64,000 nt of DNA from Clostridia bacterium (GTDB taxonomy: Bacteria; Bacillota; Clostridia; Lachnospirales; Lachnospiraceae). Shown here one piece after another: positions 1 through 64,000 of the stretch. Numbering within the stretch: position 1 is the first letter of the stretch; the number at the start of each line of letters is the position of its first letter. The position numbers and the translations under genes were made by a program. The stretch lies in NCBI GenBank assembly GCA_026000755.1, contig BNZC01000004.1, positions 1 to 64,000 on the forward strand, read 5' to 3'. A model generated the notes under the pieces. It worked only from the letters and a program-made list of their open reading frames with translations, was not told where the DNA came from and did no database searches.

Positions 1-653
1 ATGGAATAGATACTTTTTATATGTGGTTCAAAAATTTTAATAAAATAACAATCTTCATAAAGAAAACCTTCCAAAAAGCAAATGAGATTTTCTGTAATCA
101 AAGAACGGCGGAATAATTTGCTCCATACCTCCATGCCCCAGATAGTGGGCCAAGTGCTACCGCCATTCATTATGCTTTTTTTATAGTCAGAAAGACCGTT
201 TGTTGGGGTCAGGGTGCGTTTTATGCCATCTGTGGAAGTTTCAACATAGCCGCATTGCACCATATCACAGTCATATTCTGTCGCCTTTTCGTACATCGTC
301 TGATGAAAAGTCGGTTCAATGAAATCATCCTGATCCATAAATCCCACATAGACGCCCCTTGCATACAGCAATCCTGTATTGCGTGCTCCGGCCTGTCCTT
401 TGTTTTCCTCATGCTGTATGGCAATGACCTGATTGGGATATTTCGCCTCAAAAGCCAAGATTATTTCCCAAGTAGCCCCTTGATCCGAAGAAGCATCATC
501 CACGAAAATGAGTTCCAAATGCTCGATGCCAATGGTCTGCTCTTCTAAGCATTTCATGCAGTTTGGAAGAAAGACGGCAGCATTGTAGCAGGGAATGATA
601 ACGGATATAAGCGGATCCAAATGGGGGGGGGTGAAACGGATGTTCGGGTTCAT
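1..653 (-). CDS. Family 2 glycosyltransferase, C-terminal part beyond window edge
   Basis: Transfers a sugar from an activated donor, probably for a cell-surface glycan; cytoplasmic. The frame is open from the ATG at 653 to the window edge (217 full codons). It starts MNPNIRFTPPHLDPL and continues with the GT-A signature SVIIPCYNAA, the VDDASSD loop and a DQDD metal-binding motif, as in the three complete paralogues upstream. RBS AGGAGG lies 5-6 bases before the start. Its N-terminal ~110 residues are nearly identical to those of the neighbours, while the later part (from about residue 130) diverges. A nine-base poly-C tract covers codons 8-11, so a one-base slip would abolish the protein. 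Family is clear; donor and acceptor are unknown. Confidence 0.85.
   Translation of the reverse strand, partial: MNPNIRFTPPHLDPLISVIIPCYNAAVFLPNCMKCLEEQTIGIEHLELIFVDDASSDQGATWEIILAFEAKYPNQVIAIQHEENKGQAGARNTGLLYARGVYVGFMDQDDFIEPTFHQTMYEKATEYDCDMVQCGYVETSTDGIKRTLTPTNGLSDYKKSIMNGGSTWPTIWGMEVWSKLFRRSLITENLICFLEGFLYEDCYFIKIFEPHIKSIYS
623..631. repeat. Poly-G tract (9), poly-C in coding strand of glycosyltransferase
   Basis: Nine G on the plus strand fall at codons 8-11 of the minus-strand glycosyltransferase. The same tract occurs at the same codons in all four paralogues. Confidence 0.95.
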
Positions 654-716
654 ATGAAAGCCTCCTAATTCTAGTTGATTTTGAATAAAAGTATTATTCT
701 AAATGGCGTTATTATC

Positions 717-1793
717 CTAACCGGCATTGATTGCCTTTGATATTGTATTTCTAAATGCAGTTGCTACTACTTGAAATTGTTCCTGTGTATAGTTTTGATT
801 CAAAATAGCAATCAGTTGTTTTACAAACGAATCATCTGCCAAGGCGACAAATGCGGGATTTGATTCAAAATCAGGAAAATGTTTTTTGACAGAATTGGAG
901 AGCAAACAGTACAAATGATAGTAGTTCAGGGGGGAACCCGCAAACCATCCACTAATTTCACCGGCATAAAACTGGAGCAAGTCCCACTCGATTTCTCGGA
1001 GGCAACGATTAAAAAATCCAAGTGACTGATAGTGAGCGATCACAGCCTCGCCGATGATGATAAAATCAGCCAAACAATTTAGGGAAGTGGAAGTAGAAAT
1101 TGAACCGGATATTCGCTGCCAATGATAGAGTGTCTGTTCTATGCAATAGATAGAACTTATAAATGGTCTTATTCTTTCGTTAAAATAATAGTCTTCCAAA
1201 CGGAGTCCTACCGGAAAGATGGCAGCACTTTCGGTCATCAAGGAACGGCGGAATAATTTGTTCCATACTGTCACGCCCCAGATAGTGGGCCAAGTGCTAC
1301 CGCCATCCATTATGCTTTTCTCATAGTTAAAAAAAACTTCTTTGGGAGCGTGGGTACGTATCCTGCCATCCGGGTATGTTTCAACATAGCCGCATTGCAC
1401 CATATCACAGTCATATTCTGTCGCCTTTTCGTACATCGTCTGATGAAAGGTCGGTTCTATGAAATCATCCTGATCCATAAATCCCACATAGACGCCCCTT
1501 GTATACAGCAATCCTGTATTGCGTGCTCCGGCCTGTCCTTTGTTTTCCTCATGCTGTATGGCAATGACCTGATTAGGATATTTCGCTTCAAAAGCCAAGA
1601 TCATTTCCCAAGTAGCCCCTTGATCTGAAGAAGCATCATCCACGAAAATGAGTTCCAAATGCTCGATGCCAATGGTCTGAACTTCTAAGCATTTCATGCA
1701 GTTTGGAAGAAAGGTGGCAGCATTGTAGCAGGGAATGATAACGGATATAAGCGGATCTAAATGGGGGGGGGTGAAACTGATGTTCGAGTTCAT
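717..1793 (-). CDS. Family 2 glycosyltransferase, array copy 2
   Basis: 358-residue GT-A enzyme. SVIIPCYNAA lies at about residues 17-26, VDDASS at 51-56 and the DQDD metal motif at 107-110. The C-terminal half, predicted to choose the acceptor, is specific to this copy, but the last ~35 residues (ILNQNYTQEQFQV) are again shared with the neighbours. RBS GGAGA lies before the ATG at 1793. The gap to the upstream paralogue is only 17 bases, so the array is probably one transcript. Poly-C (9) spans codons 8-11. Likely role is assembly of surface polysaccharide or glycoprotein glycan; the substrate cannot be read from the sequence. Confidence 0.9.
   Translation of the reverse strand: MNSNISFTPPHLDPLISVIIPCYNAATFLPNCMKCLEVQTIGIEHLELIFVDDASSDQGATWEMILAFEAKYPNQVIAIQHEENKGQAGARNTGLLYTRGVYVGFMDQDDFIEPTFHQTMYEKATEYDCDMVQCGYVETYPDGRIRTHAPKEVFFNYEKSIMDGGSTWPTIWGVTVWNKLFRRSLMTESAAIFPVGLRLEDYYFNERIRPFISSIYCIEQTLYHWQRISGSISTSTSLNCLADFIIIGEAVIAHYQSLGFFNRCLREIEWDLLQFYAGEISGWFAGSPLNYYHLYCLLSNSVKKHFPDFESNPAFVALADDSFVKQLIAILNQNYTQEQFQVVATAFRNTISKAINAG
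1763..1771. repeat. Poly-G tract (9) in glycosyltransferase copy 2
   Basis: Nine G on plus, poly-C at codons 8-11 of the coding strand; the frame is intact as given. Confidence 0.95.
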
Positions 1794-1810
1794 AGTAAGT
1801 TCTCCTAGTG

Positions 1811-2884
1811 TTAGTGGATATACATCTGTATAAGAATTTCTTTTAATTCTGCTGCCAGTACTTGAAACTGTTCCTTTGTATAGTTTTTGTTCAAGATAGA
1901 AAGTAAGGTTTTTTCCTTGGCATTCTCCGACTGTGCTAAGGCAGGATGGTTTTCATAGTCAGGAAAATACCTTTGCACAGAGTTGGACAGTCGCAGGTAA
2001 TGAGGGTAGTCAAGCAGATCCAGCAGAAACAGGGTTGACATGGATTCACCATAGGAAAATAAAAATTCGCCCTGAATTTGCAGATAGAAACGTTCCAAAA
2101 GTCCCAGTGACTGATAGTGTGAGAGTAAAGCATCTTCAATTTCAATGAAATCAAATAAGTGTTGTGTTTTTGAGGAATCAGAAAAGGAAGTAGCGGTTTC
2201 ATGGCGTTTCCAATGGTATAAGGCTTGTTCAATGAAATAGATGCTTTTTATGAATGGGTTTAGGCATTTGTTAAAGAAATAATCTTCCAAAAGAAGACTT
2301 TCCGGAAAGCAGATTGTATGTTCTGTAATTAAAGCATGGCGGTATAGCTTATTCCATAGGGGAGTGTCAATGTCAAAATGCCAAGAGGGTCTTCCGTCTA
2401 CTACACTTTTGTCGTAACGAATAAAACCCTCCTTGGGGCAATGGAGATCGTTGGTAGCATTGGGAAGTTCACGCACATAGCCACACTCTACCACATCACA
2501 GTCATATTCTGCTGCTTTTTCGTACATGATTTGATAAAAGGACGAATCTATTCCATCGTCTGTATCCATAAAACCCACATAGATGCCTTTTGCATATAGC
2601 AGTCCGGTATTACGTGCACCGCCTGCGCCGGTGTTTTCCTCATGTTGTATGGCAACAACCTGATTGGGATATTTCGCTTCAAAAGCCAGTATAGCATCCC
2701 AAGTTGCACCTTGATCCGAAGAAGCATCATCCACGAAAATGAGTTCCAAATGCTCGATGCCAATGGTCTGCTCTTCTAAGCATTTCATGCAGTTTGGAAG
2801 AAAGGCGGCTGCATTGTAGCAGGGAATGATAACGGATATGAGTGGGTCTAAATGGGGGGGGGTGAAACTGATGTTCTGGTTCAT
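1811..2884 (-). CDS. Family 2 glycosyltransferase, array copy 3
   Basis: 357 residues. The N-terminal GT-A fold matches the other copies (SVIIPCYNAAAF, VDDASSDQG), but the metal motif region reads DTDD instead of DQDD and is followed by GIDSSF rather than FIEPTF. This suggests an altered donor or acceptor site. The C-terminal domain is unique apart from a shared tail (LLSILNKNYTKEQFQV) that closely matches copy 4. RBS GGAGA precedes the ATG at 2884. It lies 11 bases downstream of copy 4. Poly-C (9) is at codons 8-11. The pattern of shared ends and a variable middle points to past recombination among copies. Confidence 0.9.
   Translation of the reverse strand: MNQNISFTPPHLDPLISVIIPCYNAAAFLPNCMKCLEEQTIGIEHLELIFVDDASSDQGATWDAILAFEAKYPNQVVAIQHEENTGAGGARNTGLLYAKGIYVGFMDTDDGIDSSFYQIMYEKAAEYDCDVVECGYVRELPNATNDLHCPKEGFIRYDKSVVDGRPSWHFDIDTPLWNKLYRHALITEHTICFPESLLLEDYFFNKCLNPFIKSIYFIEQALYHWKRHETATSFSDSSKTQHLFDFIEIEDALLSHYQSLGLLERFYLQIQGEFLFSYGESMSTLFLLDLLDYPHYLRLSNSVQRYFPDYENHPALAQSENAKEKTLLSILNKNYTKEQFQVLAAELKEILIQMYIH
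2854..2862. repeat. Poly-G tract (9) in glycosyltransferase copy 3
   Basis: Nine G on plus, poly-C at codons 8-11 of the coding strand. Confidence 0.95.
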
Positions 2885-2895
2885 GGTAAGTTCTC

Positions 2896-3960
2896 CTAAG
2901 TATACATCTGTGTGAGGATTTCTTTTAATTCTGCGACTAATACTTGAAATTGTTCCTCTGTATAGTGTTTGTTCAGGATCGAAAGTAAGGTTTTTGCTGT
3001 GGCATTTTCCGGGTTGGTAAAGGCAGGGTGGTCTAAAAAAAACGGAAAATACTTTTGGACAGAATCGGAAAGCAGTCGATATAAGGGATAGTCAAAACTA
3101 GCGTTTATCAAGCGACTAGATAATGCATGGAAATAAAAAAGTAATATTTGCCACTCGGTTTGTAGATAGTAACGTTCAAAAATACCCAAGGATTGATAAT
3201 AGGAAATCAACGCATTTCCAATCGTGATGAAATCAGTCGTATGTTCTTTCGATAGGGAGAAACTAGTGGAAGCTTCATGTACTTGCCAGTGATAAAGTGC
3301 GTCTTCGATGGAATAGAGTCTTTTTATATAGGGTTCAAGCATTTTGATAAAGTAATAATCTTCGCAAAGCAAACCGTCCGGAAAACATATGGAATTGGGG
3401 GTAATCAAAGAACGGCGGAATAATTTGTTCCATACTGTCACGCCCCAGATAGTGGGCCAAGTACTCCCACCATTCATTATGCTCTTTTCATAGTTCTCAA
3501 AATTTTCTCTTGGAGCCTGGGTACGGATAATCTGACCTGACAATATTTCAATATAGCCGCATTGCACTACATCACAGTCATATGCCGCCGCCTTTTCATA
3601 CATCGTCTGATGAAAAGTCGGTTCAATGAAATCATCTTGATCCATAAATCCCACATAGACGCCCCTTGCATACAGTAATCCTGTATTGCGTGCTCTGGCC
3701 TGTCCTTTGTTTTCCTCATGCTGTATGGCAATGACCTGATTGGGATATTTCGCCTCAAAAGCCAGTATAGCATCCCAAGTTGCACCCTGATCTGAAGAAG
3801 CATCATCCACGAAAATGAGTTCCAAATGCTCGATGCCAATGGTCTGCTCTTCTAAACATTTCATGCAGTTTGGAAGAAAGACGGCAGCATTGTAGCAGGG
3901 AATGATAACGGATATGAGCGGATCCGGATGGGGGGGGGTGAAACTGATGTTCTGGTTCAT
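2896..3960 (-). CDS. Family 2 glycosyltransferase, array copy 4 (first of the array)
   Basis: 354 residues, the 5'-most of the four paralogues in the direction of transcription. It carries the GT2 motifs SVIIPCYNAA, VDDASSDQG and DQDD. The central part (residues ~110-190, including STWPTIWGVTVWNKLFRRSL) is shared with copy 2, whereas the tail (LLSILNKHYTEEQFQV) is closest to copy 3, so the gene looks mosaic. RBS GGAGA precedes the ATG at 3960. It follows the cyclophilin gene on the same strand by 65 bases and may be read from the same promoter; no separate promoter is obvious. Poly-C (9) lies at codons 8-11. Confidence 0.9.
   Translation of the reverse strand: MNQNISFTPPHPDPLISVIIPCYNAAVFLPNCMKCLEEQTIGIEHLELIFVDDASSDQGATWDAILAFEAKYPNQVIAIQHEENKGQARARNTGLLYARGVYVGFMDQDDFIEPTFHQTMYEKAAAYDCDVVQCGYIEILSGQIIRTQAPRENFENYEKSIMNGGSTWPTIWGVTVWNKLFRRSLITPNSICFPDGLLCEDYYFIKMLEPYIKRLYSIEDALYHWQVHEASTSFSLSKEHTTDFITIGNALISYYQSLGIFERYYLQTEWQILLFYFHALSSRLINASFDYPLYRLLSDSVQKYFPFFLDHPAFTNPENATAKTLLSILNKHYTEEQFQVLVAELKEILTQMYT
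3930..3938. repeat. Poly-G tract (9) in glycosyltransferase copy 4
   Basis: Nine G on plus, poly-C at codons 8-11 of the coding strand. Confidence 0.95.
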
Positions 3961-4025
3961 GATAAATTCTCCTATAATCGGATTGATGGAACAGAGTACG
4001 CCCCTCTTAATTTCAATCGGTTTGC

Positions 4026-4553
4026 TTATCTCCCGGTCTTCTGCGGCGCAGGGTATTCCTCTCCAAAGGTATCCACCGTAACACGGGCAATCACCTGATC
4101 CGCAAGGGGGCGATCGGACGAATTTCTCTTACTCTCGGCGATTTTATCGACAACGTCAAGTCCCTCTGTAATCTTCCCAAAGGCGGCATAAGAACCATCT
4201 AAGTGGGGAGAATCCTTGTGCATGATAAAAAACTGGGAACCTGCAGAATTAGGCATCGAAGAACGAGCCATGGACAGTACACCTGCGGTATGAATGAGAG
4301 AATTGGGAAAGCCATTCATTAAAAATTCACCGGAAATGCCGTAACCGGGACCTCCCATACCGTTGCCATCGGGGCAACCGCCCTGAATCATGAAACCGGG
4401 AATGACACGATGAAAAATCAGCCCGTCATAGAAGTTTTGTTGTATCAAAGAGATAAAGTTATTTACCGTATTTGGGGCGATTTCAGGATAAAGTTCTGCT
4501 TTCATCACCTCGCCGTTTGCCATTTCAAAAGTTACCAGTGGATTTTTTGCCAT
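4026..4553 (-). CDS. Cyclophilin-type peptidyl-prolyl cis-trans isomerase
   Basis: Catalyses cis-trans isomerisation of Xaa-Pro bonds; no signal peptide is seen, so it is likely cytoplasmic. The 175 residues cover one cyclophilin domain with the hallmark FHRVIPGFMIQGG, then GPGYGISGEF, the active-site stretch LSMARSSMPNSAGSQFFI, and HLDGSYAAFGKITEGLDVVD. The length suits the single-domain bacterial form. RBS AAGGAG lies 7 bases before the ATG at 4553. It is transcribed divergently from the SSB-like gene and heads toward the glycosyltransferase array. Assignment is secure; a link to the glycosyltransferases is only positional. Confidence 0.95.
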   Translation of the reverse strand: MAKNPLVTFEMANGEVMKAELYPEIAPNTVNNFISLIQQNFYDGLIFHRVIPGFMIQGGCPDGNGMGGPGYGISGEFLMNGFPNSLIHTAGVLSMARSSMPNSAGSQFFIMHKDSPHLDGSYAAFGKITEGLDVVDKIAESKRNSSDRPLADQVIARVTVDTFGEEYPAPQKTGR

Positions 4554-4879
4554 TTTTTTCTCCTTCTTTCTTTGCGTTTATATAACATAATTAAGCCCAT
4601 TTTTTCGGGCGATACCCGAGCAATGATGGGGCAGACCCTGCTGCTCGAGTGAATTATGGTCGGGCAGATTCCTCATACAATTATACAGGAAAACCAAAGT
4701 TTCGTAAAGAAAAATATTTAATCGACAAAAAGCGGAAAAAAATTTTCGGATAAAATGCTATTGTTGTTATGTTGTTCTACATACCGTTGTGTTAGAATAA
4801 GATATAGATACCACAAGAATCGATATGCCATCGATATACAAACGCCTAAAGATGGGCGAGAGGAAGGAGAAATAAATTC
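4554..4879. other. Divergent intergenic region, 326 bases
   Basis: It separates the minus-strand cyclophilin gene from the plus-strand SSB-like gene and must hold promoters for both, but no pair of -35/-10 boxes is convincing. It contains a small stem (GGGCGATACCC and neighbours near 4607-4618) and, at 4629-4641, the sequence GGGGCAGACCCTG. That motif recurs near 40845-40857 and, in reverse-complement form, near 44873-44887. The plus-strand RBS is AAGGAG at 4864-4869. Confidence 0.6.
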
Positions 4880-5509
4880 ATGGCAGATAAAATTTTCGAG
4901 AACAATCAGGTGACAATCACAGGGGAAATCCTAACGGATTTTTCCTACAGCCACGAGGTCTTTGGGGAAGGCTTCTATCTGGTGGAGGTTGCGGTCAATC
5001 GGCTGAGCAATTATGCGGACACCATTCCCTTGATGATTTCAGAGCGGCTCATTCAAACGGAAAAGAGCTATATCGGACGTTACATCAAGGTCAGCGGGCA
5101 GTTTCGCTCCTATAATCGCCACGAAGAGAAGAAAAACCGCTTGGTGCTTTCTGTTTTTGTGCGGGAATTGGAATTTGTAGAGGAAATGCCGGACGGTGAA
5201 AGAAGCAATCAGATTTTCATGGATGGCTATATTTGTAAAGATCCAATTTATCGAAAGACGCCCTTAGGGCGGGAAATAGCAGACCTTTTAGTGGCGGTAA
5301 ACCGTTCCTATGGGAAATCAGACTACATACCTTGCATTTGTTGGGGCAGAAATGCCAGATACGCTTCCGGCTTTGAAATCGGCGGTCATGTGCAGATTTA
5401 CGGCAGGATACAAAGCAGGGAGTATTTGAAGAAAATGTCGGAGGATGAGGCGCAAAAGCGGATTGCCTATGAGGTGTCCGTGAGCAAGATAGAATATTTG
5501 GAAATATAA
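4880..5509 (+). CDS. Single-stranded DNA-binding protein-like, two tandem OB folds
   Basis: 209 residues that read as two successive OB-fold (SSB/PriB-like) halves. The first (about 7-100) runs from VTITGEIL to LSVFVRELEFV. The second (about 108-209) begins NQIFMDGYICKDPIYR and contains ADLLVAVNRSYGKSDYIPCICWGR, the classic SSB core (interrupted here only by wording). There is no acidic C-terminal tip of the DDDLPF type, so it is not the main replicative SSB. RBS AAGGAG lies ahead of the ATG at 4880. The role may be a specialised replication or recombination accessory. The fold call is fairly sure; the function is inferred. Confidence 0.7.
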   Translation: MADKIFENNQVTITGEILTDFSYSHEVFGEGFYLVEVAVNRLSNYADTIPLMISERLIQTEKSYIGRYIKVSGQFRSYNRHEEKKNRLVLSVFVRELEFVEEMPDGERSNQIFMDGYICKDPIYRKTPLGREIADLLVAVNRSYGKSDYIPCICWGRNARYASGFEIGGHVQIYGRIQSREYLKKMSEDEAQKRIAYEVSVSKIEYLEI

Positions 5510-5589
5510 TGTTATTGTTTGGAGAGAAAACATGGAACCCTACTTTCAACTAGAAAGTGACGAAATATAAGCAGTTTATTATTATGTAT

Positions 5590-5618
5590 TTGCATTTTTT
5601 CTCGAAATATGGTATCCT
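5590..5618 (+). promoter_or_regulatory. Sigma-A promoter for the cobA-dap segment
   Basis: TTGCAT at 5590-5595, a 17-base spacer and TATCCT at 5613-5618. It lies about 100 bases upstream of the adenosyltransferase start and is the only good match in the gap after the SSB-like gene. Confidence 0.5.
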
Positions 5619-5652
5619 TACTTACATAAGATCCTTCTAAGGGATTTTATAG

Positions 5653-5707
5653 CAGTTTCGCATAAATTGGCCGGTGGATTTTCATTGCTGCTGTCATGCG
5701 AAACTGT
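5653..5707 (+). other. Leader inverted repeat ahead of cobA-type gene
   Basis: CAGTTTCGCAT near 5653-5663 is matched by ATGCGAAACTG near 5696-5706, giving an 11-bp perfect stem with a ~32-base loop just upstream of the GGAGG of the next gene. It may be a leader structure affecting translation; no riboswitch class is recognised. Confidence 0.45.
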
Positions 5708-5724
5708 TACATGGAGGTAGTTAC

Positions 5725-6237
5725 ATGGGTAAAGGAAGCATTAGTGTCTATTATGGAGAGGGAAAAGGAAAAAGCTCATCAGCCGTAGGCTATGCCGTTC
5801 GCGTGGCGGCAATGGGCAAGAGCAGCATTATTATCCAATTTCTGAAAGAAAAGAAGGAGGGCGATGAATATCGAAAGCGTTTAGAGCCGGAGATACGTTT
5901 CTTTCGTTTTGAGAAATCGTCAAAGAACTTCGATGACCTTTCCGAAGAAGAAAAATACGAAGAAGCAAAGAACATTAAGAATGGATTTCAGTTTGCAAAA
6001 AAGGTGTTGCAGACAGGAGATTGTGATGTGCTGATTCTGGATGAATTTCTGGGACTGTTGGATCATCACTTGATGACAAAAGAGGAACTTAAGCTTTTGA
6101 TTGCTGCAAAATCGGAAGAGACAGAGATGATTTTCACAGGACGTGTCATGAATCCGGATTTGGAGGAATATGTGAACTGCATTTACCATATAAAGGCGGA
6201 GCGGTGTGACACAGAGTGTTGTCAAAAGCTGGATTGA
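5725..6237 (+). CDS. cobA: CobA-type cob(I)alamin adenosyltransferase-like P-loop protein
   Basis: 170 residues from the ATG at 5725, chosen because GGAGG lies 8 bases upstream; an earlier in-frame ATG lacks an RBS. The P-loop YYGEGKGKSS follows the start, then GYAVRVAAMGKSSIIIQFLK and the Walker B-like DVLILDEFLGLLDH, as in CobA/BtuR enzymes that transfer the adenosyl group of ATP to corrinoid. It is cytoplasmic. It sits 16 bases before dapA and is probably co-transcribed with it. In some Clostridia such small CobA-like proteins occur without other cobalamin genes, so a different nucleotide-dependent role is possible. Confidence 0.75.
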   Translation: MGKGSISVYYGEGKGKSSSAVGYAVRVAAMGKSSIIIQFLKEKKEGDEYRKRLEPEIRFFRFEKSSKNFDDLSEEEKYEEAKNIKNGFQFAKKVLQTGDCDVLILDEFLGLLDHHLMTKEELKLLIAAKSEETEMIFTGRVMNPDLEEYVNCIYHIKAERCDTECCQKLD

Positions 6238-6253
6238 AGAGAGGAGCAGACAA

Positions 6254-7138
6254 ATGGCATTATTTGAAGGAGCCGGTGTTGCAATTGTTACACCTATGCA
6301 AGATAATTATGAGTTGGATTTTGCGAAATTAGAGGAATTGATTAATTTTCAGATTGCAAATGATACGGATAGCATTATCATTATGGGAACCACGGGAGAG
6401 GCCTCTACCATGTCGGAAGAGGAGCATATTGAGTGCGTTCGCATGGCGGTTTCTATTACAAACAAGCGCATACCTGTGATTGCAGGAACCGGTTCCAATG
6501 ATACAAAGACGGCACTCCACCTTGCAAAGAGCGCACAGGGAGCAGGAGCGGACGGATTGCTTGTGGTGACCCCCTATTACAACAAGGCAACACAGGGCGG
6601 TTTAATCCGGTATTACAACAGGATTGCGGCAGCTGTGGATTTGCCCATCATTTTGTATAATGTACCCAGTCGCACCGGATGCAATATCGCACCGGAAACA
6701 ACGGCGAAGTTGGCAAAGGATGTAGAGAACATCGTAGGAATCAAGGATGCCACAGGTGATGTCACCAATGCCCTTCGTATTATGCAGTTGACAGATGGGG
6801 CATTTGATCTGTATTCGGGGGAGGATGGACAGGTGATTCCCTTCCTTGCGGCAGGAGGCATTGGCGTGATTTCCGTGCTGTCCAATATCGCACCGAAATT
6901 CACCCATGACATGATTGTGTCTTACTTGAATGGAGATAGGAAAAAGGCACTTGATATGCAGTTAAAGGTACTGTCCTTGTGTGATGCGTTGTTTTGTGAG
7001 GTGAATCCTATTCCGGTAAAGACGGCGCTTAATCTAATGGGCATGGAAGCAGGCCCTCTTAGAGAACCCCTTACCCCCATGGCAGTGGCAAATGAAGAAC
7101 GCTTAAAGACGGCAATGAAAGAATTTGGCTTGCTGTAA
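6254..7138 (+). CDS. dapA: 4-hydroxy-tetrahydrodipicolinate synthase
   Basis: Condenses pyruvate with aspartate semialdehyde, the first committed step of diaminopimelate and lysine synthesis. 294 residues from the ATG at 6254, chosen for GAGGAG 8-10 bases upstream. Motifs include MGTTGEASTMSEEEH (substrate loop), TPYYNKATQGG with the catalytic tyrosine, YNVPSRTG, and GIKDATGD with the Schiff-base lysine at about K164. Length matches the family. dapB follows after 97 bases, separated by a strong nested hairpin that may tune expression of the distal gene. Spore formers also use this pathway for dipicolinate. Confidence 0.96.
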   Translation: MALFEGAGVAIVTPMQDNYELDFAKLEELINFQIANDTDSIIIMGTTGEASTMSEEEHIECVRMAVSITNKRIPVIAGTGSNDTKTALHLAKSAQGAGADGLLVVTPYYNKATQGGLIRYYNRIAAAVDLPIILYNVPSRTGCNIAPETTAKLAKDVENIVGIKDATGDVTNALRIMQLTDGAFDLYSGEDGQVIPFLAAGGIGVISVLSNIAPKFTHDMIVSYLNGDRKKALDMQLKVLSLCDALFCEVNPIPVKTALNLMGMEAGPLREPLTPMAVANEERLKTAMKEFGLL

Positions 7139-7162
7139 GGATATTTTATAAAAATACACATA

Positions 7163-7218
7163 AAAAGAAACTGCACAGATGTGTTGCCAAAGCGTAACGC
7201 TTGGTGGCAGTTTCTTTT
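7163..7218 (+). terminator. Nested hairpin between dapA and dapB (attenuator or terminator)
   Basis: An outer stem of 12 bp (7163-7174 with 7207-7218, AAAAGAAACTGC/GCAGTTTCTTTT) encloses an inner stem CCAAAGCG-TAA-CGCTTGG at 7187-7204. The distal arm is T-rich and ends only a few bases before the dapB RBS, so it could partly terminate or affect dapB translation. Confidence 0.55.
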
Positions 7219-7235
7219 CAATGGAGGATAAACAA

Positions 7236-8000
7236 ATGACAAGAATTATTATGAATGGCTGTAATGGAAAAATGGGCAAGGTCATAAGCGAATTATGCAA
7301 AGGGGACAGCGAAGCCGTCATTGCGGCGGGCATTGACGTTGGGGGGGGGATACAAGAGGACTATACGGTGTATGCCAATCTTACAGACTGTGATGTAGAG
7401 GCGGACGTGGTCATTGATTTTTCGTCACCCAAGGCAATGGATGCGCTGTTTGCCTATTGTGAAAAGAAACATCTGCCCTTGGTACTTTGCACAACGGGCT
7501 TATCCGAAGAACAAAATCTCTCTGCGAGGGAGCTTTCTAAAAAAGTGGCGGTTTTGCAGTCTGCCAATATGTCCTTGGGGATTAACCTCTTGTTGTCGCT
7601 GATTCAGGAGGCGGCACAGATTTTAGCCCCTGCGGGTTTTGACATGGAAATTATAGAAAAACATCACAGACAAAAAGTGGATGCCCCAAGCGGAACGGCA
7701 CTTGCCTTGGCGGATTCCTTAAATCAAGCATTAACGAAACCCTATGTCTATAACTACGACCGCAGCAAAGAACGTCAACCAAGAGCCGAACAAGAAATCG
7801 GTATACAAGCGGTACGCGGTGGCACGATAGTGGGAGAACATGAAGTGATTTTTGCGGGGATAGATGAGGTCATTAGCTTTTCCCATACGGCTTACTCAAA
7901 AAATATCTTTGCTAAGGGAGCGGTAGAGGCGGCGAAATTTTTGAATGGTCAGTCGGCAGGGTTTTATGGGATGGCGGATGTGATCGGTGGGAAGAAGTAG
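7236..8000 (+). CDS. dapB: 4-hydroxy-tetrahydrodipicolinate reductase
   Basis: Reduces the dapA product with NAD(P)H. 254 residues from the ATG at 7236, preferred over an upstream in-frame ATG because GGAGG lies just before it and the N terminus then begins with the dinucleotide-binding sequence IIMNGCNGKMGK. The catalytic block EKHHRQKVDAPSGTA is intact, as are VIDFSSPKA and the C-terminal FAKGAVEAAKFL. A nine-base G tract at 7341-7349 encodes part of DVGGGIQE near residue 37. Length is slightly below the E. coli enzyme, normal for Firmicutes. Confidence 0.96.
   Translation: MTRIIMNGCNGKMGKVISELCKGDSEAVIAAGIDVGGGIQEDYTVYANLTDCDVEADVVIDFSSPKAMDALFAYCEKKHLPLVLCTTGLSEEQNLSARELSKKVAVLQSANMSLGINLLLSLIQEAAQILAPAGFDMEIIEKHHRQKVDAPSGTALALADSLNQALTKPYVYNYDRSKERQPRAEQEIGIQAVRGGTIVGEHEVIFAGIDEVISFSHTAYSKNIFAKGAVEAAKFLNGQSAGFYGMADVIGGKK
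7341..7349 (+). repeat. Poly-G tract (9) in dapB
   Basis: Encodes consecutive glycines in an intact frame of an essential biosynthetic gene. Confidence 0.95.
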
Positions 8001-8002
8001 AG

Positions 8003-8046
8003 AGAGCGTGTAACTCTCCATAACAGTTTGGAGGGTTACACGCTCT
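8003..8046. terminator. Convergent terminator between dapB and htpG
   Basis: 18-bp arms (8003-8020 and 8029-8046) with one mismatch and an 8-base loop, placed between two genes that face each other. T runs are weak on both strands. Confidence 0.75.
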
Positions 8047-8074
8047 TTGAGATAATTGGAATAGTCAGATTTTC

Positions 8075-10240
8075 TTACTTCGCCAACAGCCTCATAATCT
8101 CATTGCTTCTAGCCACAAACTTACTCATGGCATCAGCAGAAAGAGGTCGGTTGCTAAGCAAGGCCAAATCATAGAGCTGTTCACAAATCAGATTCACATG
8201 TTCACCATCGGCGTGTCCTAAAATATACTGCACCAAATCATTATTGGCATTTAAGGTAAGGGTTACATCCCCCCCCCCGAACATGCCGGGATCCATGCCG
8301 GGCATAGCATAGGCTTTCATCATATCCTGCATACGGCGACTTTCTTCCGACAGGGTGATGACAGAAGAAATCGAAACATTCTTAAGCTTCTCCACCTTCA
8401 CTTGCAAGTTCTCCTGTGACAGAGCTTTGCGGAAAATATCCGTTAGGGCATCGGTGCTTTCCTTCAAATCCTCTTCGGAAGCCTCTTCTTTCAAAGAATC
8501 CGTCAAATCCGCATCAATCCGTAGGAAACGATAGTTTTCATTCTTATGCTCCAACTGGGAAATAAAGGAGGTGTCAATGTGGTGGTCTAAAATCACCGCA
8601 TCCATGCCCTGTTCCTTGAACATATTAATGTACTGGCTCTGCTGTTGCAAATCTGTAACATAGTAAACCGTTTCTCTGGTATCTTTCTCCTCGGCAAATT
8701 CATCAGCAGAGGTATCTTGGTCAGCATTTTCACCGTCAGCGGCAGTATCCTTATTTTCATCACTTGCCGAATCCCCGGAAGTATTTTCTCCATCAACAGC
8801 AGTATCCTTATTTTCAGTATTTGCCGAATCACTTGAATCCCCGTCAGCCGCTTTTTCTTTCTCCTTCTCTAACAATTCCGGCAAAGTCAAATAGGCACCG
8901 CTTAAGTTCTTAAACAGGATATGGTCGTTCATTTTCTCGCAGAATTTCTCGTCCTTTAAGCAACCGAACTTGATAAAGGGGCTGATGTCATCCCAATATT
9001 TCTCGTAGGTTTCTTTCTCGGTCTTTTCCATACCAACCAACTTATCTGCAACCTTTTTCGAGATGTAATCGGAAATCTTTTTCACGAAACCATCATTTTG
9101 CAAGGCACTTCTGGACACATTTAAGGGCAAATCGGGGCAGTCAATCACGCCCTTTAGGAGCATTAAAAACTCCGGAATAACCTCTTTGATATTGTCTGCA
9201 ATAAATACCTGATTGTTGTAGAGTTTAATGGTTCCTTCAATGGAATCGTATTCCGTATTGATTTTAGGGAAATACAAAATGCCCTTTAAGCGGAAAGGAT
9301 AGTCCATATTCAAGTGAATCTGAAACAGCGGTTCCTTGTAATCGGAAAATACTTTGCGATAAAATGCCGTATATTCCTCATCTGTCACTTCGTTGGGGTG
9401 CTTGCTCCAAAGGGGGGAGGTATCATTTAAGGAAACAGGGCGTTTCACGATTTTTGTCTTTTCCGTGCGAGGGGAGATTTCCACCTGTTCCTTGGTGCCG
9501 TCCTCGTTTTCTTTTTCCTCGAATTTGGCTTCTTCAATAATTTGTTCGATGACTGTATCTTTCTCGGTCACTTCATCAGCGGGAATGGTTTCATATTCCG
9601 TTTCTGCATTTGCCTTTGACAGAAAAATGGGAATGGGCATGAAAGAACAGTATTTCTGAATCACTTCTCTTGCACGGTATTCATTGGCAAATTCAAGGCA
9701 GTCCTCATTCAAAAATAGGGTAATCTCTGTGCCGATGCTTTCCTTTGTGCCGTCTGTCATGGCATATTCAGTGCCGCCGTCGCATTCCCAATGCACCGCC
9801 TCGGCATCTTCTTTGAAAGAACGGGTGTCAATATGTACTTCATTTGCCACCATGAAAGCAGAATAAAATCCAAGACCGAAGTGTCCGATAATCTGCTCCT
9901 CACTCGCCTTGTCCTTGTATTTTTCCAAGAAATCAGTAGCCCCGGAAAATGCAATCTGGTTGATGTATTCCTGCACTTCTTCCGAAGTCATTCCAAGACC
10001 GTTGTCGATAAATTTAATGCTCTTTTCTTCGGGATTTACGATGACTTGAATTTTGGCCTCGTAATCCTCTGGTAAATTTGCATCACCCACTAAATCCAGC
10101 TTTTTCAGCTTGGTGATGGCATCACAGCCATTTGAGATCAGCTCCCGATAAAAAATGTCATGATCCGAATACAGCCATTTCTTTATGATCGGAAAAATAT
10201 TTTCGCTGTGAATGGAAAGGCTGCCATGTTTGTTACTCAT
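8075..10240 (-). CDS. htpG: Hsp90-family chaperone HtpG with acidic repeat insertion
   Basis: ATP-dependent cytoplasmic chaperone, 721 residues from the ATG at 10240. An in-frame GTG nine bases earlier is too close to AGGAG. The N-terminal ATPase motifs are seen as ELISNGCDAITK, FIDNGLGMTSEE and GHFGLGFYSAFMVA; the middle-domain arginine lies in PLNVSRSALQND. It is ~100 residues longer than E. coli HtpG. Part of the excess is a charged linker (EEKENEDGTKEQVEISPRTEKTK); most is an acidic, Asp/Glu/Asn/Ser-rich insert between the middle and C-terminal domains, built from 19-codon repeats with ENKDTA and DGEN. A ten-base poly-G tract encodes GGGD near residue 655. CIRCE and a strong promoter lie upstream. 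Confidence 0.95.
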   Translation of the reverse strand: MSNKHGSLSIHSENIFPIIKKWLYSDHDIFYRELISNGCDAITKLKKLDLVGDANLPEDYEAKIQVIVNPEEKSIKFIDNGLGMTSEEVQEYINQIAFSGATDFLEKYKDKASEEQIIGHFGLGFYSAFMVANEVHIDTRSFKEDAEAVHWECDGGTEYAMTDGTKESIGTEITLFLNEDCLEFANEYRAREVIQKYCSFMPIPIFLSKANAETEYETIPADEVTEKDTVIEQIIEEAKFEEKENEDGTKEQVEISPRTEKTKIVKRPVSLNDTSPLWSKHPNEVTDEEYTAFYRKVFSDYKEPLFQIHLNMDYPFRLKGILYFPKINTEYDSIEGTIKLYNNQVFIADNIKEVIPEFLMLLKGVIDCPDLPLNVSRSALQNDGFVKKISDYISKKVADKLVGMEKTEKETYEKYWDDISPFIKFGCLKDEKFCEKMNDHILFKNLSGAYLTLPELLEKEKEKAADGDSSDSANTENKDTAVDGENTSGDSASDENKDTAADGENADQDTSADEFAEEKDTRETVYYVTDLQQQSQYINMFKEQGMDAVILDHHIDTSFISQLEHKNENYRFLRIDADLTDSLKEEASEEDLKESTDALTDIFRKALSQENLQVKVEKLKNVSISSVITLSEESRRMQDMMKAYAMPGMDPGMFGGGDVTLTLNANNDLVQYILGHADGEHVNLICEQLYDLALLSNRPLSADAMSKFVARSNEIMRLLAK
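8269..8278. repeat. Poly-C tract (10), poly-G in htpG coding strand
   Basis: Ten C on plus encode Gly-Gly-Gly-Asp in the C-terminal domain of HtpG; the second longest homopolymer in the window. Confidence 0.95.
8690..8850 (-). repeat. 57-bp imperfect tandem repeat in htpG
   Basis: The string CAGTATCCTTATTTTCA begins at 8743 and again at 8800, a period of 57 bases (19 codons). It encodes the acidic ENKDTA...DGEN units. The spacing in codons keeps the frame. Confidence 0.8.
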
Positions 10241-10368
10241 ACTGTACACACTCCTTTTTGTTTTTTATTTGGTTTAGCCATGTTGTTTGGCATTTACGCC
10301 CCTTATTTTCGGCGTTTTGGTAGGGTTTTGAATTGTCTTGTTACAAATCAATCAAACGCTACTTTGTT

Positions 10369-10397
10369 ATTATAATACGAAAATTGCAAGATGTCAA
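10369..10397 (-). promoter_or_regulatory. Sigma-A promoter of htpG
   Basis: On the minus strand TTGACA (10397-10392), exactly 17 bases, then TATAAT (10374-10369): a perfect consensus promoter. The transcript would start near 10362 and carry a leader of about 120 bases. Confidence 0.85.
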
Positions 10398-10404
10398 GAG
10401 GAAA

Positions 10405-10431
10405 TTAGCACTCTTTTTGATAGAGTGCTAA
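10405..10431. promoter_or_regulatory. CIRCE operator (HrcA binding site)
   Basis: TTAGCACTC, nine bases, GAGTGCTAA: an exact match to the CIRCE consensus. It lies 7 bases upstream of the -35 box of htpG. HrcA binding here would place htpG in the heat-shock class controlled with groE and dnaK in Firmicutes. Confidence 0.93.
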
Positions 10432-10490
10432 CAATTTGTTTCTACTCACGATTGATCCCCAACGGCTGTCCGTAAATCGTAACAACAATT

Positions 10491-11444
10491 TTACGCATTT
10501 AAGGCAATATTTAATCCCTCGGACAGGGTAAAACTCAAACGCCGTATGGATTCGTCAATGTCTTTGGGGGTAACAAACATGGTATTTAAGTTGGGGGACA
10601 GCAATTCCCTGATCAAATCATATTTTTCTGCATCATCTAAGGCATTTAAGGAGCCACCAAGCTTCTTAAAATAGTCGGATTCTGACATGGCGGAAACAAG
10701 GTTACTCATGGTATCATTTACAATAGTTGCCGCATCTACTACCGTTGGAATGCCAATGGCAATCACCGGCACACCCATGCTTTCCTTGGAGATGCCATGG
10801 CGATGGTTGCCCACACCGGAACCGGGGTTAATGCCTGTGTCCGTAATCTGGATGGTGCGGCTTAGACGTTTTGTGCTTCTGGCGGCTAAGGCATCGATGA
10901 CAATCACGCAGTCCGGTTTTGTTTCCTTAATCACGCCATGCAAAATCTCTTGGCTTTCCATGCCCGTCTGCGCCATAACCCCGGGAACGATACTGCTGAT
11001 ACGATTGACTTCCTCTTCACCGAAGGCATATTTCCCAAATTCCCGTATGACGTGCCTTGTAATCATCAGATGTTCCGCCACTTGGGGGCCTAAGGCATCC
11101 GGTGTTACCTCTCGATTTCCCAAGCCCACTACCAATACGGAAATGGGGTCTTGCTTTACCGGAAGCAGAGATTTTATGATTTTCGCTAGCTGACAGGAAA
11201 CCTCTCTATGATAATCCTCGTCCTGCTCACTTAGATTCGCCGCTTCTAATGTAATGTATTTTCCCTTGGGCTTGCCCATGATTTTTGCGCCGTTTTCGGT
11301 TTCAATCAAGACGTTTGTAATCTTGATTGCGCTTTCTTTTATGACTTCTTCCTCGATTCTGACCCCTTTGATTTCTACGTTATCTTCTTCAAATTTTTCT
11401 CTTGTCTCTAAAGCCAAGTCCGTTCGAACCTGAAACTGACCCAT
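10491..11444 (-). CDS. gpr: Spore germination protease GPR
   Basis: Degrades small acid-soluble spore proteins during germination; made as a zymogen in the forespore. 317 residues with the family features VRTDLALE near the N terminus (resembling the GPR/SASP cleavage motif), VVGLGNREVTPDALGP, VPGVMAQTGMES, CVIVIDALAARS and GSGVGNHRHGIS. The length is slightly below the ~370 of Bacillus, as in Clostridia. A purine-rich RBS (AAGGAAGCGAGG) lies before the ATG at 11444. This is the best evidence in the window that the organism forms spores. No forespore-type promoter was confidently identified. Confidence 0.95.
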   Translation of the reverse strand: MGQFQVRTDLALETREKFEEDNVEIKGVRIEEEVIKESAIKITNVLIETENGAKIMGKPKGKYITLEAANLSEQDEDYHREVSCQLAKIIKSLLPVKQDPISVLVVGLGNREVTPDALGPQVAEHLMITRHVIREFGKYAFGEEEVNRISSIVPGVMAQTGMESQEILHGVIKETKPDCVIVIDALAARSTKRLSRTIQITDTGINPGSGVGNHRHGISKESMGVPVIAIGIPTVVDAATIVNDTMSNLVSAMSESDYFKKLGGSLNALDDAEKYDLIRELLSPNLNTMFVTPKDIDESIRRLSFTLSEGLNIALNA

Positions 11445-11813
11445 ATCTTATGCCTCGCTTCCTTGAATTTATCCGCCAAACTATTTTTCCCAAAAACAAT
11501 AAAAAGTATGCACAATGTTCCAATTGTACTCCCGACTGACGGCAAAAGGAAATTTTGGCAATTACAACTTTAGAAGCAGAGAAACGCTTCGCCTGTCAAT
11601 AGAATAAAAAAACTTTAAGAAAATGTGAAATACCTATTGAATTTTACGGACAAATTAGGTAAAATATAGAAAGGTAGTAAAAAGTTGGCATTACTTGGCT
11701 GTTTGGTCGAATCTATTAGCCCAAGCAGACGATTTACAGGCGAATTTTCACAGAACCACATGAATCACCAAATGCGGCAATAAAAAATTTATCATAATCA
11801 GGAGGATTAACAC
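11445..11813. other. Divergent intergenic region between gpr and gap
   Basis: 369 bases without a gene. It holds the gap promoter at 11637-11665 and a long leader; no operator or riboswitch was recognised. Confidence 0.6.
11637..11665 (+). promoter_or_regulatory. Sigma-A promoter of the gap-pgk-tpiA unit
   Basis: TTGAAT at 11637-11642, a 17-base spacer and TAAAAT at 11660-11665. The predicted leader to the gap start is about 140 bases. Confidence 0.65.
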
Positions 11814-12839
11814 ATGGCAGTAAAAGTAGCAATCAATGGTTTTGGACGTATCGGACGTTTGGCGTTTCGTCAGATGTTCGGAGCAGAGGGGTATGAGATC
11901 GTTGCAATCAACGATTTGACCAAACCCACAATGCTGGCACACCTGTTGAAGTATGACACTTCACAAGGATCCTATGCGTTGAAGGACAAGGTAAGCGCAG
12001 GGGAAGACTCCATTACCGTAGACGGCAAAGAGATCAAGATTTATGCAAAGGCAGATGCGAAAGAATTGCCTTGGAAAGCCCTTGGTGTTGATGTTGTACT
12101 GGAGTGTACAGGCTTTTATACCTCCAAAGCAAAATCACAGGCACATATTGATGCAGGCGCAAAGAAAGTTGTAATCTCTGCTCCCGCAGGCGATGATCTT
12201 CCTACCATCGTTTACAATACCAACCATGAAATCTTAACAAAGGATGACGACATTATTTCTACTGCATCCTGTACCACCAACTGCTTAGCTCCTATGGCGA
12301 AGGCATTGAATGACTTTGCACCGCTTGTTTCCGGTATCATGACCACGGTTCATGCGTACACAGGCGATCAGATGATCTTAGACGGACCTCACAGAGGCGG
12401 TGATTTAAGAAGAAGTCGTGCAGGTGCGGCTAACATCGTTCCCAACAGCACAGGTGCCGCAAAGGCAATTGGTCTTGTTATCCCTGAATTAAAGGGCAAG
12501 CTGATTGGTTCTGCACAGCGTGTTCCGACCCCGGCAGGTTCTACTACCATTTTAGTGGCAGTTGTGAAGAAAGCCGGCGTAACCGTAGAAGGAATTAATG
12601 CGGCAATGAAAGCCGTTGCTACCGAATCCTTTGGCTACACAGAAGATCCTATCGTATCCTCTGACGTAATCGGAATCAGCTATGGCTCTCTCTTTGATGC
12701 AACCCAGACCATGGTAAGCAAGATTGACGACGATACCTATCAGGTACAGGTTGTTTCCTGGTATGATAACGAGAACAGCTATACCTCTCAGATGGTTCGC
12801 TCCATTAAGCACTTTGGACACTTGATTTACGGAGTGTAA
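11814..12839 (+). CDS. gap: Glyceraldehyde-3-phosphate dehydrogenase
   Basis: Oxidises glyceraldehyde 3-phosphate with NAD and phosphate in glycolysis. 341 residues. The NAD fold begins [14 protein letters not shown]; the catalytic cysteine is in [11 protein letters not shown] (about C153); [16 protein letters not shown] and [15 protein letters not shown] are typical of the type I enzyme. RBS AGGAGG precedes the ATG at 11814. A hairpin with a T run follows the gene, so part of the transcripts may stop before pgk. First gene of the lower glycolytic cluster gap-pgk-tpiA. Confidence 0.98.
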
Positions 12840-12860
12840 GCACTATATTTTGACTCTTTT

Positions 12861-12893
12861 GGGTCCGGTCTGTATTGGGCCGGGCCCGTTTTT
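12861..12893 (+). terminator. Terminator-like hairpin after gap
   Basis: GGGTCCGG (12861-12868) pairs with CCGGGCCC (12880-12887), followed by GTTTTT. It could give partial termination between gap and pgk. Confidence 0.65.
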
Positions 12894-12895
12894 AA

Positions 12896-12943
12896 GCCCT
12901 GTTTTTCAGGGCGCTGCTTATCGAGCGTTCTTTGCTCGGTAAG
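12896..12943 (+). repeat. Two intergenic hairpins, the second with a GTTCTTT loop
   Basis: GCCCTG-TTTTT-CAGGGC (12896-12912), then GCTTATCGAGC-GTTCTTT-GCTCGGTAAG (12916-12943). The second belongs to a family found again at 44932-44958 and 47029-47110. Confidence 0.7.
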
Positions 12944-12982
12944 ATACCGATAGACACTATATAAACTTGGAGGACATCAGAA

Positions 12983-14191
12983 ATGGGATTAAATAAATTA
13001 AGTGTAGACGACATCAATGTAAAAGGCAAACGGGTGCTTTGTCGTTGCGATTTCAACGTACCCTTAAAAGATGGTAAAATCAGCGACGAGAATCGTTTGG
13101 TTGCAGCACTGCCCACCATCAAGAAATTAGTGGCGGACGGCGGTAGGCTCATCCTGTGTTCTCACCTTGGCAAGCCAAAGGGAGAGCCGAAGCCCGAGCT
13201 TTCCTTAGCCCCTGTAGCAAAACGTTTGTCACAGCTTTTGGGTCAGGAAGTAAAATTTGCACCCGATAATGAAGTGGTGGGAGCAAATGCAAGAGCGGCA
13301 GTTGCTGCATTAAAGGACGGCGAGATTGTACTCCTTGAGAACACCCGCTATCGCATAGAAGAAACGAAGAATGGGGAAGCCTTTAGTAAGGATTTGGCTT
13401 CTGTTAGTGATGTGTTTGTCAATGATGCTTTCGGTACCGCTCATAGGGCGCATTGCTCCAATGTGGGCGTAGCCGCCTTGGTGAAACCGGCAGCCGTGGG
13501 CTACCTCATGCAGAAAGAAATCGACTTTTTGGGCAATGCGGTAGAGAACCCGGTACGTCCTTTTGTAGCGATCTTAGGCGGAGCAAAGGTTGCGGATAAA
13601 TTAAGCGTAATCTCCAACTTACTGGAGAAATGCGATACCTTAATCATCGGCGGCGGCATGGCATACACTTTCTTAAAGGCAAAAGGCTACGGCGTAGGCA
13701 GCTCCTTAGTGGATGATGAAAAAGTTGGATACTGTAAGGAAATGATAGAAAAAGCGGAGAAGTTAGGCAAGAAATTACTTCTTCCGGAGGATACCATTGT
13801 TGCGGCAGCTTTCCCGAATCCCATTGATGCAGAGATTCCCGTGGATAATGTGCCGGTAGATGCGATCCCGGCGGACAAGATGGGCTTAGACATTGGCACT
13901 GCGGCGGCGAATACCTTTGCAACGGCGGCGAAAACAGCAAAGACCGTGGTTTGGAACGGACCCATGGGCGTATTTGAGAACCCCATTTTGGCAAAAGGTA
14001 CCATTGCGGTAGCAAAAGCTTTAGCGGAAACCGATGCCACAACGATTATCGGCGGCGGCGATTCAGCGGCGGCTGTAAACCAGTTGGGCTTTGGGGATAA
14101 GATGAGCCACATTTCAACAGGCGGCGGGGCTTCCCTTGAATTTTTGGAAGGAAAGGAACTGCCGGGTGTTGCGGCGGCAACGGACAAATAG
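12983..14191 (+). CDS. pgk: Phosphoglycerate kinase
   Basis: Makes ATP from 1,3-bisphosphoglycerate. 402 residues, full family length. N-terminal [18 protein letters not shown] and [11 protein letters not shown] bind the sugar phosphate; LLENTRY and [11 protein letters not shown] are diagnostic; the nucleotide side shows [21 protein letters not shown] and [19 protein letters not shown] lies before the ATG at 12983. It is followed after 11 bases by tpiA and so is surely co-transcribed with it. Confidence 0.98.
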
Positions 14192-14202
14192 GAGAGAATA
14201 GC

Positions 14203-14952
14203 ATGGCAAGAAAGAAAATCGTAGCAGGCAACTGGAAGATGAACAAATCTCCAAGTGAAGCCGTAGCTTTGGTCAATGAATTAAAGCCCTTAGTGGCAAA
14301 TCAGGAAGTAGACGTAGTGTTCTGCGTTCCCTCCATTGACATCATTCCCGCATTAGAAGCGGCAAAAGGCAGCAATATTGAGATTGGCGCACAGAATCTG
14401 TATTTCGAAGAAAGCGGTGCCTATACAGGCGAGATTTCGGCAACAATGCTGACGGATGTTGGTGTAAAATACGTGGTAATCGGTCATTCCGAGCGTAGAG
14501 AGTATTTTGCAGAAACCGATGAAACGGTAAATAAGAAAGTGCTGAAAGCAATCGAGCATGGCATTACGCCCATTGTTTGCTGCGGAGAAACCCTTACGCA
14601 AAGGGAACAAGGAATCACCATTGACTTGATTCGTCAGCAGATTAAGATTGCATATCAGAATGTGAGTGCCGATCAGGCGAAGACTACGGTGATTGCCTAT
14701 GAACCCATCTGGGCAATCGGAACAGGAAAGACTGCCACTTCCGATCAGGCACAGGAAGTATGTGCGGCAATCCGTACCTGTATCCGTGAAGTGTACGGCG
14801 CAGCAGTAGCGGATGAGATTCGCATTCAGTACGGCGGTTCGGTAAATGACAGTAATGCCGCTGAATTGTTCGCAAAAGGTGACATTGACGGCGGACTGGT
14901 AGGTGGAGCCTCCTTAAAGGCGGATTTTGGAAAGATTGTGAATTATAAATAG
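14203..14952 (+). CDS. tpiA: Triosephosphate isomerase
   Basis: Interconverts dihydroxyacetone phosphate and glyceraldehyde 3-phosphate. 249 residues with all catalytic positions: K12 in [10 protein letters not shown]95 in [10 protein letters not shown], and E167 in [11 protein letters not shown]; the phosphate loop IQYGGSVND is present. RBS GGAGAG precedes the ATG. It is the last gene of the glycolytic cluster, which lacks the iPGM and enolase genes often found next; phosphoglycerate mutase is encoded separately at 18585. Confidence 0.98.
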
Positions 14953-14963
14953 AATAAGATGCG

Positions 14964-15004
14964 AAAAAAGCGCTCTTCCTCGAAATGGGGGAGGGTGCTT
15001 TTTT
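14964..15004 (+). terminator. Rho-independent terminator of tpiA
   Basis: AAAAAAGC...CTTCCTC pairs with GGGGGAGG...GCTTTTTT, ending in six T. Confidence 0.85.
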
Positions 15005-15037
15005 GCTTATAAAAAACGGAAAAACATAATTTAACCA

Positions 15038-15066
15038 TTGTAAAAACCGTTCTAATGTGGTAAAGT
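15038..15066 (+). promoter_or_regulatory. Sigma-A promoter of alaS
   Basis: TTGTAA (15038-15043), 17 bases, TAAAGT (15061-15066). The start codon is only 33 bases further, so there is no T-box leader. Confidence 0.65.
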
Positions 15067-15098
15067 AGAGAACATAATTATTCTTGGAGGAAACCAAT

Positions 15099-17804
15099 AT
15101 GGAACAGAACGATAGGAAACAGAACGGGCAGAAACAGCAGGGAGTAAACGAACTACGCAGGAGTTTTTTGAGATTTTTTGAGGGAAAGGGACATCTGGTT
15201 AAGAGCAGTTTTTCTCTTGTTCCCCATAATGACAACAGCCTGCTTTTAATCAATGCAGGTATGGCGCCATTAAAGCCTTATTTTACAGGAGCGGAGATTC
15301 CACCCAATCGCCGTATGGCGACTTGCCAGAAGTGCATTCGAACCGGGGATATTGAAAATGTAGGAAAGACCGCAAGGCATCTTACCTTTTTTGAAATGCT
15401 TGGAAATTTCTCTTTTGGAGACTATTTCAAGAAAGAGGCAATTGCTTGGTCATGGGAATTTCTGACGGAAACGGCAGGTCTGTCCGCTGATCGCTTATAC
15501 CCCTCAATCTTTGGCGAAGATGAAGAGGCATTTGACCTTTGGACGAAAGACATGGGGATTCCCTCGGAAAAGATTACTCGATTTTACCGTGATGAAAATG
15601 GAAAAAGCGATAATTTCTGGGAGCATGGCGCAGGTCCTTGCGGTCCTTGTTCTGAGATTTACTATGACAGGGGAGAGCGTTTCGGTTGCGGCAAACCCGA
15701 TTGCAAGGTGGGCTGTGAATGCGACCGTTACATGGAAGTGTGGAATAATGTGTTCACCCAATTTAACGGAGATGGGCATGGGCATTATGAGGAATTGTCC
15801 AATAAAAACATTGACACGGGCATGGGCTTAGAGCGTTTGGCGGTAGTGGTGCAGGACGTGGAGTCCGTGTTTGATGTGGATACCATGAAAGCCATTCGGG
15901 ATCGGATTTGTGAGATTGCAGGCATTGTCTATGAAAGCGACCCCGGCAAGGATATGTCCATTCGCCTGATTACCGATCATATCCGTTCGGCAACTTTCTT
16001 GATTTGTGATGGTGTTATGCCCTCAAATGAGGGACGGGGCTATGTCTTGCGCCGTTTGATTCGCCGAGCCGCAAGACATGGTAGGTTACTGTTGCAAGAT
16101 CGGGGGGGGGATCTAAAAGGGCGTTTTCTCTCGGAATTAAGCAAGACGGTCATTGCCGCCAACCATGACGGCTATCCTGAATTATTGGAACAACAGACTT
16201 CTATTTTGAAAGTTTTAGAGCAGGAAGAATCCAAATTCAACGAAACCATAGACCAAGGTCTTGGCATTTTAGCGGGTATGCAAGATAAAATGAAGCAAGC
16301 CCATGAAAGCGTATTAAGCGGGGAAGATGCGTTCCGTCTGTATGATACCTACGGTTTCCCCCTGGATTTGACACGGGAAATTATGGAAGAGCAGGGTGTG
16401 TCGGTGGACGAAGAAAGGTTTAACGCCGCCATGGAACGCCAACGTAAGACCGCTCGTGCGGCTCGGAAAGAAACCAATTACATGGGAGCCGATGCCACGG
16501 TTTACGATGAGATACCCCCCGAAATCACTACGGAATTTGTAGGCTATGAACATACACAATATCATTCGGACATTTTGGTGATAGCGGCAGAAGATTCCTT
16601 AAAAGACACCATAAGTGCAGGGCAACAGGGCAGTATATTGGTAAAGGAAACGCCGTTTTATGCCACCATGGGTGGGCAGGAAGCAGATACAGGCATTATT
16701 TCCCTTGGGGAAAATGTCTTTGTAGTAGAAAATACCATCAAGATTATGGGCAATCGATTTGCCCATGTGGGACAGGTTAAAAAGGGAACATTTTCGATAG
16801 GGGATACGGTTATGCTTGCCATAGACGTTGTGCGGCGTGATTTGACAAGGCGAAATCACAGTGCGACCCATTTGTTGCAAAAGGCTCTGCGAGAGGTCTT
16901 AGGAGATCATGTACAGCAGCAGGGATCCTATGTAAATCAGGACAGGCTACGCTTTGACTTTTCTCATTTTGCCCCAATGACAGAAGAGGAAATAGGGCGC
17001 GTAGAGGCACTTGTAAACGAGAAGATTGCCGGTGCATTGCCGGTGCATACCACCATCATGAACATGGAAGCGGCGAAAGCGGCAGGGGCTATGGCTCTGT
17101 TTGGGGAAAAATATGCGGATCTGGTGCGAGTGGTTGAGATGGGGGATTACTCCAAGGAACTCTGCGGCGGAACCCATGTGTCAAATACCGCTGCCATTAC
17201 GGCCTTTAAGATTGTGTCAGAATCCGGCATTGCCGCAGGGGTTCGGCGGATTGAAGCCCTTACATCGGGGGGGGTATTTGCCTATTATGACAAATTAGAA
17301 GAACAGCTAAAAGAGGCGGCGAAACTGGCTAAGACCACTCCGGCGGCTTTGACGGAGCGGATTACAGGACTGCTGGCGGACATTAAAAAATTGCAAAATG
17401 AAAATGAAGCATTAAAGAGCAAAGCGGCGGCAGAATCTTTGGGCGATGTTATGGATCAGGTAACAGAAATAAAGGGCGTGCCGACTCTTGCGGTATCTGT
17501 GGCAGGTGTGGATGGAAATAGCTTGCGAGAGTTGGGAGATCAGTTAAAGGATAAGCTTACAGGCGGTATTATTGTGTTGGCTTCTGAAAAGGATGGGAAG
17601 GTGAGCCTGGTTGCCATGGCAAGCGAGGAAGCCATTGCAAAAGGTGCACACGCAGGAAACCTCATCAAAGCCATTGCAGGCAAAGTAGGCGGTGGCGGTG
17701 GCGGCAGACCGAACATGGCTCAGGCAGGGGGAAAGAACCCGGCAGGGATTTCTGAGGCTATTGCAGAGGCAAAGGTTGTGGTAGAGGGGCAGGTTCATGG
17801 CTGA
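15099..17804 (+). CDS. alaS: Alanyl-tRNA synthetase
   Basis: Charges tRNA-Ala and edits mischarged Ser/Gly. 901 residues from the ATG at 15099 (GGAGG 8 bases upstream). An N-terminal class II core carries NAGMAPLKPYF and FEMLGNFSFGDYFK; the editing domain has the zinc ligands in HSATH (about residue 586) and CGGTH (about 689); the C-terminal C-Ala domain ends with the glycine-rich GGGGGGRPNMAQAGG. Two homopolymers lie in the frame: nine G at 16102 and eight G at 17267. Both encode Gly-Gly. Confidence 0.98.
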   Translation: MEQNDRKQNGQKQQGVNELRRSFLRFFEGKGHLVKSSFSLVPHNDNSLLLINAGMAPLKPYFTGAEIPPNRRMATCQKCIRTGDIENVGKTARHLTFFEMLGNFSFGDYFKKEAIAWSWEFLTETAGLSADRLYPSIFGEDEEAFDLWTKDMGIPSEKITRFYRDENGKSDNFWEHGAGPCGPCSEIYYDRGERFGCGKPDCKVGCECDRYMEVWNNVFTQFNGDGHGHYEELSNKNIDTGMGLERLAVVVQDVESVFDVDTMKAIRDRICEIAGIVYESDPGKDMSIRLITDHIRSATFLICDGVMPSNEGRGYVLRRLIRRAARHGRLLLQDRGGDLKGRFLSELSKTVIAANHDGYPELLEQQTSILKVLEQEESKFNETIDQGLGILAGMQDKMKQAHESVLSGEDAFRLYDTYGFPLDLTREIMEEQGVSVDEERFNAAMERQRKTARAARKETNYMGADATVYDEIPPEITTEFVGYEHTQYHSDILVIAAEDSLKDTISAGQQGSILVKETPFYATMGGQEADTGIISLGENVFVVENTIKIMGNRFAHVGQVKKGTFSIGDTVMLAIDVVRRDLTRRNHSATHLLQKALREVLGDHVQQQGSYVNQDRLRFDFSHFAPMTEEEIGRVEALVNEKIAGALPVHTTIMNMEAAKAAGAMALFGEKYADLVRVVEMGDYSKELCGGTHVSNTAAITAFKIVSESGIAAGVRRIEALTSGGVFAYYDKLEEQLKEAAKLAKTTPAALTERITGLLADIKKLQNENEALKSKAAAESLGDVMDQVTEIKGVPTLAVSVAGVDGNSLRELGDQLKDKLTGGIIVLASEKDGKVSLVAMASEEAIAKGAHAGNLIKAIAGKVGGGGGGRPNMAQAGGKNPAGISEAIAEAKVVVEGQVHG
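16102..16110 (+). repeat. Poly-G tract (9) in alaS
   Basis: Encodes Arg-Gly-Gly-Asp; the frame is intact in an essential gene. Confidence 0.95.
17267..17274 (+). repeat. Poly-G tract (8) in alaS
   Basis: Second homopolymer of the same gene, encoding Ser-Gly-Gly-Val. Confidence 0.95.
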
Positions 17805-17894
17805 AAGCAATTAAGTTGTTTGGGGAACAACCGCAAATAGTAACTTTTCAAATTCCACCCCCAAATTTTATTCTGAAAAATTTCCAAAAAGCGG

Positions 17895-17923
17895 TTGACT
17901 TAACGCCCATGAATTGTTATAAT
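17895..17923 (+). promoter_or_regulatory. Sigma-A promoter of rpsU
   Basis: TTGACT (17895-17900), 17 bases, TATAAT (17918-17923); the leader to the ATG is about 70 bases. Confidence 0.8.
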
Positions 17924-18000
17924 CTTAGGTAGTGCAAAAAGGCTATCCAAACAGTTGTTGCACACGATTCCACAACTGGAGGGAGGTTAGGTCTGAGAAT

Positions 18001-18177
18001 ATGTCAAATGTGATCGTAAAAGAAAACGAAACTTTGGACAGTGCTTTACGCAGATTCAAGAGAAACTGTGCAAAGGCCGGGATTCAGCAGGAAATTCGTA
18101 AAAGAGAACATTACGAAAAGCCCAGTGTTCGCCGGAAGAAGAAGTCTGAAGCAGCAAGAAAACGCAAATATAACTAA
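18001..18177 (+). CDS. rpsU: Ribosomal protein S21
   Basis: Small-subunit ribosomal protein of 58 residues, starting [20 protein letters not shown] and ending with the basic tail [13 protein letters not shown]. This is the usual length and composition for Firmicutes. RBS GGAGGTTAGG lies upstream of the ATG at 18001. It is monocistronic, with its own promoter and an 18-bp perfect terminator after it. Confidence 0.97.
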
Positions 18178-18198
18178 AGTGCTGTACACTTCGTACAC

Positions 18199-18240
18199 AA
18201 AAACAGTTCCGACCAAGATGTTTTGGTCGGAACTGTTTTT
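18199..18240. terminator. Bidirectional terminator after rpsU
   Basis: Perfect 18-bp arms (18199-18216 and 18223-18240), loop GATGTT, with A and T runs on either side. It serves rpsU and the opposing small gene. Confidence 0.92.
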
Positions 18241-18244
18241 GCAC

Positions 18245-18505
18245 CTATTTTTTCTTAATCCAATCTCGCAAGGGATTCACCTTGGAGGCAGTTTTTAGGA
18301 TTTCGTTGCAATTTACCTGCAAATATTGCTCTAACTGTGTAAGCTCTTCCGGATCAAAACCCGAGGATTTTTCAATCGCCGCCTTTGGCAGTATCCCTTC
18401 GGCAAAATCGCCCTCCCCCCGTTCAAAGGTTATGCGAACCGTCTTTTCTCCATTATGTAAGAGTAGACCCGAACAGGTCATGCGCAATTCGTCTGTCGGT
18501 TTCAT
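18245..18505 (-). CDS. Small conserved-looking protein of unknown function
   Basis: 86 residues from the ATG at 18505, chosen for GGAGG five bases upstream (a TTG twelve bases earlier overlaps the RBS). The sequence starts MKPTDELRMTCSGLLLHNGE and ends NPLRDWIKKK, with no signal peptide or membrane segment. Hydrophilic and mixed; I do not recognise a family. It lies downstream of gpmA on the same strand but is separated from it by a terminator, so its expression may depend on read-through. Confidence 0.7.
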   Translation of the reverse strand: MKPTDELRMTCSGLLLHNGEKTVRITFERGEGDFAEGILPKAAIEKSSGFDPEELTQLEQYLQVNCNEILKTASKVNPLRDWIKKK

Positions 18506-18514
18506 GAAATCCTC

Positions 18515-18553
18515 CAAAAAACATAGTGTACTGTATCGGAAAAACAGTACACT
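18515..18553 (-). terminator. Rho-independent terminator of gpmA
   Basis: AGTGTACTGT/ACAGTACACT arms (18525-18534, 18544-18553) followed on the minus strand by a T run. Confidence 0.8.
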
Positions 18554-18584
18554 CGTTATTTTCGGTCAGCAGAACAAGCGGACA

Positions 18585-19328
18585 CTATTTTGCTTTTCCT
18601 TGATTTGCCACGCTGTTCATCTTAGCGGCAATGGCATCCTGATCACCCAGATAATATTTTTTCGTCACCTTAAAATTATCATCAAATTCATATACCAACG
18701 GAATCGCAGTAGGAATGTTTACTTCCATGATTTCATCATCGGTCAGTCCTTCAAAATGCTTTACCAAAGAACGCAAAGAATTGCCATGAGCGGCAATCAA
18801 CACACGCTTTCCTGCCAGTACATCTTTTTTGATGACTTCTTCGAAATAGGGTACGGTACGAGCAATGGTATCCTTTAAGCTCTCTGTCAAAGGCAGTTCG
18901 GCAGGATTTTCTGCACGGTATTGGGGGCTGAGTCTTGGACTTCTCTCGTCGGTTTCCTCTAAGGTCGGTGACTGTACATCAAAAGAACGACGCCAGATTT
19001 TCACTTGCTCATCACCGTATTTTGCAGCTGTTTCGGATTTGTTTAAGCCTTGCAGGGCACCGTAATGCTTTTCATTTAATTTATAGTTCTTGATAACGGG
19101 CAGCCATTCCCGATCAAGGGAAAACAACACATTGTTTAAGGTATGAATGGCTCTCTTTAAGTAAGAGGTGTAGCACAAATCAAAATCAAAGCCTTCGGCT
19201 TTTAAGACTTCACCTGCATCCAATGCCTCTTGTACGCCTGTTTCGGACAAGTCTACATCTGTCCAACCTGTAAAACGATTCTCTTTGTTCCAGGTACTCT
19301 CTCCGTGACGAATCAATACTAGTTTCAT
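18585..19328 (-). CDS. gpmA: 2,3-bisphosphoglycerate-dependent phosphoglycerate mutase
   Basis: Interconverts 3- and 2-phosphoglycerate. 247 residues with the phosphohistidine motif [35 protein letters not shown] and the second active-site histidine in [10 protein letters not shown]. It is the dPGM type, not the manganese-dependent iPGM common in spore formers. RBS AGAAAGGA precedes the ATG at 19328. The upstream region contains two copies of a ~54-bp direct repeat and a possible promoter. Confidence 0.97.
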
Positions 19329-19630
19329 AAGTCATAATCCTTTCTGTGTGGTAAGTTGGGTTTGTTTACTAAGAGCAATGTTTTTTCTGGTATAACATAC
19401 TCTTTTAAGTTGGGTTTGCTTACGAAAGCAAGTCCTTTTTTCCAGTATAACACACTCTTTTTCGGAGCGCAAGATGTGCATGGCAAAAAATCGGCATAAA
19501 AATAGTAATAAAATCGTTCGGATTTTTTGCAAGCATAAAAATTATGCCCAAATGATTTCTGCTTAACAGTAATAAAATCACGTGAGTTTTCATAGATTTT
19601 ATCAAGTGAAAGTTTTTCGGAGGAATCTCC
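19329..19630. other. Intergenic region upstream of gpmA, 302 bases
   Basis: AT-rich, with two tandem ~54-bp repeats (19352-19461). On the minus strand TTGCGC and TATACT lie 17 bases apart at the edge of the second repeat and could be the gpmA promoter. An open frame crossing the region on the minus strand has an unnatural composition and was not accepted as a gene. Confidence 0.55.
19352..19461. repeat. Two tandem ~54-bp direct repeats
   Basis: Both units begin TAAGTTGGGTTTG (19352 and 19406) and end with a GTATAACA-ACTC segment. The duplicated stretch includes a -10-like sequence on the minus strand. Confidence 0.8.
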
Positions 19631-20077
19631 TTGGGATCCAAAACAAGAATTATTGTCCTGCATATGAAAGAAGTGATTTATACAGCAGTATTTGCGGCAC
19701 TTGGTATTCTTTTAATACTGCTTTTGATTTTCATGTTTTTGCCTGATAAGAAAGAAATAAATGAAAATAAGGGGGCAAAAGAAACCATGCAGTATGCCTC
19801 GGGGGAATATCATTCCTCGGTTTCTTGGGGCGATAAGGCTGTTGATGTGAAAGTAGTGGTGGATCATAATCGCATTGCAGCTATCGAGCTATGCAATATG
19901 GAAGAGAGCGTAGCAGCCATGTACCCCTTAATGCAGCCCTCCCTAGAGCATATCAGCAAACAAATCCGTGAGAAAAACTCGCTGTCAAATATTACATATT
20001 CTGAGGAAAATCAATACACCTCTGCTGTGCTGATGGGGGCAATTAAACAGGCCTTAGAAAAGGCAAGAGTGGAGTGA
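19631..20077 (+). CDS. Membrane-anchored FMN-binding-domain-like protein
   Basis: 148 residues from the TTG at 19631, chosen because GGAGG lies 7 bases upstream; an ATG at 19664 lacks an RBS. One N-terminal membrane segment (about 15-37) is followed by an outward domain starting YASGEYHSSVSWGDKAVDVKVVV and ending YTSAVLMGAIKQALEKA, the layout of the FMN_bind fold of RnfG/NosR-type proteins. The threonine motif that ApbE flavinylates (SGAT type) is not clear: the site reads SEENQYTSA. The apbE gene lies just downstream on the other strand. Function is inferred from fold resemblance only. Confidence 0.55.
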   Translation: MGSKTRIIVLHMKEVIYTAVFAALGILLILLLIFMFLPDKKEINENKGAKETMQYASGEYHSSVSWGDKAVDVKVVVDHNRIAAIELCNMEESVAAMYPLMQPSLEHISKQIREKNSLSNITYSEENQYTSAVLMGAIKQALEKARVE

Positions 20078-20079
20078 AC

Positions 20080-20111
20080 GTTATCGGATACCTTTATTCG
20101 GTATCCGTAAC
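20080..20111. terminator. Convergent terminator
   Basis: GTTATCGGATACC and GGTATCCGTAAC pair (one bulge) between the FMN-binding-like gene and the opposing small membrane gene. Confidence 0.65.
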
Positions 20112-20354
20112 TGTATCCGCCGTATTCAGCGCACTTAAATAATCTGAAATGGCATCCAAGTGAATCGGGGTCTGTGCAACAGGAATATTCTTTGTCACAT
20201 TGCCGTAGATGGAATGTCCCATCCATCCCACCAATGCAAGGACAACTAAGCCTCCTGCAATCTCACCGAGAATCCGATGCCGCTTTTCTTTCTTTAAAAT
20301 CTTTTTGCGATTCGCTTTGTCTTTTTTGTAACGATTTACTTTTTCTATGCTCAT
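20094..20354 (-). CDS. Small single-pass membrane protein, unknown function
   Basis: 86 residues with a strongly basic N terminus (NRYKKDKANRKKILKKEKRHR), then one membrane segment (about residues 29-50, ILGEIAGGLVVLALVGWMGH) and a short polar tail. This topology places the tail outside the cell. RBS GAGGAG lies before the ATG at 20354, and a good promoter (20404-20432) lies upstream. No family is recognised; small proteins of this type are often near cell-envelope genes. Confidence 0.7.
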   Translation of the reverse strand: MSIEKVNRYKKDKANRKKILKKEKRHRILGEIAGGLVVLALVGWMGHSIYGNVTKNIPVAQTPIHLDAISDYLSALNTADTVTDTE

Positions 20355-20403
20355 GTGTTATCTCCTCTTTATCAAATAATCATACCCATGTCCGATAAAT
20401 TCT

Positions 20404-20432
20404 ATTTTACTCGAAATCCAAAGAAAAATCAA
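20404..20432 (-). promoter_or_regulatory. Sigma-A promoter of the small membrane gene
   Basis: On the minus strand TTGATT (20432-20427), 17 bases, TAAAAT (20409-20404). Confidence 0.6.
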
Positions 20433-20530
20433 TCGTTTTTTCTTAAAAGTTTGTATCAAACAAATTTCAAGGTTAATCGCCCATGTCCAGAGGGAGTCAG
20501 GAGGTTCCCGGGGCTAAGTTCGTGCCTCGC

Positions 20531-20568
20531 ACTAAGTGAGGTCTGGCTAACGCTCGATTTCACTTAGT
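20531..20568. repeat. Inverted repeat over the end of apbE
   Basis: ACTAAGTGA (20531-20539) and TCACTTAGT (20560-20568) are perfect 9-bp arms around the apbE stop codon. It may act in termination, but there is no T run. Confidence 0.5.
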
Positions 20569-21569
20569 TGCTTTTGGGTACCCGAAGAAAATTCTAAACT
20601 TTCATCCGTCTTTACAAAGATAGCCTCTGTATCAGGGAGGCTTTCAATCAATTCCATGCCCTTTTCTAATCCCAAGGCGAAACAGGTGGTGCTTAAGCAG
20701 TCGCCGTCTACGGAGAGGGGGCAGATAATAGTCACCGCCAACAGGTCATTAGAGATGGGATAGCCTGTTTTGGGATCCAAAATATGGTGGTAAATCACGC
20801 CGTCTTTCTCAAAATAACGTTCATATACGCCGGAGGTCACCACGGTTTGATCCGTCACCTCCACAACCAACATGGAAGTACCCTCCGGTGCAAATGGTTT
20901 TTGAATGCCAATGCGATAGGCACTGCCGTCTTTTTTTGCTCCCAGGGCAAGGACATTTCCTCCCAAATTAATAATTCCCTCGCTAAGTCCTTTGGAAAGT
21001 AGATAGTCTTTCATGCGATCCGCCACATAGCCCTTGGCGATTGCTCCCAGGTCAAGCTGTGCATCGGGATTGTCTAAGGTCACGCTATCACCCAAAATGT
21101 GAATCTGTAAGGAGGATACCGTCTCGGTTGCCCGAGCCACATCCTCCGGATTCGGCAGGATTCCCTTGCCGCTCTTAAAATCCCAAAGCGAACTTACCGC
21201 ACCAATGCTAAGGTCAAATGCACCACCGCTTAAGCGGCTGTAATTTGCGGCAATTTGCAGTATATTTATGGTATCCGCAGAAACAGTCACGGGAGAGCCT
21301 TTGGCTTGGTTGATACGGTAGGTATCACTGTCTGTGACCGTCCTTGAAAATAAATGCTCATACTTCGCCGCCATATCCATACAGTCATCTAACAGGGTTT
21401 CTTGGGAACGGTCATAGATGGTAATTTGAATCACCGTGTCGAAGAAGAAACCCGTTTTTGTAATGGGAGAATCAGTATTCCTGCTGAAATTTCCCTGACA
21501 GGAAGAAAGGGAAATAAGGCACAAGATAAGGAGTAGGGGCAGGAACAGGGGGGGGGTACGTTTTTTCAT
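20547..21569 (-). CDS. apbE: FAD:protein FMN transferase (ApbE lipoprotein)
   Basis: Attaches FMN covalently to threonine in extracytoplasmic flavoproteins. 340 residues from the ATG at 21569 (GGAAAGGA upstream). The signal peptide ends in the lipobox LSSC with the lipid cysteine near residue 24; then FFDTVIQITIYD, LDLGAIAKGYVADRMKDYL, INLGGNVLALG and the metal-binding VTSGVYERYFEKDGVIYHHILDP. Nine C in the coding strand encode the Pro-Pro of the signal peptide, so slippage would stop export and synthesis. A possible substrate is the FMN-binding-like protein at 19631. Confidence 0.95.
   Translation of the reverse strand: MKKRTPPLFLPLLLILCLISLSSCQGNFSRNTDSPITKTGFFFDTVIQITIYDRSQETLLDDCMDMAAKYEHLFSRTVTDSDTYRINQAKGSPVTVSADTINILQIAANYSRLSGGAFDLSIGAVSSLWDFKSGKGILPNPEDVARATETVSSLQIHILGDSVTLDNPDAQLDLGAIAKGYVADRMKDYLLSKGLSEGIINLGGNVLALGAKKDGSAYRIGIQKPFAPEGTSMLVVEVTDQTVVTSGVYERYFEKDGVIYHHILDPKTGYPISNDLLAVTIICPLSVDGDCLSTTCFALGLEKGMELIESLPDTEAIFVKTDESLEFSSGTQKQLSEIER
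21548..21556. repeat. Poly-G tract (9) in the apbE signal sequence
   Basis: Coding-strand poly-C at codons ~5-8, at the very start of the gene, as in the glycosyltransferase array. Confidence 0.95.
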
Positions 21570-21691
21570 GAAAATAATCCTTTCCGGTGGGGTGGGGGTC
21601 GGAAGTCGGTTACGAGTCAGCATTCACCCTTTGGAGCGAGCGTTTCTCTTAAGTATAGTATAATATTGTGGAAATGACAAGAGTAAAGGAC

Positions 21692-21720
21692 TTGCCTTAT
21701 CCCGGTTTTTATGGTATCAT
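21692..21720 (+). promoter_or_regulatory. Sigma-A promoter of the PAP2/transpeptidase operon
   Basis: TTGCCT (21692-21697), 17 bases, TATCAT (21715-21720), about 30 bases before the predicted RBS. Confidence 0.7.
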
Positions 21721-21757
21721 GTGTATAACAGCACCGTAACAGGAGGAGCAGCACCCT

Positions 21758-22438
21758 ATGAAGGATTTCAAGAAAACTCTATATTCCCTATGGAAATCAT
21801 ATGGTCATGCTCTGCTTTTGCTGTACTTACTCATTTACGTACCATGGTTTGCATGGATTGACAAAGCATCCATTGCAAAACAGCATGTGGTTCACATGGC
21901 ACTAGACGACTACATCCCCTTTGTGGAATATTTCATCATTCCCTATATGCTGTGGTTTTTCTATGTGGCGGTGACGGTTATCTATCTCTTATTTACCGAC
22001 AAAGAGGACTTCAAGAAACTCTGCTGTTTTTTATTTGTGGGAATGACGATTTTCCTTATCGTTTCAACGGTCTATCCAAACGGACAGTTTTTGCGACCCA
22101 GTGTATTTGCCCGAGACAATGTCTTTGTAAGCATTGTGGAGTGGCTCTGGAAGACAGACAGCTCAACCAGTCTGTTTCCCAGTATTCACACCTATAATTC
22201 CATTGGAGTGTACCTTGCGATTCGCTATAACGAACGCCTCAAAAAGAAGAAATGGGTGCAGTATATTTCATTTGTTCTGATGGTAAGCATTATTTTAGCC
22301 ACCATGTTCTTAAAACAACATTCCGTGTTTGATGTCTTAACGGCAATTGCCCTTGGCGTCATCATGTATGTATTTGTATATGGAAATCTTAGAAAACAAC
22401 AAGGAGAGGAAGTAGGAAATGAGATTGTTTCAAAGTAA
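21758..22438 (+). CDS. PAP2-superfamily membrane phosphatase/phosphotransferase
   Basis: 226 residues with about six hydrophobic segments. The PAP2 signature is reduced but visible: SLFPSIHTYNS (motif 2 with histidine) and KQHSVFDVLTAIALG (motif 3 with histidine and aspartate). Such proteins act on lipid or polyprenyl phosphates or transfer phospho-head groups at the membrane. RBS AGGAGGAG precedes the ATG at 21758. The last 20 bases overlap the L,D-transpeptidase gene, so the two are translationally coupled and probably both serve the envelope. Confidence 0.85.
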   Translation: MKDFKKTLYSLWKSYGHALLLLYLLIYVPWFAWIDKASIAKQHVVHMALDDYIPFVEYFIIPYMLWFFYVAVTVIYLLFTDKEDFKKLCCFLFVGMTIFLIVSTVYPNGQFLRPSVFARDNVFVSIVEWLWKTDSSTSLFPSIHTYNSIGVYLAIRYNERLKKKKWVQYISFVLMVSIILATMFLKQHSVFDVLTAIALGVIMYVFVYGNLRKQQGEEVGNEIVSK

Positions 22439-24086
22439 AAAAGGAATCATAGCATTTGTGGGAGGGCTTGTGGCAGTTGTTTTGATTGTCATTTACATTG
22501 CGTTCACCGTGTTTTTTCAAAGCCATTTCTTCTTTCATACCCGCATTAATGGGGTAGACTGTTCCGGGCAGACCGTAGCGGCAGTGAAAGAACGAATCAG
22601 CGAGGAGATGGCGATTTATAAATTGACCATCGAGGAAAAGGGCGGCATTCAGACCCTTCACGGCAGTGATCTTGGCGTAGAAGCGGAGTTTGACGGCACC
22701 TTAGAAGACGTGCTGAAAGACCAAAAGGGCTATGCTTGGATTCCATCCTTGTTTCGTCAAAAGAATATAGAAGAGGATACCCTTGTAAAATATGATGAAA
22801 CCAAGTTAGATGAAGTGGTTGGCGGACTGGATTTTCTACAGGACGAAACCGCCCAAAAGCCGGAGAATGCCCATGTAAGTGACTACATTCCGGGCAAGGG
22901 ATATGAAATTGTACCCGAGGTAGAGGGCAATTACATAGATCCGGAGAAGTTTAAGGCGGCATTGCTTACTGCCATCGAGAATTTGCAGACGGAATTTTCG
23001 GTGGAAAAAGCAGACTGTTATGAAGTACCCACCGTTCGCTCCGACGATCCCCAGTTGACGAATCTGGTTGCGGAGATGAATAAATACCTTGGCATTACCA
23101 TTACCTATGAGGCAGGTGGCGAGACAGAAGTTGTAAACGGCGATAAAATTCATGAGTGGCTTAAGGTAGGCGATAATCAGACAGCGGAGTTGGATGAAGG
23201 AAAGGTCGCCGCTTTTGTGGGCGAACTTGGTGCAAAATACAATACCTCAGGAAAGCCCAAGACATTAAAGACTTCTTGGGGGCCTACGGTTACGGTTCCC
23301 GGCGGAAACTACGGTTGGTTGATTGATAAGGATGTAGAAGTTGCCCAGTTGATTGCGGATGTGAAAGCAGGGACAGATGTTACCCGTGAGCCAAAATGGA
23401 AGCAAAAAGCGGCGGGGGGATTTGGAGCCACGGATTACGGCAACACCTATGTGGAAGTGAACTTGACTGCGCAGCATTTATATTTCTATAAGAACGGCTC
23501 TTTGGTGATTGAGTCTGATTTTGTGTCGGGCAATGTGAAATTAAACAGGATTACCCATGTGGGGGCTTATGCGATAGCATATACCCAGAGAAACGCAACC
23601 CTAAAGGGTCAAGACTATGCCACACCTGTGTCCTACTGGATGCCTTTCCATAATGGAGAGGGTTTGCATGATGCGTGGTGGCGAGGTGATTTCGGCGGAG
23701 CGATTTATAAGACAGACGGCTCCCACGGTTGTGTCAATTGCCCTACTGCTACGGCAAAGACGATTTTTGAAAATATCAAGGCAGGAGATGCGGTATTGGT
23801 GTACGAATTGCCCGGTACGGAAAGTCCCAAGGCGAAAGATCAAAGTGCAGGTGCCGAAGTGACATCCGCCATTAATGCAATCGGTGAGGTGACCACAGGT
23901 AGCGGTTCTGCGATTTCAAATGCCAGAAATAAGTACAATGCCTTATCAAGCGGAGCAAAGGCCTATGTGAAAAATTATGACACCTTGACAGCGGCAGAGG
24001 AAGCATTTAAGCATGTAAATGAACCACAGCCTGCACAACCGGAACCGGCACCAACGGAACCGCCACAGGATACACCTGTCGAATAG
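22419..24086 (+). CDS. L,D-transpeptidase (YkuD) cell-wall enzyme
   Basis: Makes or modifies peptidoglycan cross-links outside the membrane. 555 residues: N-terminal anchor (about 9-33), a long extracellular region with peptidoglycan-binding-like repeats (35-340), the YkuD domain (345-475) with catalytic SHGCVN (cysteine near 438), a three-helix segment (RNKYNALSSGAKAYVKNYDTL), and a proline-rich tail rich in Pro-Ala-Glu. Start at ATG 22419 with AAGGAGAGG upstream. Translationally coupled to the PAP2 gene. The tail may span the wall. Confidence 0.93.
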   Translation: MRLFQSKKGIIAFVGGLVAVVLIVIYIAFTVFFQSHFFFHTRINGVDCSGQTVAAVKERISEEMAIYKLTIEEKGGIQTLHGSDLGVEAEFDGTLEDVLKDQKGYAWIPSLFRQKNIEEDTLVKYDETKLDEVVGGLDFLQDETAQKPENAHVSDYIPGKGYEIVPEVEGNYIDPEKFKAALLTAIENLQTEFSVEKADCYEVPTVRSDDPQLTNLVAEMNKYLGITITYEAGGETEVVNGDKIHEWLKVGDNQTAELDEGKVAAFVGELGAKYNTSGKPKTLKTSWGPTVTVPGGNYGWLIDKDVEVAQLIADVKAGTDVTREPKWKQKAAGGFGATDYGNTYVEVNLTAQHLYFYKNGSLVIESDFVSGNVKLNRITHVGAYAIAYTQRNATLKGQDYATPVSYWMPFHNGEGLHDAWWRGDFGGAIYKTDGSHGCVNCPTATAKTIFENIKAGDAVLVYELPGTESPKAKDQSAGAEVTSAINAIGEVTTGSGSAISNARNKYNALSSGAKAYVKNYDTLTAAEEAFKHVNEPQPAQPEPAPTEPPQDTPVE

Positions 24087-24100
24087 AAGGAGACATTAAT

Positions 24101-25288
24101 TTGCAATATCGAATAGACAAAAAATCAGGCAAAGAACTGTCTGTCTTGGGCTTTGGCTGTATGCGTTTCGCCCGAGGAATAAGCGGTAAAATTGACTTGC
24201 AAAAAGCAGAGAAGCTCATCGTGTCTGCCATCGAATCAGGTGTCAATTACTTTGATACTGCCTATATCTATTCCGGAAGCGAAGAGATTGTAGGGGAGAT
24301 ACTTCACAAGAACAAACTGCGAGAGAAGATTTTTCTGGCAACGAAACTGCCCTTTTCAAAGTGTAAGGTGTATGAGGATTTTGAACGTCTGTTTCAGGAG
24401 CAACTGAGCCGTTTGCAGACCGACTATATTGATTATTACCTCATTCACAATCTTCCCACCACGGCATTGTGGCAAGGTTTGTGTACCCTTGGAATAGAAA
24501 AATGGATTGCCGAAAAGAAAGCATCCGGGCAGATTAAAAACATTGGTTATTCCTTTCACGGTGCGCAAGATCAGTTTCTGGCATTACTGGATTTGTATGA
24601 CTGGGATTTTTGCCAGATTCAATACAACTATATGAATGAACATTACCAAGCCGGAACAGCAGGGTTGTTGGCTGCCAATAAAAAGGGTTTGCCTGTTATC
24701 ATTATGGAACCCCTTTTAGGGGGCAAGCTTGCCACAGGCTTACCGAAGAAAGCAGAACAGAAATTTCGGGAAACCGACGGGAAATACTCCAATGCGGCTT
24801 GGGGCTTTCGTTGGCTCTGGAATCAGCCACAGGTGAGTGTCGTCTTATCGGGAATGAACAGTGAAGAACAGCTTTTGGATAATGTGAAAGTTGCCCAGGA
24901 GGCTGTGCCGGATATGCTGGTACCCCAAGAGCTTGCGGCTTATGAGAGGGTGCAGGAGATTTTCAGGGAAGCCTATAAGATTCCTTGTACAGGCTGTAAT
25001 TATTGTATGCCTTGTCCTAAGGGGGTCAACATTCCCGCCTCTTTTGCCGCTTATAATGCTTCTTATGCCAATGACTTTGTAACAGGCATGATGCAGTATA
25101 TGACAAGTACGGCAATCAATCACAAGAATCATAATTCCAGCGGGCATAACTGTATCAAATGCGGAGCCTGCGAGCAGAAATGTCCACAGCATATTCCGAT
25201 TATTGCCTCTTTGGAGAAGGTGACAAAGCGCATGGAACCCTTTTGGGTGCGTGGGATCATTGCTATTGCAAACAAGGTGATGAGGTAA
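24101..25288 (+). CDS. Aldo/keto reductase with two ferredoxin-type [4Fe-4S] motifs
   Basis: 395 residues from the TTG at 24101 (AAGGAG 8 bases upstream). The (beta/alpha)8 reductase part begins SVLGFGCMRFARG, with FDTAYIYSGSEEIVGE containing the catalytic tyrosine and YYLIHNLPT. After about residue 290 come CTGCNYCMPCPKGVNIP and CIKCGACEQKCPQHIPI, two CxxCxxCxxxCP clusters. This form is common in anaerobic Clostridia and is thought to couple an oxidoreductase to ferredoxin-like electron transfer. Substrate unknown. Confidence 0.92.
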   Translation: MQYRIDKKSGKELSVLGFGCMRFARGISGKIDLQKAEKLIVSAIESGVNYFDTAYIYSGSEEIVGEILHKNKLREKIFLATKLPFSKCKVYEDFERLFQEQLSRLQTDYIDYYLIHNLPTTALWQGLCTLGIEKWIAEKKASGQIKNIGYSFHGAQDQFLALLDLYDWDFCQIQYNYMNEHYQAGTAGLLAANKKGLPVIIMEPLLGGKLATGLPKKAEQKFRETDGKYSNAAWGFRWLWNQPQVSVVLSGMNSEEQLLDNVKVAQEAVPDMLVPQELAAYERVQEIFREAYKIPCTGCNYCMPCPKGVNIPASFAAYNASYANDFVTGMMQYMTSTAINHKNHNSSGHNCIKCGACEQKCPQHIPIIASLEKVTKRMEPFWVRGIIAIANKVMR

Positions 25289-25398
25289 GGCGTTCGGATT
25301 CAGCAGTGTCCCCTTGGTCGGTAAGCGGCAGACTATGCTTCGGTCAGATACAGGAAATGATTTGTAATGAACAAACAAATGACGTATAAGAGGTAGTT

Positions 25399-26673
25399 AT
25401 GATAGCAAAACAGATGTCAGAGGATATTTTAGGCGGCTCGGCAATTCGCGCCATGTTTCTGGAAGGAAAGGAATTAGCGGATCGAATCGGCTCGGAGAAT
25501 GTCTATGATTTTAGCTTGGGAAATCCTGCCGCAGAGGTACCCCCCCCCTATACAAAGGCTTTAGAGGAGGTACTGAAAACCGAGGATCCCGTGAGCCTGC
25601 ACGGCTATATGGATAATGCAGGGTATCCTGCTGTACGAGCCGCCATAGCCAAACACTTAAATAATCGCTTTGGCACGGACGTTATGAGAGATTCTATCGT
25701 AAATACCCGCTTTGGCACGGACGTTATGGGAGATTCTATCGCAAATGCCCGCTTTGGCACGGTATTTACGGAAAATCATATCTTGATGACGGTTGGTGCG
25801 GCAGGAGCCATCAATGTGATCTTAAAAACCTTGCTTGACCCGGGAGATGAAGTAGCGGTATTTGCCCCATATTTTACAGAATACCGAAATTATTGCAGAA
25901 ACTGGCAGGGGGTCTTGACGGAGGTTTTGCCGGAGCCTGAGAGCTTTCTTCCTGATTTAGCCGATATGGAGCAAAAAATCACCAAAAAGACGAAAGCCGT
26001 CATTATAAATAATCCCGTGAATCCTACCGGGGTGGTGTATGGAGAGGAAACCATTGTCGCCATTACGGCATTGCTTTTGGGGAAACAAGAGGAATATGGT
26101 CATGCCATTTATCTGATTTCCGATGAACCCTATCGAGAACTGGTGTATGACGGCAGAAAAGTACCTTTTTTGCCCCATTACTATGCCAATACCTTTGTGT
26201 CCTATTCCTTTAGTAAGTCCTTGTCCGTTCCGGGGGATCGGATTGGCTATATTGCCCTGTCACCGGAAATGGAGAATGAGAAACAGGTATTTGCGGGGCT
26301 GTCCATTGCCAACCGAGTGATTGGATTTGTAAATGCACCTGCCCTTATGCAAAAGGCGGTGGCACAGGTCTTAGAGGAACATACGGATGTGGCATTTTAC
26401 GACAGAAACCGCAGACTTCTCTATGACAGCCTAAAGGGATATGGCTTTACTTGTGTGAAACCGGAGGGGGCTTTTTACCTCTTTGTCAAATCGCCGGATG
26501 CGGATACCAAGAAGTTTATTGAAAAAGCGAAAATCTATCATATTTTACTGGTGGACGGAGCGGCATTTAGCGGGGCGGGATATGTGAGAATTGCGTATTG
26601 CGTACCCTTTGAGAGGATTCAGAAGTCTCTTTCGGGCTTTTGTGCATTGGCGAGAGAGTATCAGTTGTCTTAA
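25399..26673 (+). CDS. Class I/II PLP-dependent aminotransferase with tandem-repeat insertion
   Basis: 424 residues; transfers amino groups using PLP. Family features are NPVNPTGVVY, SDEPYRELVYDG and the PLP lysine in SYSFSKSLSVPGDRIGY. A glycine-rich start (FSLGNPAAEVPPPY) is interrupted by a poly-C (9) tract. Between residues ~89 and 120 lie two and a half copies of a 14-residue unit beginning RFGTDVM or RFGTVF, encoded by 42-bp direct repeats, in a place where relatives have a short loop. The substrate is not predictable. RBS AGAGGTAG lies before the ATG at 25399. Confidence 0.9.
   Translation: MIAKQMSEDILGGSAIRAMFLEGKELADRIGSENVYDFSLGNPAAEVPPPYTKALEEVLKTEDPVSLHGYMDNAGYPAVRAAIAKHLNNRFGTDVMRDSIVNTRFGTDVMGDSIANARFGTVFTENHILMTVGAAGAINVILKTLLDPGDEVAVFAPYFTEYRNYCRNWQGVLTEVLPEPESFLPDLADMEQKITKKTKAVIINNPVNPTGVVYGEETIVAITALLLGKQEEYGHAIYLISDEPYRELVYDGRKVPFLPHYYANTFVSYSFSKSLSVPGDRIGYIALSPEMENEKQVFAGLSIANRVIGFVNAPALMQKAVAQVLEEHTDVAFYDRNRRLLYDSLKGYGFTCVKPEGAFYLFVKSPDADTKKFIEKAKIYHILLVDGAAFSGAGYVRIAYCVPFERIQKSLSGFCALAREYQLS
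25540..25548 (+). repeat. Poly-C tract (9) in the aminotransferase
   Basis: Encodes Pro-Pro-Pro near residue 50. Confidence 0.95.
25666..25765 (+). repeat. 42-bp tandem repeat inside the aminotransferase gene
   Basis: Units start with CGCTTTGGCACGG at 25666, 25708 and 25750. The first two are complete and differ at few positions; the third is partial. 42 is a multiple of three, so copy-number change keeps the frame. Confidence 0.93.
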
Positions 26674-26685
26674 CGATTAATTCCA

Positions 26686-26842
26686 AACAGCTGCCCGCTT
26701 CACCAAAAAAGAACCCTCGCTTAAAACATTTCGGGCAAGCCCCTTTAAGTACGCCTTGCAGTCAGCATAGGCTTCCTGCAAGGAGGGGCTTCCCTCCATT
26801 TCGCTCAAAGGTTCTTTTTTTGGCGAAGCGGGCAGCTGTTTT
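26686..26842. repeat. Large imperfect palindrome (MITE- or REP-like)
   Basis: Outer arms of about 30 bp (AACAGCTGCCCGCTTC... at 26686 and its complement ending ...GAAGCGGGCAGCTGTT at 26842) carry one mismatch and one indel. Inside lies a second palindrome (GCAAGCCCC...GGGGCTT, CCTTGCAG...CTGCAAGG). The whole 157-base element fills the gap between the two aminotransferase genes. It has no coding capacity. Confidence 0.8.
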
Positions 26843-26895
26843 CACCTTAACCGTGAATAGTAACCAATTATGCTTAGCGAAAGGAGCGATAGATT

Positions 26896-28080
26896 GTGTC
26901 TGCTTGGGAAGAAAATGTCAGGCGTGTGGTTCCCTATGTACCGGGCGAACAGCCAAAGAATAAGGGGATTATTAAGCTAAATACCAACGAAAATCCATAT
27001 CCTCCCTCCCCCCTTGTGGAGAGTTCTTTGCATGACTTGGAGAATAAAAGCCTTCGCCTGTATCCGGATCCGACTTCGGAGGATTTGGTGAAAGCCATAG
27101 GGGACAGTCACGGACTAAGACCGGAGCAGGTATTTGTAGGCGTGGGGTCTGATGATGTGTTGGCGATGGCGTTTTTGACATTTTTTAGTAATGGTAATAG
27201 CAGCAATAACGGTCATGAGAGTAAGGGCAACAATTCGGGTACGAATATTGCAGGTGGTCATGAGAGTAAGAATCAGTTCCCCCTTTTATTCCCGGATATT
27301 ACCTATTCCTTTTATTCGGTCTGGGCGGATTTATTTCGGATTCCCTACGCCACACCGCCTTTGGATACGGATTTTCGGATTCAGCCGAGGGACTACTGTA
27401 ATAGCAGTCATAAGGGAAACATCCGAGGTATCGTGCTTGCCAATCCAAATGCCCCCACAGGCTTGGCCTTGGAATTGTCAGCGATTCGGTCGATGGTACA
27501 GGATAATCCCGATGTGGTGGTGATTATAGATGAGGCATATATTGATTTTGGCGGCGAAACGGCGATTCCCTTACTTGCAAAATACGATAACTTGTTGGTA
27601 ACACGTACCTTTTCAAAATCAAGGAGTCTTGCAGGGATGAGAATAGGCTATGCTTTGGGGCAGCCGAAGCTGATTGCCTATCTAAACGATGTAAAGTATT
27701 CCTTTAATTCCTATACCATGAGTAAGGCAGCCCTTATTTGCGGTGTGGCATCTTTACAGGATAAGACCTATTTTGAGGATTCTTTGCAAAAAATAAAGAA
27801 CCTGCGGGAATGGACAAAGAAAGAACTTAAAAAACTGGGCTTTGTATTCGGGGATTCGGCGGCGAATTTTATTTTCGCAAATCATCCAAAGCTTCCGGCA
27901 AAAGACTTGTTTTTGGCATTGAAGGAAGATAAGATTTATGTTCGCTATTTTGATAAACCGAGAATTGACAATTATTTGCGGATTACCATTGGCACAGAGG
28001 AGGAAATGCGAAGCTTGATTTCTGCGCTGCGCAAGCACCTTAAATACAATACTTATAATTCTCTAAAACTGGATTTTTAG
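26896..28080 (+). CDS. hisC: Histidinol-phosphate aminotransferase-like enzyme
   Basis: 394 residues from the GTG at 26896 (AAAGGAGCG upstream). HisC hallmarks are KLNTNENPYPPSP near residue 30, RLYPDP, VGVGSDDVLAM, ANPNAPTG, VVIIDEAYIDF, and the PLP lysine in TRTFSKSRSLAGMRIGY. The C-terminal YVRYFD...NYLRITIGTEEE also fits. An Asn/Gly/Ser-rich insert with two GHESK copies lies at about residues 98-125. No other his genes are in the window, so the enzyme could serve histidine or a related aromatic or imidazole route. Confidence 0.88.
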   Translation: MSAWEENVRRVVPYVPGEQPKNKGIIKLNTNENPYPPSPLVESSLHDLENKSLRLYPDPTSEDLVKAIGDSHGLRPEQVFVGVGSDDVLAMAFLTFFSNGNSSNNGHESKGNNSGTNIAGGHESKNQFPLLFPDITYSFYSVWADLFRIPYATPPLDTDFRIQPRDYCNSSHKGNIRGIVLANPNAPTGLALELSAIRSMVQDNPDVVVIIDEAYIDFGGETAIPLLAKYDNLLVTRTFSKSRSLAGMRIGYALGQPKLIAYLNDVKYSFNSYTMSKAALICGVASLQDKTYFEDSLQKIKNLREWTKKELKKLGFVFGDSAANFIFANHPKLPAKDLFLALKEDKIYVRYFDKPRIDNYLRITIGTEEEMRSLISALRKHLKYNTYNSLKLDF

Positions 28081-28109
28081 TTGCTATCTGATGTGGAAAA
28101 TGCTATAAT
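28081..28109 (+). promoter_or_regulatory. Sigma-A promoter upstream of the 98-residue gene
   Basis: TTGCTA (28081-28086), 17 bases, TATAAT (28104-28109), starting right after the hisC stop codon. The leader is about 105 bases. Confidence 0.75.
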
Positions 28110-28221
28110 AAGTTCAAGTAAGAAAATGCACATATGACCGAACAATGCCGAGTCAGATATTGCATTTGGTGAAGAGTGAATTATATTAGTAGATTCATGA
28201 TATTTACAAGGAGGAATAAAC

Positions 28222-28518
28222 ATGGCAAAGTACATTAGGAAAGCATTTGAAGTAGACCTTGTTGCATATGAGCCGAACAAAGGCTTGGAGGATGGTTTTT
28301 TGCAATGGTCACAGGTTGTAACCACAGGTTGGGTTGTGACGGAGGGTTTGGTGAAGCTGACCCGTCCGGACGGAACGGTGGTATGTCCTTTCGTTGAGAA
28401 TCGCCGGGGGATGGTTTTTCTGCGTGAGGGCGATTATATCATCACGGAAGAAGGGCAACAACGCCACGTGTGCGGTCCCGATAAGGTGGGGGAACGTTTT
28501 GATAAGGTGGAAGAGTAA
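28222..28518 (+). CDS. Small protein resembling phage-type PGDYII domain
   Basis: 98 residues, soluble, no signal peptide. The C-terminal half reads REGDYIITEEGQQRHVCGPDKVGERF, much like the short domain in many phage and Firmicute hypothetical proteins whose core is PGDYII...YPCKPDIFE. The N-terminal half (MAKYIRKAFEVDLVAYEP) is typical of the same group. RBS AAGGAGG precedes the ATG at 28222; it has its own promoter. Function unknown; resemblance judged by eye. Confidence 0.7.
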   Translation: MAKYIRKAFEVDLVAYEPNKGLEDGFLQWSQVVTTGWVVTEGLVKLTRPDGTVVCPFVENRRGMVFLREGDYIITEEGQQRHVCGPDKVGERFDKVEE

Positions 28519-28604
28519 TAAGCAGGTATGTTGCGGTTTAGAGTGAGCCTCTGAATCATAACATTGGTATCTGACACACATCAAACCATATCGGGAGGGT
28601 AACC

Positions 28605-31600
28605 ATGTCCCTGCAATTGGTTCTTGGAAATTCCGGCAGCGGGAAATCCGATTATCTGTACAAACATATTTTAGAGAAAGCAAAAGCCGATCCAAAGACC
28701 GGCTTTTTTCTCATTGTTCCGGAGCAGTTTACCCTGCACAGTTCAAGGGAATTGGTGCGACGTCACAAGAATCACGGCATCTTAAATATTGATGTATTAA
28801 GCTTTCAGCGTTTGGCATACCGTGTCTTTGACGAATTGGGCAAACAGCAGATGAAGATATTGGAAGAAACAGGACAAAACTTTGTCCTGCGAAGAGTAGC
28901 AGAAGAAAAAAAAGAGGAACTGCGTATCTTGGCAGGGAACATGAAAAAGCCGGGCTATCTGAATGAAATGAAATCCATGATTTCCGAACTTTCCCAGTAC
29001 CGAATTACCCCGGAGGCATTATCAGACCTTGCCAAAGAGGATAGTTATCCTTTGCCTTTTCGTTATCGTTTGTTGGATATTCAGTTGATGTATCAGGGGT
29101 TTTTGGACTATCTAAAAGATAACTATGTGACAGTGGAAGAAGTCTTAGAGGTGTTGGCAAAGGAAGCCCATAGATCCGCATTGTTAAAGGATAGTGTGAT
29201 TGTATTAGATGGATTTACGGGATTTACGCCCATTCAGTATCATTTGTTGGAAGCTCTTTTTCCTTGTGTAAAGGAAATGACCGTGGCACTTACCATAGAT
29301 GAGCGGGAGTTTCGATCGCCTTTTACAGGCCGGAACGTAGTTTCAGGGGAATTGTTTGAAATGACGAAAAAGACTATGCAGCGTTTGAGCGAGATGGTGC
29401 AGGGTAGCGAAGCGATAAGTGGCAACGAAAAAATACCCGGAAGCGAGCGAACGCAAGACAGTCGGAAAATGCAGAGAAACATAAAACAGCCTATCTGGAT
29501 TTCCCATGGAGAACACAGCCGATTTTCTGCCGCTCCCCAATTGTTATTCTTGGAGCAGAATCTCTTTCGTGAAGTACCAAGGATTTACGAAGGAGAGATA
29601 CCCAAACCATCTAGTCATGGAAAAAGCCATGAAGATGAGGCAGCAATCCAAATCCATCGCTTGCCAAACCCAAGGCAAGAAATCCTATTTGCAGCAGGGG
29701 AAATGAAACGCTTGGTGCGGGATAAGGGCTATCGTTATCGGGATATAGCACTCATTTGCGGCGATGTGGAAAGTTATGGCAACTACGTTAGAGAGATTTT
29801 CCCTGCATTTGAGATTCCCGTGTTTATTGATGAAAAATGCGGTATTCGCTTCCACCCCATGACGGAAATGATTGTGTTGTTGCTCCTAATAGTAGAAAGC
29901 GACTTTTCCTATGAGAGCGTGTTCGCATGGCTGCGTTGCGGATTAAGTGGGATTGCCCGAGAGGCAATTGATTTATTGGAAAATTATGTTCTGGCAAATC
30001 GTATGCGGGGATATTCGGTTTGGCAGAAAAAATGGGTACGTATAGCGGGAACAAGCACACCGGAAGAGTTAGAACTGGTAAACGAAACAAGGGAAGAGAT
30101 TGTTCGTCTGTTGGGGGATTTTTATCAGGTAATGAAAGGGAAAAGCACCGTAAAAGAAAAGACCCGCGCCCTCTATCAGCTTATCGTAACATTAAACATC
30201 CAAAGCCAACTGGACAAAAAACGGAAAGCCTTAGAAAAAGCAGGCAATCTATCCCTTGCCATGGAATACGCCCAGATTTACAAAATCGTCATGGACTTAT
30301 TTGACAAATTAGTCTTTTTGCTTTCAGAGGAACAAATGGAGGTGGGAGAGTACAGGCGACTCTTGGAGGCTGGATTTTCCGCTGCTACGGTGGGCAGTAT
30401 TCCTCCGGGTTGCGATCAGACCTTGATCGGAGATATGGAGCGGAGTCGTTTGCCGGACGTTAAGGCAGTCTTTTTTGTAGGTGTCAATGATGGCTTGATT
30501 CCAAAGACAGGGAAGTCAGGCGGTTTACTTTCACAGTCGGAGCGAGAGCTGTTTCGGCAAAAGAATCTAAATCTTGCTCCCGACCTTAAGGAGAGAGCCT
30601 TTAATCAGAGATTTTATCTGTACTTGAATTTGACCAAGCCCTCCCGGAAATTATATCTGTCCTATTTCCATCGGGGAGGGGATGGAAAAGAGGCGAAACC
30701 CTCCTACCTGATTTCTTCGATACGCTCTTTATTTCCCCAACTTGCGGTGTCTTATATGGATGAAGTGGCGGAGGACTTGCGGATTTCTTCAGTGAAAACC
30801 GGACTGCGCCTATTGTCCGAGGGGATTCATGTGGCAAAGCGAGGGAAGATGAGTCCCACATTTCGGGCGTTGTACCAATGGTTTTTGGGGAAGAAAGAAG
30901 AGAAGGCGGCAGCTGCTTGTTTGGATGCGGCTTTTTATTCCTACCAAAAAGGCGTTTTGGGGGAGGATATTGCAAAGGAGTTGTACGGGCAAATCTTAAT
31001 GAGCAGCGTGACCCGTTTGGAGCGTTTTGCAGCCTGTGCCTATGGGCATTTTATGAACTACGGCATTGGCCTAAAGGAGAGAGAGCTTGGGGAATTTGCC
31101 CCGGTAGACATGGGTAGCCTCTTCCACGAAGCTTTAGAAGCCTATGCAAATAAAATAGAAGAAGAGGGATATACTTGGTTTGATGTGCCCAAGGCTTTGA
31201 CCGAGCGTTGCCTTGCGGATGCCATCGAAAAGGCATTTGCAAAAGCAAGTGGTTTTGATGGTCTGGATCCTCGTATGGCTCATGTGGCGGATCGTATGAA
31301 ACGAATTTTGCAGCGAACCACAGACACCCTTTCCGCCCAGATGAAAGAGAGCAGTTTTCACCCGGAGGGCTATGAAATTTCTTTTTCCGCCGGAGATAAT
31401 CTGAAAAAATTAAGTTTTGCCTTAACAGATACAGAACAAATGCAGTTGCAGGGGCGTATTGATCGGGTGGATGTCAAAGAAGAAAAAGAACGCCTGTACG
31501 TGCGAGTGGTGGACTACAAGTCGGGTAATGCCAAGTTTCAGCTCTTATCCTTTTACTATGGACTGCAATTGCAGTTGGTGGTTTATTTGAATGCGGCTAC

Positions 31601-32057
31601 GGAATTGTTGCAAAAGGAGCATCCCAACAAGGAAATTGTGCCGGCAGGAATGTTTTACTATCATATAGATGACCCTATGATAGAAGGGACGGGGAAGGAA
31701 GCAGAAGAGGAAATTACGCAGCAGATTCGGGAGCGGCTTGCCTTAGACGGCATACAGGCTGATTTGCCCGGGACTATGCCGGAGGATGGCAAAGAGATCA
31801 GTAAGAGTGCAAATAAAAATAAATTACCGCCCTCTGATATGAAATTGCTGTCAAACTATGTGAATCATACCCTGCGTTCCTTGGGAAAAGAAATCTATCA
31901 GGGGAAAATCAAAGTCAATCCCTATCGCTTAAAGGAGAAAACAGCCTGTGATTATTGTCCCTATCATGGCATTTGCGGATTTGATGATAAGGGGTATCGG
32001 CGACTTAGGGAAATGGGAGATGAGGAAGTGTTGGAAAAAATGGGCAGTTCCGAGTAG
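28605..32057 (+). CDS. addB: ATP-dependent helicase/nuclease subunit B (AddB)
   Basis: Partner of AddA in resecting double-strand ends and in Chi recognition. 1150 residues. The Walker A-like GNSGSGKSDYL is at the N terminus; the nuclease has VVDYKSGN; an Fe-S cluster is expected from the cysteine in FAACAYGHF and the C-terminal CDYCPYHGIC. Between about residues 267 and 296 an insert of hexad repeats (GSEAIS-GNEKIP-GSERTQ-DSRKMQ) interrupts the usual sequence. RBS GGGAGGG lies before the ATG. addA follows after 32 bases. Confidence 0.95.
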   Translation: MSLQLVLGNSGSGKSDYLYKHILEKAKADPKTGFFLIVPEQFTLHSSRELVRRHKNHGILNIDVLSFQRLAYRVFDELGKQQMKILEETGQNFVLRRVAEEKKEELRILAGNMKKPGYLNEMKSMISELSQYRITPEALSDLAKEDSYPLPFRYRLLDIQLMYQGFLDYLKDNYVTVEEVLEVLAKEAHRSALLKDSVIVLDGFTGFTPIQYHLLEALFPCVKEMTVALTIDEREFRSPFTGRNVVSGELFEMTKKTMQRLSEMVQGSEAISGNEKIPGSERTQDSRKMQRNIKQPIWISHGEHSRFSAAPQLLFLEQNLFREVPRIYEGEIPKPSSHGKSHEDEAAIQIHRLPNPRQEILFAAGEMKRLVRDKGYRYRDIALICGDVESYGNYVREIFPAFEIPVFIDEKCGIRFHPMTEMIVLLLLIVESDFSYESVFAWLRCGLSGIAREAIDLLENYVLANRMRGYSVWQKKWVRIAGTSTPEELELVNETREEIVRLLGDFYQVMKGKSTVKEKTRALYQLIVTLNIQSQLDKKRKALEKAGNLSLAMEYAQIYKIVMDLFDKLVFLLSEEQMEVGEYRRLLEAGFSAATVGSIPPGCDQTLIGDMERSRLPDVKAVFFVGVNDGLIPKTGKSGGLLSQSERELFRQKNLNLAPDLKERAFNQRFYLYLNLTKPSRKLYLSYFHRGGDGKEAKPSYLISSIRSLFPQLAVSYMDEVAEDLRISSVKTGLRLLSEGIHVAKRGKMSPTFRALYQWFLGKKEEKAAAACLDAAFYSYQKGVLGEDIAKELYGQILMSSVTRLERFAACAYGHFMNYGIGLKERELGEFAPVDMGSLFHEALEAYANKIEEEGYTWFDVPKALTERCLADAIEKAFAKASGFDGLDPRMAHVADRMKRILQRTTDTLSAQMKESSFHPEGYEISFSAGDNLKKLSFALTDTEQMQLQGRIDRVDVKEEKERLYVRVVDYKSGNAKFQLLSFYYGLQLQLVVYLNAATELLQKEHPNKEIVPAGMFYYHIDDPMIEGTGKEAEEEITQQIRERLALDGIQADLPGTMPEDGKEISKSANKNKLPPSDMKLLSNYVNHTLRSLGKEIYQGKIKVNPYRLKEKTACDYCPYHGICGFDDKGYRRLREMGDEEVLEKMGSSE
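29403..29492 (+). repeat. 18-bp degenerate repeats in addB
   Basis: Five 18-base units, the first three encoding Gly-Ser/Asn-Glu-x-x-x and the last two decayed. In frame. Confidence 0.65.
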
Positions 32058-32089
32058 ATGCTTGACAAATAAATGGGGGGAGGTATCTT

Positions 32090-35000
32090 ATGCAATTCAC
32101 ACCACAACAGCGGCAAGTCATTGAACTGCGAAATCGAAATCTTTTGGTTTCTGCCGCCGCAGGTTCCGGCAAGACAGCGGTTTTGGTGGAACGGATTTTG
32201 GCGAAAATAACAGAGGGGGAACACCCGATTTCCATTGACAAGCTGTTGATTGTTACCTTCACCCACGCGGCGGCGGCACAGATGCGAGAGCGGATTTGTG
32301 CCGCTATTGAACAGCGTTTACAAGCGGAGCCGAAAAATGCCCATCTAAAACGTCAACAGGCACTTTTGCCTCACGCAAAAATCACCACCATACATAGTTT
32401 TTGCCTGTTTGTGATTCGGGAGTTTTTCTATCAGATTGACTTAGAACCGGATTTTCGCATGGGAGAAGAGGGGGAATTAAAACTTCTGAGTGAAAGCGTT
32501 ATGAATCAGGTGTTAAGGGATTGCTATGAAGAGGGAACACCTGCCTTTGTACGCCTCTCGGAAAGTCTGGCTACGGGAAAAACAGATCAGCCCTTAGCGG
32601 AGGAAATCTTTCGATTGTATCGTTTCGCCATGAGCCACCCTTGGCCAAAGGAGTGGCTTAAGGATTGTTTGACACCCTACCGGGCAAAGAACTTGGAGGA
32701 GTTTTCACAATTACCCTTGGGGCGAAGCTTTGTGGAATATCTGAAAATCATGACAGGGGAATGGGAAAGGCGCATGGAGTACGCCCATTCCCTTAGTCAA
32801 GAAGCAGATGGACCAAATGGCTATGAAAAAATCTTAGAAGAAGAACTTGCCATGCTAAGTGAGGTGGCGGAATGTGAGAGCATAGAGGGATTTTCTCGGG
32901 GAATTTGTGCGATCAGCTTCGGGCGCTTGCCGGCACTTACCGGCTATGTGGGCGATCCGGGGAAGAAACAGTGGGTACAGGATTGCCGAAAGAAGATAAA
33001 GGACAGTAGAAAGAAACTTCTTGCCGATTTCTTTTTTGCCGAACCGGAGGAAATGCTTGCCGGTTTACAGCAAAATCAGGAAATGGTTGCTATGCTTTTA
33101 ACGGTCTGCCGGCGTTTTTTGGATGCTTTTGCCGAAAAAAAGAGAGAGAAGAATCTGCTGGACTTTAATGATTTGGAGCATTTTGCCTTAGATATTTTGG
33201 TGGAAAAAGAGGGCGAAACATTTACAAATGAAACTTCTGCAAGTGAAACCGCTGCAAGTGAAAGTGTGGTAAGTGAAACCGTGGCAAAGAGAAAGCCTTC
33301 CGCCGCCGCTCGCCAGTTACAGAAAGTCTACGAAGAAATCATGATTGATGAATATCAGGATAGCAATTATGTGCAGGAGATGATTTTAACAGCAGTTTCC
33401 GGTGAGGGAGAGTGGGCAGATGAGGGTGAAGTACAAGGGGAAAGTCTTGCATTAAACGAAGGCGAAAAAAAGGTCACGCCGAAGCGAGAGAAACGTTATA
33501 ATCGCTTCATGGTGGGTGATGTGAAACAGAGTATTTACCGTTTTCGCATGGCAAGACCGGAACTTTTCATGGAAAAATATGAAACTTATACCGATGAAGA
33601 CAACAAAACACAAAAAATAAACCTGCATCAGAATTTTCGCAGTCGCCCGGAAGTTCTGCGTACCGTAAATGATATTTTCTTTCGGATTATGGGGCGTGAC
33701 TTGGGAGGGGTAGAGTACGATACAGACAGTGCCTTATATGCAGGGAGGGAATTTCCGGGAGGGATTTTAGAGGAAAATGTGAGGGGAACGTTAGAGGAAA
33801 ATTCCCGAGAAGTTTTAGAGGAAAATCCTCCGGAAACTTTAGAGGAAAATGTGAGGGGAACGTTAGAGGAAAATTCTCGAGAAGTTTTAGAGGAAAATTC
33901 TCCGGAAACGTTAGAGGAATTTCCCCGGCAGAATTTATTTGACACAGAAATTTTAGTCCTTGACCGAGATGCTTTTGCAGAAGTTTCCGACCAAGAGCAA
34001 GATCAGGAAGCGGCAGTCATTGCGGTAAAAATCTTGCAATTGCTTAAAACACAGACGGTCACAGATTCTGACAGCGGACTTTTGCGACCCATGGAATACA
34101 AGGATGTGGTCATTCTACAGCGTTCTGTTGCGGCGGCAGGCGTCCGCTTGATTCAGGTCTTGGGGGAATACGGCATTCCTGCGGTTGCCACCACGGGAAC
34201 GGGATATTTTTCCGCTTTGGAGGTTTCTACTATTCTGCATTTTTTGCGAATTATTGACAATCCCCGTCAAGATATTCCAATGGCGGCGGTTTTGGCATCT
34301 CCCATTTACGGGATTACGGGGGAAGAAATGGCAAAGCTTCGTATCGCACATCGAAAGGTACCCTTTTATCAGGCGGTTTTTTCCTATGGGGAAGATGGGG
34401 AAGATTTGCATTTACGGAAGAAAATAAATGATTTTATAGCACAAGTGAGTCGTTTCAGAGAGCAGGTTTCTGATACTCCTATACACGAACTGGTGTTTGG
34501 CATATTGGAAGAAACGGGATATTTTAACTATGTGTTGGCTCTGCCGGGAGGCTCCGTGCGTGCGGCAAACTTGGAAATGCTCTTGGAAAAAGCGATAGCC
34601 TATGAAAGTACAAGCTATAAAGGGCTGTTTCATTTCGTGCGTTATATAGACCAATTGCAAAAATACGAAGTGGATTTTGGTGAAGCAGAGGAAGGTGTTA
34701 GCCCGGACTGTGTGCGGATTATGACCATACACAAGAGTAAGGGATTGGAATTTCCCGTGGTATTTGTGGCAGGATTAGGAAAACAATGGAATCGAGCAGA
34801 CGAGAGGGAACGGGTGGTACTGCACCCTCGCTTGGGTCTGGGGATTGATTTGACCGATCCCGTTTTACGCAGGAAAATCCCATCTCTAAGCCGCCGGATC
34901 TTGGCAAGGCAGACACAGACGGAGAACATGGGCGAGGAACTGCGTGTGCTGTATGTGGCGTTGACAAGGGCAAAGGAAAAGTTGATTTTAGTGGGCAGCT

Positions 35001-36037
35001 TAAAAAAAGCAGAAAGTGTAATCTCATCCTATGAAACCATGCCCTTTGACCCAAAGGGGCATATGATGTATTGGGACAGACTTTCTACGCCAAATGCCTA
35101 TGGGTGGATTTTGCCTGCTTTGCTAAACGTTGAAAAGAGAAAAGGGAGAGAGAGCGAGTTGCCACCTTCCAAGACAGATTCGCTTGCGGAAGTTACCGGT
35201 GGGAAGTATTTGATACAGCGGATTTGTCCGGACTACTTGTCACGTGAGGTGTGCAAGGAAGGACTTATGCAGGAACTGTCCAAACAGGAATTGCTGTACC
35301 GTCTGAATGTACCTGAACCGGAACAGGTGAAGCGGGTCGAAGCTATTCTATCATTTACCTATCCCTATGAGCAGGATATTGAAATGAAAGCCAAGCTTAC
35401 CGTATCCGAATTAAAACGTCGAAGCGCAGAGTTGTGGTTTCAAGAAGAAGCAACAGGCGGCTATCTGTATCAGGAAGAAGTGCCGCTGCCCTATATCCCT
35501 GCCTTTTTAGAAGGGGAGCAGGAGGAAAACCTCTATGTCTTACGGGGAAATGCCATGCACAGGGTTTTGGAGTGCTTGGATTTTTCCATGGATTTTACAA
35601 ATGCCAAAGATCAGCTCCTTGGGATGAAGCAAGAGGGGCGGCTTTCAGAAAGTCTGTATGGCTTGGTATCCTTAAAAGCGTTGCAAGGATTTTTGAGCAA
35701 TCCTTTAGCAAAGCGTATGCAAAAAGCAGCACAGTCAGGGCTTTTGTATCGGGAAAAACCCTTTGTCATGGGCAAGGCAGGGGAGGAGGTATTCCGAGAA
35801 ATGGGGGGGGGTACCATGGTGCTGATACAGGGTATTATCGATGCGTTCTTTGAGGAAGAGGGGGAACTGGTGTTAGTGGATTATAAGACGGATTCCGGGA
35901 AAACCACAGAGGAACTAATCGGGCGTTACCGCATTCAGATGGAACTGTATCAGGAAGCCTTAGAGCGGGCAACCGGGAAGAAGGTGAAGGAGCGGATATT
36001 GTATTCCTTTGGTTTGCAGGAGGAGATTCGCTTGTAA
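32090..36037 (+). CDS. addA: ATP-dependent helicase/nuclease subunit A (AddA)
   Basis: UvrD-type helicase plus nuclease, 1315 residues. Motifs run in order: VSAAAGSGKTAVLVERI (Walker A), IMIDEYQDSNYVQE, MVGDVKQSIYRFRMARPE, MTIHKSKGLEFPVVF, LRVLYVALTRAKEKL, and the nuclease motif LVLVDYKTDSG near the C terminus. Two repeat insertions lie in surface loops: 15-bp units (SET/SES-rich) at 33227 and 24-bp units (LEEN-rich) at 33767. Nine G at 35803 encode Met-Gly-Gly-Gly close to the nuclease domain. RBS GGGGAGG precedes the ATG. Confidence 0.96.
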   Translation: MQFTPQQRQVIELRNRNLLVSAAAGSGKTAVLVERILAKITEGEHPISIDKLLIVTFTHAAAAQMRERICAAIEQRLQAEPKNAHLKRQQALLPHAKITTIHSFCLFVIREFFYQIDLEPDFRMGEEGELKLLSESVMNQVLRDCYEEGTPAFVRLSESLATGKTDQPLAEEIFRLYRFAMSHPWPKEWLKDCLTPYRAKNLEEFSQLPLGRSFVEYLKIMTGEWERRMEYAHSLSQEADGPNGYEKILEEELAMLSEVAECESIEGFSRGICAISFGRLPALTGYVGDPGKKQWVQDCRKKIKDSRKKLLADFFFAEPEEMLAGLQQNQEMVAMLLTVCRRFLDAFAEKKREKNLLDFNDLEHFALDILVEKEGETFTNETSASETAASESVVSETVAKRKPSAAARQLQKVYEEIMIDEYQDSNYVQEMILTAVSGEGEWADEGEVQGESLALNEGEKKVTPKREKRYNRFMVGDVKQSIYRFRMARPELFMEKYETYTDEDNKTQKINLHQNFRSRPEVLRTVNDIFFRIMGRDLGGVEYDTDSALYAGREFPGGILEENVRGTLEENSREVLEENPPETLEENVRGTLEENSREVLEENSPETLEEFPRQNLFDTEILVLDRDAFAEVSDQEQDQEAAVIAVKILQLLKTQTVTDSDSGLLRPMEYKDVVILQRSVAAAGVRLIQVLGEYGIPAVATTGTGYFSALEVSTILHFLRIIDNPRQDIPMAAVLASPIYGITGEEMAKLRIAHRKVPFYQAVFSYGEDGEDLHLRKKINDFIAQVSRFREQVSDTPIHELVFGILEETGYFNYVLALPGGSVRAANLEMLLEKAIAYESTSYKGLFHFVRYIDQLQKYEVDFGEAEEGVSPDCVRIMTIHKSKGLEFPVVFVAGLGKQWNRADERERVVLHPRLGLGIDLTDPVLRRKIPSLSRRILARQTQTENMGEELRVLYVALTRAKEKLILVGSLKKAESVISSYETMPFDPKGHMMYWDRLSTPNAYGWILPALLNVEKRKGRESELPPSKTDSLAEVTGGKYLIQRICPDYLSREVCKEGLMQELSKQELLYRLNVPEPEQVKRVEAILSFTYPYEQDIEMKAKLTVSELKRRSAELWFQEEATGGYLYQEEVPLPYIPAFLEGEQEENLYVLRGNAMHRVLECLDFSMDFTNAKDQLLGMKQEGRLSESLYGLVSLKALQGFLSNPLAKRMQKAAQSGLLYREKPFVMGKAGEEVFREMGGGTMVLIQGIIDAFFEEEGELVLVDYKTDSGKTTEELIGRYRIQMELYQEALERATGKKVKERILYSFGLQEEIRL
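33227..33286 (+). repeat. 15-bp tandem repeats in addA
   Basis: Four units of 15 bases, each starting with AATGAAA or AGTGAAA and encoding N/S-E-T/S-x-x. Confidence 0.85.
33767..33928 (+). repeat. 24-bp tandem repeats (72-bp higher order) in addA
   Basis: TTAGAGGAAAAT recurs every 24 bases at 33767, 33791, 33815, 33839, 33863 and 33887, with a seventh altered unit at 33911. Units 1-3 and 4-6 match as 72-bp blocks. The encoded octad is LEENxxxx. Confidence 0.95.
35803..35811 (+). repeat. Poly-G tract (9) in addA
   Basis: Encodes Gly-Gly-Gly ahead of the nuclease domain; a slip would remove the nuclease but leave the helicase. Confidence 0.95.
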
Positions 36038-36054
36038 TTTGATTTGCTACCAAC

Positions 36055-36097
36055 AAAAATCCCACAACGTCACAAAAGTGACAGTTGTGGGATTTTT
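36055..36097. terminator. Bidirectional terminator after addA
   Basis: AAAAATCCCACAAC (36055-36068) and GTTGTGGGATTTTT (36084-36097), with the inner stem GTCAC-AAAA-GTGAC. It lies between addA and the opposing ABC permease gene. Confidence 0.93.
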
Positions 36098-36135
36098 AAT
36101 CGCTCTACAAATGTGGGCTGTATCCACAGTCCAAT

Positions 36136-36990
36136 TTATTCTAAATTTACCCGTTTATTCATAATCAGCCCGCAAACCACAAAGAACACCGCACCCAATA
36201 TCAGATTTAAGATCAATGTACTGGAAAACAAGGGTGAAACAGAGGAGATATGGGTGCCTACTCCCCATGTGATGTCCTGTATGGGGCTTGGATTGGTAAA
36301 CGCCATAACGGTAGAGGACACAGCGTTGATCACAATGGAAAGCACGATGTAGATAGCAATGGAACTGCCTACTTTACGTTTGTTCGACTGTTGTCCGATG
36401 GCAATGCTCACATATCCGGTCAGCATGGTAAAGGCATAGCCAATCAGTAGCATAAGAACTAATACAAATAAAAATGGAACCGGGTCATAGCCGGTAAGGG
36501 CGTGAACCGTAGTCTGGGTGTGGGAAACCCCATTCAGATCGGTATAGTGTTGGACTCCGAGACCGGATAAATATTCTTTCACGGCAAAGGAGATGCTTGA
36601 AAATCCTACGCCGGAAAGGATAAAAAGGAAGCCTGACACAAGTATAACGATTGCATTTAACACGGCAAAGCAAAGGCTTGTGATGAGCTTTGACGTAAGG
36701 AGCAACCAAGGCGTTGTGGGTAGGGTAAAGCTAAGATAGCCTTGGGCAGAAAACAGATTCCGATAGAAACACAGAATCGGAAACAGTATGCTAAGTAGAA
36801 TGGCGGCTCCTATGCTTAGGCTGTATCCAATTGTAAGCAGAACGGCAATGGCAGTATAGTCGCCGGAGTGAAACAGGGGTGTCTTTGCAAATAAGACTCC
36901 AAGAATGCTAAGACCAAGCAAAATTAAGTTGACAGGCAGTAACACTCGCCCTAAGTATTTGAAATCGTGTTTGATAAGTTTTCCTAACAT
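36136..36990 (-). CDS. ABC-2 type transporter permease
   Basis: 284 residues with about six membrane segments (for example LLPVNLILLGLSILGVLF, AVLLTIGYSLSIGAAILLSI, FLFVLVLMLLIGYAFTML). It starts MLGKLIKHDFKYLGR, typical of ABC exporter permeases that work with a separate ATPase. Its start overlaps the ATPase stop by 7 bases. Substrate unknown: such pairs in Firmicutes export lantibiotics, drugs or envelope compounds. No regulator gene is adjacent. Confidence 0.88.
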   Translation of the reverse strand: MLGKLIKHDFKYLGRVLLPVNLILLGLSILGVLFAKTPLFHSGDYTAIAVLLTIGYSLSIGAAILLSILFPILCFYRNLFSAQGYLSFTLPTTPWLLLTSKLITSLCFAVLNAIVILVSGFLFILSGVGFSSISFAVKEYLSGLGVQHYTDLNGVSHTQTTVHALTGYDPVPFLFVLVLMLLIGYAFTMLTGYVSIAIGQQSNKRKVGSSIAIYIVLSIVINAVSSTVMAFTNPSPIQDITWGVGTHISSVSPLFSSTLILNLILGAVFFVVCGLIMNKRVNLE

Positions 36991-37679
36991 CTAAATACCT
37001 CCCGAAATAAAGCATCAATGGATTTGCCCTCTCTTCGGCGAATCTCTTCCGCAGGGGCTGCCAGATTTACTACGCCGTCTTTTAGGAAAATTACATCATC
37101 TAAAATAGGCTCAATATCTGTAATCAAGTGGGTAGAAAGTAGGATAGAGGCATACTCTGCATGGCTTCCGACAATGGTTTCTAAGATGTAATCCCTGGCG
37201 GCAGGGTCAACACCTGCAATGGGCTCATCTAAAATATACAAATCGGCGCGGCGGCTCATGACTAAAATCAGTTGCACCTTTTCCTTGGTACCCTTGGACA
37301 TGGTTTTTAATTTATCTGTTGGCGTGATATGGAGCTTTGACAGCATATCATATGCCCGTTCGGATTCAAAATCCGCATAGAAATCAGCGAAATAACGGAT
37401 AATGTCATTTACACGCATCCAGTCATTGAGATAGGTATGGTCGGGAAGATAAGAAATCACCTTCTTGCTTTCTACGCCTACGGGATTGCCCTTTATAAGC
37501 ACTTCACCCCCCGTAGGAGTCAAAAGCCCCGTAAGAATCTTAATTAAAGTGGTCTTTCCACTACCGTTAGGACCCAATAAGCCAATCAACCCACCTCCTT
37601 CAATCCGCAGATTTACATCGGAAAGGGCGGTCTTTTTGCCATAGTTTTTGGTTAAATTTCTGCATTCCACTAATGCCAT
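36984..37679 (-). CDS. ABC transporter ATP-binding protein
   Basis: 231 residues. Walker A GLLGPNGSGKTTLIK, Walker B DLYILDEPIAGVDPAARD and the histidine switch LLSTHLITDIE. The signature reads MSKGTKEKVQL, a variant of LSGGQ seen in the GntR-linked YtrB/BcrA-like group, which fits a small exporter. RBS AAAGGAG precedes the ATG at 37679. A consensus promoter lies at 37778-37806. It forms a two-gene operon with the permease. Confidence 0.93.
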   Translation of the reverse strand: MALVECRNLTKNYGKKTALSDVNLRIEGGGLIGLLGPNGSGKTTLIKILTGLLTPTGGEVLIKGNPVGVESKKVISYLPDHTYLNDWMRVNDIIRYFADFYADFESERAYDMLSKLHITPTDKLKTMSKGTKEKVQLILVMSRRADLYILDEPIAGVDPAARDYILETIVGSHAEYASILLSTHLITDIEPILDDVIFLKDGVVNLAAPAEEIRRREGKSIDALFREVFRC

Positions 37680-37777
37680 AGCGTTCTCCTTTCAAAAGAA
37701 ATTTCGCATTACTCTCTGCTTTTAGCTAGTTCCGGCGAAGCGTTTTTTTGCCACTGGTTAGGGTGCGAATTGTAATC

Positions 37778-37806
37778 ATCATAACCTAAAGTTTGGCATT
37801 TGTCAA
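37778..37806 (-). promoter_or_regulatory. Sigma-A promoter of the ABC operon
   Basis: On the minus strand TTGACA (37806-37801), 17 bases, TATGAT (37783-37778). Its -35 box lies 9 bases from that of the divergent promoter. Confidence 0.8.
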
Positions 37807-37815
37807 GAAATTCAA

Positions 37816-37844
37816 TTGACTTTTTCGTCTTAGAGGGGTATATT
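37816..37844 (+). promoter_or_regulatory. Sigma-A promoter of the zinc-ribbon/metG operon
   Basis: TTGACT (37816-37821), 17 bases, TATATT (37839-37844), back to back with the ABC promoter. Confidence 0.8.
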
Positions 37845-37895
37845 ATAGTAAGGACGTAATCAATCACAGGAAAACAACCACAGGAGGGATTTAGC

Positions 37896-38318
37896 ATGGA
37901 TTTTTTTCAAAAATTAGGAGAAACATTAACGGAAGCAGGCAAAGAGGTATCCCAGAAGGCGGGAGAGGTGACAGCTACTGCTCGCTTAAATCTTGCCATT
38001 CGCAGTAAACAGGATTTCATTCAAAAACAATATGCCCAGATTGGCAAGCAGTATTATGAACTGCACCAAGGGGATACGGAAGAATTGTTTGAGGAAATGA
38101 CCGCAATTCGGGATGCTCTTTTGGAAATTACCCGTTTAGAAGATGAACTTGCGGAAGCGAAAAATCAAAAAAGATGTATCAGCTGCGGTGAATTCACGGG
38201 AGCGGATGCGGTATATTGTCCAAAATGTGGTGAAAAACAAGAAGCGGTATTTGAGGGAGAAGAAGCGGTATTTAAGGAAGAAGATGAGGACAATAAGGGG
38301 GAAAAGGAAGATGAGTAA
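37896..38318 (+). CDS. Small zinc-ribbon protein with coiled-coil region
   Basis: 140 residues. The first ~85 are helical and charged (FFQKLGETLTEAGKEVSQKAG onward). Then comes a zinc ribbon with CISCG and CPKCG, and an acidic tail with two 7-residue units EAVFEGE/EAVFKEE. Such proteins are frequent in Clostridia, function unknown. RBS AGGAGGG precedes the ATG at 37896. The stop overlaps the metG start by 8 bases, so translation is coupled. Confidence 0.75.
   Translation: MDFFQKLGETLTEAGKEVSQKAGEVTATARLNLAIRSKQDFIQKQYAQIGKQYYELHQGDTEELFEEMTAIRDALLEITRLEDELAEAKNQKRCISCGEFTGADAVYCPKCGEKQEAVFEGEEAVFKEEDEDNKGEKEDE
38241..38282 (+). repeat. 21-bp direct repeat in the zinc-ribbon gene
   Basis: GAAGCGGTATTT starts both units (38241 and 38262). 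It encodes EAVF-rich heptads of the acidic tail. Confidence 0.85.
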
Positions 38319-39888
38319 GGAGCTTGGCAAAGGAAAGTACTATATGACCACTGCCATTGCCTATACTTCGGGACAGCCCCATATCGGTAATACCTATGAG
38401 ATCGTGTTGGCGGACAGCATTGCACGATATAAGCGTTTCATCGGCTACGATGTGTTTTTTCAGACAGGAACGGATGAGCATGGACAAAAGATAGAAGAAA
38501 AAGCCAAGGTGGCAGGCATTTCGCCAAAGGAATATGTAGATGGCGTTGCTGCTCAGGTAAAGGGCATTTGGGATCTGATGAACACCTCTTATGATAAATT
38601 TATCCGTACCACGGATGCAGATCATGAGGCACAGGTACAGAAGATTTTCAAGAAATTGTACGAACAAGGAGACATTTACCAGGGATTTTATGAGGGTATG
38701 TATTGTACCCCCTGTGAATCCTTTTTCAGCGAGTCCCAATTGGTCAATGGGAAATGTCCCGATTGCGGGGGGGAGGTATCTCAGAATAAGGAAGAGGTGT
38801 ATTTCTTTCGTATGAGTAAATATGCGGATCGTTTGATTGCCCATATCAATGCTCACCCGGAGTTTATTCAGCCCGTATCCCGCAAAAATGAGATGATGAA
38901 TAACTTCCTTTTGCCGGGACTGCAAGACCTATGCGTATCGCGCACTTCATTTTCATGGGGCATTCCAGTGGATTTTGACCCAAAACACGTGGTATACGTG
39001 TGGCTGGATGCCCTGACCAACTATATCACGGGGATTGGCTATAATGCCGATGGGGAAAGCAGCGAGCAATTTACCAAGAATTGGCCTGCGGACTTGCACT
39101 TAATTGGAAAGGATATTATTCGCTTTCATACGATTTACTGGCCGATTTTCCTTATGGCTCTTAATTTGCCTTTGCCCAAACAAGTGTTTGGACACCCTTG
39201 GCTCTTACAGGGCGAGGGGAAGATGAGCAAATCGAAAGGCAATGTCCTCTACGCCAATCAGCTGACAGAAGTGTTTGGTGTGGATGCGGTACGTTACTTT
39301 GTTCTCCATGAAATGCCCTTTGACAATGACGGCGTGATTTCTTGGGAGCTGTTGGTGGAACGGATCAATTCGGATTTGGCGAATACCCTTGGAAATCTTG
39401 TGAATCGCACCATTTCCATGAGCAACAAATATTTTGGTGGCGTGGTGAGTGACAAAAAAGTAAACGAGTCGGTGGATGAGGAATTAAAAAGCCTTGCAAC
39501 AGAAGCCTTACAAAAGGTTTCAGAGAAAATGGATCAGCTTAGGGTAGCCGATGCCATTACGGAAATCTTTGCGATTTTCCGCCGCTGTAACAAATATATT
39601 GACGAAACCATGCCTTGGGCTTTGGCAAAAGATGAGGCGAAACAGGATCGTTTGGCAACTGTCTTGTATTATTTGACCGAAAGCATTTGCATAGGGGCAA
39701 GTCTGTTGATAAGCTTCATGCCGGAAACAGCGAAGAAGATTTTGGAGCAGTTAAATGCAAAGCAGAGAACCTATGAGGAATTAAAAACATTTGGTCTGTA
39801 TGAAGATGGGGCAAAGGTGACGGATAAGCCACAGATACTATTTGCAAGACTGGATGTGGAAGAAGTACTAAAGGGAATCGAGGAATAG
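38311..39888 (+). CDS. metG: Methionyl-tRNA synthetase, short form
   Basis: Charges tRNA-Met. 525 residues from the ATG at 38311 (AAAGGAAG upstream). Class I motifs are AYTSGQPHIGNTYE and GKMSKSKGN; the zinc knuckle has CTPCESF and CPDCGGE. The appended C-terminal tRNA-binding (EMAP-like) domain of many bacterial enzymes is absent, as in other short MetG. A seven-base G run lies in the zinc knuckle. It is followed by tatD and ksgA, a common Firmicute order. Confidence 0.97.
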   Translation: MSKELGKGKYYMTTAIAYTSGQPHIGNTYEIVLADSIARYKRFIGYDVFFQTGTDEHGQKIEEKAKVAGISPKEYVDGVAAQVKGIWDLMNTSYDKFIRTTDADHEAQVQKIFKKLYEQGDIYQGFYEGMYCTPCESFFSESQLVNGKCPDCGGEVSQNKEEVYFFRMSKYADRLIAHINAHPEFIQPVSRKNEMMNNFLLPGLQDLCVSRTSFSWGIPVDFDPKHVVYVWLDALTNYITGIGYNADGESSEQFTKNWPADLHLIGKDIIRFHTIYWPIFLMALNLPLPKQVFGHPWLLQGEGKMSKSKGNVLYANQLTEVFGVDAVRYFVLHEMPFDNDGVISWELLVERINSDLANTLGNLVNRTISMSNKYFGGVVSDKKVNESVDEELKSLATEALQKVSEKMDQLRVADAITEIFAIFRRCNKYIDETMPWALAKDEAKQDRLATVLYYLTESICIGASLLISFMPETAKKILEQLNAKQRTYEELKTFGLYEDGAKVTDKPQILFARLDVEEVLKGIEE

Positions 39889-39926
39889 AGGCAGCAGCGG
39901 GACTTATTACATTATGGAGAACACTT

Positions 39927-40778
39927 ATGTTATTTGACAGTCACGCTCACTACGATGATGAGCAATTTGATGAGGATAGGGAAGTCTTGCTCGCCTCCAT
40001 GGCAGAGCATAAGGTGGGAGGCATTGTAAATGTTGCCGCAAGTCTCATGTCCTGCCGCAGCAGTATAGACTTAGCCAATCGCTATGATTTTATCTATGGG
40101 ACAATCGGCGTACACCCGGAGAATATTTCGGAACTGAACGAGGAAAGCTTTGCTTGGTTAGAAGAACAGGCGAAGCGTGCGGCACAGCTTAGAGCGGATC
40201 GCAAAGAAAAAGATTCTGTCTCGAAACGGGAATCGGAACGTAACGATACGCAGGAAGCCATATCTAAAATAGTCGCCATCGGAGAAATCGGACTGGACTA
40301 CCATTGGGAGAAAGAATCCGAAGGGCGAAAAGCCCAACAACAATGGTTCATACGCCAATTGGACTTGGCAAAACGCTATCATTTCCCAGTGATTATCCAT
40401 TCCCGAGATGCGGCGGCGGATACCCTAACGATCTTGAAAGAACACGCCAAAGATTTAAACTGTGTTCTGCACTGCTATTCCTATTCAAAGGAAATGGCAG
40501 TGGAATTTTTGAATCTTGGATTTTACTTAGGTATCGGCGGAGTCATCACCTTTAAGAATGGGAAAAAGCTAAGAGAAGCGGTGGAACAGGTACCTCTCGA
40601 GCGGATTTTGATCGAAACGGACTGCCCCTATCTGGCACCGGAACCATATCGAGGGAAGCGAAACTCATCCCTATATCTGCCAAAGGTAACAGAAGTCATT
40701 GCCGAGATAAAAGGGATTTCTACGCAAGAAGTAGAAGAAGCCACCTACGGTAATGCAAGCCGATTCTATCAGCTGTAA
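39927..40778 (+). CDS. tatD: TatD-family metal-dependent DNase
   Basis: 283 residues. TIM-barrel metallo-hydrolase with FDSHAHYDD (metal ligands), VAIGEIGLDYHW, VIIHSRDAAADT, LHCYSYS and IETDCPYLAPEPYRGKRN. A charged insert of about 25 residues (RADRKEKDSVSKRESERND) interrupts the usual EQAKR...KIVAIGE region. RBS TGGAGAA precedes the ATG at 39927. It lies between metG and ksgA and is likely co-transcribed with them. Probably nuclease activity in DNA repair or quality control. Confidence 0.93.
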   Translation: MLFDSHAHYDDEQFDEDREVLLASMAEHKVGGIVNVAASLMSCRSSIDLANRYDFIYGTIGVHPENISELNEESFAWLEEQAKRAAQLRADRKEKDSVSKRESERNDTQEAISKIVAIGEIGLDYHWEKESEGRKAQQQWFIRQLDLAKRYHFPVIIHSRDAAADTLTILKEHAKDLNCVLHCYSYSKEMAVEFLNLGFYLGIGGVITFKNGKKLREAVEQVPLERILIETDCPYLAPEPYRGKRNSSLYLPKVTEVIAEIKGISTQEVEEATYGNASRFYQL

Positions 40779-40802
40779 TGATAAAATAAGTTAGATGACG
40801 TA

Positions 40803-40902
40803 GTCGCAGGGTAGCCGTATCATTTTTGTGTACCCTCGCTTCGCTGGGGCAGACCCTGACTTGCGCAGGCACGGAACCAAAAATGATACGGCTACCTGCG
40901 AC
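40803..40902. repeat. Large inverted repeat between tatD and ksgA
   Basis: 26-base left arm (40803-40828, GTCGCAGGGTAGCCG...) and 25-base right arm (40878-40902) differ by one indel; the loop is 49 bases. The loop contains CTCGCTTCGCTGGGGCAGACC, whose reverse complement recurs near 44873-44897. The element could also affect read-through into ksgA. Confidence 0.85.
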
Positions 40903-40941
40903 GATCGGAGCTTACTTCGATTTGACAATGGAGAAGATAGA

Positions 40942-41817
40942 ATGCCTAATCTTGCAACTTACAACAACACCAATGCAGTCCTAAAAAAACACAACTTCCA
41001 TTTCCGCAAGAAATACGGCCAGAATTTTTTGATTGATACTCACATCATCGACAAAATCCTGCAAGCCGCCCATGTGGACAAGGAAGATTTTGTGTTGGAA
41101 ATCGGGCCGGGCATTGGTACCTTGACACAAGCTCTTTGCGAAAATGCCAAGACCGTTTTGGCAGTTGAGATTGATAAGGATTTAATCCCTATTTTAGAAG
41201 ATACCTTACAGGATTATGATAACCTTACACTTATCAATCAAGATGTCTTAAAGCTTAATCTTATGCAAGTGATTCAGGAACAAAATAACGGCCGCCCCAT
41301 TAAGGTGGTGGCAAATCTGCCCTATTACATCACAACCCCCATACTCATGGAACTGCTTGAGAGCAAACTTCCGGTAGAAAGTATTACCGTCATGGTGCAG
41401 ACAGAGGTGGCACAACGTATTCAGATTGGGCCGGGAAGCAAGGAATATGGTGCATTATCCCTTGCAGTGCAATATTATGCCGAACCTCGCCTCATCACCC
41501 ACGTTTCACCCGGCTGTTTTCTGCCAAAGCCAAATGTAGGTAGTGCCGTTTTGCATTTGCAAATTCATGATACCCCCCCCGTATCGGTAGCGGACGAGCA
41601 GTTGATGTTTCGCCTCATACGGGCATCCTTTCAGCAAAGACGAAAGACCTTGGCAAATAGCATAAGCAATGCAGAAGGGCTTTTTATTTCAAAGGAAGTA
41701 ACTTACCGAGCATTAAAAGAGATGGGCTTGTCTGAATCGGTTCGAGGAGAGGCCTTGGGACTTGTGGAGTTTGCAGACTTAAGCAATCGTTTAAGTAGTG
41801 ATACCGTTTACGCATAA
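40942..41817 (+). CDS. ksgA: 16S rRNA dimethyladenosine transferase
   Basis: Dimethylates the two adjacent adenines of the 3' end of 16S rRNA using SAM. 291 residues from the ATG at 40942 (GGAG 8 bases upstream). RKKYGQNFLID, VLEIGPGIGTLTQ and NLPYYITTPI are the expected SAM-binding and catalytic stretches. Nine-tenths along, eight C at 41573 encode DTPPVS. It follows tatD after the large palindrome. Confidence 0.96.
   Translation: MPNLATYNNTNAVLKKHNFHFRKKYGQNFLIDTHIIDKILQAAHVDKEDFVLEIGPGIGTLTQALCENAKTVLAVEIDKDLIPILEDTLQDYDNLTLINQDVLKLNLMQVIQEQNNGRPIKVVANLPYYITTPILMELLESKLPVESITVMVQTEVAQRIQIGPGSKEYGALSLAVQYYAEPRLITHVSPGCFLPKPNVGSAVLHLQIHDTPPVSVADEQLMFRLIRASFQQRRKTLANSISNAEGLFISKEVTYRALKEMGLSESVRGEALGLVEFADLSNRLSSDTVYA
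41573..41580 (+). repeat. Poly-C tract (8) in ksgA
   Basis: Encodes Thr-Pro-Pro in a C-terminal loop. Confidence 0.95.
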
Positions 41818-41927
41818 TCATTCCATAAGATGTTTTTCGTAGAAAAAACAGGGATAAGCCCTAAGCGAACCGGGAACCTTCCCTTAATACACAACATCAT
41901 TTTACCGTACGAAAGGATTTACCCCAA

Positions 41928-44075
41928 ATGGACATTATAGCAAAATTAGCAGAAGAATTAAAAATCAAAAAAGACCAAGCCAAGGCTGCGGTGGAGTTGA
42001 TTGACGAGGGCAACACCATTCCCTTTATCGCCAGATACCGTAAGGAAGCCACAGGTTCTTTAGACGATGAGGTTTTGCGCAACCTAAACGAACGTCTTGC
42101 CTATCTGCGTAATCTGGAAGAGAAGAAGGAGCAGGTGATTTCCAGTATCGAGGAACAGGGCAAGCTCACCGACGAATTAAAGGAGCAGATTTTAGCGGCA
42201 CAGACATTAGTTGCGGTGGAGGATTTGTACCGTCCCTACCGCCCGAAACGCCGAACCAGAGCCACCATTGCCAAGGAAAAAGGCTTAGAACCTTTGGCAA
42301 ATCTGATTTTACTGCAATTGTTGGATCACTCTTTAGAGCAGGAAGCCGCCGCCTACATAGATTCGGAAAAAGAAGTAAATACCGCCGAAGAAGCCATTGC
42401 AGGAGCCTGTGACATTATCGCAGAGGGCATTTCCGATGAAGCGGAATACAGAACGTATGTTCGAGAATTGACCATGCAGACAGGTAAGATCATTTCTACG
42501 GCAAAAGACCCCAAAGCGGAATCTGTGTATGAGATGTACTATGAATTTGAGGAAAGTGTTTCTAAAATAGCAGGACACCGTATATTGGCACTTAATCGGG
42601 GAGAGGCGGAAAAGGTTCTTACGGTTAAGCTTGAAACACCGGAAGATCGCATCCTGCAATACCTGGAGAAAAAAATTATTGTAAGGGACAACCCCCATAC
42701 CACAGCAGTCCTAAAGGAAACCATAGAGGACAGCTACAAACGCTTAATCGAACCTTCTATCGAGCGAGAGGTGCGAAACGAATTGACGGAAAAAGCCGAG
42801 GAATCCGCCATTTCGGTATTCGGGAAGAATTTACATCAATTGCTCATGCAGCCCCCGATTTCCAATCAAGTGGTCTTAGGTTGGGATCCTGCTTTTCGTA
42901 CGGGTTGTAAACTGGCTGTGGTGGATGCCACGGGAAAGGTCTTAGATACCACGGTGATTTACCCCACCGCCCCCCAGAATAAGGTAAGTGAATCCAAGGC
43001 TCTCTTAAAGAAATGGTTAGAGAAATATGGCATTTCCTTGATTTCACTGGGAAATGGAACGGCATCAAGGGAATCCGAAGCCATTATTGTGGAACTTAGA
43101 AAAGAGGTGAATCAGCCATTTTCCTACGTCATTGTAAATGAAGCAGGTGCCTCTGTCTACTCCGCAAGCAAGCTTGCCACAGAGGAATTTCCGAATTTTG
43201 ACGTGGGGCAGCGTAGTGCGGCTTCCATTGCAAGGCGTATCCAAGACCCTTTGGCGGAACTTGTGAAAATTGATCCCAAATCCATCGGCGTGGGTCAGTA
43301 TCAGCACGACATGAATCAGAAGAAATTAAGCGAAGCCCTAAGCGGGGTGGTGGAGGACTGTGTGAACAAGGTGGGTGTGGACTTAAATACTGCGTCCGGT
43401 TCCTTGCTGTCTTATATTTCCGGTATCAGCAAGCCCATTGCCAAGAATATCGTGGCATTTCGAGAGGAAAATGGCAGATTTCACAGCCGCTCACAGCTGC
43501 TTAAGGTGGCAAAGTTAGGACCTAAGGCATATCAGCAATGCGCAGGATTTATGCGTATTTTAGACGGGAAGAACCCCTTGGATCAGACAAGCGTTCACCC
43601 GGAAAGCTACGATGCTGCCAAACAGCTCCTTAGCCGTTTGGGTTATGATCTAAAGGACATTCGACAGGGGAAGCTTAAGGGGATTTCAAAACAGCTTCAA
43701 GACATAAAACAAGTGGCAAAGGATTTGGGGGTCGGTGAGATTACCTTGACCGATATTGTGAAAGAACTGGAGAAGCCCGCAAGGGATCCTCGTGACGAGA
43801 TGCCTTTACCCATTTTGCGTACTGATGTTCTTGAAATGAAGGACTTGACACCGGGCATGAAGCTAAAGGGAACGGTCAGGAACGTGATTGATTTCGGCGT
43901 GTTTGTGGATATTGGCGTGCATCAGGATGGCTTGGTGCATATTTCCCAGATTTGCAATCGTTTTATCAAGCATCCCCTAGAAGCCGTCAGCGTGGGCGAT
44001 GTGGTAGACGTTGAGGTTATGAGCGTGGATTTGCAGAAAAAACGGATTCAGCTTACGATGAAGTGTAAAGCGTGA
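41928..44075 (+). CDS. tex: Tex family S1 RNA-binding protein
   Basis: 715 residues in the order known for Tex: helical N terminus (IARYRKEATGSLDDEVLRN), a YqgF/RuvC-like domain (VLGWDPAFRTGCKLAVVD), helix-hairpin-helix repeats (VDLNTASGSLLSYISGIS) and a C-terminal S1 domain (GTVRNVIDFGVFVDIGVHQDGLVHIS). It binds nucleic acids, probably in transcription. RBS AAAGGA lies 9 bases before the ATG at 41928. Confidence 0.95.
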   Translation: MDIIAKLAEELKIKKDQAKAAVELIDEGNTIPFIARYRKEATGSLDDEVLRNLNERLAYLRNLEEKKEQVISSIEEQGKLTDELKEQILAAQTLVAVEDLYRPYRPKRRTRATIAKEKGLEPLANLILLQLLDHSLEQEAAAYIDSEKEVNTAEEAIAGACDIIAEGISDEAEYRTYVRELTMQTGKIISTAKDPKAESVYEMYYEFEESVSKIAGHRILALNRGEAEKVLTVKLETPEDRILQYLEKKIIVRDNPHTTAVLKETIEDSYKRLIEPSIEREVRNELTEKAEESAISVFGKNLHQLLMQPPISNQVVLGWDPAFRTGCKLAVVDATGKVLDTTVIYPTAPQNKVSESKALLKKWLEKYGISLISLGNGTASRESEAIIVELRKEVNQPFSYVIVNEAGASVYSASKLATEEFPNFDVGQRSAASIARRIQDPLAELVKIDPKSIGVGQYQHDMNQKKLSEALSGVVEDCVNKVGVDLNTASGSLLSYISGISKPIAKNIVAFREENGRFHSRSQLLKVAKLGPKAYQQCAGFMRILDGKNPLDQTSVHPESYDAAKQLLSRLGYDLKDIRQGKLKGISKQLQDIKQVAKDLGVGEITLTDIVKELEKPARDPRDEMPLPILRTDVLEMKDLTPGMKLKGTVRNVIDFGVFVDIGVHQDGLVHISQICNRFIKHPLEAVSVGDVVDVEVMSVDLQKKRIQLTMKCKA

Positions 44076-44158
44076 AGATGTGCGACCTAGTGACACAACT
44101 CGATTTATGAGGGGCAGATTGTAGAGCGGTTTGACTGGTAGAAGGGAAGCGTGGCATC

Positions 44159-44518
44159 ATGATACAATCATTTCAAAAAAATAAAAAAGGGATAGCTCTT
44201 ATGCTTTGTTCCGCCTTATTCGCTTGCGTGGGTATGTTATTTTGGAAACTGGCGGATAAGGGGATAGGCTATGTGATTTTCGGCTTTTTCCTCTACGGAT
44301 TAGGAGCTTTGACCATGCTGATCGCCTATCGCTACGGCAGTTTATCGGTCTTACAGCCCATGATGAGTACCAATTATATACTAAGCATTGTCTTGGGTTA
44401 TCTTATCTTGCACGAACGAGTAGATACTTTGAAAATTATAGGGATTCTCGTTATTATGCTTGGCGTTATCATCATATCGGTAGGAGATGGGGACAAAGCA
44501 GAGGGGGGGGAAGCATAA
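44159..44518 (+). CDS. SMR/EamA-type small membrane carrier, subunit 1
   Basis: 119 residues, four membrane segments (ALMLCSALFACVGMLFW, YVIFGFFLYGLGALTML, YILSIVLGYLILHERV, IIGILVIMLGVIIISV). The conserved glutamate of SMR transporters sits in LHERVDTLK rather than in helix 1. It resembles the half-size subunits of paired carriers such as ArnE/ArnF, which move lipid-linked sugars. RBS AAGGGAAG precedes the ATG. It ends in an eight-G tract and its stop overlaps the next start (TAATG). Confidence 0.8.
   Translation: MIQSFQKNKKGIALMLCSALFACVGMLFWKLADKGIGYVIFGFFLYGLGALTMLIAYRYGSLSVLQPMMSTNYILSIVLGYLILHERVDTLKIIGILVIMLGVIIISVGDGDKAEGGEA
44503..44510 (+). repeat. Poly-G tract (8) at the end of SMR subunit 1
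   Basis: Encodes Glu-Gly-Gly-Glu, the last codons before the stop; a slip would extend or fuse the reading frame into the next gene. Confidence 0.95.
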
Positions 44519-44862
44519 TGGGAGAAACTACCATGGCGCTTGCGGTTTTGGTTTTATCAACCATACTGGGTGCGACAGCTTCGCTGTTTTTCAAAAAGAG
44601 TTCAGGCTCTGATAGTATTGTATCCACCCTTAAAAATCCAAACCTCTATATCGGGGGGGGGATCTATCTTGTGGCGGCTTTCGCCAGTATCTGGATTTTG
44701 CGATATCTGGAATATTCGGAGGTACTGCCCCTAACCTCCATGACTTACATCTGGACCATGATTTTATCTGCGGTGGTCTTAAAAGAGAAGATTTCAGGGA
44801 AGAAAATAATTGGCGTGATTTGTATCGTGATAGGGGCGAGTTGTATCGCTGCAGGTACATGA
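44518..44862 (+). CDS. SMR/EamA-type small membrane carrier, subunit 2
   Basis: 114 residues, four membrane segments (LAVLVLSTILGATASLFF, YIGGGIYLVAAFASIWIL, SMTYIWTMILSAVVLKEK, IIGVICIVIGASCIAAG). The start overlaps the stop of subunit 1, so the pair is made together and probably forms a heterodimer. Nine G at 44653 encode Gly-Gly-Gly at the start of helix 2. The next gene is a large glycosyltransferase, which fits a role in moving an undecaprenyl-linked sugar; drug efflux is the alternative. Confidence 0.8.
   Translation: MGETTMALAVLVLSTILGATASLFFKKSSGSDSIVSTLKNPNLYIGGGIYLVAAFASIWILRYLEYSEVLPLTSMTYIWTMILSAVVLKEKISGKKIIGVICIVIGASCIAAGT
44653..44661 (+). repeat. Poly-G tract (9) in SMR subunit 2
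   Basis: Encodes Gly-Gly-Gly in a membrane helix. Confidence 0.95.
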
Positions 44863-44872
44863 CCGAAAGCAG

Positions 44873-44958
44873 GGTCTGACCCAGTGAAGCGAGGTCACTT
44901 TAGCGATTAAGCTCTGTTTTGTAGGGTGATGCTTACCGAACGTTTTTTGTTCGGTAAG
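44873..44958. repeat. Intergenic repeat pair: CAGGGTCTG element and hairpin
   Basis: CAGGGTCTGACCCAGTGAAG near 44874-44893 is the inverted relative of the loop at 40834-40858. It is followed by a perfect 10-bp hairpin CTTACCGAAC-GTTTTTT-GTTCGGTAAG (44932-44958). Confidence 0.75.
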
Positions 44959-45005
44959 AGGTTGCACTAACTTAACCCCATGAACTTCTTTAAAAGGAGT
45001 TAATA

Positions 45006-46976
45006 ATGAAGTTATTGTCTTACCTAAAACTAACCGTTCAGTATTACCGGGACTATGGCATGGGTGCCGTTGTAAAAAAATATAAAAATAAACTGCGAAA
45101 CAGCAGCATCTTCCGGAAACGGCTGTACCGTACTTATGTAAAGAGCATATTGCCCACAGAAGAGGAAAGAAAAGAGCAGAGCAGTCATGTGTTCTCAAAA
45201 GACATCTGCTTTTCTGTTTTGGTACCCTTATATAATACGCCCAAGGAATATCTGCTTGCCATGATAGAATCGGTGGAGAAACAGACCTATGGGAAGTGGC
45301 AGTTGTGCCTTGCGGATGCAAGCGACAGCGGCAGTAAGGAATGCCGTACCCCATTAAAGCAGAACGATTCGGCTGTTAGAGGGAGGGACTTTGACAGCCA
45401 TCAAATTCGCCGATTCTGTGAGGAAAAAGCAAAAGTCAATCCTCGCATCTCCTATCAAAAATTAGAAACCAACGGCGGGATTTCAGCAAACACCAACGCT
45501 GCCCTTGCCATGGCAACGGGGAATTACATGGTCTTGCTTGACCATGATGATCTTTTGCATGAGAGTGCACTTTATGAGCTTGCTTGTGCCATTGAAAAAC
45601 AGGATGCGGATTTTCTTTACACCGATGAGGCGGTTTTTCAAAATTCCATCGAAAATATCGTACTCTTTCATTTTAAGCCCGATTTTGCTCCGGATAATCT
45701 CTTGAGTAACAATTATATTACTCATTTGAGTTGTTTTGCAAAATCGCTTCTGGCGCAGACGGGGGGATTTCGCAAAGAATTTGACGGCAGTCAAGACCAT
45801 GATTTGATTCTGCGGTTGACAGGTGCGGCAAGGCACATTGTCCACATTCCGAAAGTCCTGTATTTCTGGCGTTCTCACCCTGCTTCCGTGGCTTCTGATT
45901 TATCGGCAAAAACCTATGCCATTGAGGCGGGACGAGCAGCGGTGCAGGATTATTTGGATACGAAAGGCGAGAGGGCAAGAGTCGAAAGTTCTACCGATTT
46001 TCCAACGATTTATCGGATTCGGTATGAGATTTTCGACAGCCCGAAGGTTTCGATTGTGATTCCCAATAAAGACCATGTAAAAGACTTGTCCCTTTGCCTG
46101 GAGTCGATTGAGAAAAAGACAAGTTATGGGAATTATGAAATACTTGTGGTGGAAAATAACAGTACACAGGAGGAAACTTGGAACTATTATGAAACGATCA
46201 AAAAGTGTCAAAATGTAAGTGTTGTGACATTCGAAAGTTCGGGTTCAGAAGCAAATTCGAAGCAAAAGAAAGCACCGAAACAATCAGAATCCGGTAATTT
46301 TGTGAAATCACAAGAACAGGTTCAGGAGAAATTAACATACACCTTTAACTACTCTGCACTCAATAACTTTGGAGTATCCAGGTGCAGTGGAGAATACATC
46401 CTATTCCTCAACAATGATACCGAGATCATAAGCCCTGACTGGATTCAAGAATTGCTGATGTATGCCCAAAGAAGTGACGTGGGCGCAGTGGGTGCAAAGC
46501 TGTTCTTTGCAAATGGTTGGATTCAGCATGGTGGGATTTTCCTTGGGTTGGGGGGAGTGATCGCCGCCGATGCCTATCAAGATGAACTGGATGTTAGGGG
46601 CTATATGGGGCGTTTGTGTTATGTTCAGGATGTCACGGCGGTGACAGGAGCCTGCATGATGGTGAAACGAACGGTCTTTGAACAAGTGGGCGGTTTTGAA
46701 GAAGCATTACCTGTAGCCTACAACGATGTGGATTTTTGCTTAAAATTGCATGAATGTGGCTATTTGAATATCATGACACCCCAGGCACAGCTGTTCCATT
46801 ACGAGTCCAAAAGCCGGGGGCGAGATGAGCAAGGGTCAGCAAAGGCACGTTTGGAACGAGATGTGACCTATATGCGGGAAAAATGGGGAGGGGTTATAGA
46901 AAAGGGTGATCCTTATTATAATCCGAACTTCTCAAGGACGAAAGTGTGGCGGCTCAAGGAAAGAGAAAGAATTTAA
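45006..46976 (+). CDS. Double-domain family 2 glycosyltransferase (WsaF/rhamnosyltransferase-like)
   Basis: 656 residues with two GT-A domains. The first (about 70-300) has SVLVPLYNTPKEYL, LLDHDDLLHE and HDLILRLTG; the second (about 345-640) has VSIVIPNKDHVKDL, LFLNNDTEIISPDWI, VTGACMMVKRTVF and YNDVDFCLKL. A hydrophilic insert rich in Ser/Lys/Gln lies around residues 415-440 (GSEANSKQKKAPKQSESG). RBS AAGGAG precedes the ATG at 45006. It probably builds a surface polysaccharide backbone. Confidence 0.92.
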   Translation: MKLLSYLKLTVQYYRDYGMGAVVKKYKNKLRNSSIFRKRLYRTYVKSILPTEEERKEQSSHVFSKDICFSVLVPLYNTPKEYLLAMIESVEKQTYGKWQLCLADASDSGSKECRTPLKQNDSAVRGRDFDSHQIRRFCEEKAKVNPRISYQKLETNGGISANTNAALAMATGNYMVLLDHDDLLHESALYELACAIEKQDADFLYTDEAVFQNSIENIVLFHFKPDFAPDNLLSNNYITHLSCFAKSLLAQTGGFRKEFDGSQDHDLILRLTGAARHIVHIPKVLYFWRSHPASVASDLSAKTYAIEAGRAAVQDYLDTKGERARVESSTDFPTIYRIRYEIFDSPKVSIVIPNKDHVKDLSLCLESIEKKTSYGNYEILVVENNSTQEETWNYYETIKKCQNVSVVTFESSGSEANSKQKKAPKQSESGNFVKSQEQVQEKLTYTFNYSALNNFGVSRCSGEYILFLNNDTEIISPDWIQELLMYAQRSDVGAVGAKLFFANGWIQHGGIFLGLGGVIAADAYQDELDVRGYMGRLCYVQDVTAVTGACMMVKRTVFEQVGGFEEALPVAYNDVDFCLKLHECGYLNIMTPQAQLFHYESKSRGRDEQGSAKARLERDVTYMREKWGGVIEKGDPYYNPNFSRTKVWRLKERERI

Positions 46977-46991
46977 TGCCTATAATATAGC

Positions 46992-47110
46992 TTATCGGAA
47001 GTTCGGTACGAACTTTCGATAAAAAATGCTTATCGAAACGCAGTTTCGGTAAGAGGGGCGTTCTTTGCCCCGTAAATCTGATTATAGGAAGTGTTCTTTA
47101 CTTCCTGTAA
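46992..47110. repeat. Chain of four hairpins, two with loop GTTCTTT
   Basis: TTATCGGAAGTTC/GAACTTTCGATAA (46992-47022); CTTATCGAAAC-GCA-GTTTCGGTAAG (47029-47053); GGGGC-GTTCTTT-GCCCC (47055-47071); TTATAGGAAGT-GTTCTTT-ACTTCCTGTAA (47082-47110). Their flanks and loops match the hairpins at 12916 and 44932. Confidence 0.85.
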
Positions 47111-47155
47111 TATTATTATTTCCTTGCGTTTCGCAATTACCTAGAAGATTATACC

Positions 47156-47229
47156 AAATAAAATCCAAACCTTATCAAGCAAATCTCTTTTCTATATGGG
47201 ATTTGTACGAAAAGATTTGGATTTTATTT
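47156..47229. repeat. 14-bp perfect inverted repeat upstream of tnpB-like gene
   Basis: AAATAAAATCCAAA (47156-47169) and TTTGGATTTTATTT (47216-47229) around a 46-base loop. It may be the left-end structure of an IS605-type element or a terminator. Confidence 0.7.
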
Positions 47230-47287
47230 TAGTTGGGATATTTATGATTTGGTACAAACCTCTTCAACCTCCCCGGCAAAGTTTTCC

Positions 47288-47314
47288 TTGACAATATATA
47301 TATATATATATAAT
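47288..47314 (+). promoter_or_regulatory. Promoter with (TA)9 spacer
   Basis: TTGACA (47288-47293) and TATAAT (47309-47314) are separated by 15 bases that are almost entirely a TA dinucleotide repeat (nine TA units, 47295-47312, running into the -10). One extra TA unit would give the ideal 17-base spacer. Both boxes are perfect consensus. Confidence 0.7.
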
Positions 47315-47376
47315 GGATAGTGTCGAAACCGCACTAACTTACGGCAAGGAAAACAGACAGGCAGGTACGCCGGATT

Positions 47377-48375
47377 ATGGAGAAACGCTTTAATTTTCGC
47401 ATATATCCCAACAAGGCACAAGAAGAACAGATCAGGAAAAACTTTGGTTGTGTTCGCTTTGTCTACAACTATTTTCTAAGCAAACGCATGGAGAAGTATA
47501 ATGCGGGTAAGGGTATTTACACTTACTATGAAGCCAGCAAAGACTTGACTGTGCTGAAAAAAACAGAGGGTTATGCGTGGCTCAAGGAAGCAGATTCTCA
47601 TTCCTTACAAAATGCCTTAAAAGACATGAATTTTGCTTTTTCGCAGTTTTATCGCAGAACGCGAGAAAAGAATGCCCAACCGGGCTTCCCGCGTTTCAAG
47701 AAAAAAGGAGAAACACGGCAGTCCTATATGAGTCAAGCCCAGATTGGCAGAAACGGTGTTCCCAGTATTGCAGTATTAGAGAAAACAATAAAACTGCCGA
47801 AATTGGGATTTGTGGCGTGCCGGGTGTCAAAACCCATCTCCGGCAGAATCCTTTCCGCAAATGTGTTTCAGGTTCCAAGCGGCAAATATTTTGTTTCGGT
47901 TTGTTGCACGGATATAGAGCAGGAGGCATTTCCACAGACGGGGAAAGAGATTACACTGCATGTTGGAACACAGAGTTTGACGGTATCCTCAGAAATGACA
48001 CAAAAGAAGATTTCACGCCTGCATCGGCACCTGTCACGAAAACCAAGGGGCAGTGCAAACTACGAAAAGGCAAGAGTGACTTTGGCGAAAGCCCATGAGC
48101 GAGTGAAAAACCAAAAGACCGACATGCTCCAGAAACTGAGTACGCAGTTGGTACGTGACCATGACCTGATTTGTATCCGCAAGGCAGAATTGGAAAAAAT
48201 GAGGGAAAAGTCCCATTTTACCTACCACCTATGGGATACGTCATGGGGCGAATTTGTAAAGATGCTGAAATACAAATGCAACTGGTATGGCAAGACTCTT
48301 GTGGAAGTTCCCGGGACACAGGATACAGACAGCGACATTCTCAGTAAGCCCCTATGGAATCCGGGTAATTTCTGA
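47377..48375 (+). CDS. TnpB-like protein, predicted nuclease-dead and C-terminally truncated
   Basis: 332 residues (active TnpB usually 370-410). The N-terminal half is typical: FNFRIYPNKAQEEQIRKNFGC, GFPRFKKKGE, ISRLHRHLSRKPRGSANYEKAR and DTSWGEFVKMLKYK are standard TnpB stretches. The RuvC-I aspartate (usually GIDLG) is replaced in TLHVG by H195. The RuvC-II glutamate (usually IEDLNV) is replaced in ICIRKAELEKM by R268. The zinc finger and RuvC-III aspartate are missing because the protein ends after LVEVPGTQDTD. No tnpA lies nearby. It is either a decaying transposon gene or an exapted RNA-guided DNA-binding protein of TldR type. Confidence 0.85.
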   Translation: MEKRFNFRIYPNKAQEEQIRKNFGCVRFVYNYFLSKRMEKYNAGKGIYTYYEASKDLTVLKKTEGYAWLKEADSHSLQNALKDMNFAFSQFYRRTREKNAQPGFPRFKKKGETRQSYMSQAQIGRNGVPSIAVLEKTIKLPKLGFVACRVSKPISGRILSANVFQVPSGKYFVSVCCTDIEQEAFPQTGKEITLHVGTQSLTVSSEMTQKKISRLHRHLSRKPRGSANYEKARVTLAKAHERVKNQKTDMLQKLSTQLVRDHDLICIRKAELEKMREKSHFTYHLWDTSWGEFVKMLKYKCNWYGKTLVEVPGTQDTDSDILSKPLWNPGNF

Positions 48376-48384
48376 TATTTATAG

Positions 48385-48500
48385 CACAACAATAGCTACA
48401 CGGTACGGGCGGGCAGTCCGAAACCTAACGCCTGTAGAGAATGTGTAAGACGGCTTGCCGCCACCTTCGTTGAAGCAGGAATCCCGTGTTACAGGGAAAG
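48385..48500 (+). ncRNA. Omega-RNA-like sequence downstream of TnpB-like gene
   Basis: The region contains ACCTAACGCCTGTAGAGA and CCACCTTCGTTGAAGCAGGA, conserved at the right end of many IS605-family elements where they form the scaffold of the omega-RNA. GGCGGGCA near 48407-48414 can pair with TGCCGCC near 48456-48462, and a terminal hairpin follows (CCC...GGG, 48483-48496). Flanking ACGGTAC/GTACCGT (48400-48406, 48505-48511) could close the structure. The guide would begin about 48501, in the leader of the next gene. Confidence 0.6.
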
Positions 48501-48543
48501 CCAAGTACCGTATTTTATTATAATTGATGGCGTGGAGTGTTCG

Positions 48544-50838
48544 ATGAAAAAATACCAACAACAGCAGCAGATGCTAGAAGTCGTATTTCTTAGTTACAAA
48601 GCGGCAATGAGTGATTCGATTGAAAGTATATACCTTGCCGCAAAAGCAGATCCTGCCTGTGATGCCTATTGGATTCCCATCCCCTACTACGACCGTAAGC
48701 CTGACGGAACACTTGGAACCATGCACTATGAGGGCGAAGAATATTATGCTGACAACATAGAGTGTACCGACTGGCAGACATATGATATTGAGGTCAGACA
48801 TCCCGATGTGATCTTTACCTTTAACCCCTATGATGGGGGAAATCGTATGACCACCGTTCATCCTGATTTTTACTGTAAACGTTTGCGGGGTTTGACAGAC
48901 TTGCTTGTCTATTGCCCCTATTTTGTCGTTGTGGACGATGTTCCGGAACATTTGGCAGAAGTTCTTGCTTGTGTATTTGCCCATAAGGTGATTGTGCAGT
49001 CCGAAAAAGTTCGTGATACGTATGTACGTGTGTATAAGGAGCAGTTCGGCGGTGTAGGCGACCGATTTGGTAAGCCGGAGGATAAATTCATCGCACTGGG
49101 AAGTCCAAAGTTTGATAAAGTAATCTATTCCAAGCGTGAGGACTTTATGCTTCCCGATGAATGGATGAAATTAATGGAAAGACCCAACGGAACAAGGAAG
49201 AAAGTCATTCTCTACAACACGACAGTCGCAGCAATTTTGCAGTACAGCGAGCAGTATTTGAAGAAATTACGCTCTGTGCTTGAAACATTCCGTGAGCGTG
49301 AGGATGTGGTACTGTGGTGGCGTCCCCATCCTCTGATGTTGGCTGCATTTTCCGGTATGCGACCCGAGTTGCCTGATGAGTATAAAAAGATTGTTGAAGC
49401 TTATAGGTGCGAGGGCTTTGGCATTTATGATGAAAGTGCCGACCTACACAGAGCGATTGCTTGGAGCGATGGGTATTATGGGGATTGGAGTTCCTTGGTA
49501 GCATTGTATGAAGTTACCGGAAAAGGAATGATGCTGCAAGATGTAAAGATGGACGTGCCTAAAAAGCACGATTACAGGCAACTATTGGTTCCTGCAAGTT
49601 CCGCTTATGACGGGTTGCTTTGTATAACGCTCTATGATTCCTTAATTGTGGCAATATCCCTTGTTGATACAAAAAACTTAATGCATAGTCACTTCTGCAA
49701 TTATCCTGTCTACAACAGCGATTTTGCGATATTGCCTTTTTCGTATGTAACATCAAAGATAGGAACAAAATTATACTTTGCTCCCCGTTGGTATGTACAA
49801 GGGAATCACTTTGCGATATACGATGAAATCACGAAAACCTTTGATTACATTGCTTTAGAGGATAAAACAACGGAACTGCTTGATGACGATGAAAATAGGA
49901 GCATTAAAAAGTGGGGAAGTAAATTAAATGATTCAAACAGTCCCAAATTCCAAAATATGATCAGCTATGGGGATTCCTTATTTCTTACACCGAGTTCTTA
50001 TCCCGCTATCGTTCGAGTGGATTTGAAAACGAAAGCCGTTTTTTACTATAACGATTTTGTTAAAGAACTTATACAAATCTCAAAAAAATACGGCAACCGC
50101 ACTTCGTATGCGTTTAGTATGTCACGTCAGCTTGGTTCAAAGATTTATATGGCTTGCAGATGGGCAGATCTTTTGGTCGAATTTGATATGGAAATATGTA
50201 AAAGCAAGATAATCCTATTAAGCGATCGAAAATTTGGCAATCCAGTGATTCAGTTTGACGGCGAAAACGTTTGGTTGTTTTCCGATCGTTATGATATTAC
50301 ACGTTGGAATCCAAAAACCTCAGAACACCGAGTATTTAACCACTATCCCGATGAGATTGGTGAAGCTCCTAAGTGGCAATTTTTCGCAATCTTGTGTGGA
50401 TTTATTTTTGCGAATACGGTAAACGATAAACAATCTCTATTAAAGATAGACACAAATTCAGGGGATATAACGATTGCCGGCGAACTAACGGAGATGATTT
50501 CCGCCGAAGAACACATTGTGTCCTTGGCAAATTGTGAGGAAAAATTATATCTTACAACCGATAAAAACAATATTTATGTATTAAGTGATTTGGATGGAGC
50601 GTATCGTAAAGCTGATTTTTCAAGTTCCGAAGAAGAAAAAATGCAATTGTACAGAGAACGCTTACGTCTTTATAAAAATACCGGAGCATTATTTTTTACA
50701 GAAAATGTCGAGTGTAGTTTAGATGAATATCTGGATGTGGTTTTAGGTGGAATTGAAGCTTGCAATGTTACCGGAACAGTACAAGGCGATACCGGCAGAC
50801 CAATATATGAATATATAAAAAACGAGCATGGTAATTAG
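48544..50838 (+). CDS. TagF-like glycerophosphotransferase fused to beta-propeller-like domain
   Basis: 764 residues from the ATG at 48544 (GGAG 6 bases upstream). The first ~330 residues resemble CDP-glycerol glycerophosphotransferases of teichoic acid synthesis: VVFLSYKAAMSDSIESIY, DVIFTFNPYDGGNR, LGSPKFDKV, VLWWRPHPLM and AWSDGYYGDWSSLV. The remaining ~400 residues show repeated strands such as GTKLYFAPRWYVQGNHFAIYD, GSKIYMACRWADLLVEFD and GENVWLFSDRYDITRWNP, the pattern of a beta-propeller. There is no signal peptide. First gene of the long surface-polymer operon. Confidence 0.75.
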   Translation: MKKYQQQQQMLEVVFLSYKAAMSDSIESIYLAAKADPACDAYWIPIPYYDRKPDGTLGTMHYEGEEYYADNIECTDWQTYDIEVRHPDVIFTFNPYDGGNRMTTVHPDFYCKRLRGLTDLLVYCPYFVVVDDVPEHLAEVLACVFAHKVIVQSEKVRDTYVRVYKEQFGGVGDRFGKPEDKFIALGSPKFDKVIYSKREDFMLPDEWMKLMERPNGTRKKVILYNTTVAAILQYSEQYLKKLRSVLETFREREDVVLWWRPHPLMLAAFSGMRPELPDEYKKIVEAYRCEGFGIYDESADLHRAIAWSDGYYGDWSSLVALYEVTGKGMMLQDVKMDVPKKHDYRQLLVPASSAYDGLLCITLYDSLIVAISLVDTKNLMHSHFCNYPVYNSDFAILPFSYVTSKIGTKLYFAPRWYVQGNHFAIYDEITKTFDYIALEDKTTELLDDDENRSIKKWGSKLNDSNSPKFQNMISYGDSLFLTPSSYPAIVRVDLKTKAVFYYNDFVKELIQISKKYGNRTSYAFSMSRQLGSKIYMACRWADLLVEFDMEICKSKIILLSDRKFGNPVIQFDGENVWLFSDRYDITRWNPKTSEHRVFNHYPDEIGEAPKWQFFAILCGFIFANTVNDKQSLLKIDTNSGDITIAGELTEMISAEEHIVSLANCEEKLYLTTDKNNIYVLSDLDGAYRKADFSSSEEEKMQLYRERLRLYKNTGALFFTENVECSLDEYLDVVLGGIEACNVTGTVQGDTGRPIYEYIKNEHGN

Positions 50839-50877
50839 TGTAATGAGCCATTTCAACAGTAAGAGGGAGAGGCGAAA

Positions 50878-51660
50878 TTGAAAGTAGTGATTCTTGCAGG
50901 CGGATACGGCACACGTATCAGTGAGGAATCGTATCTAAAACCAAAACCAATGGTCGAAATAGATGAAAAACCGATACTCTGGCATATTATGAAATACTAT
51001 TCGACATTTGGCTTTCATGAGTTTGTAATATGTTGCGGTTATAAAGCCTATCTAATTAAGGAATATTTCGCCGACTATTATATACATACGTCTGATGTAA
51101 CTTTTGATTTTACAAAAGACGGACAAGGAAGTATGGAAGTTCACAGCAATCAGTCAGAGCCATGGAAAGTCACTCTTGTGGATACGGGCAAGGATGTTCA
51201 AACAGGCGGCAGAGTAAAACGGATTCAACGATATATCGGCAATGAAACTTTTATGCTTACCTATGGTGATGGTGTGAGTAATGTTGATTTACACTCCGTT
51301 CTAAAATTGCATAGCGAAAGCAAAAAGACAGTTACATTGACAGGGGTTCAGCTTGCCGGGCGTTTCGGCTTGCTTGATATTGAAAATAACACAGTCACGG
51401 CATTCCGGGAAAAAGACATAGAAGAGGGCGGTTGGATCAATGGTGGATTTATGGTTTGCGAGCCTGAGATATTTCAGCTGATTGGTGGAGATGATACGAA
51501 TTTTGAGCGAACAACATTGCCGCAATTAGCTGTTGATGGCAAACTCTGTGTTTATAAACATTTTGGGTTTTGGAAATGTATGGATACGCAACGCGATAAA
51601 ATGAATTTGGAGGCATTATGGAATGATGGCAAGGCGGCTTGGAAAGTGTGGGACAAATGA
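50878..51660 (+). CDS. rfbF: Glucose-1-phosphate cytidylyltransferase
   Basis: Makes CDP-glucose from CTP and glucose 1-phosphate, the entry to CDP-deoxysugars. 260 residues from the TTG at 50878 (AGAGGGAGAGG upstream). VILAGGYGTRISEE, KPKPMVEIDEKPILWHIMKYY, FMLTYGDGVSNVD and GGWINGGFMVCEPEIF follow the RfbF pattern. No CDP-glucose 4,6-dehydratase is present in the window, so the next step lies elsewhere or CDP-glucose is used directly. Confidence 0.94.
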   Translation: MKVVILAGGYGTRISEESYLKPKPMVEIDEKPILWHIMKYYSTFGFHEFVICCGYKAYLIKEYFADYYIHTSDVTFDFTKDGQGSMEVHSNQSEPWKVTLVDTGKDVQTGGRVKRIQRYIGNETFMLTYGDGVSNVDLHSVLKLHSESKKTVTLTGVQLAGRFGLLDIENNTVTAFREKDIEEGGWINGGFMVCEPEIFQLIGGDDTNFERTTLPQLAVDGKLCVYKHFGFWKCMDTQRDKMNLEALWNDGKAAWKVWDK

Positions 51661-52708
51661 ACGGACTAAGCAAGCAAGTCTCTCTGATCGTGAACGAGTT
51701 ATCTTTGATCAACTGCAAGATGACTTGTCACGTCGGATCTTTCTTGCAAGAAAAGAGTTTACAGCCTTGCATTACGATGACTTTAGTGAAACACACGCCA
51801 CATCTCATTTTGAGCAATATTTTTTTGGGACAAATGAATGTTACTGCCCGCTTGAAAAGATTAGAAATATTTTAGAAACAGACAAGTGTATTATTTATGG
51901 GTATGGCAGGACAGGCAAGGCACTTTTGGCATCAATCCATAATACTTGCAATATTACTGCCATATATGATAACAATGCAGCAACTGCACAGCACCCGCCA
52001 ACAAGTTTGAAGGATTTTCCTGCATTTGATTATATTGTCATAGCAGTACTTGTTCCGGGTTTCCAACGTGAAATCATAAAGGAACTGCAAAAACTTGGCG
52101 TTGACTGGGAGAAAATTCTTTGCCCCTTTGTTATTGATGAAGAGAATCAATATTTTGATTCGGATATTATTCAGTTGGTTCCTGATGAAGTGTTTGTGGA
52201 TGGTGGTTGTTTCGATTTTTCCACATCTGCGAGGTTGCTGAAACTAAATCCGAATGTCAAAAAGATATATGCGTATGAACCAGACCCAACGAATGTAAAG
52301 CTTGTGCACAAAAATGCGAAGAAAGCAGGATTTACCAATGTCGAGATTGAGGAATTGGCGTGGTGGAAAGAAGAGACAAGCTTGCGGTTTCGTTCTTGGG
52401 GTGGGGCATCAAGAAAGGACGAAAACGGCACAATTGCTGTTAATACCAAAACGATAGATAATGTTGTGAAAGAGGAATACATCACATTTATCAAGATGGA
52501 TTTGGAGGGTGCCGAGTTGGAAGCGTTGATCGGGGCGAAAGAAACAATACTGCGATGTCGTCCGAAATTAGCAATCTCAATCTATCACAAACCAAACGAT
52601 TATTATGAAATTGCGGAATATATTAAAAGTATTGTGCCGCAATACAGACTCTTCATACGGCATTACAGTTCCGTTAATGATGATACTGTTTTATATTGCG
52701 TAATGTAG
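51623..52708 (+). CDS. FkbM-family methyltransferase with N-terminal YGYG module
   Basis: 361 residues from the ATG at 51623, overlapping rfbF by 38 bases; a second ATG follows at once, and GGAGG lies upstream. The N-terminal 165 residues contain a Rossmann-like module (CIIYGYGRTGKALLASI...AIYDN). The C-terminal part is a SAM-dependent FkbM domain: EVFVDGGCFDFSTSARL, KIYAYEPDPTNVKL, ITFIKMDLEGAELEAL. It likely O-methylates a sugar of the glycan. Start is somewhat uncertain. Confidence 0.85.
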   Translation: MMARRLGKCGTNERTKQASLSDRERVIFDQLQDDLSRRIFLARKEFTALHYDDFSETHATSHFEQYFFGTNECYCPLEKIRNILETDKCIIYGYGRTGKALLASIHNTCNITAIYDNNAATAQHPPTSLKDFPAFDYIVIAVLVPGFQREIIKELQKLGVDWEKILCPFVIDEENQYFDSDIIQLVPDEVFVDGGCFDFSTSARLLKLNPNVKKIYAYEPDPTNVKLVHKNAKKAGFTNVEIEELAWWKEETSLRFRSWGGASRKDENGTIAVNTKTIDNVVKEEYITFIKMDLEGAELEALIGAKETILRCRPKLAISIYHKPNDYYEIAEYIKSIVPQYRLFIRHYSSVNDDTVLYCVM

Positions 52709-52724
52709 GAAAGGACGTGACTTG

Positions 52725-53963
52725 ATGACAATTCTTATTGTCGGTCTTGGATTTGTAGGTTTGACAACAGCACTTGGTTTTGCCGACAAGGGATTTCAAG
52801 TGTTTGGCTACGATAGTAACCGTACACATTCCGATAAAATTCACAGTGGAGAAGTGCCGTTTGTAGAACCCGGTTTGCCGGAAGCACTCGGGAGAAACCT
52901 TGGAGCAAACTTCAAAGTTGTAGAAAATATGGATGAATTTACTGCAAAAGCAGATATTGTATTTTTGTGTGTTGGTACGCCTTGTGACGAAAGCGGCAGA
53001 GCCGACTTAAATGATTTGAAATCGGGCATTGACAGCATAGCAGACAAGGTGAACGCAGAAGGCTTATTAGTTATCAAATCAACGGTTCCGCCGGGAACCA
53101 CCCAAAAAGAGATTATCCCCTATGTCAGGACACATGGACTGAAAGCTTCGGTTGCCGTAAACCCGGAATTTTTACGAGAGGGTTGGTGTTGGTCGGATTT
53201 TACCAAACCCGATCGCATTGTGTGCGGTATAGATGAGGGAAGAGTTATTGCCCGAACACTTTTGAGCGAACTATATGCACCATTTGATGCACCGATGCAT
53301 TTTGTCACCCCCAATACAGCGGAATTTATCAAGTATCTTTCGAATAGCCTTTTGGCAAATTTAATTAGTTTTTCAAATGAAATGGCAGGAATCGCTGTTG
53401 CGGCAGGAGATGTGTCGCTTGGTGAAGCGTTCAAAATATTGCACGAAGATAACCGTTTATCAGGTGCAGGAATTAACAGTTATATCTATCCCGGCTGCGG
53501 TTATGGCGGATATTGTTTGCCAAAAGATACAACTGCGCTGATTCAGAGTGCAAAAAGCAATGGGTTTGAGGCAAACATCCTTCAAGAGGTTGTTACGTTA
53601 AATGAGAGTATGCCTCGCTTGACCGCAGAGAAAATTATACGAAAGACAAAAGATAAGACCGATAAGATTGGCATACTCGGTCTGTCCTTTAAGCCAAATT
53701 CAGATGATGTTAGGTACAGTCCTGCCGCAAAAATAATAGAACAGTTACTTGTCTTTGGGTATCAAAACATTTATGTTTATGACCCTGTCGCCAATGACAA
53801 ATTCAAAGAATATTATAAGTTTCCCTTGCATTATTGCCCGACAAAAGAGGACGTTTGCAGTATATGTTCTGTCGTTGCACTAGTAACAATATGGAGAGAA
53901 TTTAAGGGTATCAATAAAATTTATCCTCACATTGTGTGGGAAGACTGTAGGTATTTTTTATGA
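52725..53963 (+). CDS. UDP-glucose/GDP-mannose dehydrogenase family protein
   Basis: Oxidises a nucleotide sugar C6 to the uronate in two NAD-dependent steps. 412 residues from the ATG at 52725 (AAAGGA 9-12 bases upstream). NAD-binding VGLGFVGLTTALGFADKG, ESGRADLNDL, VIKSTVPPGTT, VNPEFLREG, and the catalytic cysteine in GYGGYCLPKDT are intact. The C-terminal domain GILGLSFKPNSDDVRYSP completes the family architecture. The exact nucleotide sugar is not certain. Its stop overlaps the next start. Confidence 0.93.
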   Translation: MTILIVGLGFVGLTTALGFADKGFQVFGYDSNRTHSDKIHSGEVPFVEPGLPEALGRNLGANFKVVENMDEFTAKADIVFLCVGTPCDESGRADLNDLKSGIDSIADKVNAEGLLVIKSTVPPGTTQKEIIPYVRTHGLKASVAVNPEFLREGWCWSDFTKPDRIVCGIDEGRVIARTLLSELYAPFDAPMHFVTPNTAEFIKYLSNSLLANLISFSNEMAGIAVAAGDVSLGEAFKILHEDNRLSGAGINSYIYPGCGYGGYCLPKDTTALIQSAKSNGFEANILQEVVTLNESMPRLTAEKIIRKTKDKTDKIGILGLSFKPNSDDVRYSPAAKIIEQLLVFGYQNIYVYDPVANDKFKEYYKFPLHYCPTKEDVCSICSVVALVTIWREFKGINKIYPHIVWEDCRYFL

Positions 53964-55450
53964 ATCATTATGAATACGCACAAGATTTGATCAACGCCGA
54001 GAAATTAGATGCTTTTTTGAACAGATTTGATACAGGCACGCCTGTTATCATCTATGGTGCGGGTAACAACGGTTGCCTTTGTGCGCAGCATTTGCTGCGA
54101 ATTGGCGTACCGATCAAGTGCTTTGTTGATGCACATAAGGACATACAAAACGATAAACCTTACTTTATTGACATCGTTTCACCACGGAGAATGAAGGCGG
54201 ACTATGACAATGAAGTGATTATCATTACTCCCTACGGCAACAGTGAGTTTGTAGAGGAGTTCCTGCTCATGGCAGATTTCCCGGAGGATAAGATTTACAA
54301 ATTGGAGTTTGATAAGACTTGCTTTGAAATAAAACTGCCTGATTTGGAGCAACATACGCCGTCACAGTTATCATATATGAAAACTATGACGCAGAATCCC
54401 CCGATAACGGTGTTTTCGCTTATATACAATACGCCGGAACACTATCTCAGGCGTTCGATTGAAAGTGTTCTCAATCAATCGTTTCGAGAGTTCATGTATT
54501 TCATTGTAGACCACGGAAGTAATGACGGAACTACGAGTAGGATAATAAGCGAATATGCGGAGCTAGATAAACGAATTAAAGTATATCGCACCGAAATAAA
54601 TGTTGAAGTCGAGCGGCAACTCGGCAGAGATGCGACACACTTTAGAGAAGCATTATTTCAAGAAATAAAGAAACGGGTTACTACAGAATATATGTGCTGC
54701 TTGGATTCGGATGATTTTTATGCAAGAGATTATCTCAAATACACATATACCAATGTGGTAGAACAATTTGCCGATATGGTGTGCATTCAGTCATCCGTAT
54801 ATGAGGAAAACAACCACCAAAATGTTAGATTTTTGTGGTATCCGATACTATCAAGCGAGATCATCGCAAGAAGTGAGAAAGAGAAATGGCTTGCTTTTTG
54901 TGAAACAAGGATGCCGGAAGCCGCTTGGAGTGTACTCGTAAAATCGGAAATTTATCTAAATGCTTTTCACGCCTCGTGGAGTTGTCCGAATGGCTTAACC
55001 ACAGATAAAAAAATGAGTTTTGAAATGCTTAAGGCAAGCAAATGTGTGATATTTACACGCAATACCTACTATACACTTACGCTTCGTACTGCTTCCGTTG
55101 TGGGAGGAAGCAAGTCTTCTGATTGGAAGTATATGCTTACGTGGTTTGACTGGATGATAAACGAGTGGTTGCGTGAAACGAGAGATAGGTACAAGCAGCT
55201 GAATTTGAATGCAAAGCAGTACGCATACCCGCTTGCACAGTATATCGTTACATTTGTTTTCAGTATGTCTGATAAGTTGATGAAACATCGTACAAGGCAG
55301 GAGTTAACGGAATTTTATCATAAACTGGAAGATATTCTTATGGAGGAATATATTTCACAGGTTATTGCTTATCGAAAATTTTATAGAGATTGGCACCAGA
55401 AAATCAAAACTTACTTTGAAGGCGGAGATGACGGAGCGATAATCGGATGA
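53960..55450 (+). CDS. GT2 glycosyltransferase with N-terminal YGAG module
   Basis: 496 residues; start overlaps the previous stop (ATGA). Residues ~25-120 form the Rossmann-like module (VIIYGAGNNGCLCAQHLLR...CFVDA...VIIITPYG). The GT-A domain follows with PPITVFSLIYNTPEHYL, IVDHGSNDGTTSR and the metal motif CLDSDDFYARDYL. The C-terminal 150 residues are helical and rich in aromatic and basic residues, perhaps for membrane or acceptor contact. Its role in glycan assembly is inferred from the operon. Confidence 0.87.
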   Translation: MNHYEYAQDLINAEKLDAFLNRFDTGTPVIIYGAGNNGCLCAQHLLRIGVPIKCFVDAHKDIQNDKPYFIDIVSPRRMKADYDNEVIIITPYGNSEFVEEFLLMADFPEDKIYKLEFDKTCFEIKLPDLEQHTPSQLSYMKTMTQNPPITVFSLIYNTPEHYLRRSIESVLNQSFREFMYFIVDHGSNDGTTSRIISEYAELDKRIKVYRTEINVEVERQLGRDATHFREALFQEIKKRVTTEYMCCLDSDDFYARDYLKYTYTNVVEQFADMVCIQSSVYEENNHQNVRFLWYPILSSEIIARSEKEKWLAFCETRMPEAAWSVLVKSEIYLNAFHASWSCPNGLTTDKKMSFEMLKASKCVIFTRNTYYTLTLRTASVVGGSKSSDWKYMLTWFDWMINEWLRETRDRYKQLNLNAKQYAYPLAQYIVTFVFSMSDKLMKHRTRQELTEFYHKLEDILMEEYISQVIAYRKFYRDWHQKIKTYFEGGDDGAIIG

Positions 55451-56391
55451 TTTCTGTGATCATGTTGGCATATAATCGAGCAAATTATATAAGATATGCG
55501 ATTGAAAGTGTTCTGAAACAGACATATCGTGACTTTGAACTGCTTATCATCGACAACAATGCAAGCGATGGCACGTCGGAAGTGTTGCGAGAGTATGAGA
55601 AGAAAGATGAGCGGATACGATTATTCAAACGCACAGACAGTAAAATCGGTGCGGGACGTAATTTGGGCTTGGAAAACATAAGCGGCGAATATTTTACGTT
55701 TGTTGATGATGATGACTACTGCGAAGCGGATTATTTGAGTTTCCTGCATAATTTAGCGGAAACATACAATGCTGACATCACCGTATGCGGTTCGTATTAC
55801 GACACCAAGGGAGAAATTACACCGAAGTATGTTTTTGACGAAACGATACTTTGCAAAAGGGAACAGGCAATTACAAATTTTTTACTCCGCAGATATTTTA
55901 ACAATGGAAATCCAACAAAATTGTTCAGGCGAACGCCGGCAATCAGTGCAATTCGGTATCCAGAAAATGGGCAATATGATGACATTCACACAATGTATAA
56001 GTTTTTTTCCGCAACAGGCGAACAACCGATTGCGGTTGCAGCGAAAGGCGAGCCGAAATATATTGTTCGCCGCCATATGGCGAACAACAGTAGTGCTACG
56101 CTTGACTTTTCGAAATTAACACCGGAATGGTTGAGTGAATATCTCACAGCCTATCGAAAACGTACGGAATATATTAGTGTAAAATTCTCGTCACTTGCAG
56201 AACTTGTGGTATGGAGTGAATGGTCGTATATGATTTCTATGGTCGAGAAAATCAACAGATTTTCGTTGGCGAATTGTTCCTCACAACTTGTGGATATGAC
56301 CGCAGAATTGAAATATAATCGAGAACGATTTTTGTCCGCAGAATGGACACGTGATTTTGAAAAAGAATGGATAAAGGAGTATATTTTATGA
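55447..56391 (+). CDS. Family 2 glycosyltransferase
   Basis: 314 residues, start overlapping the previous stop (ATGA). SVIMLAYNRANYIRYAIESVL, IIDNNASDGTSE, GAGRNLGLENISGEYF and the acidic metal motif VDDDDYCEADYL are those of a GT-A enzyme. There is no YGAG module in this one, making it the smallest transferase of the operon. Its stop overlaps the first radical SAM gene (ATGA). Confidence 0.9.
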   Translation: MISVIMLAYNRANYIRYAIESVLKQTYRDFELLIIDNNASDGTSEVLREYEKKDERIRLFKRTDSKIGAGRNLGLENISGEYFTFVDDDDYCEADYLSFLHNLAETYNADITVCGSYYDTKGEITPKYVFDETILCKREQAITNFLLRRYFNNGNPTKLFRRTPAISAIRYPENGQYDDIHTMYKFFSATGEQPIAVAAKGEPKYIVRRHMANNSSATLDFSKLTPEWLSEYLTAYRKRTEYISVKFSSLAELVVWSEWSYMISMVEKINRFSLANCSSQLVDMTAELKYNRERFLSAEWTRDFEKEWIKEYIL

Positions 56392-57260
56392 TACAACTAG
56401 ATGAATTACAAAAATTGCCGGTTGACCGAATTAGCTTAGGATATGCAGAGGACGGTGCATTTATTATTCCCGGCTTGGCTGTAATCACCACGACAGAGTG
56501 TAACTTGCATTGTAAACTCTGTGTGCAGAAAACATCCTATATAAAGGGGAAGATGTTTCGGTTTCCGCAATTAAAAGCTTGGCTTGATGAAGTATTTGAA
56601 ATAGCTGATTATGTCATAAAGTTGAGCTTGGGGGGGGGGGAACCCTTAATCAATTCAGACCTCACGGAAATCTTGCTTTACCTGAACAATTACAGGAACC
56701 GAATCGGCAGTTTACGAATTGTTACCAATGCAACAATTTTGCCGAACGAAGACTTGATACAGGCCTCGGCAATAACAAAATGCAATTGGCTGTTAGCCGA
56801 TTATCCGGTAAAAAACAGACTTTCCGAAATTGTGACGCTTCTTGAAAACAACAATATCGAGTATCAAGCGAGAGATTATCGCAGTGCAACTCCATATATG
56901 GACGGTTGGGTAGATTTTGGTGACTTTAAGACAAAACATGAAAGACATGGCGTATGTCCTCGTATCAATCAATATATCAATTTAGTGGACGGTAAACTAT
57001 TTGCGTGTGGCATGGAAGGCGTTTTTATGCAGGTGGACGAAAAAGCCGCATTCGATAGATGCCGGGACAGTTCCATTGATTTAGAAAACCACAATGAGAC
57101 GGTCTCGTTCAAACGTGAAAAGTTGATAAGTGCAAGGCAAAAAGGCAGTGTGGATTTGTGTGAGTATTGTAACGGAAACGATGCGGATTGCCCACGCTTT
57201 ACACCCGGCGAACAATTAACACCACAAGAGTTGGTGGAAATCAGAAAATCGGAGATGTGA
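56388..57260 (+). CDS. Radical SAM protein 1 (short SPASM-like tail)
   Basis: 290 residues from the ATG at 56388 (AAGGAG 8 bases upstream, overlapping the previous stop). The [4Fe-4S]/SAM site CNLHCKLC uses C38, C42 and C45; the GGE motif is LSLGGGEPLIN at residues 82-86. The C terminus has CPRINQYINLVDGKLFACGME and CEYCNGNDADC, cysteines like those of a SPASM/Twitch domain. Eleven G encode the GGE motif itself. The substrate may be a sugar or a peptide linked to the glycan; not predictable. Confidence 0.9.
   Translation: MIQLDELQKLPVDRISLGYAEDGAFIIPGLAVITTTECNLHCKLCVQKTSYIKGKMFRFPQLKAWLDEVFEIADYVIKLSLGGGEPLINSDLTEILLYLNNYRNRIGSLRIVTNATILPNEDLIQASAITKCNWLLADYPVKNRLSEIVTLLENNNIEYQARDYRSATPYMDGWVDFGDFKTKHERHGVCPRINQYINLVDGKLFACGMEGVFMQVDEKAAFDRCRDSSIDLENHNETVSFKREKLISARQKGSVDLCEYCNGNDADCPRFTPGEQLTPQELVEIRKSEM
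56630..56640 (+). repeat. Poly-G tract (11) at the radical SAM GGE motif
   Basis: Longest homopolymer in the window. It encodes Gly-Gly-Gly-Glu, the SAM-binding motif, so any slip both frameshifts and destroys the motif. Confidence 0.95.
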
Positions 57261-57262
57261 AA

Positions 57263-58306
57263 ATGATTTCGAAACAATATGTCTATGACTTAAACAGGGT
57301 GAAATTATCCGATGTTCTTCCCATTAGAACCCCATATCACATCTCTGTTGAAGCCACTTTTCGCTGTAATATTCGTTGCAACTACTGCATTCATGCGATG
57401 GACGGGAGTGAAATAAATCGGCGAGGGTATCATCAAAAAGATATGTCTTGGGACGCATTCGAACGAGTTGTCAGCTCGATTCATGAATTTGAAGACCCCA
57501 TTAAGTCGGTTGTGTTTTCCGGATTGGGTGAACCGCTCGTTAATAAACGCCTTCCGGAAATGGTAAAGCGAGTGAAAGATACCGGGCGAGTCGAGAAGAT
57601 TCTTTTGATCACAAACGGGCTATTGTTGACGCATGAAACAAGCGATGCGTTAATTGATGCCGGGCTTGACATTTGCAAAATATCGCTACAGGGGATGTCA
57701 GTTGAAAGCTATAAAAAGATTTGCGGTGTAAAGATGGATTGGGATGTCTTTTATGACAACATCGTATACTTTTCCGAACACAAGAATAAGTGCCTCTTAA
57801 AAGCGAAGATAGGCGATACTGCACTTTTAGAAAACGATGAGAAACTATTCTACGAGAAATTCAGTTCTATTTGTGATTATGTTGATATTGAGCATATTTA
57901 CCCTCAGTTTGACGGTGTTGATTATAGTGAAACTGTTTTAGCAGACGAAGGGAAGAATAGATTTGGGCATAGTTTTAAGCAGTTGAACGTTTGTTCGCCG
58001 TTATTTTATCGCTTGTATGTCTTGCAAGATGGAAGAGTAACTTTTGCCTATCCGGATGGCATAACGTATGAAGGTTTTCATTTGAACAATATGACATTAC
58101 GCAAGATGTGGGAGGCGGACGAGACAAAAGATATGTGGAGGAATGCACTTACACATAATCTGTCGGTTTGCCAAACATGCCCTCGGTGGAGTTATTCGGC
58201 TCATCCTGACGATATTATTGACGGATTTGAGCAAGAGATACTGGCGAAAATACCCGAACCAACCAAGGACATTAAGCAGAGACAAGTGCTTTGTATGGAA
58301 ATTTAG
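57263..58306 (+). CDS. Radical SAM protein 2 with SPASM domain
   Basis: 347 residues from the ATG at 57263 (GGAG 8 bases upstream). CNIRCNYC at C35, C39 and C42 binds the cluster; VVFSGLGEPLVNK is a GGE variant with Gly-Leu-Gly-Glu; LLITNGLLL and ICKISLQGMS follow. The C-terminal CSPLFYRLYVLQDGRVTFAYPDG, NMTLRKMWEAD and CQTCPRW match SPASM proteins. It follows radical SAM 1 with no gap, so the two probably act in sequence. Confidence 0.92.
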   Translation: MISKQYVYDLNRVKLSDVLPIRTPYHISVEATFRCNIRCNYCIHAMDGSEINRRGYHQKDMSWDAFERVVSSIHEFEDPIKSVVFSGLGEPLVNKRLPEMVKRVKDTGRVEKILLITNGLLLTHETSDALIDAGLDICKISLQGMSVESYKKICGVKMDWDVFYDNIVYFSEHKNKCLLKAKIGDTALLENDEKLFYEKFSSICDYVDIEHIYPQFDGVDYSETVLADEGKNRFGHSFKQLNVCSPLFYRLYVLQDGRVTFAYPDGITYEGFHLNNMTLRKMWEADETKDMWRNALTHNLSVCQTCPRWSYSAHPDDIIDGFEQEILAKIPEPTKDIKQRQVLCMEI

Positions 58307-58315
58307 GAGGAACTC

Positions 58316-59497
58316 ATGATTAAAATTAGTGAATTGCCGATTCCGCCGGAGGAATATCAAAAAGAAATCGTAGAAAGCTTGAATCCAAGGATCAGTGAAC
58401 ACCCAATGATGTCGCCGGATGAACGCTATTTTCTAAATGGCTTGCTTGCGTATTACAAGCCCACCAACGTACTTGAACTTGGCGTTAATTTCGGCGAGGG
58501 TAGTGCACAAATTCTTCATAATATTCGAAATACGCCGGAGGCGAAGCTTACGTCTATTGATTTGGCGGAGTTTGCGTTTTACAATGAAATCATAGACGAA
58601 AAAAAGAATACAAAGCGTGGAGTAATATCCGATGAACCAATTGGTAAATTCGCATTTACACATCCTGACTTGCCGCTTGATAAGTGGACACTTGTGACCG
58701 GAAAAGATCCGAGCGAAGTGATTGCCGGATTGGATAATTCCAAGGACGGCTATGATTTTTTGGTGCTTGATACAGCTCACCTGCATCCAATTGAGTTGCT
58801 GAATTTTTTGTGCGTGTTGCCGTATCTTCGTGACGGTGCAATTGTAGTGTTACACGATATTACGTTATTTGCACTGTATATTCCACCTTACGCATTTGCT
58901 TGCAGGCAGTTGTTTGGGGCTGTCGTGGCGGAACGCATTCAACTGAACAGCCGGTTTTCAAATATTGGAGCGTTTCAGGTATCTGCGGACACACGTAAAT
59001 ACATTCAAAATGTGTTTGAAAGCCTCGTTCTCCCATGGGAAATCGACCCGCGCAACGTACGCACAAGTGCGATTGCGACACTTTTGAACGAACATTATGC
59101 CTTGAAAGAATTAAGTGTTTTTAGAGAAGCTTTGAGATTAAATATGCACTATTATGTGTCAGGAAAAATCGAATGGCATTGCTGGGAAAATATGCGGACA
59201 GAACTTTTTGTTTCACATCTGTTCGGGCAAACCATTTATTATGGTGCCGGACGTAATATGGCGGATTGTTTAGAATATTGCAAGCAAAATGATATTGTAT
59301 TTGAAGCTCCGATTTGGGATATAGCAGCCGATAAAATCGGCGAAATATGTGGACACAGAGTTACAGTTCCGGATTATTCGTCTTCGGGAATCAAAAAAAC
59401 GCTCATTATCACAATTTGGGATGAGCAAATACGTGAAACAGTACGGGTTCAATTTGAAAAACTTGGGTATACGGTGAAATGTTATATCTGGAATTAG
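58316..59497 (+). CDS. CmcI-like methyltransferase with C-terminal YGAG module
   Basis: 393 residues. The class I methyltransferase part contains NVLELGVNFGEGSAQIL, LTSIDLAEFAF, YDFLVLDTAHLHPIELL and AIVVLHDITLFAL, like cephalosporin-hydroxylase/rhamnosyl O-methyltransferase relatives. From about residue 303 comes the shared module QTIYYGAGRNMADCLEYCK...IIT. RBS GGAGGA precedes the ATG at 58316. It could methylate a sugar hydroxyl. The RNA/DNA alternative is unlikely. Confidence 0.8.
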   Translation: MIKISELPIPPEEYQKEIVESLNPRISEHPMMSPDERYFLNGLLAYYKPTNVLELGVNFGEGSAQILHNIRNTPEAKLTSIDLAEFAFYNEIIDEKKNTKRGVISDEPIGKFAFTHPDLPLDKWTLVTGKDPSEVIAGLDNSKDGYDFLVLDTAHLHPIELLNFLCVLPYLRDGAIVVLHDITLFALYIPPYAFACRQLFGAVVAERIQLNSRFSNIGAFQVSADTRKYIQNVFESLVLPWEIDPRNVRTSAIATLLNEHYALKELSVFREALRLNMHYYVSGKIEWHCWENMRTELFVSHLFGQTIYYGAGRNMADCLEYCKQNDIVFEAPIWDIAADKIGEICGHRVTVPDYSSSGIKKTLIITIWDEQIRETVRVQFEKLGYTVKCYIWN

Positions 59498-59510
59498 GAT
59501 GGTATTACGA

Positions 59511-60776
59511 ATGAAACAAACTATTTTTTACGGAGCAGGCAAAAATGCCGAAGATAACTTTTCTGCTTGGACAGACCTTGGCATGATACCCGTGTGTTTT
59601 GCCGATGCGGATAAGACAAAGCACTACAGTAAATTTCAATCAAGCGAGATAGACATTTTACCTCTTGAGGAAGCTATCTTAAAGTATCCTGATTTTGAAC
59701 TATATGTCACTCCAACGTCTGAAAAATGGGAGAGTATTGCAGCCTATTTGGCAAAATGGGGGGGGGTACCTTTGGCAGCGATAAAGTTTTTCGAGCCGGT
59801 GGAATATCGCAAAGGTTGCCCGTCTATGGGACGTTGTTTTATCACGTATAACAAGATAGGCTGTTGCTGCGTACCCGTTTACAGGGACAACTTTGAATTT
59901 GAGATAAACTCGGACTACCGTTTGAATTTTCGCTATTTTGAAGAGAAAAGCAAGGCAGTAATTGACGACTGGAGAAACAACAGACCATCTATTTGTGATG
60001 GTTGCCCAAACCTTATTTTTGGAATTTATGATATTGCCCCCGTTGTTGAGGAATTAAATATTAGCTCAAAAGATAATGCTGACTTTTGCAATACAAAGTG
60101 TATCTATTGTTCCTCATTTCCGAAGCCGGAACAAGCCACCTATGAGGAGCGCGGACGTGAAGTGATTGCAATGCTTGAAACAGCACATTCGTTGTATCCT
60201 GATCACAAGTTCAGAGTATATGTAAGCGGCGGTGATATTGCGGTTGCACCGTTCCGTGACAAGTTGTTTGATGTATTAAAAAAGTATGCCTGGAATGCTG
60301 ATATTTATTCAAATTCGGCGGTATATTGTGAAGCTGCGGCAGAACAGTTGCGTGATGGACAATCCGCCTATGTCACCACGCTGGACTCTACTATCCGGGA
60401 GAAGTTTGCAGAAATAAAGGGCGTTGACTGCTTGCCGAAAGTACTGGAAAACATAAAACGCTATTCTGAAGCGGCGGTTGATAAACGTCAAATCAACATA
60501 AAGTTAATTGTTTTAGACGGAATATATGAAAATTTCGAAGAAATGGGCGGCGTTGTTGATTTTGTGGAGAGCATAGGTGCAAACTTGTGGTTGAGCTGTA
60601 ATGTCTATAACGCCGATAAGCGACTTTCAGATGGGATGTTTGAGATGACAGTTAGATTGTTAAATTATGCGTTCAATAAACAGATTTTCGTGAACATTAT
60701 GTATGACCATTTTAATATTGAGGATGCCGCCATGTTGCGGAATCAATGGGAAATTATCCAAGGAGGGATAACATGA
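59511..60776 (+). CDS. Radical SAM protein 3 with N-terminal YGAG module
   Basis: 421 residues from the ATG at 59511; an in-frame ATG at 59499 is also possible. The module (TIFYGAGKNAEDNF...CFADAD) fills the first ~100 residues. Then comes a cysteine-rich stretch (CPSMGRCF, GCCCVP, CDGCPN), unusual for this family, and the radical SAM core CNTKCIYC (C193, C197, C200) with VSGGDIAV in place of GGE. Nine G at 59758 encode WGGV. The last bases overlap the GT8 start. The extra cysteines may hold another cluster. Confidence 0.82.
   Translation: MKQTIFYGAGKNAEDNFSAWTDLGMIPVCFADADKTKHYSKFQSSEIDILPLEEAILKYPDFELYVTPTSEKWESIAAYLAKWGGVPLAAIKFFEPVEYRKGCPSMGRCFITYNKIGCCCVPVYRDNFEFEINSDYRLNFRYFEEKSKAVIDDWRNNRPSICDGCPNLIFGIYDIAPVVEELNISSKDNADFCNTKCIYCSSFPKPEQATYEERGREVIAMLETAHSLYPDHKFRVYVSGGDIAVAPFRDKLFDVLKKYAWNADIYSNSAVYCEAAAEQLRDGQSAYVTTLDSTIREKFAEIKGVDCLPKVLENIKRYSEAAVDKRQINIKLIVLDGIYENFEEMGGVVDFVESIGANLWLSCNVYNADKRLSDGMFEMTVRLLNYAFNKQIFVNIMYDHFNIEDAAMLRNQWEIIQGGIT
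59758..59766 (+). repeat. Poly-G tract (9) in radical SAM 3
   Basis: Encodes Trp-Gly-Gly-Val at the end of the YGAG module. Confidence 0.95.
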
Positions 60777-61945
60777 ACAAACAAATTATACCTGTCGTAT
60801 TTGCTACGGACGAAAACTATGTGCCTTACTGCGGGGTCGCAATTTCCTCTTTAATAAAAAACGCAAGTCGAAGCAATACTTACGAAGTATTCGTGTTTTT
60901 TGACAAGTTGTCGGGCTTGAGCATTTATAAACTGGAACGGTTATCAACAGATCATGTTAAAGTGGTTTGTTGTTGCATTCACGAGCAAATTACCAATCTA
61001 AAAGTATCGGAATACAACCACTTAACGATCGCATCGGCATATAGGCTAGTCATACCGAATGTTTTACCACAGTTTGAAAAAGTGTTATATTTGGACTCGG
61101 ATATTGTTGTAAATGCTGATGTTGCAGATTTGTACAATATAGATATTGGGACTAATATTCTTGGAGCGGTGCGAGGTTATAATGATGATGACAAGAATGT
61201 TTGGGGATATAATCATATTACGAAAACCCTCGGCATAAACAGAGATAGTTTCTTTAACGCAGGAATACTCATTATAAATACAAAGGAATTTATAAACAAT
61301 AGTGTTGCACAGAAATGTTTTTCATTGTTGTCCAATAGACAAGACTTGTATTTTATGGATCAGTGTGCACTGAATATAGTTTGCGAAGGGAAAGTACATT
61401 TTTTACCTCATAAATGGAATCACGAGTGGTTGTATTTGTTTTCTGCCAACAATTCTTTGCTCCCAAACAGTAGAGAGGAATTTGAAGCCTGTGCCAATCC
61501 GGCTATTATTCACTATGACGGAGTTGAAAAGCCTTGGGATTACCCTGAGCAGTGTCTCTCTGATTATTTTTGGTCATATGCAAGGCAGACGGTATTTTAT
61601 GAAGAAATTGTATATTCTGCGCAACTGCGTCATACAAGAGAATTGCTAGAACTATCCGGTGTGATCGGTAAATATAGGAATATAGCGATATACGGTGCAG
61701 GTAATGCCGGCAAGAAATATGTCAGTAGGATGTCGACGTTAAAACTGTGCAATATTGTACTTTGGATTGATAAGAATTTCACAGAAAAACAAGGTTTAGA
61801 GCTTCCGGTGGAGAGCGTTGATAAACTCTATACAACGGAATTTGACCATGTATTCATCGCAATTGAGAACATTGCAATATCAAACCAAGTGAAAGAGATG
61901 CTGATTTCCAATCATATACCGCCTGAGAAAATAATTCAAATATAG
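60773..61945 (+). CDS. GT8 glycosyltransferase with C-terminal YGAG module
   Basis: 390 residues from the ATG at 60773 (AAGGAGGG upstream, overlapping the previous stop). GT8 features are IIPVVFATDENYVPYCGVAI, SEYNHLTIASAYRL, the metal-binding VLYLDSDIVVNADV, FFNAGILIINTKEF and ALNIVCEGK. From about residue 305 comes the module NIAIYGAGNAGKKYVSR...LWIDKN...VFIAIEN. GT8 enzymes add galactose or glucose in many glycans; the donor here is not fixed. Confidence 0.88.
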   Translation: MNKQIIPVVFATDENYVPYCGVAISSLIKNASRSNTYEVFVFFDKLSGLSIYKLERLSTDHVKVVCCCIHEQITNLKVSEYNHLTIASAYRLVIPNVLPQFEKVLYLDSDIVVNADVADLYNIDIGTNILGAVRGYNDDDKNVWGYNHITKTLGINRDSFFNAGILIINTKEFINNSVAQKCFSLLSNRQDLYFMDQCALNIVCEGKVHFLPHKWNHEWLYLFSANNSLLPNSREEFEACANPAIIHYDGVEKPWDYPEQCLSDYFWSYARQTVFYEEIVYSAQLRHTRELLELSGVIGKYRNIAIYGAGNAGKKYVSRMSTLKLCNIVLWIDKNFTEKQGLELPVESVDKLYTTEFDHVFIAIENIAISNQVKEMLISNHIPPEKIIQI

Positions 61946-61997
61946 TAAACGTAAAAATGAAGACTACTATCTTTAATGCTTGATGGAGGGATTATTT

Positions 61998-63272
61998 ATG
62001 TCAGATCCGCAAATATCAATCGTCATTCCGGTGTACAACACTTCCGAGTATTTGGTACAGTGCTTGGATACCATAGTGAATCAGACGTTTCGGGACATTG
62101 AAATAATATGCGTTAATGATGGTTCGACCGATGGCAGTTTCGATATTCTGAAAGAGTTTTCTGACAAGGATAATAGGCTTATCCTTATCAATCGCAATGT
62201 TGCCAGTGGTAGTGCTGCACTCCCGCGAAATATGGGATTGGATTTAGCACAGGGGAAATATGTTATGTTTCTTGATTCTGACGATTATTTTGATTTAACT
62301 ATGCTTGAAAAATTGTACACGTATGCTGAAAAAACGAAGTCTGACCTTGTTATGTGCGATAATTATGCGGTTTCATTTACTACCGGCGAGATTAAGACGA
62401 AGGATACCGAATTACATTATGAGTATTTACCTAAAAACGAAGTCTTTTCATATAAGGATATTCCCGACACTATTTTTCAAATATCGAATGCTGCGTGTTG
62501 GCATAAGTTGATATTGCGAGAAACATTAATTCACTACAATTTGAAATTTCAGTTGGATACACCAATTCTTGACGACATATATTTTGTGAATTTACTCTTG
62601 GTGTTGTCCAAGCGTATCAGCGTAATTCGTGATAGATTAGTGTTTTATCGCACGAATAGATACGATGCTCAAACGACTAAGATTGAAAAGCACAAAGAAT
62701 CTATCTTTTTAGCTTTTATGGAATTAAATCAATATCTTGCTGCACATTCACTTTATGAAGAGGTTAAAGTCAGTTTGCAAAATTGGACTTTGGCAACGAT
62801 GGCGTGGTGGTTATATTCGATTGGAAATTATAAGGTGCATTTTGAATTGTTGGATTTATATAAAAAAGAGTATTTCAACAAATTAGGATTAATGGATATA
62901 GTCCCCGGTACTCTCTACGATGGACCGGAGCGTTTTTATAACAATGTATTGGAATGCGACATTGAACGCTCGCTGAAAGTCGTGTTGGAATCGACTTTAG
63001 TACCCGGCAGTAAAATCGCTATATATGGTGCAGGACTTTTCGGGCATCATATATATGAATTGGTTAAAACACACGATAAGCACCATATTGTAATTTGGTG
63101 TGATAAAAATGCGGATAAGATCGGAAATTCGCTCATTAAACATCCTTCAAAAATGACGGATTGTGATTTTGATGCGATAATTATTGCAATAGCAGATTAT
63201 GGAGTCATCAAAGAGGTGAAAGAATACCTATTGGGAATGGGTGTTGAGGTTCAAAAGATTTATACCATCTAA
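61998..63272 (+). CDS. GT2 glycosyltransferase with C-terminal YGAG module
   Basis: 424 residues from the ATG at 61998 (GGAGGG 8 bases upstream; an earlier ATG overlaps this RBS). ISIVIPVYNTSEYLVQCLDTI, IICVNDGSTDGSFD and MFLDSDDYFDLTMLEKL are standard GT2. The C-terminal ~95 residues are the module KIAIYGAGLFGHHIYELVK...VIWCDKNADKIG...IIIAIADYG. The gap to the previous gene is 52 bases, the longest in this part of the operon. Confidence 0.88.
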   Translation: MSDPQISIVIPVYNTSEYLVQCLDTIVNQTFRDIEIICVNDGSTDGSFDILKEFSDKDNRLILINRNVASGSAALPRNMGLDLAQGKYVMFLDSDDYFDLTMLEKLYTYAEKTKSDLVMCDNYAVSFTTGEIKTKDTELHYEYLPKNEVFSYKDIPDTIFQISNAACWHKLILRETLIHYNLKFQLDTPILDDIYFVNLLLVLSKRISVIRDRLVFYRTNRYDAQTTKIEKHKESIFLAFMELNQYLAAHSLYEEVKVSLQNWTLATMAWWLYSIGNYKVHFELLDLYKKEYFNKLGLMDIVPGTLYDGPERFYNNVLECDIERSLKVVLESTLVPGSKIAIYGAGLFGHHIYELVKTHDKHHIVIWCDKNADKIGNSLIKHPSKMTDCDFDAIIIAIADYGVIKEVKEYLLGMGVEVQKIYTI

Positions 63273-63298
63273 CTATATTCTGCGGGGGTGTGCTAAAC

Positions 63299-64000
63299 AT
63301 GAAAACTATTGACATTTACAAAATAGCGATTTCTCTTAGCTGTAAGGAACGCAAGCACTGGTATTCTTTGTTTCAAAATTCGGTGCATTCCATTTCTGAC
63401 ACATGGAACACAGCCACTTTTGAGAATTTTATCGTAGCTTTATATGCAAATTTAGAAAGAGAGCAAGCGAAATCAAGTTCTTCTGTAATTGCATATGGAG
63501 CAGGGAATAGGGCACAGGAATGTTTACCTTACGTGTTGCGGCATACTGAAATAGTTGAAATTTGGGATGCCTACGCAACGATAGATTCCTTATACAATAT
63601 TCCGGTTGTGAAACCGCACTTTGATTCAGCTGACCATACTATGGATGTTGTAATATTCATTGACGATCGCACAAGGAGAAATGATGTTATATCGCTTTTT
63701 GAGGCAAAGGGATATAAGATGACGTATTCCTATCGGGATTATATTATGATCTCGGAATCGATAGCATATTTTCCGACTATTGACGAAATCATAACAGACG
63801 AAACGAGAACCTTGTTCTATGATTATGTCGGTCAGTATGAGGTAATACATAGTAAGCATTCGCCGGTAAATTACACAGTCATTCCCAAAAAGCTTGAAAC
63901 AGTACAAATTGATCTTGAGAACGTATCTGGTAAGGCAAAGAATTTGTCTGAGAGATTATTGAGCTTGCTAACGATTACGAAAACAAACATAGACAATATG
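63299..64000 (+). CDS. Unknown protein with YGAG module, incomplete at window end
   Basis: Open from the ATG at 63299 to the window edge (234 codons). The RBS is weak (GGGGGTG). The N-terminal ~60 residues (MKTIDIYKIAISLSCKERKH) are unlike anything I recognise. The shared module lies at about residues 63-150 (SVIAYGAGNRAQECLPYVL...VEIWDAY...VVIFIDDRTRR). The later part is helical with no catalytic motif. It is probably another enzyme of the glycan operon whose catalytic domain lies beyond the window. Confidence 0.75.
   Translation, partial: MKTIDIYKIAISLSCKERKHWYSLFQNSVHSISDTWNTATFENFIVALYANLEREQAKSSSSVIAYGAGNRAQECLPYVLRHTEIVEIWDAYATIDSLYNIPVVKPHFDSADHTMDVVIFIDDRTRRNDVISLFEAKGYKMTYSYRDYIMISESIAYFPTIDEIITDETRTLFYDYVGQYEVIHSKHSPVNYTVIPKKLETVQIDLENVSGKAKNLSERLLSLLTITKTNIDNM

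Follow-up and report, generated by a model that had tools for sequence, protein, structure and literature searches.

TldR proteins, the founding description of which is reportedly that of Wiegand in 2024, are the described systems closest to the gene analysed here, and oppF is among the published cases. The csrA-linked TldRs are chromosomal, with Oscillibacter and Flavonifractor named and a target inside the fliC gene (PMC13418256). The window (the whole stretch of DNA analysed, 64,000 nucleotides at the start of a contig from a Clostridia bacterium) carries a gene for a TnpB that has lost its nuclease residues, followed by an omega-RNA scaffold and a guide. The features discussed below are listed in Table 1.

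Table 1. Features of the dead tnpB locus and its surroundings, in window coordinates
Feature	Position	Strand	Basis
Family 2 glycosyltransferase, 656 aa, upstream neighbour	45006..46976	+	Pfam
Candidate promoter of the dead tnpB: TTGACA 47288-47293, (AT)9 47294-47311, TATAAT 47309-47314	47288..47314	+	Sequence reading
Nuclease-dead TnpB (TldR-like), 332 aa	47377..48375	+	ORF, profile matches, alignment, tree, predicted structure
H195 codon, at the position of the first catalytic Asp	47959..47961	+	Alignment
R268 codon, at the position of the catalytic Glu	48178..48180	+	Alignment
20-residue tail and stop, replacing the zinc finger and third RuvC motif of relatives	48313..48375	+	Alignment
Omega-RNA scaffold, terminal hairpin shortened apically	48402..48504	+	Covariance model; 17/17 pairs with letters standard
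Inferred guide, length of 20 assumed	48505..48524	+	Starts after model end at 48504
Downstream neighbour, 764 aa from ATG, no Pfam match	48544..50838	+	ORF, Pfam
Glycan-type gene run	50878..63272	+	Pfam

A TnpB homologue without its catalytic residues

The protein scores 208 bits against the NCBIfam model NF040570 (RNA-guided TnpB; cut-off 100) and 312 bits against the stricter IS200_TnpB model, below the cut-off of 425; in Pfam, HTH_OrfB_IS605 and OrfB_IS605 are above cut-off and Cas12f1-like_TNB is just under. An AlphaFold2 model built on a 101-sequence alignment has a mean pLDDT of 90.5 and a pTM of 0.85, with a poorly predicted tail beyond about residue 310, and its top PDB match in Foldseek is the ternary complex of ISDra2 TnpB with reRNA and DNA (TM 0.85, rmsd 2.3 Å). 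The NF040570 score and the ISDra2 match identify the protein as a TnpB homologue, and a TnpB fold is confidently predicted. In the first-pass annotation, the N-terminal and helical parts were described as well kept, and the model bears this out. The same annotation held that all three RuvC positions had been lost, and this was confirmed by alignment with ISDra2 TnpB (8h1j, E 9e-59), in which H195 lies opposite the first aspartate and R268 opposite the glutamate of what we take to be the catalytic residues of that enzyme; the zinc-finger cysteines and the third RuvC motif are absent, 20 residues following position 312. The protein does not have the D, E, D triad of live IS200/IS605 TnpB nucleases. 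Relative to its sister, P0002, the window copy has two private features: it lacks the C-terminal end, and about 11 residues are deleted internally, immediately after RuvC-I. The dead triad was not gained by the window copy, the alignment and the tree placing it as ancestral to a large clade.

A large clade of dead TnpB proteins

Two protein searches, with the best 120 matches of each listed, yielded 188 different proteins including that of the window. The whole triad is absent from at least 83 of these 188 homologue clusters, the window's own included, and this count is a lower bound because each search gives only its best 120 matches. When the 188 proteins were aligned with 12 genome loci, 117 of the 200 sequences had D/E/D and none was half-dead or mixed. 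Across the 83 dead sequences listed, the first triad position is occupied by H in 66, Q in 9, K and R in 3 each and A and S in 1 each, and the second by R in 71, K in 7, other residues in 4 and a gap in 1; the third has drifted, with A in 39, G in 16, other residues in 17 and a gap in 11. This His/Arg signature provides an easy search key for the clade.

A maximum-likelihood tree was built from 82 dead sequences (P0019, with 255 aa, was left out for its length) and 24 of the 105 live ones. The dead sequences make up one side of a branch with a support of 100, and the dead clade has a support of 99 in a second tree (71 rows, of which 28 are from the dead clade, with viral relatives included). 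The closest protein in the tree to that of the window is P0002 (74% identity), in which the zinc finger is present; nearer live relatives could be missing, as the tree was sampled by best hits. Averaged over the 82 dead sequences, divergence from the crown amounts to 0.76 changes per column. The best explanation of these alignments and trees is that the triad was lost once, giving the dead clade a single origin, and the significance of the clade would lie in a nuclease-dead TnpB line that diversified deeply after this single loss. No description of the clade was recognised in a literature search, which is not a claim of its absence from print. The window protein perhaps belongs to an undescribed clade, and it is possible that a TldR-like line arose here independently of the published TldRs.

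The full cysteine set is missing from 10 of the 82 dead sequences and from none of the 19 live ones in alignment A4. With P0035, which is seemingly cut by a contig end, excluded from the count of zinc-finger losses, the other nine correspond to six changes on the tree, and contig ends could account for further C-terminal losses among them. In these nine sequences, likeness to the zinc finger ends shortly past the same conserved WYGK-type stretch and is followed by tails of 4 to 63 residues. Loss of the C-terminal piece about six times in the dead clade, with no case among the 19 live sequences, resembles a recurrent path. The window gene, P0028, P0049, P0092 and P0109 provide very small natural dead effectors (315–332 aa) with neither the zinc finger nor the third RuvC motif. 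In five other members of the clade (P0122, P0125, P0126, P0128 and P0130; 402–426 aa), the region of the third RuvC motif is rewritten rather than deleted.

The omega-RNA and its guide

With a covariance model trained on 12 live omega-RNAs, the window left out, a search of the window to a limit of E 10 gave one match (54.7 bits, E 3e-9), as did a search of the assembled genome to a limit of E 1 (E 7e-8). The omega-RNA previously placed downstream of the gene is, thus, beyond chance, and the guide, which had been put at around 48501–48520, has its start corrected to 48505 because the scaffold model ends at 48504. In an alignment of 17 RNAs, fitted to the model and therefore favoured by it, 99.1% of the cells at paired positions are paired and 16 of 19 pairs have changed on both sides. 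The window RNA lacks two pairs at the apex of the terminal hairpin, the 17 remaining pairs all being intact. A guide RNA is kept in the one dead-clade member with readable DNA. The folding energy of 48385–48504 is no better than that of shuffled sequences (z -0.35), and no Rfam family reaches its cut-off within the window. A TATAAT at 48519–48524, within the guide, was rejected as a promoter of the downstream gene, as it has no -35 box and is too close to the ribosome site.

Targets were sought in the assembled genome, which spans 1.55 Mb in 129 contigs and is 68% complete, with the 20-mer guide at up to three mismatches and a 12-mer seed at up to one. The guide starting at 48505 had no convincing target in this 68%-complete genome, and its matches were at background level: one non-self 20-mer (0.29 expected, none for the reversed control) and 13 non-self 12-mers (10.1 expected, 21 for the reversed control). 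The best non-self 20-mer, with three mismatches in an oppC-like gene (C25:3400), was rejected as background, with 0.29 expected, as was an exact 12-mer at C34:1175 (0.28 expected) in a gene reading like a solute-binding protein. A near-match (11/12) at C37:3081, in a giant flagellin gene, is also statistically background and was kept as a weak lead. This flagellin-type gene (L183; C37:2138–6553, minus strand) has an open frame of 1472 codons. Of the TldR-like regulator of envelope genes proposed earlier, the TldR profile is supported, whereas control of envelope genes is not supported by the guide matches in this 68%-complete genome.

Exaptation or decay

The gene probably encodes an RNA-guided regulator of TldR-like type that arose by exaptation; selection would have maintained it as a protein that binds DNA with the help of a guide RNA and blocks transcription of its target. 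The cutting residues have been lost, the protein core and the scaffold have been kept, and the dead family is large, which suggests exaptation as an RNA-guided gene regulator; together, the dead residues, the intact scaffold, the single copy, the lack of a TnpA in the assembly, the selection described below and the dead clade give the profile of a TldR.

The alternative that survives best, itself unlikely, is that of a decaying IS relic: the clade may function, but the truncated window copy would be on its way out, its RNA and ORF surviving because the decay is recent. The C-terminal loss and internal deletion private to this copy would fit such a fate, as would an omega-RNA with the lowest score (54.7) of the 17 aligned RNAs and a guide without a target in the 68%-complete genome, but the ORF is fully open and the roughly six separate C-terminal losses in the dead clade (10/82 against 0/19 live) look like a recurrent path, some of them possibly explained by contig ends. 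The pattern of substitution also argues against decay. Substitutions placed on the window branch were compared with column variability within the dead clade; they affect 23 of 220 usable sites (residues 1–312), in columns with a mean entropy of 1.85 versus 1.09 overall (p 2e-5), and 17 of the 23 new residues are present elsewhere in the dead clade in the same column. Values for the branch leading to P0002, the sister that has a zinc finger, are similar (24 of 221 sites; entropy 1.90 versus 1.10). Conserved columns are respected both in residues 1–180 (p 0.0018) and within the RuvC part taken by itself (residues 181–312, p 0.0017), and the same test with the tail included gave the same picture. 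Since the changes on the window branch fall in variable columns, as on the P0002 branch, the protein appears to have been under selection. Purifying selection is thus supported by the sequence comparison; a long drift as a pseudogene would not fit, although a very recent pseudogene could.

Genomic context and expression

Less probable than a relic is a still mobile element, in which the dead TnpB would serve the transposon (by limiting transposition or titrating live TnpB) and be moved in trans by a foreign TnpA. The family does originate in IS200/IS605-type TnpB, the right-end-like RNA end is still recognisable, and the few named sources among the dead matches listed are MAGs from three families (Gracilibacteraceae, Oscillospiraceae and Lachnospiraceae). 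Against mobility, the gene is single-copy, with neither a second TnpB nor a second omega-RNA in the assembled 68%-complete genome, and the lack of a tnpA nearby, noted in the first-pass annotation, extends to the whole of this assembly, in which there is no Y1 tnpA match. What shrank in the RNA is the terminal hairpin, to which a TnpA would bind, and the dead clusters among the matches listed have at most four member sequences, versus up to 756 for live ones, a comparison confounded by sampling. The left end of an element was not identified in the window. A palindrome cluster occupies 46990–47229, between the glycosyltransferase gene and the dead tnpB, with 30-nt arms at 47156–47185/47200–47229 (83% complementary) and a further palindrome at 46992–47022; it may be a terminator, an old left end or a set of small repeats.

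The glycan-type run downstream encodes a nucleotidyltransferase, an FkbM methyltransferase, a UDP-sugar dehydrogenase, glycosyltransferases of families 2 and 8 and radical SAM proteins. Past the end of the window, more sugar-nucleotide-type genes were recognised by eye. The adjacency of the dead tnpB to this operon is a single observation at one locus. The csrA gene of this genome is on contig C7, and four flagellin-N matches are on C7, C15 and C37; none was found on the window contig (C4), whereas a csrA- or fliC-associated TldR would be expected to have a csrA or flagellin gene within a few kb. The ORF just ahead of csrA reads, by eye, like FliW.

The -35 and -10 hexamers of the candidate promoter are 15 nucleotides apart, and one added AT unit would bring them to 17; the candidate was not listed by a consensus promoter scan with a spacing of 16–18. 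Outside its (AT)9 tract, the window has no run of (AT)8 (none in 100 shuffles), and there is no other run of at least six units within the 132,857 genome bases examined, overlapping loci counted. In the hifA/hifB promoter region of Haemophilus influenzae, a (TA)9–11 tract is reported to switch fimbriae via box spacing (PMC2651432). By analogy, the tract between the boxes hints, speculatively, at phase-variable expression of the dead tnpB, which a dinucleotide tract in a promoter spacer could switch. An extended form of the regulator reading would make this large, anciently dead clade (known almost only from metagenomes, the few names being of Clostridia; mostly His/Arg; repeatedly losing the zinc finger) a whole family of regulators guided by RNA, here controlling surface or flagellar glycan genes or the giant flagellin, with expression switched by (AT)n slippage; taken as a whole it is unlikely.

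Relatives in other genomes and viral contigs

Scans of 397 genomes of the family, 391 of the class, 392 of the order and 395 of relatives (overlapping draws, each including the own genome, with strict cut-offs and at most about five candidates scored per genome) revealed no dead-clade member beyond the own genome; the search set contained no further genome of the own genus. All 27 loci taken from other genomes in three of these scans had D/E/D, and a separate contig scan gave one live relative. A first protein scan of viral contigs gave 35 loci, comprising 28 with D/E/D, four truncated matches that retain D (three of them E as well) and three with none of the positions, and two further scans gave 93 loci, 90 of them D/E/D, two truncated and one dead but of another lineage. 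Plasmid and phage records had no match of at least 60% identity.

A separate nuclease-dead TnpB (376 aa, ORF 4998–6128, triad R/S/A) was seen on a viral contig (L125; IMGVR_UViG_3300032038_000051, 4191–6620), between two CRISPR-like arrays, the upstream one with 11 repeats, spaced mostly by 61 nt, and the downstream one with about six, each preceded by an omega-RNA match (42.6 bits). The one spacer searched among viral contigs matched only its own contig. This looks like a dead TnpB that is evolving into a type V CRISPR effector; roughly 50 transitions from TnpB to CRISPR have been reported (PMC12669027). Three of its relatives are also dead (P0191, R/S/A; P0207, R/S/A; P0275, R/R/A), 116 of the 120 best matches listed being live, so there may be another lineage of dead TnpB proteins.

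For the window gene itself, RNA-guided binding for a use other than repression (to activate genes, to control replication or, as in inactive type V effectors, to defend the cell by binding rather than cutting) is very improbable, for although RuvC-inactive Cas12 proteins of types V-C and V-M interfere through binding (PMC12669027; PMC10442227), the window gene has a single guide and no CRISPR repeat array beside it at 46900–47420 or 48300–48700.

Proposed mechanism and comparison with known systems

For the TldR-like regulator favoured here, the following sequence of events is proposed. In a TnpB lineage, the catalytic residues of RuvC would have disappeared in a single ancient loss, and the dead protein would still bind its own omega-RNA, the complex scanning for a TAM beside a sequence matching the guide. 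The R-loop would then be held without being cut, because the metal site is gone, and the histidine and arginine that mostly occupy the ligand positions may make the bound state more stable. The bound complex would block transcription of its target, as described for TldRs (PMC13418256). If the dead protein does bind DNA, RNA-guided gene regulation would be wider than the published fliC and csrA cases (PMC13418256).

The window gene resembles live IS200/IS605-type TnpB genes (e.g. L018, L055 and L062) in family, omega-RNA structure and gene–RNA order, but the live proteins keep D, E and D, and all 19 of those in alignment A4 keep the zinc finger. Unlike type V-C and V-M systems, it has no CRISPR array in view beside it, but an inactive RuvC domain and RNA-guided binding as a working principle would be common to both. 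It differs from the TldRs in having no csrA or flagellin gene on its contig and no target found, in the mostly H and R triad of its clade and in the repeated loss of the zinc finger; like the TldRs, it is derived from TnpB, has lost its RuvC residues, has its scaffold beside the gene and is not located on an active IS (PMC13418256).
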